This document shows positions 1 to 64,000 of a stretch of 64,000 nt of DNA, one piece after another (within the stretch, counting starts at the first letter, position 1; the number at the start of each line of letters is the position of its first letter). The translations under genes and the position numbers were made by a program. The notes under the pieces are model-generated. The model worked only from the letters and a program-made list of their open reading frames with translations, had not been told where the DNA came from and did no database searches. The DNA lies in contig JAGCDE010000045.1 of NCBI GenBank assembly GCA_017651315.1, positions 1-64,000 of the forward strand, read 5' to 3'. Origin of the DNA: Bacteroidaceae bacterium. GTDB taxonomy: Bacteria; Bacteroidota; Bacteroidia; Bacteroidales; Bacteroidaceae.

Positions 1-219
1 GAGATGGTAACTCTTATTCTTGATGGCGTCAATGATACAGATGGCTTCTCTAAGGCTGTCGCAGCAGGAGAGCTGTCCGAACATCATCACAAGAAGCTGG
101 TTCCAGCATGTGAATGTCTTCACATACTTGTCTCCGCTGTACTTCTTGACGATACCATCAAATATTCGCTTAGGCAAAAACTCAACGAGTTGGCTGAAGA
201 GATATTTTCCGCTATTCAT
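1..219 (-). CDS. IS4-type transposase, N-terminal part, cut by window edge
   Basis: The minus strand reads open from an ATG at 219 to base 1 and gives 73 residues beginning MNSGKYLFSQLVEFLPKR and continuing through KYVKTFTCWNQLLVMMFGQL. This matches the N-terminal domain (DUF4372 type) that precedes the DDE catalytic domain in IS4-family transposases of Bacteroidetes. Only the N-terminal part is visible, so whether the element is intact cannot be judged. The longer open frames on the opposite strand here are antisense shadows. The transposase would copy and move its own element; its position marks the left flank of an accessory block. I could not identify the terminal inverted repeat between 220 and 416. 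Confidence 0.75.
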   Translation of the reverse strand, partial: MNSGKYLFSQLVEFLPKRIFDGIVKKYSGDKYVKTFTCWNQLLVMMFGQLSCCDSLREAICIIDAIKNKSYHL

Positions 220-416
220 GCAGTCTGGGATTTCATTCAGACTACAAAGATGCACAATCAATTCAAATCGACACGAGCCGTTTTTGCTTACAACTGATTA
301 AACAATAATAAATTACAAAGAACGATTGTATTTTTCTTTGGACACTAGTGATTGTGTCTTATTTCTCACTTTTATATCTGATGTCTATCAGAAATGCTCC
401 ATCAGATAAATAGTTA

Positions 417-424
417 TATCTTTG
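417..424 (+). promoter_or_regulatory. Bacteroidetes -7 promoter element for the UDG-like/WYL pair
   Basis: TATCTTTG fits the TAnnTTTG consensus exactly. It lies 36 bases before the ATG at 460, and downstream of a possible ATG at 394, so it supports starting the protein at 460. No clear TTTG -33 element is seen. Confidence 0.5.
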
Positions 425-459
425 AAACCGGGATTTATTCAAATAAAGGACAAAAAAGT

Positions 460-1179
460 ATGAACACGCACAGTTACTTTGAGCCTCTTTTAAGAAAAGA
501 GCTGAAGCCATTATATAAAGACCTTATGGAGGCTGTAAAGCCTTATAATCATGACATATGCCCCTTTGCCATGCAATGGGGCGAAGAATTTCCCAAAGAG
601 AATAATCAAGGAATTCTATTTGTGGGTAGGGCTACAAATGGTTGGGTATCTGAGTCTGATAATGTGGAGGATTTATTTGGAACTACAGATGAAGCCATAT
701 TTGATCGTGTTGACCAAATGAAATGGGTAGAAAGGAATGATAACCCATATTATAACTCTAACAAGTCTGCCTTTTGGCGTGTTATAAGAGGTGTATCTGC
801 AGTATATTATACGCAACATGAGTTAAACCATGTGGCTTGGTCCAATGTCGCAAAAGTTGCCCCACCCGAAGGCAACCCGGACGATACATTATATTACCTC
901 CAGCTGGAATGTAGCAACAAGATCCTTTCTACAGAAATAAAGATACTGTCACCAAAGGCTGTTGTCTTTCTAACTGGAGAAGGATGGGCTAAAGATGCTA
1001 TTGAGTATCTGGGGAATGGGATTTATCCTGAGCCCGTTGCTGAAAAAGAATGGGGAGGTGGCTTTACGGCAAAGTTGTATCGACTTGATAAACTTGGAAT
1101 CATTCTGACTGAGCATCCCCAAACCAAGGAAGAAACAACACATGTTGATGCCATTAAGGCATTAATAGATTTGATTTAG
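460..1179 (+). CDS. uracil-DNA glycosylase superfamily-like protein
   Basis: This 239-residue protein resembles the uracil-DNA glycosylase fold. Near residues 51-62 it has GILFVGRATNGW, in the place of the VGxxPG loop that follows the first strand in this superfamily. It also has a central hydrophobic strand (SPKAVVFLTG) and a late ILTEHPQTKEE segment in the place of the HPS DNA-intercalation loop. These are loose matches, so base specificity and even glycosylase activity are not established. The ATG at 460 is preferred over one at 394 because a -7 promoter element sits between them. It ends 16 bases before the WYL regulator and the two are probably co-transcribed. Another UDG-like gene lies on the far side of the regulator. 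Alternative: a DNA-binding relative of the fold without catalysis. Confidence 0.55.
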   Translation: MNTHSYFEPLLRKELKPLYKDLMEAVKPYNHDICPFAMQWGEEFPKENNQGILFVGRATNGWVSESDNVEDLFGTTDEAIFDRVDQMKWVERNDNPYYNSNKSAFWRVIRGVSAVYYTQHELNHVAWSNVAKVAPPEGNPDDTLYYLQLECSNKILSTEIKILSPKAVVFLTGEGWAKDAIEYLGNGIYPEPVAEKEWGGGFTAKLYRLDKLGIILTEHPQTKEETTHVDAIKALIDLI

Positions 1180-1195
1180 TTTAATAAAACAGGAC

Positions 1196-2095
1196 ATGGC
1201 AAAGAACTCTTTCAGCCGTTACATCTGGCTCATAGATTTACTTAACCGGCGTGGATATGTAAAGATGGACCAGATAAATGAAGCCTGGCGAAAAAGTGCT
1301 ATCAATGAGACGCACGATGATATGCCGGAGCGAACATTCTTTAATCACAGAAATGCTATTAGCCAGATATTTGGAATAGACATCAAGTACGATCGAGAAT
1401 TAGGCTATCATATCCCGCCAACTCAACTTTGTGAAAACAACCTGAGAGCTTGGCTGCTACAAACTCTTTCGGTAAACAATCTGTTGAATGAGAGCGCTGA
1501 CTTAAGAGACAGGATACTGTTTGAGGATGTGCCTTCGGTCAAGCCGTTCCTGAAGGACCTGATACAGATTATGAGGGACGACAACGCCTTGAACCTAACC
1601 TACCAAAGCTACCGGAACAAGGAGCCTTACACTTTTGAGGCCCACCCCTATTGTCTTAAGATGTTTAAGCAGAGATGGTACCTGCTGGCCAAGACACCAA
1701 AGTATGACTATCCTACCATATACTCTCTGGACCGAGTGGTGGATATTGAGGAACTGGACAAGAAAGCGGTAATACCCAAAGACTTTAAGGCCGATGAGTA
1801 TTTCAGTCAGTTCTATGGGATTGTGACCGGTGACGGGAACACTATCCAGACGATTAAGCTCAAGGTGTTTGGTGAGAGGGCGAACTATTTCAGGTCACTG
1901 CCTCTGCACCATAGTCAGGAGGAGATTGAGACCACTGATGAGTATGCGGTATTTAAGTACTTTGTTGTTCCTTCTGTGGATCTGGTGCAGGAGATTCTTT
2001 CTAATGGGGATAATGTTCAAGTTTTGGAGCCGAAGGGGTTGAGGGACAGACTTGGGCAGATTGTTGATAATATGCGACAACTGTATTCAAAGTAG
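1196..2095 (+). CDS. WYL-domain transcriptional regulator
   Basis: The 299-residue protein has an N-terminal winged-helix region (about residues 1-85, with FSRYIWLIDLLNRRG and the recognition-like segment MPERTFFNHRNAI) followed by a WYL domain whose name-giving tripeptide is present in KQRWYLLAKT near residue 160. A C-terminal WCX-like extension runs to residue 299. WYL regulators bind nucleotides or nucleic acids and often control phage-defence genes (BrxR and CapW are examples). Its placement directly after one UDG-like gene, and tail-to-tail with a 9-base overlap with a second one (2087-2875, minus), suggests it controls that set. The product is probably a cytoplasmic dimer. Confidence 0.85.
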   Translation: MAKNSFSRYIWLIDLLNRRGYVKMDQINEAWRKSAINETHDDMPERTFFNHRNAISQIFGIDIKYDRELGYHIPPTQLCENNLRAWLLQTLSVNNLLNESADLRDRILFEDVPSVKPFLKDLIQIMRDDNALNLTYQSYRNKEPYTFEAHPYCLKMFKQRWYLLAKTPKYDYPTIYSLDRVVDIEELDKKAVIPKDFKADEYFSQFYGIVTGDGNTIQTIKLKVFGERANYFRSLPLHHSQEEIETTDEYAVFKYFVVPSVDLVQEILSNGDNVQVLEPKGLRDRLGQIVDNMRQLYSK

Positions 2096-2875
2096 TTCTT
2101 TTGCCCATTCAGGGTCTATCCATTCAACGATTGTTCTTATATCAGCTGGAGTAAGTTCTTTGTCTTCAAGTACAGGCTGATGTACTTGATTATAATGTTG
2201 TCTATACTGCAAAAAGAAAGAATTCTGTAAATTGGTTGTTTCACGTTTTCTGTTGACATCAGAAGGGATTATTCCCGTTATCCTATAAAACTTCCAAGTT
2301 CCTTTCTTACTGCCGGCCAAGGGTGATACTATGTTTTCTTTAGTGTATCCCATCCATACGTTGTCATATTTTATTTCTGTTGAGTCTTCACATATTTTTT
2401 CTTTCATTCTAAAACCCCACGGAGCAGTAAATGTATTGGCAAAAATTATTAGTCTTGGGTGGAGCGACTCTATATAATCTTGTGTTATCCTCAACAGAGC
2501 TCCCATAAGTGGCCTCATTTCTTCCTGACGCATATAATTAACCATTGTTTTTTGACTACCATCTCTGAGAGGGAACAAATCAATATATGCACAATGATCA
2601 TCATATTCCCCCATCATTTTATGTTTGGGGTCCCAAAAATCATCCTTAATATTTGAATCTTTTGGAGGACAATCAAGATAATCGAACGATTGCCTTTTGG
2701 GTATTTTTTGTATATCAATTCTATTAGAAGGATTCATTCCAACCAACAAAATACCACCATCAGATATAGCTTGATTATTGGTGATGACAGCGAACTTAAA
2801 ATCTTTATTGAACTCATTAATTATTTCTTCATAGGAATCCAATAATTGTTCACCACTCAAAACATTATTATCCAT
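2087..2875 (-). CDS. second uracil-DNA glycosylase superfamily-like protein
   Basis: A 262-residue protein with GGILLVGMNPSNRID near residues 40-54, closely resembling the VG-x-NPS/VGxxPG motif I of the UDG superfamily. It continues with CAYIDLFPLRDGS and LHPRLIIFANTF, which fit the following core strands. Overall sequence differs from the UDG-like protein at 460-1179, so the two are not a recent duplication. It is convergent with the WYL gene and its stop codon overlaps that gene's end. A perfect TAnnTTTG element lies 37 bases upstream of its ATG. Function is inferred only from fold-level motifs; glycosylase activity on uracil or on modified phage bases is a hypothesis. Confidence 0.55.
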   Translation of the reverse strand: MDNNVLSGEQLLDSYEEIINEFNKDFKFAVITNNQAISDGGILLVGMNPSNRIDIQKIPKRQSFDYLDCPPKDSNIKDDFWDPKHKMMGEYDDHCAYIDLFPLRDGSQKTMVNYMRQEEMRPLMGALLRITQDYIESLHPRLIIFANTFTAPWGFRMKEKICEDSTEIKYDNVWMGYTKENIVSPLAGSKKGTWKFYRITGIIPSDVNRKRETTNLQNSFFLQYRQHYNQVHQPVLEDKELTPADIRTIVEWIDPEWAKELL

Positions 2876-2911
2876 AATCTTTTATTTTTATTATCCTGGT
2901 TTGCAATAATA

Positions 2912-2919
2912 CAAAGATA
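2912..2919 (-). promoter_or_regulatory. -7 promoter element for the gene at 2087-2875
   Basis: On the minus strand the bases read TATCTTTG, an exact TAnnTTTG match 37 bases before the ATG. A TTTG on the same strand at 2944-2947 is a possible -33 box, though the 24-base spacing is slightly long. Confidence 0.5.
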
Positions 2920-2931
2920 GAATTAATTACA

Positions 2932-3810
2932 TTATTTCCACAACAAATCAAGAGCCTTTGTGTACTCCCGTGCCTTGAACAGCGAAAGTGTATTCTGTTC
3001 AAAGACGAGCAACTCAAAAAGCACATCTAGGCGCTTGAGGCGTCCGAGGGCCCACACCATCTGGCGGACATGAGGCAGGTATAACACTGAAGGAAAGAAA
3101 TCATATTGGTATGCTTTGGTAATTTCCTGTCTTAGCTGATCTCCCAATTCCTTCATTGCGTCCTCTTTGGTGATAGGCAGACCAAGATATGCCAGCGACA
3201 TCAGGTATTCCCAGTTGCCTTTACACAGACTGCGGTCTATAGGTTCATCGGCAGGCAGATGACGACGGGCCTCAACATAGAGGTATGATGTGGAGAGTTC
3301 TTTTAGGTGTTTACGAATGTATTCCACTGTATCATAACGGCAAATGACCTTGGCAGCCTCCGGCTCCCGGTACATCTCAAACAGAACTTCGACCGCCTTA
3401 AGGAAACGGTCATCCCAATGCTTGAAAAGGTGCTTGAATGTCCAGATGCGGTCTATCTTGCAGCCGTCAAGAAAGATGTAGATGACGCGTTTCTTATCAA
3501 TTGCAGTCATATAGAGCAGCCTATCCTGGAGTTCTTTACGGCATTGAGACTTATTCTTACCCTTATTGAAATCCGATAGCACACGTGATACGGGGCGGTA
3601 TAACGGAGCCGGGACTGGCTTGTCATAATCACCATCGTGACGTTCCAGATAATGAACTATATCCAGGACTGTAGAGATTCCGTTTACGTTGCGGCTGGTC
3701 TCATGAACCTTCTGGAATGGCAATGTGTTTACCATTGCAATCAGTAACCGGTTATCATAATCACCACTTGCATACTCACACACATTTAGGATCTGTTCTT
3801 TTGTTGTCAT
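2932..3810 (-). CDS. hypothetical protein, helical, accessory
   Basis: I do not recognise this protein. From the ATG at 3810 it is 292 residues (MTTKEQILNVCEYASG...). A longer reading starts nine codons upstream, but a promoter-like TTTATTTG lies close to that first ATG, favouring the inner start. The sequence is rich in charged and aromatic residues, has no signal peptide or membrane span, and looks mostly alpha-helical, possibly repeat-like (many segments of the form L-x2-L-x2-L). No catalytic motif stands out. It lies upstream of, and in the same direction as, the UDG-like gene at 2087-2875, with 56 bases between them, so the two may be one transcript. Confidence 0.6.
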   Translation of the reverse strand: MTTKEQILNVCEYASGDYDNRLLIAMVNTLPFQKVHETSRNVNGISTVLDIVHYLERHDGDYDKPVPAPLYRPVSRVLSDFNKGKNKSQCRKELQDRLLYMTAIDKKRVIYIFLDGCKIDRIWTFKHLFKHWDDRFLKAVEVLFEMYREPEAAKVICRYDTVEYIRKHLKELSTSYLYVEARRHLPADEPIDRSLCKGNWEYLMSLAYLGLPITKEDAMKELGDQLRQEITKAYQYDFFPSVLYLPHVRQMVWALGRLKRLDVLFELLVFEQNTLSLFKAREYTKALDLLWK

Positions 3811-4052
3811 ATTGTTATTGCTTTTGTTTGATTGCAAATAAACAATATGGGGGTGCCAAAGTCTGGCAGTGGATCAGTTTCTAGACAACATTGAATTAGT
3901 TGTCATCTCAGCGCAGAGATTGCCTTAAATATTTCAAGGATAAGTTCTGTACCAACGGCCGATACGACTAAACGTTTCAACAACACCGCCACATCTTGTG
4001 GCCTCATTGTCTGCTATTTCATACTATCAATCAATCGTTTAATATGCGACAA

Positions 4053-4072
4053 TCGCAAATCGCAATTTGCGA
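4053..4072. repeat. 8-bp perfect inverted repeat, operator-like
   Basis: TCGCAAAT and ATTTGCGA are separated by four bases (CGCA). The spot is between a possible regulator remnant and the promoter of the ATPase gene, so it could be a binding site. It has no T tract and does not look like a terminator. Confidence 0.4.
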
Positions 4073-4130
4073 ACATAGTGCAAAGGACTGTCCATTTTGT
4101 ACAGTTTTTGCAGTTTTACATGCTTTTATT

Positions 4131-4160
4131 TTTCTGCAATTCAAGTTTTTGTTACTTTAG
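4131..4160 (+). promoter_or_regulatory. probable promoter of the DUF234-type ATPase gene
   Basis: TTTC (4131-4134) and TACTTTAG (4153-4160) are each one mismatch from the -33 and -7 Bacteroidetes boxes, with an 18-base spacer. The next in-frame ATG is at 4183, which supports that start over an ATG at 4078 upstream of the promoter. Confidence 0.4.
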
Positions 4161-4182
4161 CAGAAAAATAAGCACATGTTTT

Positions 4183-5628
4183 ATGAGCATTTTGGTAGGA
4201 AGACAACAGGAACAGCAGGAGTTGAGAGATCTCTACGTAAGTGGAAGAGCAGAGTTCATAGCTGTGTATGGTCGGCGCCGTGTAGGAAAAACCTATTTAA
4301 TAGACGAGACGCTGGGTAGTCATATTTCTTTCAGACATGCAGGACTCTCACCGATTGATGACGATGGGAAACGCAGTATGCTAAAAGACCAGCTAAGACA
4401 TTTCTACAATTCATTATTGTCGCAAGGTATGAAGAAAAGCAAGTGTCCTACATCGTGGATGGAAGCTTTCTTTATGCTTGAGATGCACCTTCAATCCATT
4501 GATGACGGCAAACGACAAGTTGTGTTTCTTGACGAACTGCCCTGGATGGATACGCCACGCTCCGGATTCGTGACAGCCTTGGAAGGATTTTGGAACGGAT
4601 GGGCTTGCCATCGCCACAATTTCATGCTGGTAGTTTGTGGCAGTGCAACATCTTGGATTCTGGACAATCTGATAAACAATCACGGTGGTCTTTATGGTCG
4701 TATTACTTTTGAGATGAAGCTCTCTCCGTTCACACTAAAAGAGTGTGAGGCGTTTTTCCAGAGTCGCAACATAAAGATGTCGCGTTATGATATTGTGCAG
4801 AGCTATATGATACTTGGAGGGATTCCCTATTATCTCAGTTACTTTCAGAAAGGCATGAGTCTGGCCCAGAACATAGACAGACTGTTTTTTGCCACTGGTG
4901 CGAAATTGCGTGATGAATACGACAGATTGTTTTCGGCAGTTTTTAGTAATCCTGATGACATGAAAAAGATTGTAGGATTACTGAGCACCAAGCATGCTGG
5001 ATTTACCCGTCAGGAGATTTTGCAGAAAACGGGTATTGACGATAGTGGATCGGCTACCAAAATGTTGAAGGCTCTTGAAGCAAGTGACTTTATATTGAAG
5101 TATGTCCCCTTTGGGGCAGGTAAACGCAACGAAGCTTATAAACTGTCAGATTCATTCTGCCTGTTTTTTCTATACTGGGTTGTAGGTCACGACAAGATGA
5201 ATCCTGATTTTTGGATGCTCAGCCAGCAATCGCAGTCGGTAAACAGTTGGCGAGGCATTTCTTTCGAGGAGGTGTGTCTGGTTCATATCCAGCAGATAAA
5301 GGCGGCTCTTGGCATTGCAGGCGTCAGTTCTACTCAATCGGCTTGGACTTTGCGAGGCGATGATGAAAAAGAAGGTGTACAAATAGACCTGCTCATCAGT
5401 CGCAAGGACAACGTTTTGAATATGTGCGAAATGAAATTCTGCGGTGATGAATACAAAGTAAGCAAAGCGTACGAACGGAAACTGGCCCATCGCCAGATAG
5501 TGCTCTCAGAGATGATCAATCGCCGTACGGTTATTCATCCTGTTCTTGTGACAACATACGGTCTTTCCTACAATGAATATAGTGGAAGTTTTGTGCATAC
5601 GGTAGTGATGGACGATTTGTTTAAGTAA
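4183..5628 (+). CDS. AAA-type ATPase with C-terminal DUF234 nuclease-like domain
   Basis: The 481-residue protein starts MSILVGRQQEQQELRDLY. It has a Walker A loop YGRRRVGKTYL (about 29-39), a Walker B strand VVFLDELPWMD (about 110), a sensor-like LVVCGSATSW, a winged-helix stretch near residue 260-300, and a C-terminal domain with QIDLLIS and NMCEMKFCG. The last two segments place Asp and Glu-x-Lys as in PD-(D/E)xK nucleases, as in the DUF234 family. Such 'archaeal-type ATPase' proteins are common accessory genes in Bacteroidetes; their role is unclear, with toxin or defence proposed. The upstream ATG at 4078 would add a 35-residue hydrophobic N-terminus, but a promoter-like element lies after it. 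A PLD protein gene follows after 43 bases. Confidence 0.8.
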   Translation: MSILVGRQQEQQELRDLYVSGRAEFIAVYGRRRVGKTYLIDETLGSHISFRHAGLSPIDDDGKRSMLKDQLRHFYNSLLSQGMKKSKCPTSWMEAFFMLEMHLQSIDDGKRQVVFLDELPWMDTPRSGFVTALEGFWNGWACHRHNFMLVVCGSATSWILDNLINNHGGLYGRITFEMKLSPFTLKECEAFFQSRNIKMSRYDIVQSYMILGGIPYYLSYFQKGMSLAQNIDRLFFATGAKLRDEYDRLFSAVFSNPDDMKKIVGLLSTKHAGFTRQEILQKTGIDDSGSATKMLKALEASDFILKYVPFGAGKRNEAYKLSDSFCLFFLYWVVGHDKMNPDFWMLSQQSQSVNSWRGISFEEVCLVHIQQIKAALGIAGVSSTQSAWTLRGDDEKEGVQIDLLISRKDNVLNMCEMKFCGDEYKVSKAYERKLAHRQIVLSEMINRRTVIHPVLVTTYGLSYNEYSGSFVHTVVMDDLFK

Positions 5629-5671
5629 GCAGCGAAGGTGTACATACCTTGTTTTTCAGACAATTGTTTGT

Positions 5672-6175
5672 ATGATACAATACATAGCAGACCAGGCCCA
5701 TTTCAAGGAGGTGATAGAGCGGGTTCCCAACGTAAAGGAATCACTCTGGATAGGTACGGCCGATATAAAGGACCTTTATGTCGGTGAGCGGCCGTTTCTG
5801 GGCGTGCTGGCCGACCTGCTTAAGAAAGGGCGTGAAGTGCGTCTGGTTCACGCCAAGGAGCCCGGCCCTAACTTCCGCCAGGACTTTGACCGGTACCCTA
5901 TTCTGTTTGATGGACTGGAACGTATGCTCTGCCCCAGAGTTCACTTCAAGATCATCATATTTGACCATTCGTTAGCATACATCGGCTCCGCCAATCTTAC
6001 AGGCGCCGGAATAGGCATGAAAAGCCCCCAAACCCGAAACTTTGAGGCCGGAATACTGACCGATGACCCCACCCTGGTAGAACAAGCCATGAATCAGCTG
6101 GATTCAGTCTGGGCCGGAATCCAGTGCAAAAACTGCGGACGGAAGAAGTTCTGCAGCGATCCTATCGCAAAGTAA
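5672..6175 (+). CDS. single-HKD phospholipase D-like nuclease family protein
   Basis: A 167-residue protein with one HxKxxxxD motif (VHFKIIIFDHSLAYIGSANLTGAG is split here as HFKIIIFD followed by GSANLTGAG), the signature of PLD-superfamily nucleases and phosphodiesterases. Having only one motif, it would need to dimerise to form an active site, as BfiI- and Nuc-type enzymes do. The C-terminus has a CKNCGRKKFC cluster that could bind zinc. There is no signal peptide, so it is probably cytoplasmic and acts on nucleic acid. It lies 43 bases after the DUF234 ATPase in the same direction, which suggests an ATPase-nuclease pair. Whether the substrate is DNA or RNA cannot be told. Confidence 0.75.
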   Translation: MIQYIADQAHFKEVIERVPNVKESLWIGTADIKDLYVGERPFLGVLADLLKKGREVRLVHAKEPGPNFRQDFDRYPILFDGLERMLCPRVHFKIIIFDHSLAYIGSANLTGAGIGMKSPQTRNFEAGILTDDPTLVEQAMNQLDSVWAGIQCKNCGRKKFCSDPIAK

Positions 6176-6178
6176 CGG

Positions 6179-6204
6179 CACAGGGAACTGATCCTTCTGT
6201 GTCA
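6179..6204. terminator. hairpin between convergent genes, copy 1 of a duplicated element
   Basis: CACAG and CTGTG arms enclose GGAACTGATCCTT. The same 26 bases recur exactly at 7018-7043. The location between two converging genes fits a bidirectional terminator, although no T tract follows. Confidence 0.5.
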
Positions 6205-6624
6205 TCAAATCTGTGACATCTCGCGCCCCAGCTGGCGGATAGCGTCAAGAATCTGGTCGGTGCGCTGCTGTGAGGGCTTTTTGATTCCGTAGATATAACG
6301 GGAAAGCAAGCTTTTGTTGATGCCTATGTATCTGGCCACTTCCGATACGTTCAGTTGCGGGAATTGGCGGAAAACATCGGCAATCAGATTATCAGGATTG
6401 GGTTCCTCTGTATTATAGAAACTGCTGATGTGAATATCTTCATCCATCTCCTCCCAGCGGATATCCTCCCCATCAAGGCCGATAACATATCCCTCGCGTT
6501 GCTCAGGCGTGGCGTCAAGCAAAAGCGGAAACGCCTCCAGCGGGCGGCTGTAGGTATTGCCTTTATCGGTCAGAATATATATCCGTCCATCAGCAAACCA
6601 TAGTTTGGCAATAGCTTCCTTCAT
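6205..6624 (-). CDS. DUF2442 plus HTH protein, antitoxin-like
   Basis: The 139-residue protein begins with a DUF2442-like segment (AIAKLWFADGRIYILTDKG and WEEMDEDIHISSFY). It ends with a helix-turn-helix of the XRE type (NVSEVARYIGINKSLLSRYIYGIKKPSQQR). DUF2442 proteins are usually encoded next to a DUF4160 protein, as here: its ATG directly follows the last stop codon of the DUF4160 frame (TGA then ATG). The pair behaves like a small toxin-antitoxin or regulatory cassette in many genomes, with the HTH partner expected to bind its own promoter; that role is inferred. The gene is intact even though its partner is interrupted. Confidence 0.75.
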   Translation of the reverse strand: MKEAIAKLWFADGRIYILTDKGNTYSRPLEAFPLLLDATPEQREGYVIGLDGEDIRWEEMDEDIHISSFYNTEEPNPDNLIADVFRQFPQLNVSEVARYIGINKSLLSRYIYGIKKPSQQRTDQILDAIRQLGREMSQI

Positions 6625-6861
6625 TCAGTCCTCATCAAAATACTCTATCCATGCCTTCTTTATATCCGCTTGGTACTGTTATACTGCATCGACAGCCTTT
6701 TTCAGGTCTGCTGGTTTAACTCCTTTGTTCTCCAAGACCTCAAAGGTCTCAACATCAATTTTCGCTTTTCCGTCTCCGCTCTGAACGTGGACGTGAATTG
6801 GTAAGTGTTCCTCAGAATAGAAGAAAAACCGCAGCCCAAAGAGATACATTATTGTAGGCAT
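6625..6861 (-). pseudogene. DUF4160 protein gene interrupted by an in-frame TAA
   Basis: The frame starts MPTIMYLFGLRFFFYSEEH and includes the DUF4160 hallmark HLPIHVHVQSGDGKAKID. After 60 residues there is a TAA (6679-6681). Reading through it in the same frame gives QYQADIKKAWIEYFDED and then TGA at 6625-6627, which is exactly the usual C-terminal helix of the family. The full product would therefore be 78 residues, and the TAA is most simply a recent nonsense change (for example from GAA or CAA). The 60-residue product may still be made. It sits immediately upstream of the DUF2442-HTH gene. Confidence 0.75.
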
Positions 6862-7017
6862 AGATATTAGTTTTTACGCAACAAATATAGGTATAATTTT
6901 TTATACCCAAGCAAAAGCGATACTTATTTCATAACTCTGGGAAATATGCGTTGTGGAGTGCTATGCGATCCTGTGCCAGAATGGGCTGGATGACAACTTT
7001 GCGGAAAAGAGTGACGA

Positions 7018-7043
7018 CACAGGGAACTGATCCTTCTGTGTCA
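7018..7043. terminator. hairpin at the end of nspC, copy 2 of a duplicated element
   Basis: This is an exact copy of the 26 bases at 6179-6204. With flanking bases the arms become GACACAG and CTGTGTC (7016-7042). It overlaps the stop codon of the decarboxylase gene, so it may end the polyamine transcript. Confidence 0.5.
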
Positions 7044-8192
7044 AAGGCGGGACTTGAAGTCGGCGTAACCGAAAGACTTGATTAAAGTGTAGTCGGAGCC
7101 CTGCTTGAGGTAGATTGCAGGCAGGGGCATGCCGTTGAAGGTGTTGTTCTTGACCATGGAGTAGATGGCCATATCCTCGAATATCAGGGTCTGGCCTTCT
7201 TTTAATGGGGCATCAAAGCTGTACTCCCCTATTACATCGCCCGACAGGCATGTGGGTCCGCCCAGACGGTAGGTGTATGCTTTCTCACCAGACATGCCAC
7301 TGTTGCGCAAAGGGGGCCGATACGGCATCTCTATCACGTCGGGCATGTGGCAGGCGGCCGATGTATCAAGGATGGCTATATCCATTGCGCCCTGATGGTG
7401 CTGGACCTCAAGTACCTGAGTGTGCAGATAACCGGCGTTGAGGGCGATTGCCTCACCTGGCTCCAGATAGACCGTAAGGCCGTAACCCTGGGACATACGT
7501 TCTATGCAGCTTTCAAGGCGCGGGATATCGTAATCGGCACGGGTGATGTGGTGACCACCGCCAAAGTTTATCCATTTCATCTTGGGCAACCACTCACTGA
7601 ATTGCTCCTCAAAACCGTTCAGGGTAGTCTCCAGGTCATCGGAGTTCTGCTCACAGAGAGTGTGGAAGTGTAATCCGTCAAGCAGACCCGGCAAGGCAGG
7701 ATTCTGTTCGATTCCATCGCGGAATCCTGTCAAGGTCACCCCTAACCTGCTGCCCGGAGCGCAGGGATCATAAATAGCGTGTTCCGCCGGCTGGGTAGAA
7801 ATCTGCGGATTGATGCGCAAGCCCACCTGCAGGCCGGCCTCCTTGGCCCTAAGGCCAAACAACTCCAACTGCCGTATGGAGTTGAAAACAATATGATCGC
7901 AAATGGAAAGGATCTCCGGAAAGTCCTCCTCACGGAACGCCGGAGAAAAAACGTGATTCTCACGCCCCGGCATCTCCTCGTGGCACAGGCGGGCCTCAAA
8001 GAGCCCGCTTGCTGTAGCGCCACAGAGATATCGGGATATCAGCGGATAGACGGCATAGCAACTGAACGCCTTCTGCGCCAGCAGAATACGGCATCCGGTA
8101 CGGTCCATTACACCGCGCAGCACCCGTAGATTCTCCTCTAAGCGGTCGCGGTCAATGACGTAACACGGAGTCTGCAAATCAGTCGCTTTCAT
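7041..8192 (-). CDS. nspC: carboxynorspermidine/carboxyspermidine decarboxylase
   Basis: This PLP enzyme of the alanine-racemase/fold-III decarboxylase family removes CO2 from carboxyspermidine (or carboxynorspermidine) to give spermidine (or norspermidine). From the ATG at 8192 it is 383 residues, the usual family length, starting MKATDLQTPCYVIDRDRL. The longer frame begins with TTG and adds 26 atypical residues. The PLP-lysine segment is ILLAQKAFSCY (about residue 40), the glycine-rich phosphate loop is MKWINFGGGHH, and the C-terminal part carries YLEPGEA and GPTCLSGDVIGEY, the latter with the Cys and Asp used in the second half-site. It lies 70 bases downstream of the dehydrogenase that makes its substrate, and a hairpin overlaps its stop. 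Confidence 0.92.
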   Translation of the reverse strand: MKATDLQTPCYVIDRDRLEENLRVLRGVMDRTGCRILLAQKAFSCYAVYPLISRYLCGATASGLFEARLCHEEMPGRENHVFSPAFREEDFPEILSICDHIVFNSIRQLELFGLRAKEAGLQVGLRINPQISTQPAEHAIYDPCAPGSRLGVTLTGFRDGIEQNPALPGLLDGLHFHTLCEQNSDDLETTLNGFEEQFSEWLPKMKWINFGGGHHITRADYDIPRLESCIERMSQGYGLTVYLEPGEAIALNAGYLHTQVLEVQHHQGAMDIAILDTSAACHMPDVIEMPYRPPLRNSGMSGEKAYTYRLGGPTCLSGDVIGEYSFDAPLKEGQTLIFEDMAIYSMVKNNTFNGMPLPAIYLKQGSDYTLIKSFGYADFKSRL

Positions 8193-8262
8193 CGGTCTTT
8201 TCAGAAAAAGAGTCTCGGAATCGTCCAATTGGAATCCGTGGATCCAGGACTCTGTTACTCCT

Positions 8263-9528
8263 TTAATCAACCATTACCGGATTCTCATCCACTACCCAAG
8301 GCAGACCCCACTTGTTCAGGGCCTCCATGTAGGGATCCGGATTAAACTCCTCAACGTTGAAAACGCCTGCGCCCTTCCACTGGCCGGTCATAACCATCAT
8401 GGTACCAATCATTGCTGGAACGCCGGTGGTGTAAGAGATGGCCTGTGAGCCCACCTCCTTGTAGCACTCCTGATGGTCGCACACGTTGTAAATCTTGATG
8501 GCGCGCTTCTTGCCGTCCTTGGTGCCGGTATATATGCAGCCGATGTTGGTCTTGCCTACCGTGCGCGGGCCTAATGATGCGGGATCGGGCAGCAGAGCCT
8601 TGAGGAACTGGATGGGAACAATCTCACGGCCCTCAAACATAACGGGGTCGGTGCGCAGCATACCTACGTTCTCAAGACACTTCATGTGTGTCAGGTAGCT
8701 CTGACCGAATGTCATGAAGAAACGGATACGCTTTACGCCCGGGATGTTCTTGGCAAGCGACTCAATCTCCTCATGATGAAGCAGATACATATCCTTCATA
8801 CCTACCTGCTCAAAATTGTACTCGCGCTTTATCTCCATGGGTTTGGTCTCTACCCAGTGTCCGTTCTCCCAGTATGAACCGTTGGCCGATACCTCCCTCA
8901 GGTTGATCTCGGGGTTGAAGTTGGTGGCAAAGGGATAACCGTGGTCACCGCCGTTGCAGTCCAGAATATCGATGGTGTCAATCTGATCGAAATAGTGCTT
9001 GAGTGCGTATGCTGAGAATACGCTGGTTACGCCCGGGTCAAAGCCGGTGCCCAGGATTGCGGTGATGCCGGCATCCTGGTATTTCTTCTGATATGCCCAC
9101 TGCCATGAATAGTCAAAATAGGCGGTGAAACCGAGTTCTTTGCAGCGCTTCTCGTAAATCTTGCGCCACTCGGGATCCTCGGTGTCCTCGGGCTCGTAGT
9201 TGGCTGAGTCAACGTAGTGTACTCCGCATGCCAGGCAGGCGTCCATGATTGTGAGGTCCTGATACGGCAGGGCCAGGTTGAGTACTACATCGGGCTTGAC
9301 GCTCTTGATCAGGGCTATCAGCTCGTCCACGCTGTCGGCATTGACCTTGGCTGTGGTTATCTTGGAGCGGCTTTTGCCTTCGGCCTCAATCTTTTTCTTG
9401 AGGTCGTCACACTTGCTTACTGTGCGGCTTGCAATGCAAATCTCGCTGAACACTGCGTCGTTCTGGGCGCACTTCTGAATCGCTACCTGGGCTACTCCTC
9501 CGCAGCCTATTACCAATACTTTTCCCAT
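8263..9528 (-). CDS. carboxyspermidine dehydrogenase, saccharopine dehydrogenase family
   Basis: The 421-residue protein opens with the Rossmann motif KVLVIGCGGVAQVAIQKCA and has the saccharopine-dehydrogenase C-terminal domain (GTGFDPGVTSVFSAYALKH, LDCNGGDHGYPFATNFNPE). Family members next to nspC condense putrescine (or diaminopropane) with aspartate semialdehyde and reduce the product with NADPH to carboxyspermidine. The pairing with the decarboxylase just downstream makes this assignment strong. A 210-base gap with a structured repeat (9604-9720) separates it from the agmatinase gene upstream, so these last two genes may have their own promoter or depend on read-through. Confidence 0.92.
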   Translation of the reverse strand: MGKVLVIGCGGVAQVAIQKCAQNDAVFSEICIASRTVSKCDDLKKKIEAEGKSRSKITTAKVNADSVDELIALIKSVKPDVVLNLALPYQDLTIMDACLACGVHYVDSANYEPEDTEDPEWRKIYEKRCKELGFTAYFDYSWQWAYQKKYQDAGITAILGTGFDPGVTSVFSAYALKHYFDQIDTIDILDCNGGDHGYPFATNFNPEINLREVSANGSYWENGHWVETKPMEIKREYNFEQVGMKDMYLLHHEEIESLAKNIPGVKRIRFFMTFGQSYLTHMKCLENVGMLRTDPVMFEGREIVPIQFLKALLPDPASLGPRTVGKTNIGCIYTGTKDGKKRAIKIYNVCDHQECYKEVGSQAISYTTGVPAMIGTMMVMTGQWKGAGVFNVEEFNPDPYMEALNKWGLPWVVDENPVMVD

Positions 9529-9603
9529 TTTATTTCCTTTTTATTTATGAATTCTTCTAACTCTCTTCAATTATGCACTAAAGATTCCAAGTGAGCGAAA
9601 AAG

Positions 9604-9720
9604 CAGTTGTTTCGAATTGACAGACCGTCGCCACCCTCGGCGCGTCAGAGGGAGGGGCCCGCCGCAAAGCGGTGGGAGGGATAGGCCCGAAGGGCCGTAG
9701 TCTGGCAATCGAAATAACTG
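9604..9720. repeat. 117-bp imperfect inverted-repeat element with inner hairpins
   Basis: The outer arms are 9604-9625 and 9700-9720, matching at 19 of 22 aligned positions when one is reversed. Inside are a CCCGCCGC-AAA-GCGGTGGG hairpin (9658-9676) and a GGCCC-GAA-GGGCC-like hairpin (9684-9696). The element is GC-rich and codes for nothing visible. It lies inside the polyamine cluster between agmatinase and the dehydrogenase, and could be a small non-autonomous repeat, an RNA processing site or an attenuator. Confidence 0.6.
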
Positions 9721-9738
9721 ATTTTTCCCATAAATGCA

Positions 9739-10590
9739 CTACAAACTCAACAGCAATTCACGAACAATCTTACATGCCGCAGCGGTAGAGGCGCCGCTCT
9801 GGTCATACGGCGGGCAAAGCTCATTTACGTCTAAGCCAACTATCTTGCAGCTGTTGCAGACTGTGTATATTGCTTCAATCAATTGCTTGAAGGTTACTCC
9901 TCCGTACTCAGGTGTTCCGGTTCCGGGGAATACGGACGGATCCATAACGTCCAGGTCTATGGTAAAGTACACGGGCACATTACCCAGTCCCTTGACAGTC
10001 TCAGTAAGGCCGTCAAAGCTGAACGGATGCAGGTCGGTGTGACCGGCGCGGGCCCACTGCCACTCGGCACGCTCGCCGGAGCGGATGCCGAACTGGTGGA
10101 TGCGGCCGTCGCCTGTGAGGTCGTGACAGCGGCGTATCACGCAGGCATGTGAGAGCTTGACATCCAGATACTGGTCTCGCAGGTCGGTGTGGGCGTCAAA
10201 GTGGATGATGTGCACATCGGGATACTTACGGAATACCTCGCGGAAAGCGCCGAGAGTCACCAGATGCTCGCCTCCAATCATGAAGGGGATCTTATTGTCA
10301 GCCAATATCGTGGCGGTACGCTCCGATATCTGGTCAAGAGCCTTCACGGCACTGCCTATGCAGAGCTCGATGTCACCGCTGTCAAACACGCCTATGTCCT
10401 CCAGGTCACGGTCCAGCACAGGGCTGTAGGTCTCCAGCCCGAAGGACTCGCTGCGGACGGCATGAGGCGCGAACCTTGTGCCGGGACGGAATGACGTGGT
10501 GGAGTCAAACGGTGCACCGAAAAGCACTATGCGGGCATCGTTGTAATTGGCGTCACAGCCTATGAATGTCTCAATGTTCTTTGACAGCAT
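9739..10590 (-). CDS. speB: agmatinase
   Basis: This 283-residue member of the ureohydrolase family hydrolyses agmatine to putrescine and urea. The binuclear manganese site motifs are present: GGEHLVTLG, VHIIHFDAHTDLRD and FTIDLDVMDPSVFPGTGTPE. Length and motifs fit SpeB rather than arginase or formiminoglutamase, and the neighbouring arginine decarboxylase supports agmatine as substrate. It is the middle gene of the minus-strand cluster, 37 bases after the SpeE-like gene. The enzyme is expected to be cytoplasmic. Pairing decarboxylase with agmatinase gives a direct arginine-to-putrescine route, without the agmatine deiminase route. Confidence 0.93.
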   Translation of the reverse strand: MLSKNIETFIGCDANYNDARIVLFGAPFDSTTSFRPGTRFAPHAVRSESFGLETYSPVLDRDLEDIGVFDSGDIELCIGSAVKALDQISERTATILADNKIPFMIGGEHLVTLGAFREVFRKYPDVHIIHFDAHTDLRDQYLDVKLSHACVIRRCHDLTGDGRIHQFGIRSGERAEWQWARAGHTDLHPFSFDGLTETVKGLGNVPVYFTIDLDVMDPSVFPGTGTPEYGGVTFKQLIEAIYTVCNSCKIVGLDVNELCPPYDQSGASTAAACKIVRELLLSL

Positions 10591-10627
10591 TTCGGAATCC
10601 TGACTAAGTGGAACATATAACAGGATC

Positions 10628-11491
10628 TCAGTCCTTTATCTTCTCTACATCAGCAAGCATCCGCTCCACGTATGCGGGAAGAGCGAAACAGCCCTTATGC
10701 AGGTTAGTCGTATAATAATCAGTCTTGATACCAAGCCGGTTCCAGGCATCGGCATCAAGGTCAATCACCGGACGGAACTTTTTGGAAGCGAACCCGAAGA
10801 GCCAGTATCCAGAAGGGTACGAAGGTATGTGAGCCTGATAAACCCGGCTTATAGGGAAACTGTTCACGATACGCTTGTGCGCCTTTTGGGTCTCAATGCG
10901 GTCCTCCTCATAGAACGGGCTCTGATGCTGGTTCACCATGATTCCGTCGGATTTCAGGGCCTTGTAGCAGCTGCCGTAGAACTCACGGGTGAGAAGACTC
11001 TCTCCCGGACCGTAGAATCCTGCCGAGTCAACTATTATGAGGTCATACTCATTCTCTATATGGCGGATGAAACGCAGGGCGTTCTCGGTATAGATGGTCA
11101 CACGCGGATCATCGAGCGACTCAGCCATCTCCGGGAAATACTGGCGACAGGCCTGCACCACTCCCTCATTGATCTCGATAAGGTCAATGGTCTTGATGGA
11201 TTGGTATTTGAGCAGCTCGCGCACCACACCACCGTCGCCCGATCCGAAAACGAGGATGCGTTCAGCATTGGGATTTACGGCCATAGGCACGTGAGACAGC
11301 ATCTCGTCATATATGAACTCGTCACGCTGGGTGAATATGATGTAGCCGTCAACCGCAAGGAACCGGCCGAACTCGGGAGAATCGAAGATATCCACCCGGC
11401 CAAGGTCATTCTCACTGGAATAAAGGTGCTTGTCCACCTTTACCGAAAACTTTACATGGGGCGTATGAAGCTCAGTGAACCAGAATTCCAT
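10628..11491 (-). CDS. speE: spermidine synthase-like aminopropyltransferase, altered active-site motif
   Basis: From the ATG at 11491 the protein is 287 residues (MEFWFTELHTPHVKFSVKV); an upstream start would add 27 unlikely residues inside the previous gene's end. It has the N-terminal beta domain, the nucleotide loop LVFGSGDGGVVRELL (about 80-94), and the late YPSGYWLFGFASK. The usual catalytic motif D-x-x-D-P is here DSAGFYGPGESL: Asp155 is kept but the second Asp, which contacts the diamine, is Gly158 and the Pro is lost. No AdoMet decarboxylase gene (speD) is in the window. It may be active on another amine, be impaired, or serve another role beside the carboxyspermidine route. It lies between the decarboxylase and agmatinase genes, the speA-speE-speB order seen in Firmicutes. 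Confidence 0.85.
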   Translation of the reverse strand: MEFWFTELHTPHVKFSVKVDKHLYSSENDLGRVDIFDSPEFGRFLAVDGYIIFTQRDEFIYDEMLSHVPMAVNPNAERILVFGSGDGGVVRELLKYQSIKTIDLIEINEGVVQACRQYFPEMAESLDDPRVTIYTENALRFIRHIENEYDLIIVDSAGFYGPGESLLTREFYGSCYKALKSDGIMVNQHQSPFYEEDRIETQKAHKRIVNSFPISRVYQAHIPSYPSGYWLFGFASKKFRPVIDLDADAWNRLGIKTDYYTTNLHKGCFALPAYVERMLADVEKIKD

Positions 11492-11535
11492 TGTAATTGT
11501 TTGAATTGTATGAAAAAAACGTCGGATGCCGCAAA

Positions 11536-12993
11536 TCAGTATGTAGCATGTTCCTTTATCACATTCAGACACTCCACCTTCTCATCCTCAGGGCCTGTGA
11601 GCTGGCAGCCTTTCTCTTTGGCATATAGCACATAGTCGATGATTTCCTGAGTGATACGTTCACCCGGAGCCAGGATAGGAATGCCGGGGGGATAGCACAT
11701 GAGGAACTCCGTACAGATACGGCCGTTGGTCTCACGAATCGGAATCATCTCCTCCTTCGGGGCATAGAAAGCCTCCTGCGGGGTCATGACCACCGACGGG
11801 GTGATATACTCATGGTCGAACAGGCCGGTACGGTCCTTGCTGTAGAGCCTCTTAATGTCGAAGAGCGCACTCACCAAGCGTTCTACCTCACGCATACGGT
11901 CACCTATTGATATGTAAGCCAGCACATTACCCATATCACCAAGCTCTAACTGGATATCGTATTCATCACGAAGCAGGTCATACACCTCAATGCCGGCAAG
12001 GCCGATGTCTAAGGTATAAACAGTCAGCTTGGTGGGGTCAAAGTCATACACGCTGTCACCGTTTATCAGCTCCTTGCCATAAGCGTAGTAGCCGCCTATT
12101 TTGTTGATTTCGGTGCGGGCGTAATCGGCTATACGCATAACCTCCCTGAAGAGTTCCTTTCCGCGCAACGCCAGATTGCGGCGGGAGATGTCTAAGCTGG
12201 CTATGAGCAGATATGACGCGCTCGTGGTCTGAGTAAGGTTAATCACCTGACGCACATAACCGGGACTCACGTTGGGGCCGATAAGCAGGAATGAACTCTG
12301 GGTAAGGCTTCCGCCTGATTTGTGCATGCTGACCGATGACATATCAGCCCCTGCTGCCATGGCGGTTATCGGCATGTCCTCGCCAAAATAGAAGTGCGTG
12401 CCGTGGGCCTCATCGACAAGAACCATCATGCCGTTCTCATGCGCCAGCTCCACTATTCTTTTCAGGTTGGAGCAAATTCCGTAGTAGGTGGGGTTGTTTA
12501 CCAGTATGGCCACAGCGTCGGGGTTCTCCTCAATGGCACGCTCCACCTGCGAAATCTTCATACCCAAGGCTATACCAAGGTGATTATCGGTCTCAGGGTT
12601 CACGTATATGGGTGTTGCGCCGTTCACAACCAGCGCGTTGATGACACTGCGGTGCACGTTGCGCGGCATGATTATCTTCTCGCCGCTCTTGCATGCAGTC
12701 AGAACCATGGTCTGTACAGCCGATGTGGTACCGCCAACCATCAGGAAAGCGTGCGCCGCACCGAAAGCATCGGCAGCCAGATTCTCGGCATCCTTGATGA
12801 CAGATATCGGATGACACAGATTGTCAAGAGGTTTCATGGAATTGACATCCAGTTCCACACACTGTTTCCCTAAAAGCGAAACCAGTTCGGGGTTACCTCT
12901 ACCCCTTTTGTGACCGGGCACATCAAATGGTACCACTCTGTTCCTCCTGAACTCCTGGAGGGCTTCATAAACGGGAGCTTTTCGCTGATCCAT
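11536..12993 (-). CDS. speA: fold-I Orn/Lys/Arg decarboxylase, probably arginine decarboxylase
   Basis: The 485-residue enzyme belongs to the aspartate-aminotransferase-fold decarboxylases. It has FDVPGHKRGRG at the start, LMVGGTTSAVQ for the PLP phosphate region, VLVDEAHGTHFYF with the cofactor Asp and His, and SVSMHKSGGSLTQSS carrying the Schiff-base lysine. The length is that of the short Bacillus SpeA type rather than of the long enterobacterial inducible enzymes. Arginine is the likely substrate because agmatinase follows in the same cluster, but ornithine or lysine cannot be excluded from sequence alone. It is the first gene of the cluster. A possible promoter lies about 320 bases upstream. 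Confidence 0.88.
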   Translation of the reverse strand: MDQRKAPVYEALQEFRRNRVVPFDVPGHKRGRGNPELVSLLGKQCVELDVNSMKPLDNLCHPISVIKDAENLAADAFGAAHAFLMVGGTTSAVQTMVLTACKSGEKIIMPRNVHRSVINALVVNGATPIYVNPETDNHLGIALGMKISQVERAIEENPDAVAILVNNPTYYGICSNLKRIVELAHENGMMVLVDEAHGTHFYFGEDMPITAMAAGADMSSVSMHKSGGSLTQSSFLLIGPNVSPGYVRQVINLTQTTSASYLLIASLDISRRNLALRGKELFREVMRIADYARTEINKIGGYYAYGKELINGDSVYDFDPTKLTVYTLDIGLAGIEVYDLLRDEYDIQLELGDMGNVLAYISIGDRMREVERLVSALFDIKRLYSKDRTGLFDHEYITPSVVMTPQEAFYAPKEEMIPIRETNGRICTEFLMCYPPGIPILAPGERITQEIIDYVLYAKEKGCQLTGPEDEKVECLNVIKEHATY

Positions 12994-13345
12994 CTACTGC
13001 AAAACGTTTTAAAGTTCAACCATTTTGTCTTTATTCCATTCCCTTCACTCCAAGGGGACAAAAAAAGACATAAACAATAAAACCTCTCTTGTTTACGTCT
13101 CCGGTACGCAGGCAATGAGCCTTTGTACTTTCAAATCAGAGTCTATATAGTAAACGAATACTTTTACTACTCTTCTTATTGACCGTTTTCCAAGTCGGGC
13201 GGTTATAAAGTAACCAACTCAAAAATAGGGGTACGTTGCCGTACACAATGTGCTGTAAAGGGCACAACTCAATAATAGGAAAACTCTGATTCAATACATT
13301 CTGCTTTCCTGTCCGCAAAGGTACACCTTTTTTATTACCCCCCAA
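12994..13345 (-). promoter_or_regulatory. possible long leader and promoter of the polyamine cluster
   Basis: On the minus strand TACCTTTG (13316-13323) matches TAnnTTTG, with a TTGG 18 bases upstream as a weak -33 box. Transcription from here would leave about 315 untranslated bases before the decarboxylase ATG. The leader contains small hairpins, for example GTACG-TTGC-CGTAC, but I recognise no known riboswitch class. Nothing in it codes convincingly; the 217-codon frame crossing the region runs through the tRNA and is spurious. Confidence 0.35.
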
Positions 13346-13383
13346 CCTAATTGATACAAAAATTGCAAACCCCGGCTCATTTC

Positions 13384-13587
13384 GCCAAAGTGTCCCACAC
13401 AAACCCGCTACACAAGCCCCACAAGCCCGATGAGCGAGGGACACTTTGCCGGGCCCCACGCAGGCACAAACGTATTGGTGCGAGCGAATGCCTGGAGCGA
13501 GACTGCGGTCCCGGAGGGCCGCCAAGCGACCGAAGGGAGCGCATTTGCGTAGCAAATTAAAAGAAGGACAAGGGGCTCTCTGAGCCC
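13384..13587. repeat. run of stem-loops including an AAAGTGTCC-type repeat
   Basis: The stretch is packed with hairpins. CAAAGTGTCCC pairs with GGGACACTTTG (13386-13448). CAGGCA pairs with TGCCTG across the next 35 bases or so. GCGGTCCC pairs with GGGCCGC, ATTTGC with GCAAAT, and GGGGCTC with GAGCCCC (13572-13588) around TCT. No convincing protein is encoded. The first hairpin shares its left arm with intergenic repeats at 28531 and 61339. It could be a non-autonomous repeat or a structured RNA. Confidence 0.5.
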
Positions 13588-13588
13588 C

Positions 13589-13666
13589 GGTTCGAATCCT
13601 TTCATCCCGACAAAAAAAGGAGGCTTGACGGCCTCCTTTTTTTGTCGGGATGAAAGGATTCGAACC
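13589..13666. repeat. perfect 36-bp inverted repeat duplicating the tRNA-Pro 3' end
   Basis: Arms 13589-13624 and 13631-13666 are exact reverse complements with a six-base loop. The right arm is the T-arm and acceptor end of tRNA-Pro plus half of its terminator. The left arm is the same sequence facing the other way, with no complete tRNA attached. The match stops abruptly inside the T-arm. Confidence 0.9.
13612..13643 (-). terminator. Rho-independent terminator of tRNA-Pro
   Basis: On the minus strand GGAGGC, a six-base loop and GCCTCC are followed by seven T residues. It begins two bases after the mature 3' end of the tRNA. A matching A tract before the stem makes it usable from both directions. 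Confidence 0.85.
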
Positions 13667-13719
13667 TTCGACCACCTGGTCCCAAACCAGGCATTCTAAC
13701 CGGACTGAACTACATCCCG
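13645..13719 (-). tRNA. tRNA-Pro (anticodon TGG)
   Basis: Read on the minus strand, the 75 bases fold as a cloverleaf. Acceptor arms are CGGGATG and CATCCCG with discriminator A. The anticodon stem is CCTGG/CCAGG around TTTGGGA, giving TGG, and the T-loop is GTTCGAATCC. CCA is not encoded. The acceptor's first base pair C1-G72 is characteristic of bacterial tRNA-Pro. A full promoter lies just upstream and a strong terminator just downstream. Confidence 0.95.
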
Positions 13720-13744
13720 AAAGCATTTCCGCAGAAAAGCGGCA

Positions 13745-13775
13745 CAAAGGTACACTTTTACGAACAGAACTCAAA
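13745..13775 (-). promoter_or_regulatory. promoter of tRNA-Pro
   Basis: On the minus strand TTTG (13772-13775), a 19-base spacer and TACCTTTG (13745-13752) match both Bacteroidetes boxes exactly. The -7 box ends 25 bases before the mature 5' end of the tRNA. Confidence 0.75.
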
Positions 13776-13852
13776 ATTAATAGCCACAAAAAACAGTATG
13801 CCCAGACAAAGTCGGGGATACCACTTGTAATTCAGGCTGCTCCATAGGGTTT

Positions 13853-15040
13853 CTATTTCAATATGCCGTACGCCTTGAAACACTTGACAAGCTTTTCGGT
13901 GGCTATGTCTATCTGCTCCTTGGTGTGGGTTGCCATCAGGGAGAAACGGATGAGCGTGTCCTCAGGGGCACAGGCAGGCGGGATGACAGGATTAACGAAC
14001 ACCCCCTCGTCAAATAGCATCCTGGTTATATAGAAGGTCTTGTAGAAATCCCTGATATATAGAGGTATGATAGGGGTCGATGTCTTTCCTATCTCGAATC
14101 CTGCCTGACGGAAGTTATTGAGGGCATAATCGGTTAGTTCCCAGAGACGGGCGATACGCTCCGGCTCGCTTTTCATTATCTGCAGTGCGGCGCGGGCTGC
14201 GGCGGTAGCGGCAGGCGTGTTGCTGGCACTGAATATGTAGGAACGGGAATGATGACGCACCCAGTTGATTATCGGCTTGTCTGCGGCGATGAATCCTCCA
14301 ATGGCCGCAAGGGACTTGCTGAATGTGCCCATGACTATCTCCACCTGACCGGTCAGGCCGAAGTGGTTGCAGACTCCGCGGCCGTGGTCACCCATAACTC
14401 CCAATCCGTGAGCCTCATCAACCATGACACAGCAGTTGTATCTCTCCTTGAGAGCCATTATCCCGGGGAGGTCGGCCAGGTCGCCCTCCATGCTGAACAC
14501 TCCATCGACGACAACAAGCTTGAGGGAATCGGGCTCACACCGCTTGAGTGTCTTCTCAAGCGATGCCATATCGTTGTGCCTGAACTTGAGCGGTTTGGCA
14601 AAGGAGAGACGGCGGCCATCCACAATCGATGCATGGTCCAGCTCGTCACAGACGACATAGTCATCGCGCCCCATCAGGCAGGAGATTGTCCCGAGATTGG
14701 TCTGGAAACCTGTAGAGAATATCATGGCATCCTCCTTGCCCACAAACTCCGCAAGCTCGGCCTCAAACTCCTTATGCAAGTCAAGAGTGCCGTTCAGATA
14801 ACGTGAACCGGCACAGCCTGTGCCATATTTCCTGGCTGCCTCAACAGCTGCCTCGATGACTTTCGGGTGGTTGGTGAGCCCCAGATATGAGTTGGAGCCG
14901 AACATAAGGACCTTGCGCCCTTCCATTATCACCTCAGTGTCCTGCCTGCTCGAAATAGATCTGTGATAGGGATATATACCCTGAGCCATACCTTCCTGCG
15001 GAAGAGTATATTCGGCGCATCTTTCGCTTAGTTTGTTCAT
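13853..15040 (-). CDS. spt: serine palmitoyltransferase (alpha-oxoamine synthase family)
   Basis: This PLP enzyme joins serine and an acyl-CoA to make 3-ketosphinganine, the first step of sphingolipid synthesis in Bacteroidales. The 395-residue protein has VLMFGSNSYLGLTNHPKV at the start, CCVMVDEAHGLGVMG for the cofactor Asp/His region, and GTFSKSLAAIGGF with the Schiff-base lysine. The family also contains 2-amino-3-ketobutyrate ligase and KAPA synthase. The N-terminal GIYPYHRSI...QDTEVIMEG segment matches Bacteroides SPT best, and the divergent lipid-kinase neighbour agrees with a lipid role. It has a close TAATTTTG promoter. Confidence 0.85.
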   Translation of the reverse strand: MNKLSERCAEYTLPQEGMAQGIYPYHRSISSRQDTEVIMEGRKVLMFGSNSYLGLTNHPKVIEAAVEAARKYGTGCAGSRYLNGTLDLHKEFEAELAEFVGKEDAMIFSTGFQTNLGTISCLMGRDDYVVCDELDHASIVDGRRLSFAKPLKFRHNDMASLEKTLKRCEPDSLKLVVVDGVFSMEGDLADLPGIMALKERYNCCVMVDEAHGLGVMGDHGRGVCNHFGLTGQVEIVMGTFSKSLAAIGGFIAADKPIINWVRHHSRSYIFSASNTPAATAAARAALQIMKSEPERIARLWELTDYALNNFRQAGFEIGKTSTPIIPLYIRDFYKTFYITRMLFDEGVFVNPVIPPACAPEDTLIRFSLMATHTKEQIDIATEKLVKCFKAYGILK

Positions 15041-15047
15041 ATCGGCG

Positions 15048-15094
15048 CAAAATTAGTCAATTTGACGGACGCTGCAATCTTTTTGTTATCTTAG
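15048..15094. promoter_or_regulatory. divergent promoters of spt and the lipid kinase gene
   Basis: Toward spt (minus): ATTG (15075-15078), 19 bases, TAATTTTG (15048-15055), ending 8 bases before the ATG. Toward the kinase (plus): TTTG (15061-15064), 22 bases, TATCTTAG (15087-15094). The two promoters overlap, so expression of the two genes is probably linked. Confidence 0.6.
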
Positions 15095-15119
15095 CGGCCG
15101 GAATCAGCATCAATTCGGG

Positions 15120-16013
15120 ATGAAACGCAGGATACTGTTCGTACATAACCCGTTATCTGGAGGGCACAGACTTATTCCGGTGCTTCCCATCATTGAAAAG
15201 TTCACGAACCGTGACCTGTACGACTTTTCCATCGTTTCCACCGGATATAAGGGACATGCCACCGGACTCGCACGTGAGTGTGCGGCCAAAGGATACGATG
15301 CCGTCATAGCCGTAGGAGGCGACGGGACCGTAAACGAGGTCGGTTGCGGCGTGATGGGAACCGGCACCGCACTTGGGATAATACCCTGCGGCTCCGGCAA
15401 CGGTCTTGCCCGCCATCTCGGGATTCCTACAGACCCCTACAAGGCGGTAAAATGGCTTGACAAATCCATTTTCACTGACATCGACTGCGGCTTAATCGAG
15501 GGACATCCCTTCTTCTGCACCTGCGGAGTGGGGTTCGACGCAAAGGTCAGCGAATCATTCTCCAACGCGGGAACACGTGGCCCGCTCACCTATATGGAGA
15601 GCATCCTCAAGGAGATAGCCACATATAAGAACAGTTCGTACAAGCTCTCGTTCGACAATTCCAGCGAGACTTTCGAATGCTTCATCGTGACTTGCGCCAA
15701 TGCCGACCAATGGGGAAACAATGCATTCATCGCCCCCACGGCATCACTCCAGGACGGTCTTCTGGATGTTGTTGTCATCCATCCTTTTACAGTCATTGAC
15801 GCCCCGCTTATCGCACTCCAGCTATTCAACCGTCAGATAGACAGGAACCCGAATGTGACCATCAGCAAGTGCCACCGGCTGAGCATCAGCAGGGAATCGG
15901 ACGGCCCTGCACATTTTGACGGGGAACCTGTCCATCTGGGAAAGGATATTAACATAGAACTGATACCCAAGGGTATAAAAGTCCTTATTCCCGACAAACG
16001 CCGTGGGATATGA
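15120..16013 (+). CDS. diacylglycerol/sphingoid lipid kinase family protein
   Basis: The 297-residue protein has the DAGK catalytic signature: ILFVHNPLSGGH at the start, VIAVGGDGTVNEVGCGVMG (nucleotide-binding GGDGTxNE) and LGIIPCGSGNGLARHLGIP. It transfers phosphate from ATP to a lipid hydroxyl. Bacterial members act on diacylglycerol or, in Bacteroidales, may act on ceramide or sphingoid bases. Sharing a divergent promoter region with spt favours a sphingolipid substrate here, which is inference. The length is typical for the YegS/DgkB group, without transmembrane spans, so it is probably a peripheral enzyme at the inner membrane. Confidence 0.85.
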   Translation: MKRRILFVHNPLSGGHRLIPVLPIIEKFTNRDLYDFSIVSTGYKGHATGLARECAAKGYDAVIAVGGDGTVNEVGCGVMGTGTALGIIPCGSGNGLARHLGIPTDPYKAVKWLDKSIFTDIDCGLIEGHPFFCTCGVGFDAKVSESFSNAGTRGPLTYMESILKEIATYKNSSYKLSFDNSSETFECFIVTCANADQWGNNAFIAPTASLQDGLLDVVVIHPFTVIDAPLIALQLFNRQIDRNPNVTISKCHRLSISRESDGPAHFDGEPVHLGKDINIELIPKGIKVLIPDKRRGI

Positions 16014-16059
16014 CCAGAATCCGTATTGGTCTGTTCCTGTGATTCTACTACGACATCTT

Positions 16060-16096
16060 TTGCTCTCCGGCTACACCGTTTTCAGTCACGGAGCAA
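16060..16096. terminator. weak hairpin between convergent genes
   Basis: TTGCTC (16060-16065) can pair with GAGCAA (16091-16096), with further pairing of CCG and CGG inside. It lies between the ends of the lipid kinase and trmN6 genes, where a two-way terminator is expected. Confidence 0.3.
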
Positions 16097-16110
16097 GCCA
16101 AAACAGATTC

Positions 16111-16815
16111 TCAGTATTTAAGATAAAAATCCTTTACAAGATTGATATAATCCGATGTCTCTTCTCCATCGGGACCGGAAATGGACAACACATCTGTTCC
16201 GATTTCAGAATAGTGTCCGGCGAATGCCACAAGCGAACGTTTGGGCGGTTTGCCGGGAGCCGTCACGACATCGGTCCTGCGGCACAGATGCAGCCCCACA
16301 CATGCCGCACATCTGACAAACTCACCCACCGAACCGTACGGAAGCACGAGACTGAGCAAGCCGGAGGGCGACAACAAATCGGCACAGCGGCGGGCAAGAG
16401 TTTCATAACTGAGTGAATCATTGTGCCGCGCGGTATTTCTCCGGGCATCAGGACTGCGCAGCGAATCACGGAAATAGGGAGGATTGCACACAATACGGTC
16501 AAACCTGGAATCCGCGGTGAAACGGGAGATATCAGCGTTCACGACCTTTATCAGACCGGCCCATCCGGAACGCTCCGCATTCCCGGCGGCCTGCCCCGCA
16601 GCCTCTGCGTCAATCTCTACCGCAGTGACGGCCCCGGCACCCCTCTGGGCAGCCATAAGGGCAATCAGTCCGGTTCCGGTGCCGATATCAAGGACGCTCA
16701 TGCCCGGTTCCATAGGAAACCATGCCCCTAAAAGCACCCCGTCAGTCCCCACCTTCATGGAGCACCTCTCCTGCTCTATCCTGAAACGCTTGAAATCGAA
16801 AAAAGAATTCGGCAT
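16111..16815 (-). CDS. trmN6: tRNA1(Val) adenine-37 N6-methyltransferase
   Basis: The 234-residue protein is a class I SAM methyltransferase with FRIEQERCSMKVGTDGVLLGAW at its start, the SAM loop VLDIGTGTGLIALM, and RIVCNPPYFRDSL, the NPPY motif of N6-adenine methylation. These match TrmN6 (YfiC), which modifies A37 of tRNA-Val. It is encoded divergently from lon. The enzyme is cytoplasmic. HemK/PrmC is less likely because the N-terminal TDGVLLGAW segment is diagnostic of the YfiC group. Confidence 0.88.
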   Translation of the reverse strand: MPNSFFDFKRFRIEQERCSMKVGTDGVLLGAWFPMEPGMSVLDIGTGTGLIALMAAQRGAGAVTAVEIDAEAAGQAAGNAERSGWAGLIKVVNADISRFTADSRFDRIVCNPPYFRDSLRSPDARRNTARHNDSLSYETLARRCADLLSPSGLLSLVLPYGSVGEFVRCAACVGLHLCRRTDVVTAPGKPPKRSLVAFAGHYSEIGTDVLSISGPDGEETSDYINLVKDFYLKY

Positions 16816-16907
16816 CGGGCTCGTGATTATCCGGATACAAAAGTACTTTTTTTGTTTTATTCACGGGTTTTGAGGCAACAAATAGCGGACATACGCGCGC
16901 AAATTCC

Positions 16908-16915
16908 TAAATTTG
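16908..16915 (+). promoter_or_regulatory. -7 promoter element of lon
   Basis: TAAATTTG matches TAnnTTTG exactly, 31 bases before the lon ATG. No heat-shock type element is evident and no clear -33 box is seen at the usual distance. Confidence 0.5.
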
Positions 16916-16946
16916 CAGATTATTTGCAGAACTATAAGAGTCATCT

Positions 16947-19421
16947 ATGTTTACCAAGAGACATCAGGAAGAGGAATCATTCGACGAGTCGAATCCGGCT
17001 TTCTCCATGATAGCCGATTTTGACGGCAATGAAAGCGGACTTTTTGAATCAGATATGGACGAAGTGGTGGCGGTGCTCCCGCTTCGCAACATGGTGCTGT
17101 TCCCCACCGTGGTGATGCCGGTGACCGTTGGCCGCAACTCGTCGCTCAAACTCATACAGGACGCCTCAGCCGACGGCAAATCCATTGCCGTTTTCTGCCA
17201 GAAGGACCCCGACGTGGAGAATCCCGGCATGAATGACCTCCATCCGGTGGGTGTGCTGGCCAAGATAATCCGCATCTTCGACATGCCTGACCAGACCACG
17301 ACCGTGGTGCTCCAGGGACTGCAGCGCATAAAGCTCCTCAGCATAATCAACGACCGTCCGTATATGGTGGGTACAGCGGAACTGTTCCCTGAAGTGCTGC
17401 CACCCACGCGCAGCAAGGAGTTCAAGGCCATAGTGGATTCATGCAAGGATGCAGCCATCAAGTACGTCAAGCTGTCGGACAATATCCAGCCTGATGCGGC
17501 TTTCGCGCTGAAGAACATCTCCAACGGGCTGTTCCTCATTAACTTCATCTGCGCCAACCTGCCCTTTGACATCAAGGACAAGGAACGCCTGCTCCGCGAG
17601 GGAACCTGCTCAAGCCGCGCACTGACACTGCTCTCCCTGCTGAACCGCGAGATCCAGCTGGCCGAGCTCAAGATAAGCATCCAGCGCCGGACACACGAGG
17701 ATATCGACAAGCAGCAGAAAGAGTATTTCCTGCAACAGGAGCTCAAGAACATACAGGATGAGCTTGGCGGAAGCGTGCAGGACCAGGATATAGAGGAGAT
17801 GCGCCACAAGGCTGACCAGAAGAAATGGAGCGAAGAGGTCCGAAAGATTTTCGACAAGGAGCTTGCCAAGCTGGAGCGTACCAACTCCCAGTCACCGGAC
17901 TACAACGTGCAACTGTCATACCTGCAGACCGTACTCAGTCTGCCCTGGGGAGAGTACACCAGGGACAACCTCGACATGGATAACGCCCGCAAGGCCCTTG
18001 ACAAGGACCACTATGGACTGGAAAAGGTCAAGGAACGTATTCTGGAACATCTCGCAGTCATGAAACTGCGCGGAGACTTCAAATCGCCCATACTCTGTCT
18101 CTACGGTCCTCCGGGTGTCGGAAAGACATCGTTAGGCCTCTCTATCGCAAACGCCCTGAAGCGTAAGTACGTACGCATATCGTTAGGAGGTCTGCACGAT
18201 GAGGCCGAGATACGCGGGCACCGCAAAACTTACATCGGAGCCATGCCGGGAAGAATCATCAAAGGTCTGGTGAAGGCCGGATCGTCAAACCCCGTGTTTA
18301 TTCTCGATGAAATCGACAAAGTCAGTCAGATGACCAATCAGGGCGACCCTTCGTCGGCCATGCTGGAGGTGCTTGACCCGGAGCAGAACAGCGCGTTCCA
18401 CGACAACTATCTGGATATCGACTATGACCTCTCAAAGGTGATGTTCATCGCAACCGCCAACAACATCAACACCATCCCCGCCCCTCTGCTGGACCGCATG
18501 GAGCTGATTGAGGTCAGCGGATACATCACCGAGGAGAAGATCGAGATAGCCAAGCGTCATCTGATTCCCAAGGAGATGGAGGCCAACGGTCTCAGGAAAG
18601 GCAGTCTCTCCATAGGCAAGGCGGCCATAGAGTCCATAATAGAGAACTACACCCGTGAGTCGGGCGTTCGCGAGCTGGACAAGAAGATCGGCAAGATATG
18701 CCGCAAGGCCGCCAGCAAGTACGCCACTGACGGTGATATGGGAAAAATCACGGTGAAACCGGATGATCTGAAGGAACTGCTCGGCACACGCCCCTATTCA
18801 CGCGACAAGTATCAGGGCAATGAATATGCCGGTGTGGTGACCGGACTGGCCTGGACAGCAGTAGGCGGTGAGATCCTTTTCGTGGAGACCAGCCTGAGCC
18901 GTGGCAAGGAGGGTAAGCTCACCCTCACCGGCAATCTTGGCGACGTGATGAAGGAGTCAGCCATGCTGGCCATGGAATATATACGTGCGCATGCCAGACT
19001 GCTCGATCTTGACCCGGCTCTGTTCAACTCATGGAACGTGCATATCCATGTTCCCGAGGGTGCCATACCAAAGGATGGCCCATCGGCCGGCATCACGATG
19101 GCCACATCCATAGCATCGGCTTTCACCCAGCGCAAGGTGCGTCCGCATCTGGCCATGACCGGCGAGATAACGCTCCGAGGCAAGGTGCTGCCCGTAGGTG
19201 GCATACGCGAGAAGATCCTGGCTGCCAAGAGGGCCGGTATAACCGATATAATACTCTGTTCCGAAAACAGGCGGGACATAGAGGAGATTCCCTCTGAATA
19301 CCTCAAGGGTGTTGAGTTTCACTATGTAAGCAGCATAAGCGAAGTCTGGAGGATTGCCCTTCTCGACGAGAAGGTGGCCGATGCGCAGGAGATAGTCCCC
19401 ATAAAGCAAACCGAAAAGTAG
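16947..19421 (+). CDS. lon: ATP-dependent protease Lon
   Basis: Lon degrades misfolded and regulatory proteins in the cytoplasm. The 824-residue chain has a short acidic extension, the substrate-binding LON domain ([20 protein letters not shown], about 47-250), a coiled-coil region, and the AAA+ module with Walker [12 protein letters not shown] (about 386-396) and Walker [12 protein letters not shown]. The C-terminal protease domain has the catalytic serine in [10 protein letters not shown] and lysine in AAKRAGI. Length is standard for LonA. It heads a tight run with tgt, an LptG-type gene and a DEAD helicase (gaps of 9-12 bases), probably one operon. Confidence 0.97.
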
Positions 19422-19430
19422 AAGGAGCCA

Positions 19431-20570
19431 GTGAAAGGATTGCAGTTTGAACTTCAGCATACTGACGGCACGAGCCATGCAAGGGCCGGCAGGATTACCA
19501 CCGGGCACGGTGTCATAGAGACCCCCGTCTTCATGCCTGTGGGTACGGCTGGTTCCGTCAAAGCCGTCCACACGACAGAGCTCAAGGATGACATAAAGGC
19601 CAGGATAATCCTGGGCAACACCTACCATCTGTATCTGCGCCCTGGTCTGGAGATTCTGGAAAAGGCCGGTGGACTGCACCGTTTCAACGGTTTTGACCGG
19701 CCTATGCTGACCGACAGCGGCGGCTTTCAGGTGTTCTCCCTGACCGGCCTGCGCAAGATGACCGAGGAGGGCGTGACATTCCAGTCACACATAGACGGCT
19801 CACGCCATCTCTTCACCCCTGAGCGCGTCATGGACATAGAGCGCATCATAGGAGCCGACATAATGATGGCTTTCGATGAGTGCTGCCCCGGCACAGCCGA
19901 ATACAAGTACGCCAGAGAGTCCATGGACCGCACCCACCGTTGGCTGGACCGCTGCATACAGCGTTTCAACGGGACAGAGCCAAAGTATGGTTACCATCAG
20001 TCGCTGTTTCCCATAGTCCAGGGGTGCGTCTATAAGGACCTGCGGTCCGCATCGGCAGAGTATATCGCGTCGAAAGGAGCCGAAGGTAACGCAATAGGCG
20101 GTCTGGCCGTCGGTGAGCCTACCGAGGTGATGTACGAGATGATAGACCTGGTGCACGGCATCCTTCCGCAGGACAAGCCGCGCTACCTAATGGGGGTTGG
20201 AACACCGGCCAACATACTGGAGGCGATTGCCCTGGGCGTGGATATGTTCGACTGCGTGATGCCCACACGCAACGGCCGCAACGCCATGCTGTTCACCAAG
20301 GACGGCATAATAAATATCCGCAACAGGAAGTGGGAGGATGTTTTCGAGCCCATTGAACCAGATGGGGCGTCAAGGGTGGATACGCTATACACCAAGGCCT
20401 ATCTTCACCATCTGTTCAAGGCCCAGGAGTATCTGGCGCTCATGATTGCCTCCATCCACAACCTGGCGTTCTATCTGTGGCTCGTGGATGAAGCCCGCAA
20501 GCATATCCTTGCCGACGATTACCACTCCTGGAAGGACATTATGGTGAAACGTGTCATGCAACGCATTTAA
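19431..20570 (+). CDS. tgt: tRNA-guanine transglycosylase, zinc-site cysteines absent
   Basis: Tgt swaps guanine-34 for preQ1 in tRNAs for Asp, Asn, His and Tyr on the way to queuosine. The 379-residue protein starts at GTG with AAGGAG seven bases upstream. It has MPVGTAGSVKAV, the catalytic-Asp segment LTDSGGFQVFSLT, and VDMFDCVMPTRNGRNA around the nucleophile. Where most bacterial enzymes have the C-x-C-x2-C zinc cluster it reads EPDGASRVDTLYTKAYLHH, with no cysteine, and only the later SIHN histidine remains. I believe this pattern is seen in other Bacteroidales, so it may be a lineage trait. It is the second gene of the lon run. Confidence 0.93.
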   Translation: MKGLQFELQHTDGTSHARAGRITTGHGVIETPVFMPVGTAGSVKAVHTTELKDDIKARIILGNTYHLYLRPGLEILEKAGGLHRFNGFDRPMLTDSGGFQVFSLTGLRKMTEEGVTFQSHIDGSRHLFTPERVMDIERIIGADIMMAFDECCPGTAEYKYARESMDRTHRWLDRCIQRFNGTEPKYGYHQSLFPIVQGCVYKDLRSASAEYIASKGAEGNAIGGLAVGEPTEVMYEMIDLVHGILPQDKPRYLMGVGTPANILEAIALGVDMFDCVMPTRNGRNAMLFTKDGIINIRNRKWEDVFEPIEPDGASRVDTLYTKAYLHHLFKAQEYLALMIASIHNLAFYLWLVDEARKHILADDYHSWKDIMVKRVMQRI

Positions 20571-20582
20571 ACAGGAACCGAT

Positions 20583-21692
20583 ATGTGGAATCCATTCAGA
20601 CGCAGACTGCTGAACCGGCTTGACTGGTATATCATCAAGAAGTTCCTGGGAACATACTTCTTTTCGATAGCGCTGATCATTGCCATTGCCGTCATCTTCG
20701 ATTTCAACGAGAAAATCGACAAGCTCAAGGAGGCTACGGCAGCAGAGATAGCATTCGACTACTACCTTAACTTCATTCCCTACTTCGCCAACCTCTTCAG
20801 TCCGCTTTTCGTTTTCATCGCCGTGATATATTTCACCTCCAAGCTGGCTGAAAACTCTGAAATCATTGCCATGTTCTCCACTGGCATGAGCTTCAAGCGG
20901 CTGATGATACCATACATTCTATCGGCCGCATTCATTGCAGGCCTGACACTTACCCTCGGTTCCACGATAATCCCCAAAGCCAATGCCAAGCGCATCGCTT
21001 TCGAGACCCGGTACATGAACCGGAAACCGAGAGCCAACGGCACGTCAAGCATCCAGCTGGAAGTGGAAGAAGGTGTCATAGCCTATATGGACCGGTTCGA
21101 GACTTACAACAACATAGGATACCGGTTCTCCCTCGACAAATTCGAAGACAAGAAACTGGTATCACACATGACGGCACGCACGATTTACTATGACACCCTG
21201 AATGCCGAAAAATACCACTGGGTTGTCAGGAACTACATGATCCGTGACCTCTCCGGTGAAATGGAGGAGATAAGCCAGGGAGCGGAACTGGACACAGTAA
21301 TACACTTCGAACCGGCCGACTTCCTGATTACCTACGGCCAGGAGGAGACCATGACATCCCCACAACTCAAGGAGTATATCCACAGGCAGAAGAACAGGGG
21401 ATTCGGCAATATCCGTGAATTCGAAATCGAGTATCACAAGCGGTATGCCATGTCGTTCGCGTCGTTCATACTTACCGTTATGGGGGTCTCCCTCTCAAGC
21501 CGGAAGCGCAAGGGGGGAATGGGGCTATACTTAGGAATAGGTTTAGGGTTGAGTTTCGGATACATACTGTTCCAGACAGTCTCATCCACATTCGCGGTAT
21601 CGGGAGTCACATCAGCCTTCTGGGCGGAATGGCTTCCCAACATCGTTTTCCTGATAATTGCTGTCATTCTGTATTTAAAAGCACCAAAATAA
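20583..21692 (+). CDS. lptG: LptF/LptG-family permease of the lipopolysaccharide export complex
   Basis: The 369-residue inner-membrane protein belongs to the YjgP/YjgQ family, which with LptB2 lifts LPS out of the inner membrane. Transmembrane segments are visible at about 19-40 (YFFSIALIIAIAVIFDF), 60-80, 100-125, and three near the C-terminus (FASFILTVMGVSLSS, LYLGIGLGLSFGYILFQ, NIVFLIIAVILYL). The soluble beta-jellyroll part lies between residues 130 and 265. LptF and LptG cannot be told apart confidently by sequence alone; the position after tgt is common for this family in Bacteroidetes. It starts 12 bases after tgt. Confidence 0.85.
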   Translation: MWNPFRRRLLNRLDWYIIKKFLGTYFFSIALIIAIAVIFDFNEKIDKLKEATAAEIAFDYYLNFIPYFANLFSPLFVFIAVIYFTSKLAENSEIIAMFSTGMSFKRLMIPYILSAAFIAGLTLTLGSTIIPKANAKRIAFETRYMNRKPRANGTSSIQLEVEEGVIAYMDRFETYNNIGYRFSLDKFEDKKLVSHMTARTIYYDTLNAEKYHWVVRNYMIRDLSGEMEEISQGAELDTVIHFEPADFLITYGQEETMTSPQLKEYIHRQKNRGFGNIREFEIEYHKRYAMSFASFILTVMGVSLSSRKRKGGMGLYLGIGLGLSFGYILFQTVSSTFAVSGVTSAFWAEWLPNIVFLIIAVILYLKAPK

Positions 21693-21702
21693 CCGTTTCA
21701 CC

Positions 21703-22917
21703 GTGAAATTTGAAGAATTCGATTTCCAGCCGGCACTTCTGGACGCCATAGACGCAATGAATTTCCGGGAGTGCACCCCAATCCAGGAGAAAGCCATACC
21801 CATACTGCTCCAGGGACGTGACCTGATAGGCATAGCGCAGACCGGAACCGGCAAGACCGCCGCCTACCTGCTGCCTGTGCTTGACAGACTTTCCGACGGA
21901 AGCTATCCCGAAAACGCAGTGAACTGCCTGATCATGGTGCCCACCCGTGAGCTTGCACAGCAGATTGACCAGCAGGTGGAGGGTTTCTCATACTTTACGA
22001 ACGTATCCAGTACAGCTGTCTATGGCGGTAATGACGGAATACGTTTCGAGCAGGAGAAACGCGGCTTTGCCATGGGTGCCGATATAGTCGTAGCCACCCC
22101 CGGCCGTCTGATAAGCCACATAAGCTTAGGCAATATTGACCTTTCCAAGGTATCGTTCTTCATCCTGGATGAGGCTGACCGTATGCTTGACATGGGTTTC
22201 TACGATGACATTATGCAGATTGTAAAGCAGCTGCCTGCCAGGCGTCAGAACATGCTGTTCTCGGCCACCATGCCCGATGAGATCCAGCGTATGGCACGCA
22301 CCATCCTCCATGACCCCGCCGAGGTCAAGCTGGCTGTCTCCAAGCCTGCCGACAAGATCCTGCAGGCGGCATACGTATGCTATGAGCCGCAGAAACTCCC
22401 CATCATACAGAGTCTGTTCAGCAACAATGCGCCCAAGAGGGTGATTGTATTCGCGTCGTCCAAACTGAAGGTCAAGGAGATTACCAAATCCCTGCGCAGG
22501 ATAGGTCTTAACGTGGGCGAGATGCATTCCGACCTGACCCAGGCCGAACGTGACGGGATAATGCACAGGTTCCGCAACGGACATATCAACGTACTGGTTG
22601 CCACAGACATAGTGTCACGCGGAATAGATATCGATGACATTGACCTGATAATCAACTATGACGTACCCCATGATCCCGAGGATTATGTCCACCGCATAGG
22701 CCGCACCGCACGTGCCGGTGCCGAGGGTTGCGCCATAACTTTTATAAGCGTTGATGACCAGTCACGCTTTCAGCACATCGAGAAGTTCCTTGGGAAAGAG
22801 GTTTATAAGATTCCTATTCCCGATGAACTCGGTGAGGCTCCGGAATACACTTCCGTCAAATCCAAGCCCCGTCGCAAGGAAAAAGGGCGTCACTTTTTCC
22901 GCAAGCCCGGGAAATAG
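21703..22917 (+). CDS. DEAD-box RNA helicase
   Basis: The 404-residue helicase starts at GTG. All core motifs are present: Q motif FRECTPIQEKAIP, Walker A AQTGTGKTAAYLLP, PTRELAQQ, TPGRL, DEADRMLDMGF, SATMP, VATDIVSRGIDI and HRIGRTARAG. A short basic tail (KSKPRRKEKGRHFFRK) probably contacts RNA. It resembles the RhlE/CsdA group, which acts in ribosome assembly and mRNA turnover; the exact role cannot be assigned. It closes the lon-tgt-lptG run, with hairpins immediately after it. Confidence 0.93.
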   Translation: MKFEEFDFQPALLDAIDAMNFRECTPIQEKAIPILLQGRDLIGIAQTGTGKTAAYLLPVLDRLSDGSYPENAVNCLIMVPTRELAQQIDQQVEGFSYFTNVSSTAVYGGNDGIRFEQEKRGFAMGADIVVATPGRLISHISLGNIDLSKVSFFILDEADRMLDMGFYDDIMQIVKQLPARRQNMLFSATMPDEIQRMARTILHDPAEVKLAVSKPADKILQAAYVCYEPQKLPIIQSLFSNNAPKRVIVFASSKLKVKEITKSLRRIGLNVGEMHSDLTQAERDGIMHRFRNGHINVLVATDIVSRGIDIDDIDLIINYDVPHDPEDYVHRIGRTARAGAEGCAITFISVDDQSRFQHIEKFLGKEVYKIPIPDELGEAPEYTSVKSKPRRKEKGRHFFRKPGK

Positions 22918-22975
22918 CCATCCGGGGATTTCCTGCAGCCTTGCAGACCGGTGTCTCTTTAATTCCAGGAATCCG

Positions 22976-23020
22976 TTCCGGAAACCGGAAACCATGTGCG
23001 ATTTTGAACCACGCACATGG
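22976..23020. terminator. two hairpins between the DEAD helicase and panB
   Basis: TTCCGG-AAA-CCGGAA (22976-22990) is followed by CCATGTGCG and CGCACATGG (22992-23020) around 11 bases. The genes converge here, so these probably end transcription from both sides, although no T run follows. Confidence 0.5.
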
Positions 23021-23028
23021 AGCCCCGG

Positions 23029-23847
23029 TCAGTACTGTTCCTTCTCGTTAGGGAAGTCGGAGTTCTTGACATCCTCCACGTAACGGCCTACGGCATCGGT
23101 GATGGTCTCGAAGAGGTTGGCGTAGCGACGCAGGAAACGTGGACTGAAATCATTGTTCATGCCCAGCATGTCGGCGCACACGAGCACCTGGCCGTCCACA
23201 CCGCCACCGGCGCCAATGCCGATTATGGGTATAGAAACCTCCTTGGCCACGCGCTCGGCCAGAGTGGCGGGGATTTTCTCAAGTACTATGGAGAAGCAAC
23301 CTACCTCCTCCAGCTTGTGGGCATCGGAAATGAGCTTTTCGGCCTCGGCCTCCTCCTTGGCGCGCACAGCGTAAGTACCGAATTTATTGATGGATTGGGG
23401 GGTAAGTCCCAGATGTCCCATAACGGGGATTCCAGCGTCAATGATGTGACGAACAGATGGCAGTATCTCCTCGCCGCCCTCCAGTTTCAGGGCATCGGCA
23501 TGGGAGACCTTCATTATCTTTATGGCGTTGGTCACAGCCTCGGAATCATTGATCTGATATGTGCCGAAAGGCATATCGACCACCACAAGGGCACGCTGAA
23601 CGCCCCGTACGACAGACTTGGCGTGATAAATCATCTGGTCAAGGGTAATGGGCAGCGTAGTCTGGTTTCCGGCCATCACGTTCGATGCCGAATCGCCCAC
23701 CAGAATAACATCGACACCAGCTCCGTCAACCATCTTGGCCATAGTGTAGTCATACGATGTAAGCATTGCAATCTTCTCGCCACGCTGTTTCATCTCTCTG
23801 AGACGCTGTGTGGTAACCTTACGTTTGTCTTCAGTAATGTATCCCAT
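23029..23847 (-). CDS. panB: 3-methyl-2-oxobutanoate hydroxymethyltransferase
   Basis: PanB adds a hydroxymethyl group from methylene-tetrahydrofolate to alpha-ketoisovalerate, the first committed step to pantothenate and CoA. From the ATG at 23847 the product is 272 residues, the usual family size. The upstream 51 codons of the open frame overlap the promoter and are not coding. Motifs include [32 protein letters not shown] (metal-binding Asp), [31 protein letters not shown] and [17 protein letters not shown]. The common GAG-x-x-x-DGQ loop is kept. Confidence 0.95.
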
Positions 23848-23873
23848 TTCCTTTTTTTGATTATTTATGGCCG

Positions 23874-23881
23874 CAAAGTTA
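23874..23881 (-). promoter_or_regulatory. -7 promoter element of panB
   Basis: On the minus strand TAACTTTG is an exact TAnnTTTG match ending 26 bases before the panB ATG, which supports that start. The gap to 24063 otherwise holds the unresolved promoter of the helicase-nuclease gene. Confidence 0.55.
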
Positions 23882-24063
23882 GCACTAATATCAGGAGTTA
23901 TTACTATTTTTGGATAGATTAAGCTTGGAATCTGTTTAAATATGTTCCATGAAGTTGAATTTTGCCTTTTTTTCTCCGGTTTTACCGTTTCCGAGGGAAT
24001 CATGTAGAGGCATTTTGACTGAGGAGCGATGAAGACAGAGGGAAAAGAGGCGGTAGGTTTTTT

Positions 24064-27000
24064 ATGGAAAAAAATTCAACAGATTCTTACATAGGTGACA
24101 ATTCTCACCTTACTGTATATAAGGCATCGGCCGGATCGGGCAAAACGTTCCGGCTGGCAGTCCGATATATCGTCATGCTGGTAAACAGCCCTGAGAACTA
24201 TCGCCACATTCTTGCAGTAACATTCACGAACAAGGCAACAGCCGAGATGAAACAGCGCATAATGTCCCAGTTGTACGGCATAGGACACTGTCTCAAAAGC
24301 TCGGATGGCTACTATCAGGAAGTAAAGAAAGCGGTCAGATATGATGAGAGCACCATACGCCGCAACGCACTACAGGCTCTTGACAACATACTACAGGACT
24401 ACGGCCGTTTCCGCGTCGAGACCATAGACAGTTTCTTCCAGACGGTACTGCGCGGTCTGGCCCGTGAGCTCAACATAGGAGGTAACCTGACGCTGGAGCT
24501 GGACATTGATACAGCCATAGACGAGGCTGTCGATGCTTTCCTGGCCGGCGTCGAACCCAACTCTCCCGAGAAGCGCAACGTCATGAAGTTCGTGGAGAAC
24601 AATATTGAGAATGACCGCAGCTGGTCAATAGACAAGACACTCAAGGCATTCTCAAAAGAGCTGTTCAGCGAGATATTCATGGAGAACGGCCGTGAGCTGC
24701 GCCGCATCATGACAGAAAACCCCGATGCTGTAAATGACTACAGGCAGAACCTGATAACCGCTCGGGACGCAGTTTTGCCTTCCAGACTGGAGCAGATCAA
24801 AGAGACAGGAGAGCGGGTCCGCTCGGCAATTTCGGCTTCAGGTTCCACTGTCGATGATATCTCAAGATATCCCCGGGATGTTCTGTTCAAGATAATCGAC
24901 GGTTCCATAGCGGATATTGACCTGGACAAGGCCAAGACTCTGCACAACTGCGCTGTCGATCCTGACAAATTCTACAGCAAAGCCACATTAAAGAAGTATC
25001 CGCAGCTGTCGGCTCTGGCTCAGGAACTGTTATCGCCCATGTATGCGAAGGTTGAGGAGCTTGTATCGGAATACCAGAGAATCAACAACTCGTTCGAGGC
25101 CGCTCTGAAATACATGCACGAACTCAGCCTGCTGCTGAGCATCCGCTCCGAGATAGACAGCCAGAGCCGGGAACAGGGCCGTTTCATTCTGGCCGACACC
25201 CCGCAGCTGTTGCACGCCATGGAAGAGGGCGACACATCGTTCGTGTATGAGAAGACGGGCAGTTTCACCCGCCACCTTATGATTGATGAGTTCCAGGACA
25301 CATCGGACCTTCAGTGGAGCAACCTGAGCCTGCTCCTCAGGGAGTGCCTCTCGACAGGTCAGGACTGCCTTGTGGTAGGCGATGTAAAGCAGTCTATATA
25401 CCGCTGGCGGAACAGCGACTGGAACATCCTCAACACCGGTCTGGAACGGGAGTTTGCCATATACCATCCCGACGTGGTGCCAATGGACCGCAATTTCCGG
25501 AGCCGCCAGCAGGTGATTGATTTCAACAACACCCTGTTTCCCAAGGCCGTGGAGTTTCTCTCACAACGCTACAGGGAGACGACAGGTCTGGAGTACCCGG
25601 AACTGGCCCAGGCATACAGCGGCGTGCGGCAGGAATGCCTCAACAGAGACGGCACAGGCTATGTCCTTGCCGAAATAATCAATGAGAAAAAGGATGCCGA
25701 ACAGCTCGTGGAAACCATCTGCAACAAGGTTTCAGTGCAATTGGACAAACTGATGGAGGCGGGAGTCCTGCAAACGGACATTGCCATTCTGTGCCGCAAC
25801 AAAAACAGGATTACCGATATTGCCGGATGGTTTGCGCAGAACCGCCCTGAATACTCCATGATTTCGGGTGAGGCATTCCAGCTGGATTCATCGGTTACCG
25901 TAAGGATAATTGTAAACGCACTGCGCTGGCTATCCGACAGCACAGACCGCATTGCTCTGGCACAGCTGGTCTGGGAGCGCCACTGTGCATTGAACGGCAC
26001 CGGTGAGCCGTTTGACACTCTTTATGCCCGTGGGCTTGAGAACTGCCTGCCGAAGCTATTCACGGAGCAGACCGATGCCCTGCGTCACCTGCCCCTTTAT
26101 GAACTTACAGAGAAGCTCTACACCATTCTGAATCTGGACAGCATACAGGGTCAGAGCCAATACATGATGGCGTTCCAGGACACCGTATGCCAGTGGCTGA
26201 GCCGCAATCCGGCCGAACTGGCCCAATTCATCGCTGAATGGGAAGAAAAACTCTGCAAGACCACCATCCCCGCCCCCGACATCAACGGCATCCGCCTGCT
26301 CACCATACACAAGTCAAAAGGTCTGGAGTTCCATACCGTAATAGTACCCTTCTGTGAGTGGCCTGTCATAGATACCAGCCATGAAGAGCGTCTCTGGGTC
26401 AAGCCTGAAGGGCAACCGTTCGACGAGATGCCATTCATTCCGGTGGCATTCAACAGGAGTCTGGGAAACTCTGTCTTTGCTGAACATTACAAACGCGAGG
26501 CCGGCTTGCAGACCGTTGATAATCTGAACCTTCTCTACGTTGCCCTGACGCGCGCCGAGAGCAATCTCATCATCATAGGCAACAATCCGCCCAGGAACTA
26601 CGGTTATAACACCGTTAAGGATGTGCTGGAGTCCTGCCTTAGTACCGCTCCCTTCCAGAGTGAAATAAGCGACAAAGGCATAATCTACGAAACCGGACAG
26701 ATATGCCCCCACTCTTATCGGGATAAGACCGACAGCCACAACCCGTTCGATATCAGGCCCACGGTACAGGAACTCACATTGCGAACCTATCCCATAAACG
26801 CCCGTTTCCGCCAATCGGGCGAATCCGCCCGCTTTATCCACTCCGGAAATGATGACTCTGACCGCCAGGAGGAGTATATCCAGACAGGAAAGTTGCTCCA
26901 CAACCTGTTTGCGACCATCCGCACAACGGCCGATATTGACCCGCAGGTGGAAAACATGCTCTCTGACGGCCTGCTGGATTCAAAAGCCGAGGCAGACAAA

Positions 27001-27312
27001 CTGAAGCAACAGATCCGCCGGCACATTGACTCCACACCGGGAGCCGGAGAGTGGTTCAGCGGCAATTATGCCCTTTTCAACGAGGCATCCATCATTTACC
27101 GCGACGGAGGAGTGCTCCAGACCCGGCGGCCCGACCGTGTAATGATTACCCCCGACGGTCGTGCCATTATCGTGGATTTCAAGTTCGGCCGGGAGCGCGA
27201 GGAGTACATGCATCAGGTACAAGAGTATATGGAGCTGCTCCGCAAGATGGGCTACAATCAGGTGGAAGGCCATATCTGGTACGTTTATAATAATAAGATA
27301 ACAAATTGTTAA
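24064..27312 (+). CDS. addA: AddA-type UvrD helicase-nuclease
   Basis: The 1082-residue protein combines a superfamily 1A helicase with a C-terminal nuclease, as in AddA of the AddAB complex that processes double-strand DNA ends for recombination. It has Walker [14 protein letters not shown] (about 19-31), [15 protein letters not shown], the [11 protein letters not shown] box, [24 protein letters not shown] and [12 protein letters not shown]. The nuclease end shows RPDRVM and [11 protein letters not shown], placing D and D-x-K as in PD-(D/E)xK enzymes. A matching AddB is encoded 20 kb downstream (47572-50466) rather than next to it. It is divergent from panB and the iron alcohol dehydrogenase gene follows after 27 bases. 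Confidence 0.85.
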
Positions 27313-27339
27313 ACAATTAACTAACCTTACAAAAAGATT

Positions 27340-28521
27340 ATGAAAGACTTTAATTTCTACGCACCCACAGAGGTCGTGTTCGGAAAGAGATCAGAGGAAC
27401 AGGTAGCACAGCTTGTACGCAAGTACGGCGGCACCAAGGTATTGGTTCATTACGGAGGCAAGAGCGCCATCAAGTCCGGCTTGCTGGACAAAGTTGAGCG
27501 TCTGCTGCGTGAAGGCGGCATAGAGTATGTCACACTGGGCGGCGTAGTCCCCAACCCAAGACTCTCCAAAGTGCATGAGGGCATTGAACTGTGCCGCAAG
27601 GAGAAGGTTGACTTTATCCTGGCCGTTGGCGGCGGAAGCGTTATAGATTCCTGCAAGGCCATCGCATACGGTGTACCTTACGACGGTGACGTATGGGACG
27701 TATATATGCAGCGTTACACCCCCGTTACCAGCCTGCCGTTGGCATCGGTCCTGACCATTCCCGCCGCAGGCAGTGAGATGAGTGACTCAAGCGTAATCAC
27801 AAATGAGGACGGCGATGTCAAGATAGGCTACTCCAACAACCTGTGCCGTCCCAAGTTCGCCATCATGAACCCCGAGCGCACCTACACCCTGCCCTCGTAT
27901 CAGACAGCTGCCGGCATAACCGACATCATGATGCACACCATGGAGCGCTATTTCTCACACGATGATGACATGAACATAACCGATGCCATAGCCGAGGGTC
28001 TGCTCAAGACCATGATTGACTGCGCACCGCTTGTGCTCAAGAACCCTGAGAACTACCGTTATCGCGCCCAGGTAATGTGGGCAGGCTCACTGGCACACAA
28101 TGACCTGACCGGCTGCGGCCGCATAGGCGACTGGGCTACACATCAGCTGGAGCATGAGCTGAGCGGTATGTTCGATGTAACACATGGAGCCGGTCTGGCA
28201 GCAGTATGGCCCAGCTGGGCGCGCTACGTTATGGGCTGCGGCGTTCAGCGTTTTGTACGCTTTGCCGTAAACGTGATGGGTGTGGAGAATGACTTTACCG
28301 ATCCCGAAGGCACCGCCATCCGCGGAATCGAGGCCATGGAGCGCTTCTACCACTCAATAGGCATGCCCATCAACATCCACGAGCTCATCGGTAAGGAGAT
28401 TACCGATGCCCAGATTAAGGAGATGGTCCGCAAGTGCAGCCATGACTACACCATCACCCAAGGCCAGTTCAAGGTCCTCACCCCCGATGACATGACCGCC
28501 ATCTACACTCTGGCCAAATAA
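27340..28521 (+). CDS. iron-containing alcohol dehydrogenase, butanol dehydrogenase type
   Basis: The 393-residue group III dehydrogenase reduces aldehydes to alcohols with NAD(P)H. It has the dinucleotide loop AVGGGSVIDSCKAIA and LTIPAAGSEMSDSSV. The metal ligands are in GITDIMMHTMERYFS (Asp and first His), THQLEHELSGMFDVTHGAGLA (the other two His). The sequence is of the YugJ/BdhA type. Its physiological substrate is not evident. A strong hairpin follows the stop and closes the conserved region before the AT-rich island. Confidence 0.92.
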   Translation: MKDFNFYAPTEVVFGKRSEEQVAQLVRKYGGTKVLVHYGGKSAIKSGLLDKVERLLREGGIEYVTLGGVVPNPRLSKVHEGIELCRKEKVDFILAVGGGSVIDSCKAIAYGVPYDGDVWDVYMQRYTPVTSLPLASVLTIPAAGSEMSDSSVITNEDGDVKIGYSNNLCRPKFAIMNPERTYTLPSYQTAAGITDIMMHTMERYFSHDDDMNITDAIAEGLLKTMIDCAPLVLKNPENYRYRAQVMWAGSLAHNDLTGCGRIGDWATHQLEHELSGMFDVTHGAGLAAVWPSWARYVMGCGVQRFVRFAVNVMGVENDFTDPEGTAIRGIEAMERFYHSIGMPINIHELIGKEITDAQIKEMVRKCSHDYTITQGQFKVLTPDDMTAIYTLAK

Positions 28522-28530
28522 GGTTCCAGC

Positions 28531-28583
28531 CAAAGTGTCCCACAAACACCCGCCTCAGGTCCCCCTCTGATACGGGTGTTTGT
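28531..28583. terminator. terminator hairpin with an AAAGTGTCC repeat half-site
   Basis: CAAAGTGTCCCACA (28531-28544) matches the left arm of the repeat at 13386. It is followed by ACAAACACCCG and CGGGTGTTTGT (28542-28552 and 28573-28583), an 11-bp perfect stem. This sits right after the alcohol dehydrogenase gene. Confidence 0.6.
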
Positions 28584-28917
28584 CTTGTAATGAAACAGGT
28601 GGTACAGGGAATACTATCCATAGTTCTGAAAGATTAGCAAGCATTTAGTAAGGCTGGTACGAGAAAAGAAGCTTGGAGTAAGCTTGCTATTGTTTTGCAG
28701 ACAGTTCTTTAAAGTAGCCTAAAACTAAAAAAGGTTATAGACATACAACCTTTTCAGAACGAAGTAGATATCATCAAAACCACTATACCTCAAAGTCTGG
28801 CAAGAGCCGTAAAAATGTTGATAAAAAGAATCTGAAAACCATCTATTTCACGTTAATATTTGCTATCTTTACAATTGTCTATTAATTATCTATATTACAC
28901 AGTCATAAAGGAAAAGA
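28584..28917. promoter_or_regulatory. AT-rich upstream region of the defence island
   Basis: No gene is seen in these 334 bases. AAAAGGTT and AACCTTTT (28729-28736, 28747-28754) form an 8-bp stem. TATCTTTA (28864-28871), one base from TAnnTTTG, is the best promoter candidate for the operon starting at 28918. The change to AT-rich sequence begins here. I found no attachment-site duplication with the right boundary. Confidence 0.4.
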
Positions 28918-31900
28918 ATGCAAAACAGTTTTATCACTAATAAAGACAAGTTGCTATCAGATATCATAAAAGGAATCCTTCCAAAGAGCCAGTCTTTGGA
29001 TGTACTTGTTGGTTATTTCTATTTTTCCGGCTATAAACTGATCTCTGAGAAGTTGATAGACAAGCATGTCCGAATACTCGTCGGGCTTGATATAGACACA
29101 AATATCACGAAATATATCCGCGAAATAGACTCATTGGCAGAAAACAATAAATCACGCAGTCAGCTCAAAGATGACTATTATAATCATTTCGTACGTTTGT
29201 TCAATGAGACTGATTTACTTGACAGCCAACCAAAATTGGAATCTTTCAAACTGTTCTACGATAAGATAAAGGCTGGAACATTGGAAATCAGGAAGACTGA
29301 TGAGCCTTGTCATGCCAAGATGTATATCTTTGACTATCGAGACGAAATCAGCGAAGGAGGTGAAGATCCTGGCTCTGTTATCACGGGCTCCAGCAATCTT
29401 TCATACGAAGGATTGGCTGGCAGAGTGGAGATAAACGCCCGATTCAATGACAAGAATTCATATATTGACGCAAAGGCCATTTTCAACGAACTATGGGATA
29501 AGTCTATTGTCGTTGCAGATAAAGACCATATTGACGAGTTTGACACAAAGGTTATCGACCGTATCTGGTATGAGAAACTGTATAATCCTTATAAAATGTA
29601 CATTCGCGTGCTTAAGGAATACTTCTCCATACCCACAACAGAGAACCTGCTTACACCATACGACATTACTGACGGAAAGTTCTCCAATTTGAAATATCAG
29701 ACGGATGCAGTCCAAATGGCTATCAACGCCATTAAGAATCATAATGGCGTTATAGTAGCTGATGTAGTGGGACTTGGTAAAAGTATCATTGCATCAACTG
29801 TCGCCCGAAATCTTAGGCTGAGAACACTTGTTATATGTCCCCCACACTTGGAGGAACAATGGTGCACCTACCGTGACGATTTCGGCTTTACAGCTTCCAT
29901 CTATACTACAGGAAAGTTGGAGGAAGCATTAAGATATTACGAACGGATTGTTAAAGCCGATGAACAGTTTTTGATATTAGTCGACGAGGCACACCGCTAT
30001 CGTAATGAATATACTATTGACTATACTATTCTACACCAACTCTGTTCTGGCAATAAGGTTATGTTGCTGACAGCAACCCCTTTCAATAACAGACCAGATG
30101 ACATCTATGCTATGCTCAAGTTGTTCCAGATACCAACCAAGTCAACATTAAAGACTGTTGACAATCTGGGTGCAAAATTCAAAGACCTTATTGCCTCCTA
30201 TAAACAGATTCAGAAGGACCAGCGCGAAGGCAAGATAACAGTTGCCGATGTATCTAAGGAAGCGGGAAAGATTGCCGACGAAATTCGTTCTATAATCAGT
30301 CCACTTGTCATTCGTCGTTCCCGTATTGATTTGAAGGAAATACCAGAATATGCAGAAGACTTAAAACAGCAGAACATACAATTAGTCATCCCCAACGATC
30401 CCGTTGAGTTGGATTATGATTTGAGCAGTCTGAAAGACTTGTATCTTGAAACCCTCGATCGTATCAGTGAAGACGAACATCGAAAGAGAAGCGATGGCAA
30501 GTATCGTTTTAAGGCAGCCCGATACTCTCCACTTTTATATCTTAGAGAAGAATTAAAGCAGGAACTTTCAGATTTGTTGGAAGAAAAAACAGGCATTGAA
30601 CTGAACCTGTTATTTGGCCGACAGGCTAATGTCGCCATATTTATGCGTCGACTGTTAGTCCGTCGTTTTGAAAGCTCAGAATATGCTTTCCGTATGTCTC
30701 TGGAGTACATGATTAACAGTTCCAAGCAAATTCTGAAATGGATAGACAAAAAGAAGAAAATGCCAATCTACAAGAAGGGCAACCTTCCCGATGTTGACGA
30801 CTTCTACAAGACTGATGATGACGGAAACGAACTCATCACGGATACATACGAGAAGTATGAAAACCGAGGGTTCTTTGAGATTGACATGAAATATATCAAG
30901 GATTCCTTCGTAGAAGACATAAAGGCAGATATGTCACTCCTTCTTGAAATACAGAAGACGTGGTTTGGGAAAGACGGACATATCATGAACGATCCCAAAC
31001 TTGAGTCGTTCAAGAAAATCTTAACCAAGCAAATAACAAAGGATCCAAAACGCAAGATAATTGTATTTACAGAGTTTGCAGACACTGCCAATTATCTTGG
31101 AGAAGCATTGCGCACTTATGGACTTCCGGTTTTCAAATACACCTCGGCCGATGCTTCAAAAAGCAACAAAGACACTATCAATGCAAATTTTAATGCCGGA
31201 GAGAAAATTGAATATCAGTTAGATGATTATAAGATTATGGTTGCAACTGATGCCATCTCTGAAGGATATAACTTACATCGTGCCGGAACGGTAATCAACT
31301 ATGACATACCCTACAACCCCACTCGCATCATACAGCGTATTGGACGAATCAACCGTGTAAACAAGAAGGTATTTGACCAATTATATATTTACAATTACTT
31401 CCCCACTGACGTAGGTGAGACTGAAACACGTACCAAAGAGATATCAACCCTTAAAATGGCCATGATTCATGCCATAATGGGTGAAGACACCAAGGTGTTG
31501 ACCAAAGATGAAGAGATACAATCTTACTTTCTGGAACAATATCACAAGGAAATGGCCAAGAGTGAAGAGGTATCCTGGGATGTAAAATACCAAAAGATGC
31601 TCAATGCCGCTAAAGGAACCGAAATATATGATGAAGCCATGCAATTACCGCATCGCGCCCGCACCGGACGTTCGGTAGAAAAGCCGAGAAGCGGCGTACT
31701 CATGTTCGGTAAAAAAGGCAATGACTTTGTCTTTAAGATAGGAAATGATGAGGGCTTAGTATCACAACTGACTGCAGAAGAGGCCATAGGGCTGTTTGAG
31801 GCAGAAATATCAGAACAACCATCAGTACTATCAGAATCTTTTGAGCCGGCATATCAAGTGACAAAGTCTCATTTGTTCAGTTGTGATGTGCAGGACAAGA

Positions 31901-32172
31901 ATGAGAAAGCACGATTAGAAGCCATGCAGAAAGTAAAAGTTATGCTGAATCGCAAAGCCCTGCCTGCGGATTATCTTAAAGATCTGATGAAGGTGATTCA
32001 GAATGATGGTCTTTCTGGTTATGAGCTTCGCTTTATCAATCAGCTGAAGCCAGCAGATTACCACAAGCTGCCTGATCAGATAGACGAGTACTATATTAAC
32101 CGCATCATCGAAACTTGCAATCATGTGGATGATGGTGAGGAATCAATCATATTAGCGGAGGAATTAAAATGA
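28918..32172 (+). CDS. PLD nuclease-SNF2 helicase fusion, Hma-type defence helicase
   Basis: The 1084-residue protein has an N-terminal PLD domain with one HKD motif (HAKMYIFD, His132-Lys134-Asp139, then GSSNLSYEGLAG) and a superfamily 2 SNF2-like helicase. Motifs are DVVGLGKSIIAS (Walker A, about 280-291), ILVDEAHRYRNE (DEAH, about 354), LLTATPFNN, KIIVFTEFADTA, and VATDAISEGYNLH with RIIQRIGRINR. The combination suggests DNA translocation coupled to cleavage. It heads a co-oriented operon: its stop overlaps the ATPase gene by four bases, and a methyltransferase follows. Helicase-methylase-ATPase (Hma) systems have this gene content. The sequence is clearly AT-richer than the upstream core genes. 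Against other systems: no DUF1998 or PglZ partner is present. Confidence 0.88.
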   Translation: MQNSFITNKDKLLSDIIKGILPKSQSLDVLVGYFYFSGYKLISEKLIDKHVRILVGLDIDTNITKYIREIDSLAENNKSRSQLKDDYYNHFVRLFNETDLLDSQPKLESFKLFYDKIKAGTLEIRKTDEPCHAKMYIFDYRDEISEGGEDPGSVITGSSNLSYEGLAGRVEINARFNDKNSYIDAKAIFNELWDKSIVVADKDHIDEFDTKVIDRIWYEKLYNPYKMYIRVLKEYFSIPTTENLLTPYDITDGKFSNLKYQTDAVQMAINAIKNHNGVIVADVVGLGKSIIASTVARNLRLRTLVICPPHLEEQWCTYRDDFGFTASIYTTGKLEEALRYYERIVKADEQFLILVDEAHRYRNEYTIDYTILHQLCSGNKVMLLTATPFNNRPDDIYAMLKLFQIPTKSTLKTVDNLGAKFKDLIASYKQIQKDQREGKITVADVSKEAGKIADEIRSIISPLVIRRSRIDLKEIPEYAEDLKQQNIQLVIPNDPVELDYDLSSLKDLYLETLDRISEDEHRKRSDGKYRFKAARYSPLLYLREELKQELSDLLEEKTGIELNLLFGRQANVAIFMRRLLVRRFESSEYAFRMSLEYMINSSKQILKWIDKKKKMPIYKKGNLPDVDDFYKTDDDGNELITDTYEKYENRGFFEIDMKYIKDSFVEDIKADMSLLLEIQKTWFGKDGHIMNDPKLESFKKILTKQITKDPKRKIIVFTEFADTANYLGEALRTYGLPVFKYTSADASKSNKDTINANFNAGEKIEYQLDDYKIMVATDAISEGYNLHRAGTVINYDIPYNPTRIIQRIGRINRVNKKVFDQLYIYNYFPTDVGETETRTKEISTLKMAMIHAIMGEDTKVLTKDEEIQSYFLEQYHKEMAKSEEVSWDVKYQKMLNAAKGTEIYDEAMQLPHRARTGRSVEKPRSGVLMFGKKGNDFVFKIGNDEGLVSQLTAEEAIGLFEAEISEQPSVLSESFEPAYQVTKSHLFSCDVQDKNEKARLEAMQKVKVMLNRKALPADYLKDLMKVIQNDGLSGYELRFINQLKPADYHKLPDQIDEYYINRIIETCNHVDDGEESIILAEELK

Positions 32173-34076
32173 AAACAGCCCAAGAAATATTTGACCAGCT
32201 AAACTCAATTGACGAAAATGTCAGAATCGATGCAAAAAGAGCGTCAGAGATAGATAAAAGCATCATGGAAACAGTCTGTGCTTTTGCCAATGAGCCAGGC
32301 TTAGGTGGTGGCTACCTATTATTGGGTGCAGTCAGAACTGGTTTTGAGAATGGACTTCCCGTATATGTACCTGAAAACATTGAGAATCCTGACAAAATCC
32401 AGAATGACGTTACGACACAATGTAGCTCAATGTTCAATGTACGCATTCGTCCACAGATAGAAACTGAGGTTGTAAATGGAAATACTGTACTTGTTGTTAA
32501 GATAGATGAGGCTCCTGAAGCCCAGAAGCCTATTTATATCGTCAACCGTGGATTACCTCAGGGAGCTTTTCGCAGAGTTGGCTCTTCCGATCAAAAATGT
32601 ACGGAAGACGACATGAGAGTTTTCTATTCTTCAGCAGAGAGTTTTGACAGTACCACAGTAAAAGGAGCGACTCTCGATGATATCGATGAGAATGCGGTGG
32701 CTCATTATAGGAAACTACGTGCTAAGGTAAATCCCAATGCAGAGGAACTGTCGTATGATGACAAAGACCTGCTGATGGCTTTAAGAGCCTGCGAAAAAGA
32801 GAAAGACGGTAGCTACATCTTGACGTACACAGGCCTCGTCGTATTCGGTAAGTCCATGTCGCTTCGTCGTCTGCTACCTGCCTTAAGAGTAGATTACATT
32901 CGTGTATCAGGCAATAGGTGGATTGAAGATCCCGATAAGCGTTTCGAGGCAACCATTGATATGCGTGGACCACTTATCCTATTAGTCAACCGCGCTATTA
33001 ATGCTATTAAAGATGACTTGCCAAAAGGCTTTGAATTGAAAAAAGGCAGTTTGCAGGCAGACACCCCAATTGATTTACCTAATGATGCTCTCCGTGAGGC
33101 TTTGGTCAATGCCTTTATCCATTGCTCCTTCCGGCTTAATCAACCAATCCAGATTATCAGGTACTCTAATCGTTTAGAAATTATCAATCCTGGTTTCTCA
33201 TTAAAGTCACCCGAGACATTAGGTGAACCAGGATCCGTACAACGCAACCCATTTATCAGTACCATATTCCATGATACGAACTTAGCTGAGACCAAGGGCT
33301 CCGGAATCAGATCAATGAGAGGACACATGAAAAATGCAGGAATGATGCCACCTACTTTTGAATCTAATCGTTCTGCCAATCAGTTCACCGCCCGTTTGCT
33401 GTTACATCACTTATTGGATAACGAAACCATTCAGTGGCTTTCTTCTTATGCAGACTATTCACTAAATAATGAGCAAAGGTTGGCTCTGGTATTTGTACGT
33501 GAAGTCGGTGCAATAGACAACATCACCTATAGACAATTAAATAGCGACATAAATAATCAAAAAGCTTCTTTTGACTTACACAACCTATGCACCAAGGGAT
33601 TATTAAAGCAGAAAGGCCAAAGTAAAAACACATATTATATTGCAGGAGAAAGGTTCGTTAATAATAGAGCTAACGGAGAAAATAGTAATGCTATCCAAGA
33701 AAATAGTAATGCTATCCAAGAAAATAATAATGCTATCCAAGAAAATAGTAATGCTATCCAAGAAAATAGTAATGCTATCCAAGAAAATAGTAATGCTATC
33801 AGAGAAAATAGTAATGCCTTGCCTGCAGATTTATTGGAAAGATGTAAGAACCTAAAAAAATGGGAATCCTCTGAAAAAATGAAGAGTTTGATAGTTGAGT
33901 TGTGTACATTTACCCCATTAAGCGTCAATGATATTGCAATCATTATCAACAGAAAACCCTCTTCGGTCAGATACTTATATACCAATCCGCTTGTTGAGGA
34001 TGGTAAGCTTTTCTACACCATTCCAGAGATGGTGAAACATCCTGACCAGAAATACACAACCGTCAAAAATAAGTAA
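32169..34076 (+). CDS. AlbA_2/GHKL-type ATPase-like protein with heptad repeat linker
   Basis: The 635-residue protein begins with an AlbA_2 (formerly divergent AAA) domain: FANEPGLGGGYLLLGAV, then PIYIVNRGLPQGAFRRVGSSD. It continues with an ATP-binding region of the HATPase_c_4 type: LREALVNAFIHCSF, RLEIINPGFS, RNPFISTIF and ETKGSGIRSM. About residues 504-550 are six and a half copies of ENSNAIQ, encoded by a 21-bp tandem repeat. A winged-helix-like C-terminal domain follows (VNDIAIIINRKPSSVRYLYTN). The start overlaps the helicase stop by four bases and the methyltransferase follows after five, so the three products are made together. It is probably the ATPase member of an Hma-type system, perhaps a sensor or regulator. 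Confidence 0.82.
   Translation: MKTAQEIFDQLNSIDENVRIDAKRASEIDKSIMETVCAFANEPGLGGGYLLLGAVRTGFENGLPVYVPENIENPDKIQNDVTTQCSSMFNVRIRPQIETEVVNGNTVLVVKIDEAPEAQKPIYIVNRGLPQGAFRRVGSSDQKCTEDDMRVFYSSAESFDSTTVKGATLDDIDENAVAHYRKLRAKVNPNAEELSYDDKDLLMALRACEKEKDGSYILTYTGLVVFGKSMSLRRLLPALRVDYIRVSGNRWIEDPDKRFEATIDMRGPLILLVNRAINAIKDDLPKGFELKKGSLQADTPIDLPNDALREALVNAFIHCSFRLNQPIQIIRYSNRLEIINPGFSLKSPETLGEPGSVQRNPFISTIFHDTNLAETKGSGIRSMRGHMKNAGMMPPTFESNRSANQFTARLLLHHLLDNETIQWLSSYADYSLNNEQRLALVFVREVGAIDNITYRQLNSDINNQKASFDLHNLCTKGLLKQKGQSKNTYYIAGERFVNNRANGENSNAIQENSNAIQENNNAIQENSNAIQENSNAIQENSNAIRENSNALPADLLERCKNLKKWESSEKMKSLIVELCTFTPLSVNDIAIIINRKPSSVRYLYTNPLVEDGKLFYTIPEMVKHPDQKYTTVKNK
33678..33818 (+). repeat. 21-bp tandem repeat inside the ATPase gene, about 6.7 copies
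   Basis: Units start at 33678, 33699, 33720, 33741, 33762, 33783 and 33804. Copies 1, 2, 4 and 5 are identical (GAAAATAGTAATGCTATCCA plus A); copy 3 has one change, and copies 6 and 7 diverge at their ends. Each unit keeps the reading frame and encodes ENSNAIQ, so copy number can change without a frameshift. Confidence 0.95.
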
Positions 34077-34081
34077 GGACT

Positions 34082-37000
34082 ATGGAGTTTAACAGAGCAT
34101 ATAACCGTGATGAGTTCCTCTCATTTCTGAGAGTCAACTTTCTGCCAGAAGATTTCCGTCAGGAAATAAGCAGTGTGGAGAATCCCGTGCAGTTCCAATA
34201 TACCCAACAAGTGACACGTTTGGGTGAATGCGAATCATTGGGATTGGTGGTCTATGAAGTGCGCCATAGTTCAAAGCACGATGCCCGAGTAGGTCTGACA
34301 AAAGAGGCATTCCGTCTATTGGCTGATGAATTCTGTGACCGTGCCTTGGTGTTCTTTGTGCCAGAGGATGACAACAACAATTACCGTTTCTCACTGATAG
34401 AAATAACACTAGACCAGTCAGAGAGTTCTTCACGTGTCAGCCGCCGTTACTCCAACCCTCACCGCTATTCCTATTATTTAGGCAAGGGCATTGCTTACTA
34501 CACTCCCAACAAATATCTTAATGAATATGGCCGAGTGGTCAGTGTGGAGGATTTGCGTAACCGCTTCTCTGTAGAGGTGCTGACAAAAGCATTCTATCAG
34601 GAACTCAGCGACTGGTATGCCTGGTCAATTACTAGAGTACATTTTCCAAATGATCTGAAAACGTTAGAAGACAATCAGAAGTACAACTCCGAGGCTATGA
34701 TACGCCTGATTACTCGGCTCATCTTTGTATGGTTCTTAAAACAGCGGCATTTAGTACCTGATGAGTTCTTCGATGAGCAGTATATCAGCAATCATCTACT
34801 GAAGAACTTTACCCCCAACGCTAAAGTCACACTCTTTGGAAAAGCCGACAACAGCTATTACTACAAAGGAATTCTACAGAACCTTTTCTTCGCCATGCTG
34901 AACAGTCCTATTACTCCAGAGGGCAAGGACACTATCACTGAACGTCGTTTTCGCAATGGACGTAGCGATTATGACAACAATAAGCTTATGCGTCACGAAG
35001 AATTGTTTATTAACCCCGATTTGTTTGTGCAATTGGCAAACCAATATGTTCCTTTTCTCAATGGAGGTCTATTTGATTGTCTTGACGATAAAGATAAGGG
35101 CATCTACATTGATGCATTTACTGATCGTGATACCATTGCCAAACAATTAATGGTTCCCGATTATATCTTTTTTGGAGAGGAGGCTGGTAAGAATATAGAT
35201 CTTTCAGAGTATTATGGTGACAAGAAGAAAAAGAAGGTCAGCGCACGGGGTATAATCGACATTCTAAAGCGCTACAACTTTACGGTAGAAGAGAATACTC
35301 CTTTCGATCAAGAAGTATCACTCGACCCAGAGCTGTTGGGCAAAGTGTTTGAGAACCTACTGGCAGCATACAATCCAGAGACACAGACAACCGCCCGCAA
35401 ACAGACAGGTTCGTTCTATACCCCTCGTGAAATCGTACAATACATGGTGGACGAGAGTCTAGTAGCTCATCTTAAACGAACTGTTGGTGACGAACTGGAG
35501 TCCGAGTATAGAAAACTTATTCAATACACAGATGAAGAATTGAATCTGACTGATGTCCAAAAACGTCAGATAATGCAATCTATCTATGAGTGCAAAGTAC
35601 TCGATCCGGCATGTGGATCTGGAGCATTCCCCATGGGTATGCTCCAGCAGATGGTTCATATTCTAGGGAAACTAGACCCCAACAACGAGCAATGGAAAGA
35701 CATGATGCTCAATAATGCTATCAGCGAGACCTCCGAAGCATATCACAACGCCACGGATGAAGAGCGTGCAGAGATTGTAGCTGACATTAAACGTAGCTTT
35801 AATGAGAGCATCAATCGTCCAGATTATGCCCGCAAACTCTATCTGATAGAAAACTGTATCTATGGCGTGGATATCCAGCCCATTGCTATCCAAATCAGCA
35901 AACTCCGTTTCTTTATCTCCTTGGTAGTTGACCAGAAAACCAACAACAATCCGGTTGATAACTTCGGTATCCGTCCATTGCCGAATCTCGAGGCAAAGTT
36001 TGTAGCGGCTAATACATTAATAGGCATTGACAAGAAAGCACCAGATCTATTTACTTTAAATGCTGTTATCCAAAAAGAAAAAGAAATGAAAGATGCTAAG
36101 CATCGTATTTTCGGAGCAAAGACTGTTAAAACAAAAAGAAAATATAAAGAGCGTGTCACAGAATTGAGAGATGAACTTGCTAAGATGCTTGAAGATATTT
36201 GTGCTGTTGGAAATGAAGAATCAAAGCAACTGGCTTCATGGGATATGTTCGACCAAAATACATCATCATCTTTTTATGATTCAGAATGGATGTTTAACAT
36301 AAATGACGGGTTCGACATTGTCATTGCAAATCCGCCGTATGGTGTATTATTCTCTGAAAAAGAAAAGCAATACTTTTTAGATAATTATAAACATCAAGAC
36401 TATCAGCCTGAAAGTTATCTTATTTTTATCGAAAAGGGTATTGCTCTTACAAAAAGAAATGGCGTCCTTTCATATATAATTCCTAATACATGGCTTTTAA
36501 ATTTGACAACAAAGAAGATTCGAAAGCACATCTTTGAGTCAACGTCTCTTATTGGAATTGTACATTTTAAAGATTATGTTTTCAATGCTATTGTTGATAC
36601 AGAAATCATTTCTTTAATAAAGCAGATTCCTGTTAATAGAATGATAAAGTTGGATATCAAGTCATACAAAGGCGATCTGATTGAATCATCCACAGTCGAT
36701 CAAAATGATTTGATGAATAAAAATGGAGATGCTGTTTCCCTATTTATAAAGGATGAGTATTTATCTTTGATTAACAAATTGTCATTATTCCCATGTTTAG
36801 ATAGCTTCTGTAAAATAACTCAAGGTACTAAACCTTTTCAAGCAGGAAAAGGGGTTCCCAAACAAACAAAAGAAGATGTTAAGCAGAAAGCATTTGTATC
36901 AAAAGTACCAAAAAAAGGTTTCCGTCCTCTTTTACGAGGCAGTTTGATGAATCGATATAAAATCCTATGGAATAATAATTATTGGATAAAGTATGGGGAA

Positions 37001-37477
37001 TGGCTGGCAGAGCCAAGGCCTTCTGCAAGTTACGATGCACCAGAAAAGATCGTAATAAGACAAACGGGAGATTCCTTAATTGCCACCCTTGATTGCAATC
37101 AATTTGTGGTTAGAGATAATCTTTACACATGTATAGGTAAGTCTCCAAGTGTTATGTTATCTGCTATCTTAGGATTAATAAACTCAAAGTTGCTTAATTG
37201 GTACTATCAGAAAGTGCTAAATCCTGAGGAAGGAGAAGCATTAGCACAAGTGAAAAAAGGACATCTAACTCAATTACCCATTGCAGCAGAACAAGAGGAT
37301 GAATTGTATTCGCTTGTTCAAAAAAGATTGGATGTTTTAATCGAGCAAGAATACATAGACTCATTGGAAAATGAGATTGACAAAAAAGTCTATCACTTAT
37401 ATGGTCTGACCTATGATGAAGTCCTCATTGTAGACCCAGAGACTCCTATCACACGAGAAGAGTATGATTTAAGATAA
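34082..37477 (+). CDS. Eco57I-type N6-adenine DNA methyltransferase
   Basis: The 1131-residue enzyme has an N-terminal region of unknown fold (residues 1-420), then the gamma-class methylase core with motif I VLDPACGSGAFPMGML (about 505-520), a long insertion, and motif IV IVIANPPYGVLF (NPPY, about 747-758), which marks N6-adenine methylation. A target-recognition-like C-terminal half (about 840-1080) includes AGKGVPKQTKED, GFRPLLRGSLMNRYKI and GLINSKLLNWYYQ, as in BREX PglX and type IIL enzymes. No PD-(D/E)xK nuclease motif is apparent in the N-terminus, so cleavage, if any, would come from the PLD-helicase partner. It starts five bases after the ATPase gene. Confidence 0.88.
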   Translation: MEFNRAYNRDEFLSFLRVNFLPEDFRQEISSVENPVQFQYTQQVTRLGECESLGLVVYEVRHSSKHDARVGLTKEAFRLLADEFCDRALVFFVPEDDNNNYRFSLIEITLDQSESSSRVSRRYSNPHRYSYYLGKGIAYYTPNKYLNEYGRVVSVEDLRNRFSVEVLTKAFYQELSDWYAWSITRVHFPNDLKTLEDNQKYNSEAMIRLITRLIFVWFLKQRHLVPDEFFDEQYISNHLLKNFTPNAKVTLFGKADNSYYYKGILQNLFFAMLNSPITPEGKDTITERRFRNGRSDYDNNKLMRHEELFINPDLFVQLANQYVPFLNGGLFDCLDDKDKGIYIDAFTDRDTIAKQLMVPDYIFFGEEAGKNIDLSEYYGDKKKKKVSARGIIDILKRYNFTVEENTPFDQEVSLDPELLGKVFENLLAAYNPETQTTARKQTGSFYTPREIVQYMVDESLVAHLKRTVGDELESEYRKLIQYTDEELNLTDVQKRQIMQSIYECKVLDPACGSGAFPMGMLQQMVHILGKLDPNNEQWKDMMLNNAISETSEAYHNATDEERAEIVADIKRSFNESINRPDYARKLYLIENCIYGVDIQPIAIQISKLRFFISLVVDQKTNNNPVDNFGIRPLPNLEAKFVAANTLIGIDKKAPDLFTLNAVIQKEKEMKDAKHRIFGAKTVKTKRKYKERVTELRDELAKMLEDICAVGNEESKQLASWDMFDQNTSSSFYDSEWMFNINDGFDIVIANPPYGVLFSEKEKQYFLDNYKHQDYQPESYLIFIEKGIALTKRNGVLSYIIPNTWLLNLTTKKIRKHIFESTSLIGIVHFKDYVFNAIVDTEIISLIKQIPVNRMIKLDIKSYKGDLIESSTVDQNDLMNKNGDAVSLFIKDEYLSLINKLSLFPCLDSFCKITQGTKPFQAGKGVPKQTKEDVKQKAFVSKVPKKGFRPLLRGSLMNRYKILWNNNYWIKYGEWLAEPRPSASYDAPEKIVIRQTGDSLIATLDCNQFVVRDNLYTCIGKSPSVMLSAILGLINSKLLNWYYQKVLNPEEGEALAQVKKGHLTQLPIAAEQEDELYSLVQKRLDVLIEQEYIDSLENEIDKKVYHLYGLTYDEVLIVDPETPITREEYDLR

Positions 37478-37489
37478 TTAATAACGAAA

Positions 37490-37843
37490 ATGGAAAGTAA
37501 CGAAATAAATAGAAGAGTTAGCAAAGGAGAATCTTTCATCCTAGCAAACGATGGACAATTTCTTGGTAAATTGTGCTTAAACATCTATGACTCCGAGTCC
37601 ATATTAAATAATTATGGGGTATATGGAAGTCCTTACTCGGCATTCTCAATTAATAATAGATATTCAATGTATGGGAGCCAGTATTCATCATTAAGTCCTT
37701 TTAATCCATATACTATCACTCCTCCTACAATTTACTTGAGAGGAGTTAAAATTGGATTTCTTTCTGTGAACCAATACTTACATGGAAGCATAAGCCCTTT
37801 ACATATTAAAGAATGGATGAGATTTCATGAGTTATATAATTGA
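37490..37843 (+). CDS. small beta-rich protein, possible '4-fold beta flower' family
   Basis: A 117-residue protein with internal quasi-repeats rich in Tyr, Gly and Ser: NNYGVYGSPYSAFSINNRYS, then MYGSQYSSLSPFNPY, then TPPTIYLRG. This spacing resembles proteins named '4-fold beta flower' in Bacteroidetes annotation, which I recall but cannot check. There is no signal peptide. It starts 12 bases after the methyltransferase and its stop is two bases before the next gene's ATG, so it belongs to the same operon. A role as a small partner or ligand-binding subunit is possible; no function can be assigned. Confidence 0.65.
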   Translation: MESNEINRRVSKGESFILANDGQFLGKLCLNIYDSESILNNYGVYGSPYSAFSINNRYSMYGSQYSSLSPFNPYTITPPTIYLRGVKIGFLSVNQYLHGSISPLHIKEWMRFHELYN

Positions 37844-37845
37844 TT

Positions 37846-38481
37846 ATGGAGATGATAGAATATATAAAACTTGTTACAGCATTTGTTGTATCTATAGGCG
37901 GAGCTAGTGTTGTCATTGTTGCACTTGCTAAATGGTTTGGTGATTTTTTATCTCATCGATTACTTGATTCCTATAACAATAAGCATGAGAAAGAATTGGA
38001 GGAATTAAAAGGCAAGTATGCAAACGAGTTGGAAGAGACAAAAAATGAATTAGAAAAAGCGAAATTGCAATTTGTTAGATACTCAGAGAAGCAATTTGAG
38101 TTATACAATGACTTATGGAAAGTCCTATTGTACACAAAACAACAAGCAGATATGCTTTGGCAAAGAGCAGATCCTTCACAGATACCTGCTTTTAGTGAAC
38201 AAATTAGGCTTACTAGAAGAGCTATTGATGACAATTTGTTATTAATTGAGGATGAGCATTACAATAAGCTTGTTCAATTAATTGGACAATTTGAACAATT
38301 TCAATTTGGCAAACAAAAACTCATTGATATCAGAACACAAATGGAAAGTGGAGATGATATTCAATTGATTACTAAAGATGAGGCTCAAAGTACAATTCGG
38401 AGAAACAAGAAGACCAAAGACAAATATGATGAGTTAATCATGGATATAGGAAAATCATTTAGAAATCAGATAAAAGGATAG
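37846..38481 (+). CDS. membrane-anchored coiled-coil protein of the island
   Basis: From the ATG at 37846 the protein is 211 residues. One transmembrane helix lies at about residues 6-26 (LVTAFVVSIGGASVVIVALA). A strongly charged coiled coil follows (about 45-80, KELEELKGKYANELEETKNE and beyond), then a helical domain with LYTKQQADMLWQRADPS and IDDNLLLIEDEHYNKL. The layout suggests an inner-membrane protein with a cytoplasmic helical body. The family is unknown to me, although similar proteins occur in Bacteroidetes accessory regions. It sits two bases after the previous gene and 14 before the next. It could tether the complex to the membrane or be an effector; this is inference. Confidence 0.7.
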   Translation: MEMIEYIKLVTAFVVSIGGASVVIVALAKWFGDFLSHRLLDSYNNKHEKELEELKGKYANELEETKNELEKAKLQFVRYSEKQFELYNDLWKVLLYTKQQADMLWQRADPSQIPAFSEQIRLTRRAIDDNLLLIEDEHYNKLVQLIGQFEQFQFGKQKLIDIRTQMESGDDIQLITKDEAQSTIRRNKKTKDKYDELIMDIGKSFRNQIKG

Positions 38482-38495
38482 GAGCCTAAAGGAAT

Positions 38496-39458
38496 ATGAA
38501 ACTACAAATATGTGCCGAAATAGAAGGAAACTTCCTACTGAAGGATAGAGTGGATGCAAAGCTATATCCTTACGAATTTTCTATTTATTCTAAAGAAGAG
38601 AAACGTTACATTTGCGTTACAAAACCAGTTAAGGATTATTCAGAGTTCGCACCTAAAATGTATAATAAAGAAGGTACACTTCATATAGAGGCTACAAAGT
38701 CCGAAATATATAAGGACATGGAAGATTGGCTTAACTATATCGAAGCAATGGGGGCTTTCAATTTTGAGGTGTCAAAAATACATATTGACGAACTAGAGGT
38801 TATTTGGATTTACGAAACTGAAGAAGAGAAAGGCACAATACCTATTACTTCTTTAAAAAGAAATAAGCAGAAAAGAGAGACCGAAAAATATGTGTCAAAC
38901 AATAACCTGTCAAATCTCGTTATATTTAGAAAGATGCTTCCAGAAGCACATATTCCCTTCTCATATTATAGACAAGCAAAAACCTTTTTTGATGATGATA
39001 ATTACTATTTTGCTTTCATAAACTATTTTATGATGTTGGAGTTTTGTTTTGCAGATGGTAAATTTCAGAAAAAAGATGTCATATGCAATTTCATACAATC
39101 TAATCTTTTGAAATTGTGCGTTCTTACAGCATTTTCGATGATTAAGGCAAATGACAATGGTGGAAACTACACATGGTTATTATCTGAATGCAAATCAAGA
39201 CAGAAAAAAGTAAGTTTTGAGGCTATTGTCTATATCCTCGTAGAATATAGAGGAGTACTGTCACATGCATCTAAGCGTTCTAAAGTTTATCTATTTGACA
39301 ATTTCAAGTTAAGGCCACTTGCATTTACAATAAGTATGATATGTTTCTTGTTATGCGGTTACATGCAGGTATATTGTTGTTCAAGTGAAGAAAGTAAAAA
39401 CAGAATGATGTTAGAGCGTATAGAGGAACTTAATATAGAACTTGGATGGAATGAGTAG
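38496..39458 (+). CDS. hypothetical protein with HEPN-like C-terminal half
   Basis: The 320-residue protein has a beta-rich N-terminal half (residues 1-135) and a helical C-terminal half. The latter contains YYFAFINYFMMLEFCFADG (about 170-188) and, after a further helix, LVEYRGVLSHASKRSK (about 249-263). The R252-x4-H257 spacing is that of HEPN ribonucleases (R-x4-6-H), and the preceding aromatic helix also fits a HEPN bundle. The ApeA-like arrangement of a beta domain followed by a HEPN domain is similar in outline. The match is by motif and layout only. It lies in the island operon 14 bases after the coiled-coil gene; a 101-base gap with small repeats follows. Confidence 0.6.
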   Translation: MKLQICAEIEGNFLLKDRVDAKLYPYEFSIYSKEEKRYICVTKPVKDYSEFAPKMYNKEGTLHIEATKSEIYKDMEDWLNYIEAMGAFNFEVSKIHIDELEVIWIYETEEEKGTIPITSLKRNKQKRETEKYVSNNNLSNLVIFRKMLPEAHIPFSYYRQAKTFFDDDNYYFAFINYFMMLEFCFADGKFQKKDVICNFIQSNLLKLCVLTAFSMIKANDNGGNYTWLLSECKSRQKKVSFEAIVYILVEYRGVLSHASKRSKVYLFDNFKLRPLAFTISMICFLLCGYMQVYCCSSEESKNRMMLERIEELNIELGWNE

Positions 39459-39559
39459 GATCAACCTTCAAGATTGGTTAACTCTTCAGAGTTAGTGGAG
39501 AACTTATACATTTAGTGGGTAACTCAAAATGTAATCACAAAAAAGAAATAAAATAGATA
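39459..39559 (+). promoter_or_regulatory. 101-base gap before the STAND gene, small repeats
   Basis: It contains AACTC-TTCA-GAGTT (39479-39492) and two similar segments TTAGTGGAGAACT and TTAGTGGGTAACT. This is the widest gap within the island, so the STAND gene may have its own control. No clear TAnnTTTG is present. Confidence 0.35.
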
Positions 39560-42500
39560 ATGGCAGAAGAAACAAATTTCATTCCCAGGAAAGTTACAAA
39601 TCCAAACGACTGTCTGGATAGGAAGTCTTATTTATGTATCTGTGGCCTTTTTTGCGATTCAAGAGCAATTACCGACGAAATCAAATATCATGACAAGACA
39701 TCAAATATTGATGGATTTGTTCAGTTGATAGATGAAAACGACTATCCCATCGGGAATATATTTATTCAAGCCAAGACATATAAGTCGAAATACAAAGGAC
39801 AGAACAAGGCAGAAATTCCTGCTTATTTTGTAGCTTATGCCATGAGGATGCGTAATGAAGTTTGTATTTTCTTTTCTGTTGATGCAGATGATAATAAGAT
39901 TTATTGGAAATACATTTCTGATGACTATATAAGACAATTTAATAATGAGGGAGATAATGAAATCCATACATATGAATTCTATGATGATGAAATAGTAACG
40001 AGCAAGAACGTTGCTACAACGATTGACCGCTGGAAACAAATCTTTAATGATAAGATCGCGCAGCTAACAAAGGAGGAAAAGAGTACGGAGGAGGTAATGA
40101 CAGAAAGCTGTTCTGCATTTCAACGAATCAATACCTATTTTCATGATTTGAAGGATTCATTTGTAGAAAGGAAGGAGATAGATATACTTTGCAAATGGGT
40201 CAAAGAGGAACTACAGGAAAAGGAGTCTTGTGTGAAATTGCTCGTTGGGAATGCCGGGATGGGGAAAAGCGTTATAATAAAAAAGGTAATTCAAAGATTG
40301 AATGCTGACGGCATTAGATGTTTCGCAATTAAAGCAGATAAACTTCAAACTCCTGTTGGATATTCAAGTAATGAACATCTGGAATTACTAAGAAATACTT
40401 TTTCCAGCTTGATTCAAGAAAAGAGAGCAGTGCTAATTATCGATCAGATTGATGCATTGTCGCAATACATAAATAGCGACAGAAGCAAATTAGAAAATAT
40501 CACAGCCCTAATTAGACTCTTTTCTGATGACAAGAATATGAGAAATGTGAGGATTATTGTCTCTTGCCGTTCCTTTGACTTGGATTTTGACCCTAAACTA
40601 AGTTTGTTAGGACGTGAGCCTCAAATAAAACTTGGGCTGTTATCGAAGGAAGATGTGGAAAAGGTTCTTGATAGATTGGAAGAAGGTCTTTATAGAGAAC
40701 TGGATGATAAAACCAAAACTGTACTTCAAACACCCCAGCACTTGAATCTGTTTTGCCGAGTATATGCAAAGAACAAGAAAAAGGAGTATTATTCTATCAC
40801 AGAATTGTATGATGAATTGTGGCTACAGACAATCGGATTGGCAGAAGCAAAAATCAATAAAGAGATTGCAGAAAAGATTCTCTATGACTTGGCACTTAAA
40901 ATCTATGATGACGAAACGTTAACACCTCAATGGGATTATGATACGTCAGAATTGAAAGAAGCGAATTTTCTGATTAGTGAAGGTATTATTGAGCGAAATG
41001 AGAATAGGGCAACGTTCTTCCATCAGAGTATGTATGACTATGTCTTTGCCCGATATTACAAAAAAGAGAAACGCTCGTTGATTCAAGATTTGCTGGAAAA
41101 GAAAAAGCACCAGGGAATATTTATGCGCTCAACTGTGAATTTTGTCTTGGATTATGAAAGAGCAAAAAATGCGAAACAATACAAGGAGGACGTTAATAAT
41201 ATCTTGTTTTCCGGCAAAATCAGGACTCATATTCAACTTATGCTTTTGTGGGCAATGGCAAACAGGGTGGACATACTGCCGTTTGAGAAGAAATGTATCA
41301 AAGAGTTGTATGTACAGAATAGATTGCTGTTCTTTTCATTTATTAAGCGGACATATAATAAAGAATGGTATCAGATAATTACGCCACTCATTGCTAAGGA
41401 GATTAAGACGATGAGAATCGGAGATATTATCTATGAGAATGTTTATGGATATTTTTGGAATCACGTTCAGACGAGTACGGAAGATGTATTCAAGTTGGTT
41501 GATAGCATAAAGGATGAAAAGACAAGAAATGCTATTGCCAGAAATATTCTGCGTGCAACTCCTGATTACACTCTCAGTATTGTTACGAAGTGGTACAAGG
41601 TCTTATGTGACACCCTCTATAATAAAGCGGACTTCCTAGAAAGAGCACTTCCAACTAATCCTCAATTCGTGCTTGATAATATCTCTGAATTAATATCTTA
41701 TTATATTAAAAATGAGAAAGTAAATGAAACAGCAAGAAGATTTATAGAAGAAGTATGTAACACTTTTGTAAAAGATTATCCTGATGATATATATCCTATT
41801 TTAAGGGATGTGATATTGGATACAATTAATTCTTGTAGAGTAAAATCTTTAAACGGTATTATTGATTATAACAATGCATTTCTTTCCTTTAATCATCGTT
41901 ATTCAGATACTATCCACGAATGGTTTATCGGTATACTTAAGAACAAGATAATAACTGATTTAAGCACTGCAATTCGCGATATAAAACTACTTATAGAACA
42001 AAATGAAAGCAGTTGTTACGAATATGCTTTTGATGCCATGATTGAGAATCCAATTCTGTTCTCGGACGACATCATGGCTATTCTCAAAAATTATAAACTT
42101 TTGGATGAGATATTGATATACGGTGATAAGTCGTACTATTTTCTTGAACTTTTAAAGAAATGGTTTACGCAGGTTGCGAGTAATACTTTAGAGGAGTGCC
42201 AAGAACTAATTTGCAATTTTGAATCTAATTCTGGATCTATTTCAAAAAAAGACAGTTCATCAGCAGGCTCACTTCTCCCATATTTAGGATATAATCAAAG
42301 AAAATTAATATGGGCCATACCAGAAAAAAACAGAAACAGTCAAATTAAACGTTTAAAACTGGAGTTAGATCGAAGGTTCGGCAAAGAATGGAATAATGAA
42401 AAACCTGATCATGACATTACTGCCGCCTCTATTTGTGGAGGCTTAATGTCTACAGAACAATACAAAACGGTATCATTTGAAACATGGAAGAAATCATTTT

Positions 42501-43846
42501 ATGGCATTAAATATTATGCTAATGGCAAACATCGATTCTTCGATGAGAATGTTCATGCAGATGCATTCAAACAATGTGTAAGTGAGCGGTCTGAATATTA
42601 TAGCGACTTCGTTTTCAATTTATTTGATGACGAACGTATTCCAGATAAATATAAGATGGCTGGCTTAGAAGGATTGACCATTGCTGATTATTCCACTAAA
42701 CAAACACTTCCATTATTATGGAGACTCATAGATTCATTCGAAAATTTGTCAAATGAAGGTAGAGGATATAGGCTCTTTGAAATAATCAACCGTTTTACAA
42801 GTAAGGAAGGTGAACATATAGATAGTATTATTGAATTCTTGAAAAAAGTTATATTATCTGAGCATGAATCAAAATATGACCTTGCCATTGAAAATAATTA
42901 TGATGAATCGGCCATAAATACAACTTTGCAATATGGTATAAATAGTATTCCTGGTCATGCCATAGTATCTCTTTCACTTATTGGAAAACAAGATAAAAAA
43001 AGGGATATGGTGTACCAATTCTTTTTGGATTCGTGTAACAAACTATCTGTGGAACTACAGTTAGCTGCTATGTTCAATTTGAGAAGAGAGTGTTATGACT
43101 TCAATCTCTATTCTACAATCATGTTTGCGTATGCTAACAGACCAATAGCAGATTATTTATATCTTAATTCTGAAATTATGCATTGGTTTTGGTGTAATGA
43201 TCCAGAAAGAATCCTTCCATACTTTAAAATGATTCTGCCCAATAAAAGAGCAAGAATAATCTTGGTTCAAATCTTATTTTTTGGAATGGAATATGAAAAA
43301 ACCAATGATATTTCTAAAGAAATGTTTGAATATATTATTTCGCAAAATGAAACTGAGATATTAAGAAAAATAATACCTTTAGCATATAAGAATATTGATG
43401 ATGATACATATGGACAACAAAGCGAAATAATACTTAGAAGATTTGCAAATGACAATCGAGATGAGATTAGACAAACTTATTTTATATATGGTAATAGATT
43501 GCCTAACACACAGATAAATCTTTTTAAAGAATTATTGGAATCATGGATTAAACTACCATTGGATTATGGATTTCATGATATTATTCATTACATAAAAAGG
43601 TGTTGCAATGATTATCCAGATGAATGCTATCAATGTGTAAAACTACTTTTGAATTGCAAAGGCGATAAGACCTATTATGATGAAGAAGAACTGATAAAAA
43701 TACTTCTTTCATGCTATCGTTCATATTTGGATTATGGTGAAGATAAAAAAGCAGATGAAGTTATGGATGTTTTTGACAGTATGATGCTTTCTTCATATTC
43801 AAACAAAATGGACAAGATTCTAAAAAGAATAGAAGAAAACACATAA
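39560..43846 (+). CDS. nuclease-STAND NTPase, Avs-like defence protein
   Basis: The 1428-residue protein begins with a PD-(D/E)xK-like domain related to DUF4365: NIDGFVQLID (Asp51) and GNIFIQAKTYKSK (Gln70-x-Lys72). Next is a P-loop NTPase of the STAND class with Walker A LVGNAGMGKSVIIKK (about 227-241), Walker B AVLIIDQIDAL (about 289-299), and the sensor strand RIIVSCRSFDLD. A winged-helix-like part follows, and about 900 residues of helical repeats form the C-terminus. An N-terminal nuclease, central ATPase and long C-terminal sensor is the plan of Avs and other NLR-like phage sensors. The ligand cannot be predicted. It is the last gene of the island, has the most AT-rich sequence, and ends just before base composition returns to normal. 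Confidence 0.8.
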   Translation: MAEETNFIPRKVTNPNDCLDRKSYLCICGLFCDSRAITDEIKYHDKTSNIDGFVQLIDENDYPIGNIFIQAKTYKSKYKGQNKAEIPAYFVAYAMRMRNEVCIFFSVDADDNKIYWKYISDDYIRQFNNEGDNEIHTYEFYDDEIVTSKNVATTIDRWKQIFNDKIAQLTKEEKSTEEVMTESCSAFQRINTYFHDLKDSFVERKEIDILCKWVKEELQEKESCVKLLVGNAGMGKSVIIKKVIQRLNADGIRCFAIKADKLQTPVGYSSNEHLELLRNTFSSLIQEKRAVLIIDQIDALSQYINSDRSKLENITALIRLFSDDKNMRNVRIIVSCRSFDLDFDPKLSLLGREPQIKLGLLSKEDVEKVLDRLEEGLYRELDDKTKTVLQTPQHLNLFCRVYAKNKKKEYYSITELYDELWLQTIGLAEAKINKEIAEKILYDLALKIYDDETLTPQWDYDTSELKEANFLISEGIIERNENRATFFHQSMYDYVFARYYKKEKRSLIQDLLEKKKHQGIFMRSTVNFVLDYERAKNAKQYKEDVNNILFSGKIRTHIQLMLLWAMANRVDILPFEKKCIKELYVQNRLLFFSFIKRTYNKEWYQIITPLIAKEIKTMRIGDIIYENVYGYFWNHVQTSTEDVFKLVDSIKDEKTRNAIARNILRATPDYTLSIVTKWYKVLCDTLYNKADFLERALPTNPQFVLDNISELISYYIKNEKVNETARRFIEEVCNTFVKDYPDDIYPILRDVILDTINSCRVKSLNGIIDYNNAFLSFNHRYSDTIHEWFIGILKNKIITDLSTAIRDIKLLIEQNESSCYEYAFDAMIENPILFSDDIMAILKNYKLLDEILIYGDKSYYFLELLKKWFTQVASNTLEECQELICNFESNSGSISKKDSSSAGSLLPYLGYNQRKLIWAIPEKNRNSQIKRLKLELDRRFGKEWNNEKPDHDITAASICGGLMSTEQYKTVSFETWKKSFYGIKYYANGKHRFFDENVHADAFKQCVSERSEYYSDFVFNLFDDERIPDKYKMAGLEGLTIADYSTKQTLPLLWRLIDSFENLSNEGRGYRLFEIINRFTSKEGEHIDSIIEFLKKVILSEHESKYDLAIENNYDESAINTTLQYGINSIPGHAIVSLSLIGKQDKKRDMVYQFFLDSCNKLSVELQLAAMFNLRRECYDFNLYSTIMFAYANRPIADYLYLNSEIMHWFWCNDPERILPYFKMILPNKRARIILVQILFFGMEYEKTNDISKEMFEYIISQNETEILRKIIPLAYKNIDDDTYGQQSEIILRRFANDNRDEIRQTYFIYGNRLPNTQINLFKELLESWIKLPLDYGFHDIIHYIKRCCNDYPDECYQCVKLLLNCKGDKTYYDEEELIKILLSCYRSYLDYGEDKKADEVMDVFDSMMLSSYSNKMDKILKRIEENT

Positions 43847-43892
43847 ATTGGTAGTCAATATTGATTGGATTTTTAAGTACATGTAAAAGAAG

Positions 43893-44201
43893 ATGTCACT
43901 CCCCAAATTCATAATAACCAGAGCCGGAGTCCTGCGCTTAGGGATGGTACGTCAGCACAAGGACTTGCTGCTGCCGGAGGATGATTGCATCGGAGGCGGG
44001 TATTATCAGTTTGACTTTACCTGTAACCGCATGATTCTGGATCGGGCATCGTATGACTTTGGAATTCCGCGGTGGCATCTTATTGATACGCTTAAGGTTC
44101 CGGCGGTTTATCGCGGACTGCGCATCGTCTATAAATATGATGATGATTTACATGATGACCTTCAAGTGAACGAAGAACTTAAAATTGAATATTACGAATA
44201 A
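43893..44201 (+). CDS. hypothetical protein
   Basis: I do not recognise this 102-residue protein (MSLPKFIITRAGVLRLGMVR...). It is soluble, acidic at the C-terminus (YKYDDDLHDDLQVNEELKIEYYE), and probably a small alpha/beta fold. Its base composition is like the downstream core genes rather than the island, so the island's right edge lies between 43846 and here. It is 11 bases before the Dabb-family gene and shares its direction, so they may be co-transcribed. Confidence 0.6.
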   Translation: MSLPKFIITRAGVLRLGMVRQHKDLLLPEDDCIGGGYYQFDFTCNRMILDRASYDFGIPRWHLIDTLKVPAVYRGLRIVYKYDDDLHDDLQVNEELKIEYYE

Positions 44202-44212
44202 AAAATAGAGTT

Positions 44213-44518
44213 ATGGTAAAGCACATAATCCTCTGGACACTGAATCCGGAGCTATCAGAAAGAGAGAAGGAGGCCGTTAAGGCCGGTATCAAGAAGGGGC
44301 TGGAAGGCCTGGTTGGTAAGGTTCCGGGGCTGATTGACGTAAAGGTTAACATCAGCGGCCGGCTGGCATCGTCAAATGCCGACGTGATGCTGGACAGCAC
44401 GCTGGAGAGCGAAGAGGCCCTGAAAGCCTACGCCAAGCATCCGGCTCACGTTGCTGTGGCCGACACCAAGGTACGTCCCTACACCGTTCAGCGCAGTTGT
44501 CTGGATTTTGAGATATGA
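44213..44518 (+). CDS. Dabb-family (stress-responsive A/B barrel) protein
   Basis: The 101-residue protein has the start MVKHIILWTLNPELSEREKE and the signature KAYAKHPAHVAVADTKVRPY of dimeric alpha/beta-barrel (Dabb) proteins. These small dimers are found in bacteria and plants and a few bind aromatic substrates; no function is assigned for the Bacteroidetes members. The last four bases overlap the ATG of the next lipoprotein gene. Confidence 0.88.
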   Translation: MVKHIILWTLNPELSEREKEAVKAGIKKGLEGLVGKVPGLIDVKVNISGRLASSNADVMLDSTLESEEALKAYAKHPAHVAVADTKVRPYTVQRSCLDFEI

Positions 44519-45447
44519 GGAAAGCTTTCGCTATACTAATATCGGCCGTAATGTTATCGGCCTGTGCCGACAGCCCCAAGCAACTCATCAAAAGGGCCGA
44601 TGAGCTGTGCCATTACATCCCCGACCATGAGTTACTGGAAAAGTCCAAGGACTTTATGACGGCCGATTTCTACGCCGTTTTAGACACTATGTTCTACCGG
44701 CTGCCGGAGCATGAGGCGATGGACCACGAGTGGCTCTACTACTTTGTGACGGGTAACGGCGGCACCATAGCCGATTTCACGGTGACTGGCGTAACCAGGA
44801 CCGATGCCACTCACGCCACGGCAAACGTCAGTGTGCGCCAGATGTGGGAGGACGGCTCATTTGACCCTGACAGTGATATTGAGGAGCATCAGCTCTCTAT
44901 GGAAAAGATTGACGGAGTGTGGCTTATGAGTGACTTTGACGGACATAAGCAGGACTGCATCAACTATATATCCAACAACCGCAAGGAGCAGGCCCTGCGC
45001 GATGCCATAAGCGATTATCTGATAAAGGAGATCGGTGTACAGTACAAGCAGGGGGAGCTCTGCATCCCCACTTTGATGATTGTATCGGCCCAGGAGATAA
45101 GCGTGGATCAGGCGTGGGTCTGGGGCGATTTCTGGATCTGGTGGTACAACCTGGAGGGCGACACCCTGATGACCGTATCGGGCGGCAATCATTCCGGACT
45201 GATGACTGTTGAACAACAGGACGGCGCGCTCAAGGTTATATCATTTGAGCAGACTGTGGATGGCGCAGGCAATGACGCAAGCGCCCGCCGCATATTCCGC
45301 TCCCACTATGATATCTACCAGAACATGCACTCCAACCAGGATGTACGTGAGGCCGTGCGCCGCGAGCAGCTGGGTGAATATGTAAAAAGCCATAACCTTA
45401 ATGTCCGTTACTACAAGGATTACGGCTGGGATGCTGTAGAATTATAA
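44515..45447 (+). CDS. lipoprotein of unknown function
   Basis: The 310-residue precursor starts MRKAFAILISAVMLSACADS, a signal peptide with lipobox LSAC, so the mature protein should be lipid-anchored. The middle part (YYFVTGNGGTIADFTVTGV, ANVSVRQMWEDGS, LSMEKIDGVWLMSDFDGHK) looks like an NTF2/DUF3828-type cone domain repeated twice. The second half (VWGDFWIWWYNLEGDTLM, GGNHSGLMTVEQQDG) is similar in style. No catalytic residues are evident. It overlaps the Dabb gene by four bases, and azlC begins six bases after it. Confidence 0.7.
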   Translation: MRKAFAILISAVMLSACADSPKQLIKRADELCHYIPDHELLEKSKDFMTADFYAVLDTMFYRLPEHEAMDHEWLYYFVTGNGGTIADFTVTGVTRTDATHATANVSVRQMWEDGSFDPDSDIEEHQLSMEKIDGVWLMSDFDGHKQDCINYISNNRKEQALRDAISDYLIKEIGVQYKQGELCIPTLMIVSAQEISVDQAWVWGDFWIWWYNLEGDTLMTVSGGNHSGLMTVEQQDGALKVISFEQTVDGAGNDASARRIFRSHYDIYQNMHSNQDVREAVRREQLGEYVKSHNLNVRYYKDYGWDAVEL

Positions 45448-45453
45448 AAACAG

Positions 45454-46173
45454 ATGACAGAAAGAAGAAAGAATATCCTGCACGGACTCAGGGACGGATT
45501 CCCCATAGCAATGGGGTATTTGGCAGTGGCGTTCTCATTGGGCATCATCGCAGCCAAGGCGGGACTCACTGCGTCACAGGGATTCCTGACAAGTTTCTTT
45601 ACACGCGCATCGGCCGGTGAATACGGCACTTATACACTTGTAGCGGTCCAGGCTGCATACGCCGAGGTGATTGTCATGTGTCTTGTGGTCAACCTGCGCT
45701 ATATGCTCATGAGTGCTGCCCTGTCACAGAAGATTGCCCCCGGAACGCCATGGATAAAACGCATTCTTATGTCCTGCTGTGTTACCGATGAGGTGTTTGG
45801 CATCTCCATTGCCCACCCGGGCTATACGCCGCCGGCATACATGTACTCCGCCGCCCTGATTTCAACGCTTTTCTGGGCAACGGGCTGCGCCATAGGCATC
45901 ACGGCGGGCAGCCTGCTGCCGCAGCACATAGTTACGGCACTTAGTATGTCGCTCTACGGTATGTTCATAGCCGTATTCATTCCGCCGGCCCGCAGGGACC
46001 GTAACGTACTCTTTGCTGTGATTGCCAGTTTCGTATTAAGCGGTCTGTGTGCTGTGGCACCGGTTGTGAGCCAATGGAGCAGCGGCATGCGTACCGTGGT
46101 GCTCACCATACTGATTTCGGCCGTGGCAGCATGGCTAAGACCCATTAGAACCGATTACAATGGAGCAGCATAG
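45454..46173 (+). CDS. azlC: AzlC-type branched-chain amino acid exporter large subunit
   Basis: The 239-residue membrane protein matches the AzlC/YgaZ family: GFPIAMGYLAVAFSLGIIAAK, SAGEYGTYTLVAVQAAYAEV, NLRYMLMSAALSQK and CVTDEVFGIS. With its small partner AzlD, encoded next with a 14-base overlap, it exports branched-chain amino acids or related compounds. At least five membrane helices are visible. Confidence 0.92.
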   Translation: MTERRKNILHGLRDGFPIAMGYLAVAFSLGIIAAKAGLTASQGFLTSFFTRASAGEYGTYTLVAVQAAYAEVIVMCLVVNLRYMLMSAALSQKIAPGTPWIKRILMSCCVTDEVFGISIAHPGYTPPAYMYSAALISTLFWATGCAIGITAGSLLPQHIVTALSMSLYGMFIAVFIPPARRDRNVLFAVIASFVLSGLCAVAPVVSQWSSGMRTVVLTILISAVAAWLRPIRTDYNGAA

Positions 46174-46459
46174 AATATTGATATACATCCTGCTGGCCAT
46201 CGTTGTAACCAACCTGATCCGCGTCACGCCGATGGTTCTGATCAAGGGTCAGATAAGCAACCGCTTTGTGCGCAGTTTCCTGTATTACGTGCCTTACGTC
46301 ACGCTGGCGGTAATGACATTTCCCGATATGGTTCTGGCTACACCTACACCGTGGCCGGGCCTGATTGCATTGTTGATTGGCATGGTGGCGGCCTGGTTCC
46401 GCTTAGGGCTTTTCCCTGTGGCTGCCATCTGTTGTGTAATAGTTTTTTTGATGATTTGA
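46160..46459 (+). CDS. azlD: AzlD-type exporter small subunit
   Basis: The 99-residue protein has three or four membrane helices (ILLAIVVTNLIRVTPMVLI, SFLYYVPYVTLAVMTFPDM, LIALLIGMVAAWFR, LFPVAAICCVIVFLMI), fitting AzlD/YgaH. It overlaps azlC by 14 bases, consistent with translational coupling of the two subunits. Confidence 0.9.
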   Translation: MEQHRILIYILLAIVVTNLIRVTPMVLIKGQISNRFVRSFLYYVPYVTLAVMTFPDMVLATPTPWPGLIALLIGMVAAWFRLGLFPVAAICCVIVFLMI

Positions 46460-46463
46460 TTGT

Positions 46464-47567
46464 ATGGACAGGAACAGACAGATAATAAGGACCAGCTGGA
46501 TTGGCATTGCAGCCAATGTCATGCTGGCAGGTTTCAAGGCTGCGGTTGGCATGTTGGCCAGCAGCGTAGCCATAGTGATGGATGCGGTGAACAACCTGAG
46601 TGACGCACTGTCAAGTGTGATTACAATTGTGGGCACCAGGTTGTCACAACGTCCGGCTGACCGCAAGCATCCTTTCGGATTCGGCAGGATTGAGTATTTC
46701 AGCGCCATCATCATTGCGGTTATCGTACTTTCGGCAGGTGTGACGTCGCTGATAGAATCCGTTAAGAAGATTATCGAGCCTACCCTGCCAAGCTACACAA
46801 CTGTTACGCTCATAGTGATTGTGGTGGCTATTGCCGTCAAGATTGTGTTGGGACTGTACGTAAAACACAAAGGGGAGCAGCTTAAGAGCGACGCTCTCAC
46901 GGCATCGGGTGCCGACGCGCTGTTTGATGCCATCGTAACCTTGGCCACATTGGTTTCGGCAGGTGTCATGCTGCTATGGCACATATCGCTGGACGGCATT
47001 CTGGGCGCTCTGATATCGATAGTTATCATAAAGGCCGGAATAGAGATGCTGGCAGGGCCGGTGAATGACCTGCTGGGCACAAGCATACCGGCAGAGCTGA
47101 CCAACCAGATCAAGAAAGAGGTATCGGACATAGAAGGCGTGCACGGAGTTTATGACCTGATTATCCATAACTACGGCCCGGACGTTAGAATAGGATCGCT
47201 GCATATCAACGTTTACGATAACATGTCGGCATACGATATCCACGGACTTACGCGCAGAATCTCCAGCCTGATGTTTGAACGGCACGGAATAATCATGACT
47301 GTTGGTGTCTATGCCATAGCTACCGGTGACAACAGGCGGGCCGATTTGCAGACACAGGTGATAAAGGCACTGGCCTCCCACAAGGAGATTGTCCAGATAC
47401 ATGGTTTCTATTACTCGGAGAAGGACAATATTCTCTCTGTGGATGTGGTGCCTGATATTACTGTTCATGACGACATGGCTCTTATAAGCCGGCTTACCGA
47501 TGAATTACAGCATCTTGTTCCGGACACACCGGTAAATATAGTGGTGGATCATAATTACAGCGAATAG
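46464..47567 (+). CDS. cation diffusion facilitator transporter
   Basis: The 367-residue protein is a CDF-family divalent-cation/proton antiporter, likely for zinc, iron or manganese. Six membrane helices span residues 10-195. The metal-site residues are in VMDAVNNLSDALSS (N/D-x3-D on helix 2) and SGADALFDAIVTLATL (D-x3-D on helix 5). PADRKHPFGFGRIEYFS is the signature loop. A long cytoplasmic domain (200-367) follows and carries a ferredoxin-like fold. It begins four bases after azlD and ends four before addB, so all may be one transcript. Confidence 0.92.
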   Translation: MDRNRQIIRTSWIGIAANVMLAGFKAAVGMLASSVAIVMDAVNNLSDALSSVITIVGTRLSQRPADRKHPFGFGRIEYFSAIIIAVIVLSAGVTSLIESVKKIIEPTLPSYTTVTLIVIVVAIAVKIVLGLYVKHKGEQLKSDALTASGADALFDAIVTLATLVSAGVMLLWHISLDGILGALISIVIIKAGIEMLAGPVNDLLGTSIPAELTNQIKKEVSDIEGVHGVYDLIIHNYGPDVRIGSLHINVYDNMSAYDIHGLTRRISSLMFERHGIIMTVGVYAIATGDNRRADLQTQVIKALASHKEIVQIHGFYYSEKDNILSVDVVPDITVHDDMALISRLTDELQHLVPDTPVNIVVDHNYSE

Positions 47568-47571
47568 AAAT

Positions 47572-50466
47572 ATGGAGACATTCCTTAATATTGTTGCAAA
47601 GGACCTGTACGCCAAGTGCGGGAGCGGAGAGACCGGGTTGGCCGATGTTACCGTGGTCTTTCCCAACCGCCGCGCCCGTCTGTTCTTTGACGACAGCATA
47701 GCGATGTGCAGCACACAACCTGTCTGGTCGCCGCAATACACCACCATCGAGGAGCTGTTCCGGTCACTGACCGACCTCCGTCTGGCCGACCGCATAGAGA
47801 TGGTCACCCTACTCCACCGTATTTATACCGATGAACTCAAGTCCGATGAGTCACTTGACAGTTTCTGGTCATGGGGAGAGCTCATGCTCGCAGATTTTGA
47901 TGACATTGACCGCAACATGGCGGATGCCGGCCAGTTGTTCAGCCTGCTCAGCGATCAACGTGAGATGTCTGACACATCATTCCTTACAGATGAGCAGAGA
48001 GAGGCTATAGAGCAGTTCTTCGGCGAGATGAAGAATAGCCGGCCCACAGAACTGCGCGCCCGATACCAGACCGTCTGGAACGTACTGGGCAGAATCTACA
48101 GCCGCTTTGTGGAACTGCTCTCAGAACGTGGCATAGGCTACAACGGACTGATACAGCGCCGCGTGATTGAAAGCCTTGACACCGGCCGCCTTACAGCACG
48201 ACGGTACGTGTTTGTGGGATTCAACAGCCTGGACAAGGCTGAGAAGGCACTGTTCCATGCCATACAAGGTACCGGCAAGGCCATGTTCTACTGGGACTAC
48301 GATCCGGCATACACTGACAGCAGCATCAGGCATGAAGCCGGCCGGTTCCTGAGGGGCAACCTAAAGGATTTCCCGAATGAGCTTCCGACTGAGACGTTCC
48401 GGAATCTGCAAAAGGCCAGGCTCACTATAGTGGAGACATCAACCGACAATGCCCAGGCACGCTATATCCCGCAGTGGATTGAATCGCTGGAAACCGATGG
48501 CAGGAACGGCCGTGAGACCGCCATTGTACTGGCCGATGAATCACTCTTGCAACCAGTCCTGCACAGCATTCCGCAGGATGATGTGCCCAATGTGAACATC
48601 ACCATGGGTTATCCGCTCACGGAGACCTCGCTTTACAATCTGGTTACAGCACTGCTTGACATGCAGCGTCTTGCCGCCCGTAACAGGGGCGGCTACAGCA
48701 TACAGTCCATCAGCCGCGTATTGGGCAACCCCATGACCGTAGCGTTGTCACCCGATGCTCTGACGATACTTGAGGAGCTGCGGAAAAACCGCCGGATGTT
48801 TCCGGACACGACGGCTCTCACCGCCCACCGGCAGCTTTCCGTGCTTTTCTCCCCGGCCACAGACAATTTGCAACTGCTGCAATATCTGCTCACTGTCCTC
48901 AAGTCACTTGTTCCTGTTATACGCGAGCGTGAGGACGACACTCTTTTCCAACCGCTCAATCAGGAGGCGCTATACCGCATATTCACGCAGATAAACCGCC
49001 TTCATTCCCTGGCGGTTCAGGGAAACCTGGAGTTGCAGACCGAGACCCTATGCCGTCTCATCCGCTCCATACTCTCCTCCACCACGGTACCGTTCCATGG
49101 CGAGCCCGCTGTAGGAATGCAGGTTATGGGCCTTATTGAAACCCGTAACCTGGACTTCAGGAACGTATTGCTGCTGTCGGCACAGGAAGGCACCCTGCCC
49201 AAGACAGGCCAGAACGCATCCTTCATTCCCTATAACATACGCGTGGCTTTCGGACTTACCACGATGCAGGACAAAAGCGCCGTTTCATCGTACAATTTCC
49301 ACCATCTCATACAGCGTGCCGAAAATGTGACAATGGTCTATAACGGCAATGCCGATGCTCCTGGCATCGGTAAGGGCCAGATATCACGCTACCTGCTCCA
49401 GCTCATTGTGAGCGGGGCCGAAATAAACCGGATCACGCTTAAACCGGACCGCTCGGACACAGTGACCACACCCCTTACCGTACAAAAGACATCATCTGTA
49501 CTCAAGGATCTTCGCCGAAGATATGATTTCTCCGACAATAATACATATCTCTCACCATCGGCCCTCAACACATACATGGACTGCACGCTCAAGTTCTATC
49601 TGATGCAGATTGCAGGCCTGAAAAAGCCCAAGGATACCGATACGGACATAGGCTACGACATGTTCGGGACACTGTTCCACAAGAGCGCAGAACTCACGTA
49701 TGACTATCTGGCATCAAAAAATGCCGACCATACCATAACAAGCATGGAGATAGAGTCCCTGCTCAAAGACCGTACCCGCCTTGAAAGCTTTGTACAGCAG
49801 GCATTCCACGATGAATACTTTGACCGCAAGGAGGTAAGCAAGGACGATTACAGCGGCACACAAATCATCAGTTTTGAAGTCATACTCAAATATCTGCGCC
49901 AGATTCTGCGCATGGATATGGAACTGTACGCACCGTTCAGGTACATAGCAGGTGAATCGGACGAATACAAGCATTATGTCCCGGTTCCCGACCCACTGGA
50001 AGCAGGTTCCAGTATTCAGGTCAGAATCAAGGGGATCATTGACCGCATGGACTGTAAGGACGGCATACTGCGCATAGTAGATTACAAGACAGGAAAGGAC
50101 AAGGGAACACCCGCAACAATCGAAAACCTGTTCCCGCCCACAAACTACAGGAACCGCAAGAGCCAGGCCTTCCAGATATTCTATTACGCCTACATCATAA
50201 GTCACCAGCCGGAATTCAGCAAGTACAGGCTGGCCCCCACTCTGATTTACACCCGCTCATCGTCCAAGCCCACAGCCGATGACATCTACTACCGCATAGG
50301 CAATGATGTACTTACCGATTTCATCGGCCAATGCGGACAGGAGTTTGAGGAGAAACTGATTGGACTGATATCCGGGATATTCAATCCGGATATCCCGTTT
50401 GAGCCCACCGAAAACAAAGAAACCTGCCGCAACTGTGACTTCAGTCAACTGTGCGGCAGGAATTAG
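47572..50466 (+). CDS. addB: AddB-type PD-(D/E)xK nuclease with iron-sulfur cysteines
   Basis: The 964-residue protein has an inactive-looking N-terminal helicase domain (VTVVFPNRRARLFF in place of a Walker A loop) and later helicase-like segments (VMGLIETRNLDFRNVLLLSA). The C-terminal nuclease has GTLFHKSAELTYDYL, GIIDRMDCKDGILRIVDYKTGKDK, with Asp and D-x-K. Cys671 and the C952-x2-C955-x5-C961 group at the very end match the four-cysteine iron-sulfur cluster of AddB. It would pair with AddA (24064-27312) in double-strand break repair. The two genes are usually neighbours but are 20 kb apart here. Confidence 0.85.
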   Translation: METFLNIVAKDLYAKCGSGETGLADVTVVFPNRRARLFFDDSIAMCSTQPVWSPQYTTIEELFRSLTDLRLADRIEMVTLLHRIYTDELKSDESLDSFWSWGELMLADFDDIDRNMADAGQLFSLLSDQREMSDTSFLTDEQREAIEQFFGEMKNSRPTELRARYQTVWNVLGRIYSRFVELLSERGIGYNGLIQRRVIESLDTGRLTARRYVFVGFNSLDKAEKALFHAIQGTGKAMFYWDYDPAYTDSSIRHEAGRFLRGNLKDFPNELPTETFRNLQKARLTIVETSTDNAQARYIPQWIESLETDGRNGRETAIVLADESLLQPVLHSIPQDDVPNVNITMGYPLTETSLYNLVTALLDMQRLAARNRGGYSIQSISRVLGNPMTVALSPDALTILEELRKNRRMFPDTTALTAHRQLSVLFSPATDNLQLLQYLLTVLKSLVPVIREREDDTLFQPLNQEALYRIFTQINRLHSLAVQGNLELQTETLCRLIRSILSSTTVPFHGEPAVGMQVMGLIETRNLDFRNVLLLSAQEGTLPKTGQNASFIPYNIRVAFGLTTMQDKSAVSSYNFHHLIQRAENVTMVYNGNADAPGIGKGQISRYLLQLIVSGAEINRITLKPDRSDTVTTPLTVQKTSSVLKDLRRRYDFSDNNTYLSPSALNTYMDCTLKFYLMQIAGLKKPKDTDTDIGYDMFGTLFHKSAELTYDYLASKNADHTITSMEIESLLKDRTRLESFVQQAFHDEYFDRKEVSKDDYSGTQIISFEVILKYLRQILRMDMELYAPFRYIAGESDEYKHYVPVPDPLEAGSSIQVRIKGIIDRMDCKDGILRIVDYKTGKDKGTPATIENLFPPTNYRNRKSQAFQIFYYAYIISHQPEFSKYRLAPTLIYTRSSSKPTADDIYYRIGNDVLTDFIGQCGQEFEEKLIGLISGIFNPDIPFEPTENKETCRNCDFSQLCGRN

Positions 50467-50476
50467 CATCTGTTTT

Positions 50477-50995
50477 TTATCTGGTTGACTGCTTGAATTC
50501 CAACCAGAATTTCAGGCTCTTTCCGTTAGCCAGGACGGCGTCCAACTTAAAGGTCAGTTTCTCTGCTGTGACACCACCTGTGTAGATCACAGTACCACTC
50601 TTGAAGATCTTCTCATAGAAAACCCCGTCTATTTCACCTTCTTTGCCATAGAAATGGATCATAGGCAGGGAAGACTGGGGACCGCCGTCAGCTCCACCGA
50701 CGCCAAAATACTCCGGATAACCGTTTTTCGCCAGGTCAACGGTCTTTCCGGATTCCCAATTTTCCCAATGGTGGTCAAATGTACCCATGAAGCCAGCCGA
50801 CTCACAATCTATGTCAAGCCACCCCATCCTGTCATCCCAATCTCCGGAAGTTTTCACATCATATACCTTTCCGTCATAGGAAAACTGATTCACTTTGAGA
50901 TCAAACCCACTGTCGGTTTCATCTTTGTCCTTGTCACATGCGCAGAAAAGCGCAGTCATGGCGACAAGCGCCAAAAAGATAGTCTTTGTTTTCAT
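50477..50995 (-). CDS. small lipoprotein of unknown function
   Basis: The 172-residue precursor starts MKTKTIFLALVAMTALFCACD, with lipobox FCAC and an acidic DKDKDE stretch just after the cysteine, which in Bacteroidetes can act as a surface-export signal. The rest (FSYDGKVYDVKTSGDWDDR, VIYTGGVTAEKLTFKLDA) is beta-rich. I do not recognise the family. It is the most downstream of a set of minus-strand lipoprotein genes and follows the next one after a 35-base gap. Confidence 0.7.
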   Translation of the reverse strand: MKTKTIFLALVAMTALFCACDKDKDETDSGFDLKVNQFSYDGKVYDVKTSGDWDDRMGWLDIDCESAGFMGTFDHHWENWESGKTVDLAKNGYPEYFGVGGADGGPQSSLPMIHFYGKEGEIDGVFYEKIFKSGTVIYTGGVTAEKLTFKLDAVLANGKSLKFWLEFKQSTR

Positions 50996-51030
50996 TCACT
51001 CAATACATTATTGTTAGGATCTGTTTTGAT

Positions 51031-51549
51031 TTACCTCTTTATAAATTCCAGATTCATCGGGCCGCCTACAGCCTTCCGTTCATCAATTATCTTGAAAGTG
51101 AAGTTCTTGAGGAATTCCACATCATCATTAAACACCTCTTGTTTCATCTGATACCAGCGGTATGGCAGTTCTTCGGTGTATTTGAGCTCAAAAGTCTCCG
51201 GATCCAAAGCTCCGTCAGACATAGACCAGCCCCAATAATTATCATGGACGATGAGGGCATCCCAGGAGTCTTCAATCTTGAATGAGAAATTCAGCTTTTC
51301 GTTTTCATAGGTGTATGTTCCTTTGAGATGATCACCCCATGCAACGATATAAACGTCCACCTTGTTTCCGCTAAAGATGAGAGTAATGCGTTGCTCGCCT
51401 ATCCCCACCTGCACTCCTTCAGGTACGCCGTCCCACCGTCCGTCGAGTGAGATTTTCGTATTGGAATCATCATCCTTCTCTTTGTCACATGATGTGAATG
51501 TCAAGCCCAGCATGGCTGTAGCAATGGTAAAAAACAGGATTTTTTTCAT
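51031..51549 (-). CDS. small lipoprotein of unknown function
   Basis: From the ATG at 51549 this is a 172-residue precursor, MKKILFFTIATAMLGLTFTSC followed by DKEKDDD, with an acidic stretch after the lipobox cysteine as in surface lipoproteins of Bacteroidetes. An upstream in-frame ATG would put 18 extra residues before the signal peptide. The mature part has lipocalin-like or DUF5640-like features (ISLDGRWDGVPEG, KGTYTYENEKLNFSF), but this is weak. It shares length and an AAAACAGAT-CTAA leader with the neighbouring lipoprotein gene, not its mature sequence. Confidence 0.7.
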   Translation of the reverse strand: MKKILFFTIATAMLGLTFTSCDKEKDDDSNTKISLDGRWDGVPEGVQVGIGEQRITLIFSGNKVDVYIVAWGDHLKGTYTYENEKLNFSFKIEDSWDALIVHDNYWGWSMSDGALDPETFELKYTEELPYRWYQMKQEVFNDDVEFLKNFTFKIIDERKAVGGPMNLEFIKR

Positions 51550-51612
51550 TTCATAATATTTTAGAATCTGTTTTATTGAATTTGTCTCCATAAGTTTAAA
51601 CATATTCGTAGG

Positions 51613-53112
51613 TTATCTGGCCAGCGGATTACCCAGTTCCGATGCCTCCACGTCATTCTCATCCAGCTTGAATATCATGAACTGCTGGTTGTCCTTGGTG
51701 AGCGGTTTCCAGTCACCGCCGTCGGGACCGCAGGGATCACCATACTTGGCAAAGTTGGACCAAGCGGTAAGCATCTTCTCCGACAGGTCCCAGTCTCCCT
51801 GGGTCCAGGGACGCCAGCAATGCTTCAATGATTTGAACACGAACCACAGGTCCGATGAGTGGAATGCGCCCCTCAGACGCTGTGTAACCTCCGGGTGGTT
51901 GCCGTCATCGGGCAGCGGACGGGCAAACTGATAGGCGTATGCCTTGCCGCCCATCTCCTCACGGTTCAGGCAGAAATCGACAATCTGGGTACCCATGTTG
52001 CCGGCATCGTTCAGTGTGTAGCCAATCAGGTAAGGAACCTGAGCCAGAGAACCGTCCAAGCAGGCATCATCGAATGACTCTGTCAGCACATATCCGTCTA
52101 TATAAGGTGATATGGGGGATGCGGTAAGTATGCTGCGTTTTCCTGTCACGTTGGTGTAGAGGCCGCCCAAAGCAAATATGGTCTCGGTGCTGGCACCGCG
52201 CAACTGACGCAGTGTGGTCAGGTTAGCCCAGTCGCAGACCTCCTTGGTCGATGCCTCAGCCTCGGCCAGTGTGGTCATACCCTGCTGTGGCATAGCCATT
52301 CCCATACCCATACCGCCACGGCCTGCAGGAGCAGCTGCACTCTGAGGACGTGGCTTTACCAGTCCGCTTCCGCTCATTATCACAGCCTTGTTGAACAGGC
52401 CCTTGGTAAGGGGTGATGCGCTCAGGAACTTGACGCTGCGTGATCCGGCGCTCTGTCCGAAAATCATCACGTTATCAGGGTCACCTCCGAACTGAGCGAT
52501 GTTCTTCTTGACCCACTTCATGGCCTCAATCTGGTCCAGAGTACCCCAGTTGCCGGTAGCGTGCTCGGGGTCCTCGGCCGAAAGCTCGGGATGTGCAAAG
52601 AATCCGAACGGACCTACGCGGTAGTTGAACGATACCAGCACAACATCCTTGTTGGCCCATTCCTGGCCATCAAACTCAGGCTCGGAGCCCCAGCCCTCAC
52701 GCATGCCGCCGCCGAATATCCAGATGGCAACGGGCAGCTTGGCATCGGTCTGACCCGGTTTCTTGGTCCATACATTCAGATAGAGGCAGTCCTCACTGTA
52801 GGGAGCCTCATCGCCGTAACCCCATTCCGTGGTGTAGCCGCCGGGATAATGGGCTGCCTGGAATGGCGGATGACCGAACTTGTCACAGAGTCTCACTCCC
52901 TCCCATGGAATCACGGGCTGCGGAGCCCTCCAGCGGTTCTGTCCTATAGGAGGTGCTGCAAACGGGATTCCGCGGTAAACGGTTACTCCCTTGATATCGG
53001 TAGCAACACCCTGTATCTGGCCGCCCTCAATGGTCAGAATAGGGCCGTTGTCCTGAGTGCCGCATGCCACAAGTGCCAGCATGCCGGCCAAAGCGAAAAA
53101 CAGTTTCTTCAT
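51613..53112 (-). CDS. exported type B carboxylesterase
   Basis: The 499-residue lipoprotein precursor (MKKLFFALAGMLALVACG) is a carboxylesterase of the alpha/beta hydrolase fold. It has YRGIPFAAPPIGQNRW, SEDCLYLNVW, the oxyanion segment IFGGGMREG, and the nucleophile in MIFGQSAGSRS (Ser221); a late AFHSSDLWF gives the likely catalytic His. A Met/Gly-rich insertion (RGGMGMGMAMPQQGM, about 268-282) is unusual. With glycosidases nearby it may deacylate glycans in the periplasm or on the surface, which is an inference. Its leader and signal peptide are near-duplicates of those of the gene upstream (53152-53769). Confidence 0.9.
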   Translation of the reverse strand: MKKLFFALAGMLALVACGTQDNGPILTIEGGQIQGVATDIKGVTVYRGIPFAAPPIGQNRWRAPQPVIPWEGVRLCDKFGHPPFQAAHYPGGYTTEWGYGDEAPYSEDCLYLNVWTKKPGQTDAKLPVAIWIFGGGMREGWGSEPEFDGQEWANKDVVLVSFNYRVGPFGFFAHPELSAEDPEHATGNWGTLDQIEAMKWVKKNIAQFGGDPDNVMIFGQSAGSRSVKFLSASPLTKGLFNKAVIMSGSGLVKPRPQSAAAPAGRGGMGMGMAMPQQGMTTLAEAEASTKEVCDWANLTTLRQLRGASTETIFALGGLYTNVTGKRSILTASPISPYIDGYVLTESFDDACLDGSLAQVPYLIGYTLNDAGNMGTQIVDFCLNREEMGGKAYAYQFARPLPDDGNHPEVTQRLRGAFHSSDLWFVFKSLKHCWRPWTQGDWDLSEKMLTAWSNFAKYGDPCGPDGGDWKPLTKDNQQFMIFKLDENDVEASELGNPLAR

Positions 53113-53145
53113 AAAGCATTTGGTTTGATGCCGTGAAAATAATAA
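53041..53145 (-). repeat. duplicated leader plus signal-peptide segment, copy A
   Basis: This segment covers the 5' leader and first 24 codons or so of the carboxylesterase gene. Copy B is 53699-53804. The leaders share TTATTA-TTTTCACG-type sequence and both proteins start MKKLF and reach a CG-x2-NGP motif after the lipobox. Bodies of the two proteins are unrelated. Confidence 0.65.
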
Positions 53146-53151
53146 AAATTA

Positions 53152-53769
53152 CTAATAGATAATTTTTCCTGTAGGATATTCATCGTTGACAATTGAAATA
53201 TGTCCATCTGATATGGTTATGGAGCCATCAGAGCCTTTAGAGTCTTTTTTGATTGTAATTCTATTATCATCAACATTTACAACATGATACTCCTTGTTAA
53301 ATACAACTTTTACTTCACTACCGCATATAACGAAAATCGTCAATTCAGGTATTCCTGCGGCATATACTCCGCCCCTGAATACTAAAGCAGTGCAATCATT
53401 ATCAATCATAAAGGATTTGAACATTATTGCCTTGGAATTCTCAACTCCATAATATGACCACCCTTCATCGTCGACAAATGACCCGATAATCTTTTTTCCT
53501 TTTTTGAATTCTATTTTAGAGAAAATATGATTGGTTTCAGGATCAAAATCCCATTCCTCGGTATCTACATACCAACTGACAGAATAATTTCCAGTTCCCA
53601 AACCGGTAACGGTCTGAGTGTTGGCAATCCTATATGTATGAGTACCTGCAGAATAGAATGGATCAATCATTAAAGAGTCAATCTCGTGAGTATTGACCGG
53701 ACCGTTATTCCTGGCGCCGCATGACACTAATGCCAACATGCAGGTAAGTGCTAAAAACAGTTTCTTCAT
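53152..53769 (-). CDS. lipoprotein of unknown function
   Basis: The 205-residue precursor starts MKKLFLALTCMLALVSCGARN, with lipobox VSC. The mature part is beta-rich with short strands (THTYRIANTQTVTGLGTGNY, FVDDEGWSYYGVENSKAIMF, HISIVNDEYPTGKIIY). No known domain is evident. Its first 25 codons and the bases before them closely resemble those of the carboxylesterase gene 40 bases downstream. Base composition is more AT-rich than that gene, suggesting a different origin for the body of the protein. Confidence 0.65.
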   Translation of the reverse strand: MKKLFLALTCMLALVSCGARNNGPVNTHEIDSLMIDPFYSAGTHTYRIANTQTVTGLGTGNYSVSWYVDTEEWDFDPETNHIFSKIEFKKGKKIIGSFVDDEGWSYYGVENSKAIMFKSFMIDNDCTALVFRGGVYAAGIPELTIFVICGSEVKVVFNKEYHVVNVDDNRITIKKDSKGSDGSITISDGHISIVNDEYPTGKIIY

Positions 53770-53804
53770 AATGCATTTCCGGTTTTATGGCGTGAAAGTA
53801 ATAA
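53699..53804 (-). repeat. duplicated leader plus signal-peptide segment, copy B
   Basis: Partner of 53041-53145. The match includes roughly 35 bases before the ATG and the coding bases for the signal peptide and lipobox, with scattered mismatches and a small indel just before the ATG. Confidence 0.65.
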
Positions 53805-53828
53805 AATATAATTAATTTTGAAGATGAT

Positions 53829-55043
53829 ATGGCAAATAACCTGACTAAACAGTTTATCCGCAATAATCTTACGGCCGATGTCCGCACCTTAGCATTGGGC
53901 AGTCATCCGGACGGAGTGGACATGCAGTATGCCCTGACGCAGATTTCCGGGTGGCAGGCCGCACGCCTGAAAGTGCCGCTCTGGGCTGCCACAGAGGATA
54001 TTGTCTATCCTAAGCATCTGTCTCTGGAGCAGTGCACATCACAATACATCGCTCAGTATAAGGCATCTTTCATCGAGGGCCTGCTTGGCTCCGGATTCAA
54101 AATGGCCGATATCACCGGTGGAATGGGAGTAGATTGCTTCTTCATCTCCCGTTCAGCCTCACAGGTTCAATACAATGAGATGTCGGCCGAACTCTGCGAC
54201 TGCGCCCGTGCAAACTTCAAGGCTCTGGGACGGCCGGAGATTGAGATAAGTTGCAGTACAGCAGAGGATTTCATATCACATCCTGAACCGGATTCCCTTG
54301 ACCTTATCTATCTTGACCCCGCACGCCGCGGTGATGCCGGACGCAAACTGATATCCATCAGTGACTGCCAGCCTGATACCGTAGCCCTGCAGGATGACCT
54401 GCTGCATATAGCCCCTAAAGTGATGGTCAAGCTCTCACCTATGCTGGACATAAGCCGCGCACTCACGGAACTAAGGCACGTAAGCCGCGTAATGGTAATA
54501 GGTCTGGAAGGAGAATGCAAGGAGATCACCCTGCTCATGCAGCGCGATTTTGATGCCGAGCCCACAATTACCGCAGTGGACATAAACTCAAACGGAACTC
54601 CGGAAATGGCGGTTTCATCGGCCAAAAGCAACGAAAACGCTCTGCCTCTGCCCATTACAGACCCTCAGCAGTTGCAGCCCGGCACATTCATCAGCGAGCC
54701 ATCGGCCCCCTACATGAAGTCCGCCCTGTTCCGCACCATAGCCGCCCGGACCGGCACCGCCCTGCTCCACCCGGACACCCACCTGTTCTGGAGCAAGACA
54801 GAACCTGCACGGTTCCCCGGCCGCACATTCATGATAGAAGGAATCATCCCCTTCGATAAGAAATCCCTTGCTTCCATCATTAAGACTCAAGCGAACCTAT
54901 CGGTACGGAACTTCCCGGAATCGGCGTCACAACTCCAACGCCGCCTCAAGATACGCGACGGAGGCACCCGCTACCTGATAGCCACTACACTCTCCGACTC
55001 ACGCCGTATCCTCCTGAATTTGTGCAAACCCAAAATTAAATAA
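53829..55043 (+). CDS. SAM-dependent methyltransferase with THUMP-like C-terminal domain
   Basis: The 404-residue protein has an N-terminal helical region, then a class I methyltransferase core with MADITGGMGVDCFFIS (SAM loop, about 91-106), an acidic QVQYNEMSAEL after strand 2, and DLIYLDPARRGDAGRK (motif IV, about 157-172). A C-terminal THUMP-like domain starts near residue 330 (FPGRTFMIEGIIPFDKKSL, NFPESASQLQRRLKI). The family is conserved in Bacteroidetes; an RNA substrate is likely but unassigned. A TAATTTTG element at 53813-53820 ends only eight bases before the ATG. Confidence 0.85.
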   Translation: MANNLTKQFIRNNLTADVRTLALGSHPDGVDMQYALTQISGWQAARLKVPLWAATEDIVYPKHLSLEQCTSQYIAQYKASFIEGLLGSGFKMADITGGMGVDCFFISRSASQVQYNEMSAELCDCARANFKALGRPEIEISCSTAEDFISHPEPDSLDLIYLDPARRGDAGRKLISISDCQPDTVALQDDLLHIAPKVMVKLSPMLDISRALTELRHVSRVMVIGLEGECKEITLLMQRDFDAEPTITAVDINSNGTPEMAVSSAKSNENALPLPITDPQQLQPGTFISEPSAPYMKSALFRTIAARTGTALLHPDTHLFWSKTEPARFPGRTFMIEGIIPFDKKSLASIIKTQANLSVRNFPESASQLQRRLKIRDGGTRYLIATTLSDSRRILLNLCKPKIK

Positions 55044-55061
55044 ACTGATTTACAAAACAAT

Positions 55062-56801
55062 ATGAGAAACGGACTAAATGGCATTCTAATGCTCTTTCTG
55101 CTGACAAGTATGGCTAATTGTAAAGAAATTACGCCTGCTCCATGCGGACCCACACCTACCGAGAACCAGTTACGCTGGCAGGACATGGAGATGTATGCGT
55201 TCATACATTACTCGCTGAATACTTACACCGATCAGGAATGGGGATATGGCAATGAAGACCCTAAACTGTTCAACCCAAGCCATCTGGACTGCCGTCAATG
55301 GGCACGTGTATGCAAGCAGGCCGGGATGAAGGGAATCATATTCACAGCCAAACATCACTGCGGTTTTTGCATGTGGCCCAGCGCCTATACTGATTACTCC
55401 GTCAAGAATTCACCATGGAAAAACGGTAAAGGAGACGTTGTCCGCGAACTGGCCGAAGCATGCCGCGAGGAAGGACTTAAGTTCGCCGTTTATCTGTCAC
55501 CATGGGACCGCAACCATCCTGATTACGGCAGACCTGAATACATCACATACTTCCGCAACCAGCTGCGCGAGCTGCTTACGCAATACGGTGACATTTTCGA
55601 GGTTTGGTTCGACGGTGCCAACGGCGGTAACGGCTGGTACGGCGGTGCCAACGAAACGCGCCGTATAAACGGCAAGACATATTACGGATGGGCCGAAACA
55701 TTCCGTATGATACGCGAGTTACAACCAAATGCGGTAATCTGGAATGATGGAGGTGACCGCGGTGACCTTCGTTGGGTAGGCACCGAAGCAGGTAACGTAG
55801 GTGAAACGAACTGGAGCCTGATGCCCGGCACCGGCGACACCCCCTGGCACATGCTGCACTACGGAGTTGAAGAGGGCGATGTGTGGTGTCCGGGCGAAAC
55901 CAACACCAGTATTCGTCCGGGCTGGTTCTATCACGATGCAGAGAACGATCATGTTAAAAGCCTTTCAAAACTCATGGACACTTACTATAAGAGCGTCGGC
56001 CGCAACTCAACGCTGTTGCTCAACTTCCCTATTGCCCCGAACGGCCGAATTCACCCTGTTGACAGCCTGCGCGGTATCGCCTTCAACAAAATGATACAGG
56101 AGGTATTTAAGACCGACCTCGCACATAAAGCCAGAATAAGAAGTAAAGGGAATGAGACAATTATTGATTTTAAGAAACCGACCTCTTTTAACCGTTTTGT
56201 GGCCGAAGAGGAGATACGCTACGGTCAGAGGGTAAAAGAATTCCGGCTTGAAGCCTTAGTTGACGGACAATGGATGCCGCTCAAGGATGAACTCGCAGAG
56301 AATGGAGACGGATTGACGACCATAGGTCACCGTCGCATCATCTGCTTTCCTACCGTCACTGCGACAAAGCTGCGATTCACAGTCACAGACAGCAAATGCG
56401 ATCCCATAATCAAACGTACTTCAGTCTATCTGGCTCCTGATCTTACAGCCGATATTCCTGATTCCGGTGAGAAAAAATCATCCGGCCTGCATTTCTACTT
56501 CAGCAGTCCCACACAGTTGTTAATTGACTGGGACACCGAACAGACAATTACGGCATTCCGCTACCTGCCTCCGCAAGACAGCCGCAACGGCACAGTAACA
56601 CACTATACCCTTTGGGCTTCGACCGATTGGTCAAACTGGGAAAAAATATCATCAGGTGAATTCTCCAATATCATCAACAACCCCATCTGGCAGACAATCA
56701 CCTTCCCTCCCACCAAAGCCCGTGTCCTCAGACTGGATGCCGACCGTCTGGCCACAGGTAACCGCATGGCATTCAGCGATATAGAAGCAGTAAAAGAATA
56801 A
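55062..56801 (+). CDS. GH29 alpha-L-fucosidase
   Basis: The 579-residue exported enzyme cleaves terminal alpha-linked fucose. The N-terminus (MRNGLNGILMLFLLTSMANCK) is a signal peptide and possibly a lipoprotein signal. The GH29 domain has MYAFIHYSLNTYTDQEWG, GIIFTAKHHCGFCMWPS, and the nucleophile in EVWFDGANGG (about Asp183). C-terminal beta-sandwich parts (about 345-440 and 460-579; DSRNGTVTHYTLWASTDW) resemble F5/8-type carbohydrate-binding modules. The sequence looks like the broader linkage-specific GH29 subgroup, though this cannot be proven here. It is the first gene of a co-oriented set with GH43 and GH2, with gaps of 10 and 28 bases. Confidence 0.9.
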   Translation: MRNGLNGILMLFLLTSMANCKEITPAPCGPTPTENQLRWQDMEMYAFIHYSLNTYTDQEWGYGNEDPKLFNPSHLDCRQWARVCKQAGMKGIIFTAKHHCGFCMWPSAYTDYSVKNSPWKNGKGDVVRELAEACREEGLKFAVYLSPWDRNHPDYGRPEYITYFRNQLRELLTQYGDIFEVWFDGANGGNGWYGGANETRRINGKTYYGWAETFRMIRELQPNAVIWNDGGDRGDLRWVGTEAGNVGETNWSLMPGTGDTPWHMLHYGVEEGDVWCPGETNTSIRPGWFYHDAENDHVKSLSKLMDTYYKSVGRNSTLLLNFPIAPNGRIHPVDSLRGIAFNKMIQEVFKTDLAHKARIRSKGNETIIDFKKPTSFNRFVAEEEIRYGQRVKEFRLEALVDGQWMPLKDELAENGDGLTTIGHRRIICFPTVTATKLRFTVTDSKCDPIIKRTSVYLAPDLTADIPDSGEKKSSGLHFYFSSPTQLLIDWDTEQTITAFRYLPPQDSRNGTVTHYTLWASTDWSNWEKISSGEFSNIINNPIWQTITFPPTKARVLRLDADRLATGNRMAFSDIEAVKE

Positions 56802-56811
56802 CTCAACACAT

Positions 56812-58368
56812 ATGAACATGAACAAATCCCTGGCAACTTTGACTCTAACCCTCTCTGCGCTGACAGTATCAGCACAGTATTCATTGAAAGACTGGAATAT
56901 CCAAAGTTTGGATGAGAACGGAACGCTTCATCTTAATGTAAGCGAATACAAACTGGACTACAACCATCCGTTGCCGTATGCCGACTGGCAGAAGAGTTGG
57001 ACAGTCAAGGCTGACCTACGCTGTGGCACTCTTGGCACTGAGCAGGTATTCGTGTGCAAGGAAGGCAAGGCCAGCCATCTTATCGGCCGTAACTCCTTGA
57101 CCGGCGACATATCTATCGGCTATGACAATATGCAACGACAGTTCTTTGTCGAGGTCATTGACAAAAATGAGCAAGGACACCGTCTTTGCGCCGGTCCACA
57201 AGTTGAAGCCGGACGCTGGTACAGCGTAGAGGCACACGCTCAATATAATGCACGTAAGGATGTATCAACATTGTATCTGTCAGTCGATGGTCAGACTGAG
57301 CAACTCATCTATCCCGGCAAGGCTCTGCGCCATAACAGCTCAATATGGGTAATAGGGCGCGGCTTCCCAGGTGGTTTTCCGAATGCGTTGCAGGTAAGGG
57401 ACGGTGACTTGCGCAATCTCTCCATAAGTGGAGAACCGTTGCCCAGAGTGGATGGGCAGAATCCACTGTTCACAGGCATATTCACAGCTGACCCCGCATT
57501 TACAGTTGTAGGCAACACCGTCTATGCCTATGTCGGCGAGGACAAAGCCGGCCCTGGAGGATGGTTCACTATGCCGCACTGGCTCTGCTTTTCATCTACT
57601 GACATGATTCACTGGACTTCACACGGTGCAGTACTGTCTGCGGCAGACTTTCCTTATGCCCAACCCAACGGTTCATGGGCCGGTCAGGTTATTCAGGGTG
57701 CCGACGGCAGGTTCTACTACTACGTTACTCTTGACAACAAATACAACCGCCAACACACAATTGACGTAGCTGTCAGCGACTCACCTACCGGACCTTTCCG
57801 CCCTGCCCGGAGTGACGGAACGCCGCTCATCACCGATGACATGACACCAGACTCACATCGCACCAATGCCGATATAGACCCGACAGTACTCATCGATGAT
57901 GACGGCACTCCCTGGATGGCATGGGGTAACGGTGACTGCTACATGGTAAAACTGAATAGGAACATGATAGAGCTGGATGGTGAAATCAGGAAAGTTCCAA
58001 TGCGGAACTATTCTGAGGGCCCCTGGCTGTTTAAACGCGGCAACCTCTATTACAATGTCTATGCTTCTGATGCACCTGGTGTGCAACCTGAACAGATGGC
58101 TTACAGTACAGCTCAAAACATAGAAGGCCCATGGACCTATCGTGGTTTCATAAGCACCTCCGCCAATCACGGATTTACCATTCATCCCTCTGTCATCAAC
58201 TTCAAGAGAAAGTGGTATTATATCTATCATGACGGTTCCTTCAGTCAAAACGGCGAACCCGGAGGTGACTGTCGCCGCAGTGTGTGTGCCGAGTACCTTT
58301 ATTTCGATAGAGACGGCACTATCCGTTTCATACCACTGACACAGGAGGGCTTGAGTGCTACAAAGTAA
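56812..58368 (+). CDS. GH43-type glycosidase with N-terminal lectin-like domain
   Basis: The 518-residue protein has a type I signal peptide (MNMNKSLATLTLTLSALTVSAQ) and an N-terminal LamG/concanavalin-like sandwich (about 25-205; EQVFVCKEGKASHLIG, TEQLIYPGKAL). The five-bladed propeller domain follows. GH43 catalytic residues are likely in FTADPAFTVVGNT (base Asp), NADIDPTVLIDDDGTPWMAW (Asp) and YSEGPWLFKRGN (acid Glu). Such enzymes act as arabinofuranosidases, xylosidases or galactosidases. Next to fucosidases and a beta-galactosidase, an arabinose- or galactose-cleaving role on a side chain is plausible. Confidence 0.88.
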   Translation: MNMNKSLATLTLTLSALTVSAQYSLKDWNIQSLDENGTLHLNVSEYKLDYNHPLPYADWQKSWTVKADLRCGTLGTEQVFVCKEGKASHLIGRNSLTGDISIGYDNMQRQFFVEVIDKNEQGHRLCAGPQVEAGRWYSVEAHAQYNARKDVSTLYLSVDGQTEQLIYPGKALRHNSSIWVIGRGFPGGFPNALQVRDGDLRNLSISGEPLPRVDGQNPLFTGIFTADPAFTVVGNTVYAYVGEDKAGPGGWFTMPHWLCFSSTDMIHWTSHGAVLSAADFPYAQPNGSWAGQVIQGADGRFYYYVTLDNKYNRQHTIDVAVSDSPTGPFRPARSDGTPLITDDMTPDSHRTNADIDPTVLIDDDGTPWMAWGNGDCYMVKLNRNMIELDGEIRKVPMRNYSEGPWLFKRGNLYYNVYASDAPGVQPEQMAYSTAQNIEGPWTYRGFISTSANHGFTIHPSVINFKRKWYYIYHDGSFSQNGEPGGDCRRSVCAEYLYFDRDGTIRFIPLTQEGLSATK

Positions 58369-58375
58369 ACTGTGA

Positions 58376-61330
<2,955 letters not shown>

Positions 61331-61338
61331 TCCACCGA

Positions 61339-61381
61339 AAAGTGTCCTACAAGCATCACTCAGGTGATTTCCGGACACTTT
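61339..61381. terminator. two-way terminator of the AAAGTGTCC repeat type
   Basis: AAAGTGTCC (61339-61347) pairs with GGACACTTT (61373-61381). It is placed between the converging GH2 and GH95 genes. The arm sequence recurs at 13386 and 28531. Confidence 0.65.
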
Positions 61382-61389
61382 GGCGAGAC

Positions 61390-63714
61390 CTACCTGACCT
61401 TGAACTTCCTGACCTTGCCGTTCTTCCAGACCAGGTCAACGGTCTGGCCGGTACGGGTGCGGATGCCGCGGATGTAGCCGTCGGGCCAGGCGGCAGGCAG
61501 CGCAGGCAGAGGATTTACCTGCTGCTCATCGGACCCAAGGAGCATCTCCATCACTCCGGCACAACCGCCGAAGTTCCCGTCAATCTGGAACGGTGAGTGG
61601 GCATCGAACAGATTGGGATAGGTACCGCCACCCCTGCGGGCATCCCGTCCGCGGTAATTGTCGGGACTGATGTAACGCAAAAGCCTTCGGTACATACGGT
61701 AGGCATTTTCCCCATCCCCAAGACGGGCATAGAGGTTAATGCGCCAGCCGCAGCTCCATCCAGTCGTTTCAAAACCCTTAATCTCCAACGATTTGAGCGC
61801 CGCATCCCCAAGTTCTCCACCCGTAATCTGATGTCCGGGATATACTCCGAACAGATGTGACTGGTGCCTGTGCTGCGGATCCTCATCGGCCCAGTCATGA
61901 TACCACTCTTGCAGATTACCGTCAGCACCTATATGATATGGGCGTAGCCTGCTGATGTAAGAATCACATATTCTTGCAAAATCGGGATCCGACAATTCAA
62001 GTGATGCAGCCCGAGCATCCATAAGACACTCCCGTATCATAGCTATATCGGCAGTTGCACCGTATAGTGTAGCCCCATGGAATCCCTTGTCGGTAATGTA
62101 TTTGTTCTCTGGCGATGTAGAGGGCGATGTTATCAGCTCGCCATCCTTTTCAATGAGCCAGGCCATGCAGAATTCAGCAGCACCTTTCAATGCAGGATAA
62201 TCCTTCTTCAGGCGCTCCAGGTCACGGGTAAACAGATAATGTTCCCAGATATGCGTAGCCAGCCACGGACCGGACATATACCAGTTGGCCCAGTTGGGAT
62301 CACCTGACCCTAAGCCCACCGGATTGGCTGTTGCCCAGATATCGCTGTTGTGGCCCGATGCCCAGCCCTGATCCACACCCAGGAAATTCCGAGCCGTTTC
62401 AATGCCCGATATGGACATGTTGTTCACATAATCCAGCATCACCTCATGCATCTCGGGCAGTGCGGCAGGCTCGGCAGGCCAATAGTTCTCCTCCAGATTG
62501 ATGTTAATCGTGTAATTGCCGCTCCATGGCGGTTCCATGCTCTCGTTCCAGAGTCCCTGCAGGTTGGCCGGCACGCCGGGAGTGCGCGAACTGGAAATTA
62601 GCAGATACCTGCCGTACTGGAAATAGAGAGCCTCCAGCTCCGGATTGGCCTGGTTCTCATCCGAGTAGAGCTTGAGTTGCTCATCGGTAGGCAATGCCTT
62701 TATACCCGGATCGGTCTCGCCAAGGTTTATTGTCAGACGGTCAAAGAAACTTTTGTAGTCAGCAACATGTTTTTTCCGGATTTCATCGAAGTTTTTGCCA
62801 CATACACGCGCCGCGTTGGCATCGGCCAGTTCACGGTATGGCTTACCCTCCAGCACAGGGTCGTGGTCAAACCCATTGAACGACGTGGAGTTCACTATCC
62901 TGATGACCGCCTCCTTCACTCCTTTAAGGGACAGTGATTTACCATCGGTCTCTGTCCGGCCGTCACACTCTGCAAGCAGTATGGTACGGTAATGGATACC
63001 CCTGTCCGGAGAATACATGAAACGCTCATGCCTGGTCCGGAAATAGTTCGGGTATGAATGGTATGCCACATAGCCGTCAACAGTGATGCGCCCATCGCCG
63101 TAAACCGCCTCATGCGGATGCGGATAATCAAGCACCAGCTCTGCATCAATAGGTTCAGCGCTCTCTATCCGCACCACGATCACGGAATCAGGAGCCGATG
63201 CAAAATACTCGGTACTGAACCTCTTCCCGTCACGCAGATATGAGACCCTTGCCACAGCCTCCGAAATATCCAGTTCCCGATTGTAATCCGAAACCTCAGC
63301 TTCCGGATAACGGATAGTGAGCGTACCTAACGGCTGGTAATTCTCACTGTAATGCCCCTGTATCTTATGCTGAAGGTTTTCCGCTCTACGGTAATCCTCT
63401 GCATCAAGCGCCAAACGGATGGAATCAACGTATCTTGCAGCTTCACCCCATCGGGTAAGACCGGGATACAGTTCCATATCCACATGGCCGGCCCTGCTTT
63501 CAGGCTCCCCGGTCCATAGGGTTATATCGTTCAACGACAACTTGTCCGTGACAGTTCCGCCATACACCATTGCTCCCAACCTGCCGTTACCTATAGGCAG
63601 AGCCTCCTCAAAGTAAGTTGCCGGCCTGTCATAATGCAGTTTCATTTCTCTCTGCCGTGGGGCTCCGCATGCCATAAGCACAAGCACCATAGCTGTTATT
63701 GGAATGTATCTCAT
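61390..63714 (-). CDS. GH95 alpha-L-fucosidase
   Basis: The 774-residue lipoprotein precursor (MRYIPITAMVLVLMACGAP) is a GH95 enzyme, an inverting fucosidase that usually removes alpha-1,2-linked fucose from galactose. N-terminal segment: YFEEALPIGNGRLGAMVYGG. Barrel signatures: SSSRTPGVPANLQGLWNESM, PPWSGNYTININLEENYWPA, and STSPENKY. C-terminal: HRHQSHLFGVYPG and FQIDGNFGGCAGVMEMLLGS. It faces the GH29-GH43-GH2 set, and its own -7 box TAAGTTTG lies at 63736-63743. GH95 plus GH2 suggests a glycan with fucosylated galactose, such as fucogalactoxyloglucan or a mucin-type glycan. Confidence 0.94.
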   Translation of the reverse strand: MRYIPITAMVLVLMACGAPRQREMKLHYDRPATYFEEALPIGNGRLGAMVYGGTVTDKLSLNDITLWTGEPESRAGHVDMELYPGLTRWGEAARYVDSIRLALDAEDYRRAENLQHKIQGHYSENYQPLGTLTIRYPEAEVSDYNRELDISEAVARVSYLRDGKRFSTEYFASAPDSVIVVRIESAEPIDAELVLDYPHPHEAVYGDGRITVDGYVAYHSYPNYFRTRHERFMYSPDRGIHYRTILLAECDGRTETDGKSLSLKGVKEAVIRIVNSTSFNGFDHDPVLEGKPYRELADANAARVCGKNFDEIRKKHVADYKSFFDRLTINLGETDPGIKALPTDEQLKLYSDENQANPELEALYFQYGRYLLISSSRTPGVPANLQGLWNESMEPPWSGNYTININLEENYWPAEPAALPEMHEVMLDYVNNMSISGIETARNFLGVDQGWASGHNSDIWATANPVGLGSGDPNWANWYMSGPWLATHIWEHYLFTRDLERLKKDYPALKGAAEFCMAWLIEKDGELITSPSTSPENKYITDKGFHGATLYGATADIAMIRECLMDARAASLELSDPDFARICDSYISRLRPYHIGADGNLQEWYHDWADEDPQHRHQSHLFGVYPGHQITGGELGDAALKSLEIKGFETTGWSCGWRINLYARLGDGENAYRMYRRLLRYISPDNYRGRDARRGGGTYPNLFDAHSPFQIDGNFGGCAGVMEMLLGSDEQQVNPLPALPAAWPDGYIRGIRTRTGQTVDLVWKNGKVRKFKVR

Positions 63715-63735
63715 AAGTGAAAAATTTTTCAGTCA

Positions 63736-63793
63736 CAAACTTAGGCAAAGTTTGGTTTATCCTACCTCCTGAAGCTCAAAAAATGTATTTTTG
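63736..63793. promoter_or_regulatory. divergent -7 elements for GH95 and the EamA transporter
   Basis: On the minus strand TAAGTTTG (63736-63743) serves the GH95 gene. On the plus strand TATTTTTG (63786-63793) ends six bases before the transporter ATG, so that message would be leaderless or nearly so. No -33 boxes are clear. Confidence 0.45.
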
Positions 63794-63799
63794 CAACTG

Positions 63800-64000
63800 A
63801 TGAAGAGAGATAACCACAGTCTGACAGGCATGATAGCCGGTATTGCCGCCGGGGTATCCTACGGAATGAACCCGCTGTTTGCCAAGCCGCTGTTGACTGA
63901 TGGTGTCTCCATACCTACAATGCTGTTCTTCCGATATGCTATATCGGTAATCATAATGGCAGCGTGGATGAAGCTGAAAGGAGAATCCTTCCGCGTCAAG
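63800..64000 (+). CDS. EamA-type (DMT superfamily) transporter, cut by window edge
   Basis: The frame is open from the ATG at 63800 to the window end and gives 67 residues, MKRDNHSLTGMIAGIAAGVS followed by YGMNPLFAKPLLTDG and MLFFRYAISVIIMAAWM. Two membrane helices and the short first loop ending in PLFAKP match the start of EamA-domain drug/metabolite exporters. The remainder lies outside the window. An inner ATG at 63830 is an alternative start, given how close the promoter-like element is. Confidence 0.8.
   Translation, partial: MKRDNHSLTGMIAGIAAGVSYGMNPLFAKPLLTDGVSIPTMLFFRYAISVIIMAAWMKLKGESFRVK

What the first reader, a model, noticed from the sequence alone, without database searches (positions are those of the whole stretch)
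37490..43846. Four extra genes appended to the Hma-like core form a larger, possibly undescribed island
Directly after the methyltransferase, in the same direction and mostly with gaps of 2-14 bases, come a small beta-rich protein, a membrane-anchored coiled-coil protein, a HEPN-like protein and a nuclease-STAND ATPase. The first three are packed like operon partners rather than independent cargo. A core that modifies and cuts DNA plus a membrane component and a predicted RNase would be a layered system with restriction first and cell-suicide effectors second.
Basis: inference. Interest (0 to 1): 0.8.

Follow-up and report, generated by a model that had tools for sequence, protein, structure and literature searches.

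The report
Swappable effector cassette behind restriction genes
A bacterium of the Bacteroides group carries a DNA-restriction-like system with three extra genes, one a likely RNA-cutting suicide enzyme, plugged in directly behind it; relatives carry the same system with different genes in the same spot, so this looks like a socket for exchangeable backup weapons rather than one fixed larger system.

Summary
The core is not Hma: no DUF499 match in the genome. It is an HKD-SNF2 helicase (A) and a type IIG-like methyltransferase (C), with an AlbA_2 gene (B) between.

The trio is no one-off. Another Bacteroidales locus (L063) has A-C-d-e-f in that order (68/75/72% identity for d/e/f); a third (L064) has A-C-f. 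Nor is it fixed. At the same site in a sister species, A-B-C (90/86/68%) is followed by five other genes. Breakpoints fall at gene ends, between a conserved C tail and a recurrent gene, F4. Of 37 readable loci, 25 have a tightly coupled gene behind C (22-23 without specificity pieces), of unrelated kinds; but 0 of the 33 found through C carry f.

Best reading: an exchangeable effector slot on an RM-like core; d-e-f is one cassette, f perhaps a PrrC-like guard. HEPN genes beside RM systems are known, so this is a new variant. g looks like separate cargo.

The parts
28918..32172 (+). A: HKD (phospholipase D-like) nuclease domain fused to SNF2-type helicase, 1084 aa
   Evidence: Pfam PLDc_2 7e-11, SNF2-rel_dom 5e-13, Helicase_C 1.4e-18; HKD H132-K134..GSSN and Walker A present
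32169..34076 (+). B: AlbA_2 (Schlafen-type) domain + HATPase_c_4, 635 aa; such a gene sits between A and C in 3 of 55 A-C loci
   Evidence: Pfam SLFN_AlbA_2 1.3e-14, HATPase_c_4 2e-16
33677..33817 (+). 21-bp tandem repeat (6.7 copies) encoding a 7-residue repeat linker inside B; differs in the copies of L099 and L157
34082..37477 (+). C: type IIG-like N6-adenine methyltransferase with TaqI_C specificity domain, 1131 aa
   Evidence: Pfam Eco57I 4.5e-33, TaqI_C 1.6e-21; NPPY at residue 750
37362..37467 (+). conserved C tail (ends 10 bp before the end of C), left border of the exchange slot
   Evidence: 92% DNA identity to the sister locus while the preceding specificity region has no DNA match
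37490..37843 (+). d: small beta-rich protein, 4-fold beta flower type, 117 aa
   Evidence: 68% identity to L063; plasmid relative annotated '4-fold beta flower protein'
37846..38481 (+). e: N-terminal membrane segment + coiled coil, 211-213 aa
   Evidence: 75% identity to L063; hydropathy 2.47
38496..39458 (+). f: HEPN-like protein, beta-rich N-terminal part and all-helical C-terminal part with Rx4H, 320 aa
   Evidence: Rx4H invariant in 8 of 8; AlphaFold2 model with strands between 2 and 105 and helices 135-316, mean pLDDT 70.6, pTM 0.54
39560..43846 (+). g: STAND-type ATPase, 1428 aa; judged separate cargo in the same slot
   Evidence: AAA 4.7e-11; not seen on the fetched stretches of the other 7 f loci; 1 N-terminal partial match (residues 7-161, E 6.9e-16) in 120 other family genomes
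43893..44201 (+). h: host flank gene, right border of the replaced block
   Evidence: 91% identical beyond the slot in sister species G551; DNA match resumes at 43890

Best explanation
A-(B)-C is a restriction-modification-like core: C methylates and recognises DNA, and A translocates and cuts with its HKD domain (inferred from families). Behind C is an exchange slot, bordered on the left by the conserved ~35-codon C tail and on the right by gene F4 or host flank, into which effector cassettes are swapped. d-e-f is one such cassette, packed like part of the core operon. Most likely mechanism: f is an RNase toxin held inactive while the core is intact, or by d/e at the membrane, and released when a phage inhibits or overloads the core, in the way PrrC guards EcoprrI. 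Shown: domains, gene order, recurrence, breakpoints, replacement at one site. Inferred: co-transcription, RNase activity, gating by the core, the roles of d and e.
For: Second A-C-d-e-f locus, L063, and A-C-f, L064. Same-site replacement in sister species G551: DNA homology 28909-36340 and 37362-37467, then none until 43890. In G410, from another family of the same order, A-B-C at 91/83/67% carries yet another slot. Breakpoints at gene ends: L063 v L064 match to 10 bp before the end of L063's C (22 bp in L064) and resume exactly at f; L063 v L038 resume at F4's first base, L099 v L157 7 bp before F4. 25 of 37 readable loci have a same-strand gene of 80 aa or more within 50 nt of C's end (23 without L040_3 and L056_11, 22 if L169_1 is also a specificity piece, as it looks by eye), against 10 of 48 upstream of A. 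On the tree of C's N-terminal part the two d-e-f loci fall in different supported clades, each with other slot contents. Other slot genes with HEPN-type motifs by eye: L158, L192, L165, L166. Precedent: PrrC/RloC and at least 16 HEPN clades linked to RM systems (PMC3710099, passages).
Against: f has no Pfam HEPN hit. Its model is of moderate quality (pTM 0.54) and fold searches gave nothing at E<=0.001, so 'HEPN' rests on motif and helix content. The bare pattern R.{4,6}H is not specific: it occurs in 11 of 17 slot or neighbour proteins printed. L063 and L064 were found through f: of the 33 readable loci found through C alone, 0 carry f. f lies away from an A-C pair in 5 of 8 places, one beside a phage portal gene. 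The upstream-of-A control is not a like-for-like operon end. The backbone of the tree is unresolved, so gain cannot be told from loss. No expression or phage data. The promoter scan found no consensus site before d, but none before A either, so it has no force.
Confidence: 0.6

Rival explanations
1. Passive hitch-hiking: defence islands are recombination hot spots, and d-e-f happens to sit behind C without functional coupling to the core.
For: f also occurs beside a type I RM operon (L005/L068), near DprA-like and RT genes (L006/L069), with AlbA and F4 genes (L065, L066) and next to a phage portal gene (L067). 0 of the 300 other family genomes have e. 0 of 33 readable loci found through C carry f. 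At least one tight slot gene looks like a transposase by eye (L170_7).
Against: Same order d-e-f behind the same core in two core clades; start/stop overlaps with C in several loci; downstream coupling 22-25 of 37 v 10 of 48 upstream; breakpoints at gene ends.
Confidence: 0.25
2. d-e-f is a self-contained abortive-infection or toxin-antitoxin-like module (f toxin, d/e control or membrane anchor) that only borrows the core's promoter.
For: d-e is present or absent as one piece between C and f (L063 v L064); among the loci seen, d and e lie together only in the window and L063; f keeps its Rx4H in every context.
Against: L064, L065 and L067 have f without d or e on the fetched stretch, so d/e cannot be an obligatory neighbouring antitoxin; neither d nor e matched a known antitoxin family.
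Confidence: 0.2
3. One reading: one fixed seven-gene layered system A-B-C-d-e-f-g.
For: All on one strand; low GC throughout.
Against: g not seen at the other 7 f loci; L063 has A and C directly adjacent and L064 has its AlbA gene before A; the slot is replaced at the orthologous site.
Confidence: 0.05

Closest known systems
EcoprrI-PrrC (type Ic RM with anticodon nuclease guard)
   Same: RM genes with an adjacent HEPN-type RNase gene; backup-suicide logic (PMC3710099 passages)
   Different: Core is an HKD-SNF2 helicase plus a single-chain IIG-like methyltransferase, not HsdRMS; no ABC ATPase domain was found in f; d and e have no counterpart in the passages read
RM-linked HEPN families (Anantharaman et al. 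2013, PMC3710099)
   Same: At least 16 HEPN clades linked to RM operons are described there
   Different: f matched no Pfam or NCBIfam HEPN family; that paper's family alignments could not be tested here. An exchange slot with fixed borders is not in the passages I read
Hma / DUF499-centred BREX-related systems (PMC8565338 passages; PMC12839542 passages and section 28)
   Same: Helicase plus methyltransferase; Type-2 BR helicases also carry N-terminal HKD; Schlafen and HEPN backup effectors are reported
   Different: No DUF499 match in the genome; B is AlbA_2-HATPase
DISARM class 1 (DrmD, DrmMI)
   Same: DrmD-like SNF2 helicase (163 bits in NCBIfam)
   Different: Far below the DrmD cut-off of 610; no DrmB or DrmC in the PADLOC lists shown for the window's proteins (A's and C's lists were cut at 25 of 42 and 25 of 57)
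PADLOC C3a139 'HKD+Snf2'
   Same: Same HKD+SNF2 domain order over residues 4-862 of A (134 bits; 227 bits for relative L163)
   Different: Only a profile name in the library; its system definition was not seen here

Membership tests
Hma | DUF499 ATPase (HmaC) | tested here: not met
   0 of 1 genome (83% complete); same search found it in 1 of 14 named control genomes
Hma | HmaA-type helicase as best match | tested here: not met
   83.5 bits, below DrmD 134.5 and C3a139 134.0
Type IIG-like RM core with HKD-SNF2 helicase | Eco57I-type N6 methyltransferase motifs with TaqI-type specificity domain | tested here: met
   NPP[YFW] in 43 of 44 and DPxxGSG in 44 of 44 C proteins over 1000 aa
Type IIG-like RM core with HKD-SNF2 helicase | HKD motif and Walker A in A | tested here: met
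   both in 52 of 52 A proteins over 1000 aa; DE[AC]H in only 35 of 52
Type IIG-like RM core with HKD-SNF2 helicase | methylation-dependent DNA cleavage | not testable with these tools
   needs biochemistry
HEPN superfamily (f) | Rx4-6H motif in an all-helical domain | tested here: met
   invariant in 8 of 8 rows; helices 135-316; the bare pattern alone is not specific
HEPN superfamily (f) | profile or fold match to a known HEPN | tested here: inconclusive
   no Pfam HEPN hit; best PDB profile hit E 0.063, Octarellin V.1; no Foldseek hit at E<=0.001; model pTM 0.54
PrrC-type guard | RNase silenced by, and activated on inhibition of, the RM core | not testable with these tools
   needs expression and phage assays
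4-fold beta flower protein (d) | homology to proteins so named | tested here: met
   44.8% identity over 82%, E 9e-19, to one plasmid protein so annotated, of 15 records with a match; Pfam scan empty

The most novel reading that the evidence does not exclude
This RM family has a true effector socket: the conserved C-terminal tail of the methyltransferase, kept while the neighbouring specificity domain turns over, is the docking (or recombination) element, so unrelated candidate suicide effectors (HEPN-like proteins of several families, TIR, RhuM, and by weaker evidence PIN and SIR2-like) are plug-compatible with one restriction core and are exchanged independently of DNA specificity.
Probability: 0.18. 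Interest if true: 0.68.

Novelty: new variant of a known kind. Interest (0 to 1): 0.52.

Why it matters
Guard toxins tied to restriction systems are known case by case (PrrC). Here closely related cores, one pair at the same chromosomal site, carry different candidate effectors between fixed borders. That gives natural swaps with which to test whether a restriction core controls whatever effector is plugged in behind it. It also supplies new candidates: the f family, the e coiled-coil family, the 388-aa family and F4.

Tried and rejected

Considered and rejected: Hma membership; g as a trio member; a trio tied to the DNA specificity of C (window and L063 share d-e-f but are 17-26% identical over residues 801-1100 of C; against that, L063 and L064 share f at 83% and are 81% identical after residue 850). 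By eye only: 'SIR2-like' for L157_5 (Pfam gave no SIR2 hit), 'TcmP-like' for L099_9 (Pfam gave GMT-wHTH), 'serine recombinase' for F6, 'transposase' for L170_7. The 388-aa family (L099, L193) as HEPN is unproven: its conserved H lies in YNxVKHxR without the Rx4H spacing.

Controls and bias: 64 loci entered the survey: the window; 26 loci from 24 of the 127 other family genomes with a C match (one search lists many partial or other methyltransferases; best scores were taken, G083 was left out); 34 from 34 of the 35 other order genomes (G365 left out); L063 and L064 (found through f); L099 (found through the flank). 9 dropped out because no A passed the threshold (L045, L048, L049, L162, L171, L178, L181, L187, L196), leaving 55; 37 had a readable 3' side. 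ORFs and starts were called mechanically.

Full report
Observation. The four genes exist at the stated places, on one strand, directly behind the methyltransferase gene C. The gaps are 12, 2 (or -4, depending on the start of e) and 14 nt for d, e and f, and 101 nt before g. Composition splits the region: flanks 52-53% GC, A/B/C N-part 40-41%, the specificity part of C 34%, d/e/f 32%, g 33%. The genome belongs to the same family as two genomes whose contigs match, by length and hit, Bacteroides cutis and Phocaeicola faecalis records.

The core. A is an HKD nuclease domain fused to an SNF2 helicase. B is AlbA_2 plus HATPase_c_4. C is an Eco57I-type N6 methyltransferase with a TaqI_C specificity domain. 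It is not Hma: Hma is defined by helicase, methyltransferase and an ATPase (PMC8565338 passages), the last being DUF499 (PMC12839542 passages and section 28), and no DUF499 match is found in the window's genome, which is 83% complete (0 of 1). A scores higher with DrmD and with PADLOC's 'HKD+Snf2' profile C3a139 than with HmaA. In the relatives collected here A and C are the constant pair: of 55 loci with both, 41 have no same-strand gene over 90 aa between them and 14 have one (AlbA 3, DUF1016 4, KilA-N 4, RhuM 1, other 2; named by similarity). All 52 A proteins over 1000 aa keep the HKD and Walker A patterns; DE[AC]H is found in 35 of 52.

The trio. d is related to a '4-fold beta flower' protein. 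e has an N-terminal hydrophobic segment and a coiled-coil-like stretch. f has a beta-rich N part and a helical C part with an Rx4H motif invariant in 8 of 8 relatives. The HEPN assignment is by motif and helix content; fold searches were empty at E<=0.001, the model is moderate (pTM 0.54), and the bare R.{4,6}H pattern is common (11 of 17 proteins printed).

How often do trio and core go together? In the same sample of 301 family genomes f occurs in 3, e in 1 and d in 4, own genome included. The two other f genes are not beside the core (20 kb read); for the three other d matches only 2-3 kb was read, without A or C. A pattern-based scan of 84,980 species genomes with an f profile gave 7 loci, two of them those same two. 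L063 reads A-C-d-e-f-F4, with d/e/f at 68/75/72% identity. L064 (Marseilla massiliensis) reads AlbA-A-C-f-F4. The other five have f elsewhere: two with AlbA and F4 genes (L065, L066; L065 also has a 503-aa HKD-SNF2 piece about 6 kb before f, but no C on the stretch), one beside a type I RM operon, one near DprA-like and reverse-transcriptase genes, one next to an SPP1-type portal gene. So f is with an A-C pair in 3 of 8 places, and d-e-f as a trio in 2 of 2. One more remote e (29% identity) lies elsewhere, in 1 of the 246 other order genomes. L063 and L064 were found through f and are not an unbiased sample: of the 33 readable loci found through C alone, none has f.

Exchange. In sister species G551 the same site, between the alcohol dehydrogenase gene and h, holds A-B-C at 90/86/68% identity, but behind C lie a 388-aa gene, a 99-aa gene, a 383-aa gene (TcmP-like by eye), a DUF5131 gene and F4 instead of d-e-f-g. 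DNA homology runs 28909-36340, stops in the specificity region of C, returns for 106 bp (37362-37467, ending 10 bp before the end of C), and then only at 43890. A strong A (90% or more) is present in 2 of the 37 genomes of the genus, both at this site. G410, of another family, has A-B-C at 91/83/67% and a 342-aa gene plus F4. Breakpoints fall at gene ends: L063 and L064 match to 10 bp (22 bp in L064) before the end of C and again from the first base of f, so d-e is present or absent as one piece; L063 v L038 match again from the first base of F4, and L099 v L157 from 7 bp before F4. On a tree of the C N-terminal part (22 rows, backbone unresolved, some long branches) the window groups with G551 and G410 (100/100), while L063 groups with L064 and L038 (97/92), then L158 (92/83) and L159 (100/99); each group has several slot contents. 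The slot has therefore changed more than once; gain and loss of the trio cannot be told apart.

The slot in general. Of 37 loci with a readable 3' side, 25 have a same-strand gene of at least 80 aa within 50 nt of the end of C. Two of these are pieces of C (L040_3, L056_11), and a third (L169_1) looks like one by eye, leaving 22-23. Upstream of A the figure is 10 of 48, though an operon's front is not a like-for-like control for its end. Contents are unrelated: f; proteins with C-terminal RNxxxH, L158_9 and L192_10; ABC-ATPase proteins with a C-terminal Rx6H (L165, L166) and a relative, L187, whose Pfam HEPN match is below cut-off (E 0.0065) and whose spacing is longer; the 388-aa family twice, in deeply different cores (L099, L193); RhuM twice; EVE twice; a weak PIN match once (below cut-off); and one transposase-like gene, L170_7, by eye. 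TIR and NERD genes follow in L158. L042, L159, L174, L191 and L195, among others, have no such tight gene.

Mechanism. HEPN RNases linked to RM operons, and the PrrC model in which the RM complex silences the RNase until a phage disables it, are established (PMC3710099, passages). PMC12839542 (passages) proposes a backup role for HEPN and Schlafen genes in BREX-type systems. By analogy f is most likely a guard or backup effector of the A-C core. d and e may anchor or tune it; since L064, L065 and L067 have f without them nearby, they are not an obligatory neighbouring antitoxin. None of this is shown by experiment.

g. The STAND gene is 101 nt further on, not seen on the fetched stretches of the other 7 f loci (L063's contig ends 0.45 kb after f), and has one N-terminal partial match (residues 7-161) among 120 other family genomes. 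I treat it as separate cargo.

Verdict. Paper searches near this combination (listings) gave only general papers; that is not proof that it is unpublished.

Noticed in passing
L045, L053, L054, L055, L056: Behind C lie opposite-strand gene pieces (in L045, L053, L054 and L056 matching C's specificity region) and a gene of 203-226 aa that looks like a serine recombinase (by eye), which suggests specificity switching by DNA inversion in this RM family.
   Followed up: partly
33677-33817: A 21-bp tandem repeat in B encodes a 7-residue repeat linker; the linker differs in length and sequence in L099 and L157.
   Followed up: partly
L038, L039, L053, L063, L064, L065, L066, L099, L157, L193: F4, a family of about 215 aa with a constant N-terminus and no Pfam match above cut-off in the four copies scanned (one truncated), sits at the right end of the slot in many loci and also without A-C.
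   Followed up: partly
L067 (Lachnospira MAG), 9992-10939: A 43% identical f homologue lies next to an SPP1-type phage portal gene.
   Followed up: no
L157 (G410, another family of the order): A-B-C 91/83/67% identical to the window across a family border, which points to recent horizontal transfer.
   Followed up: no
L163, L169, L174, L188; L041, L166, L175, L184: KilA-N-like or DUF1016-like genes sit between A and C, a second insertion place.
   Followed up: partly
L169 (5348-8617): A is split into two adjacent ORFs of 543 and 545 aa with a KilA-N-like gene before C; natural split or disrupted gene not resolved.
   Followed up: no
1-6000: The left end of the window is also lower in GC (40-44%) and may be another island.
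   Followed up: no
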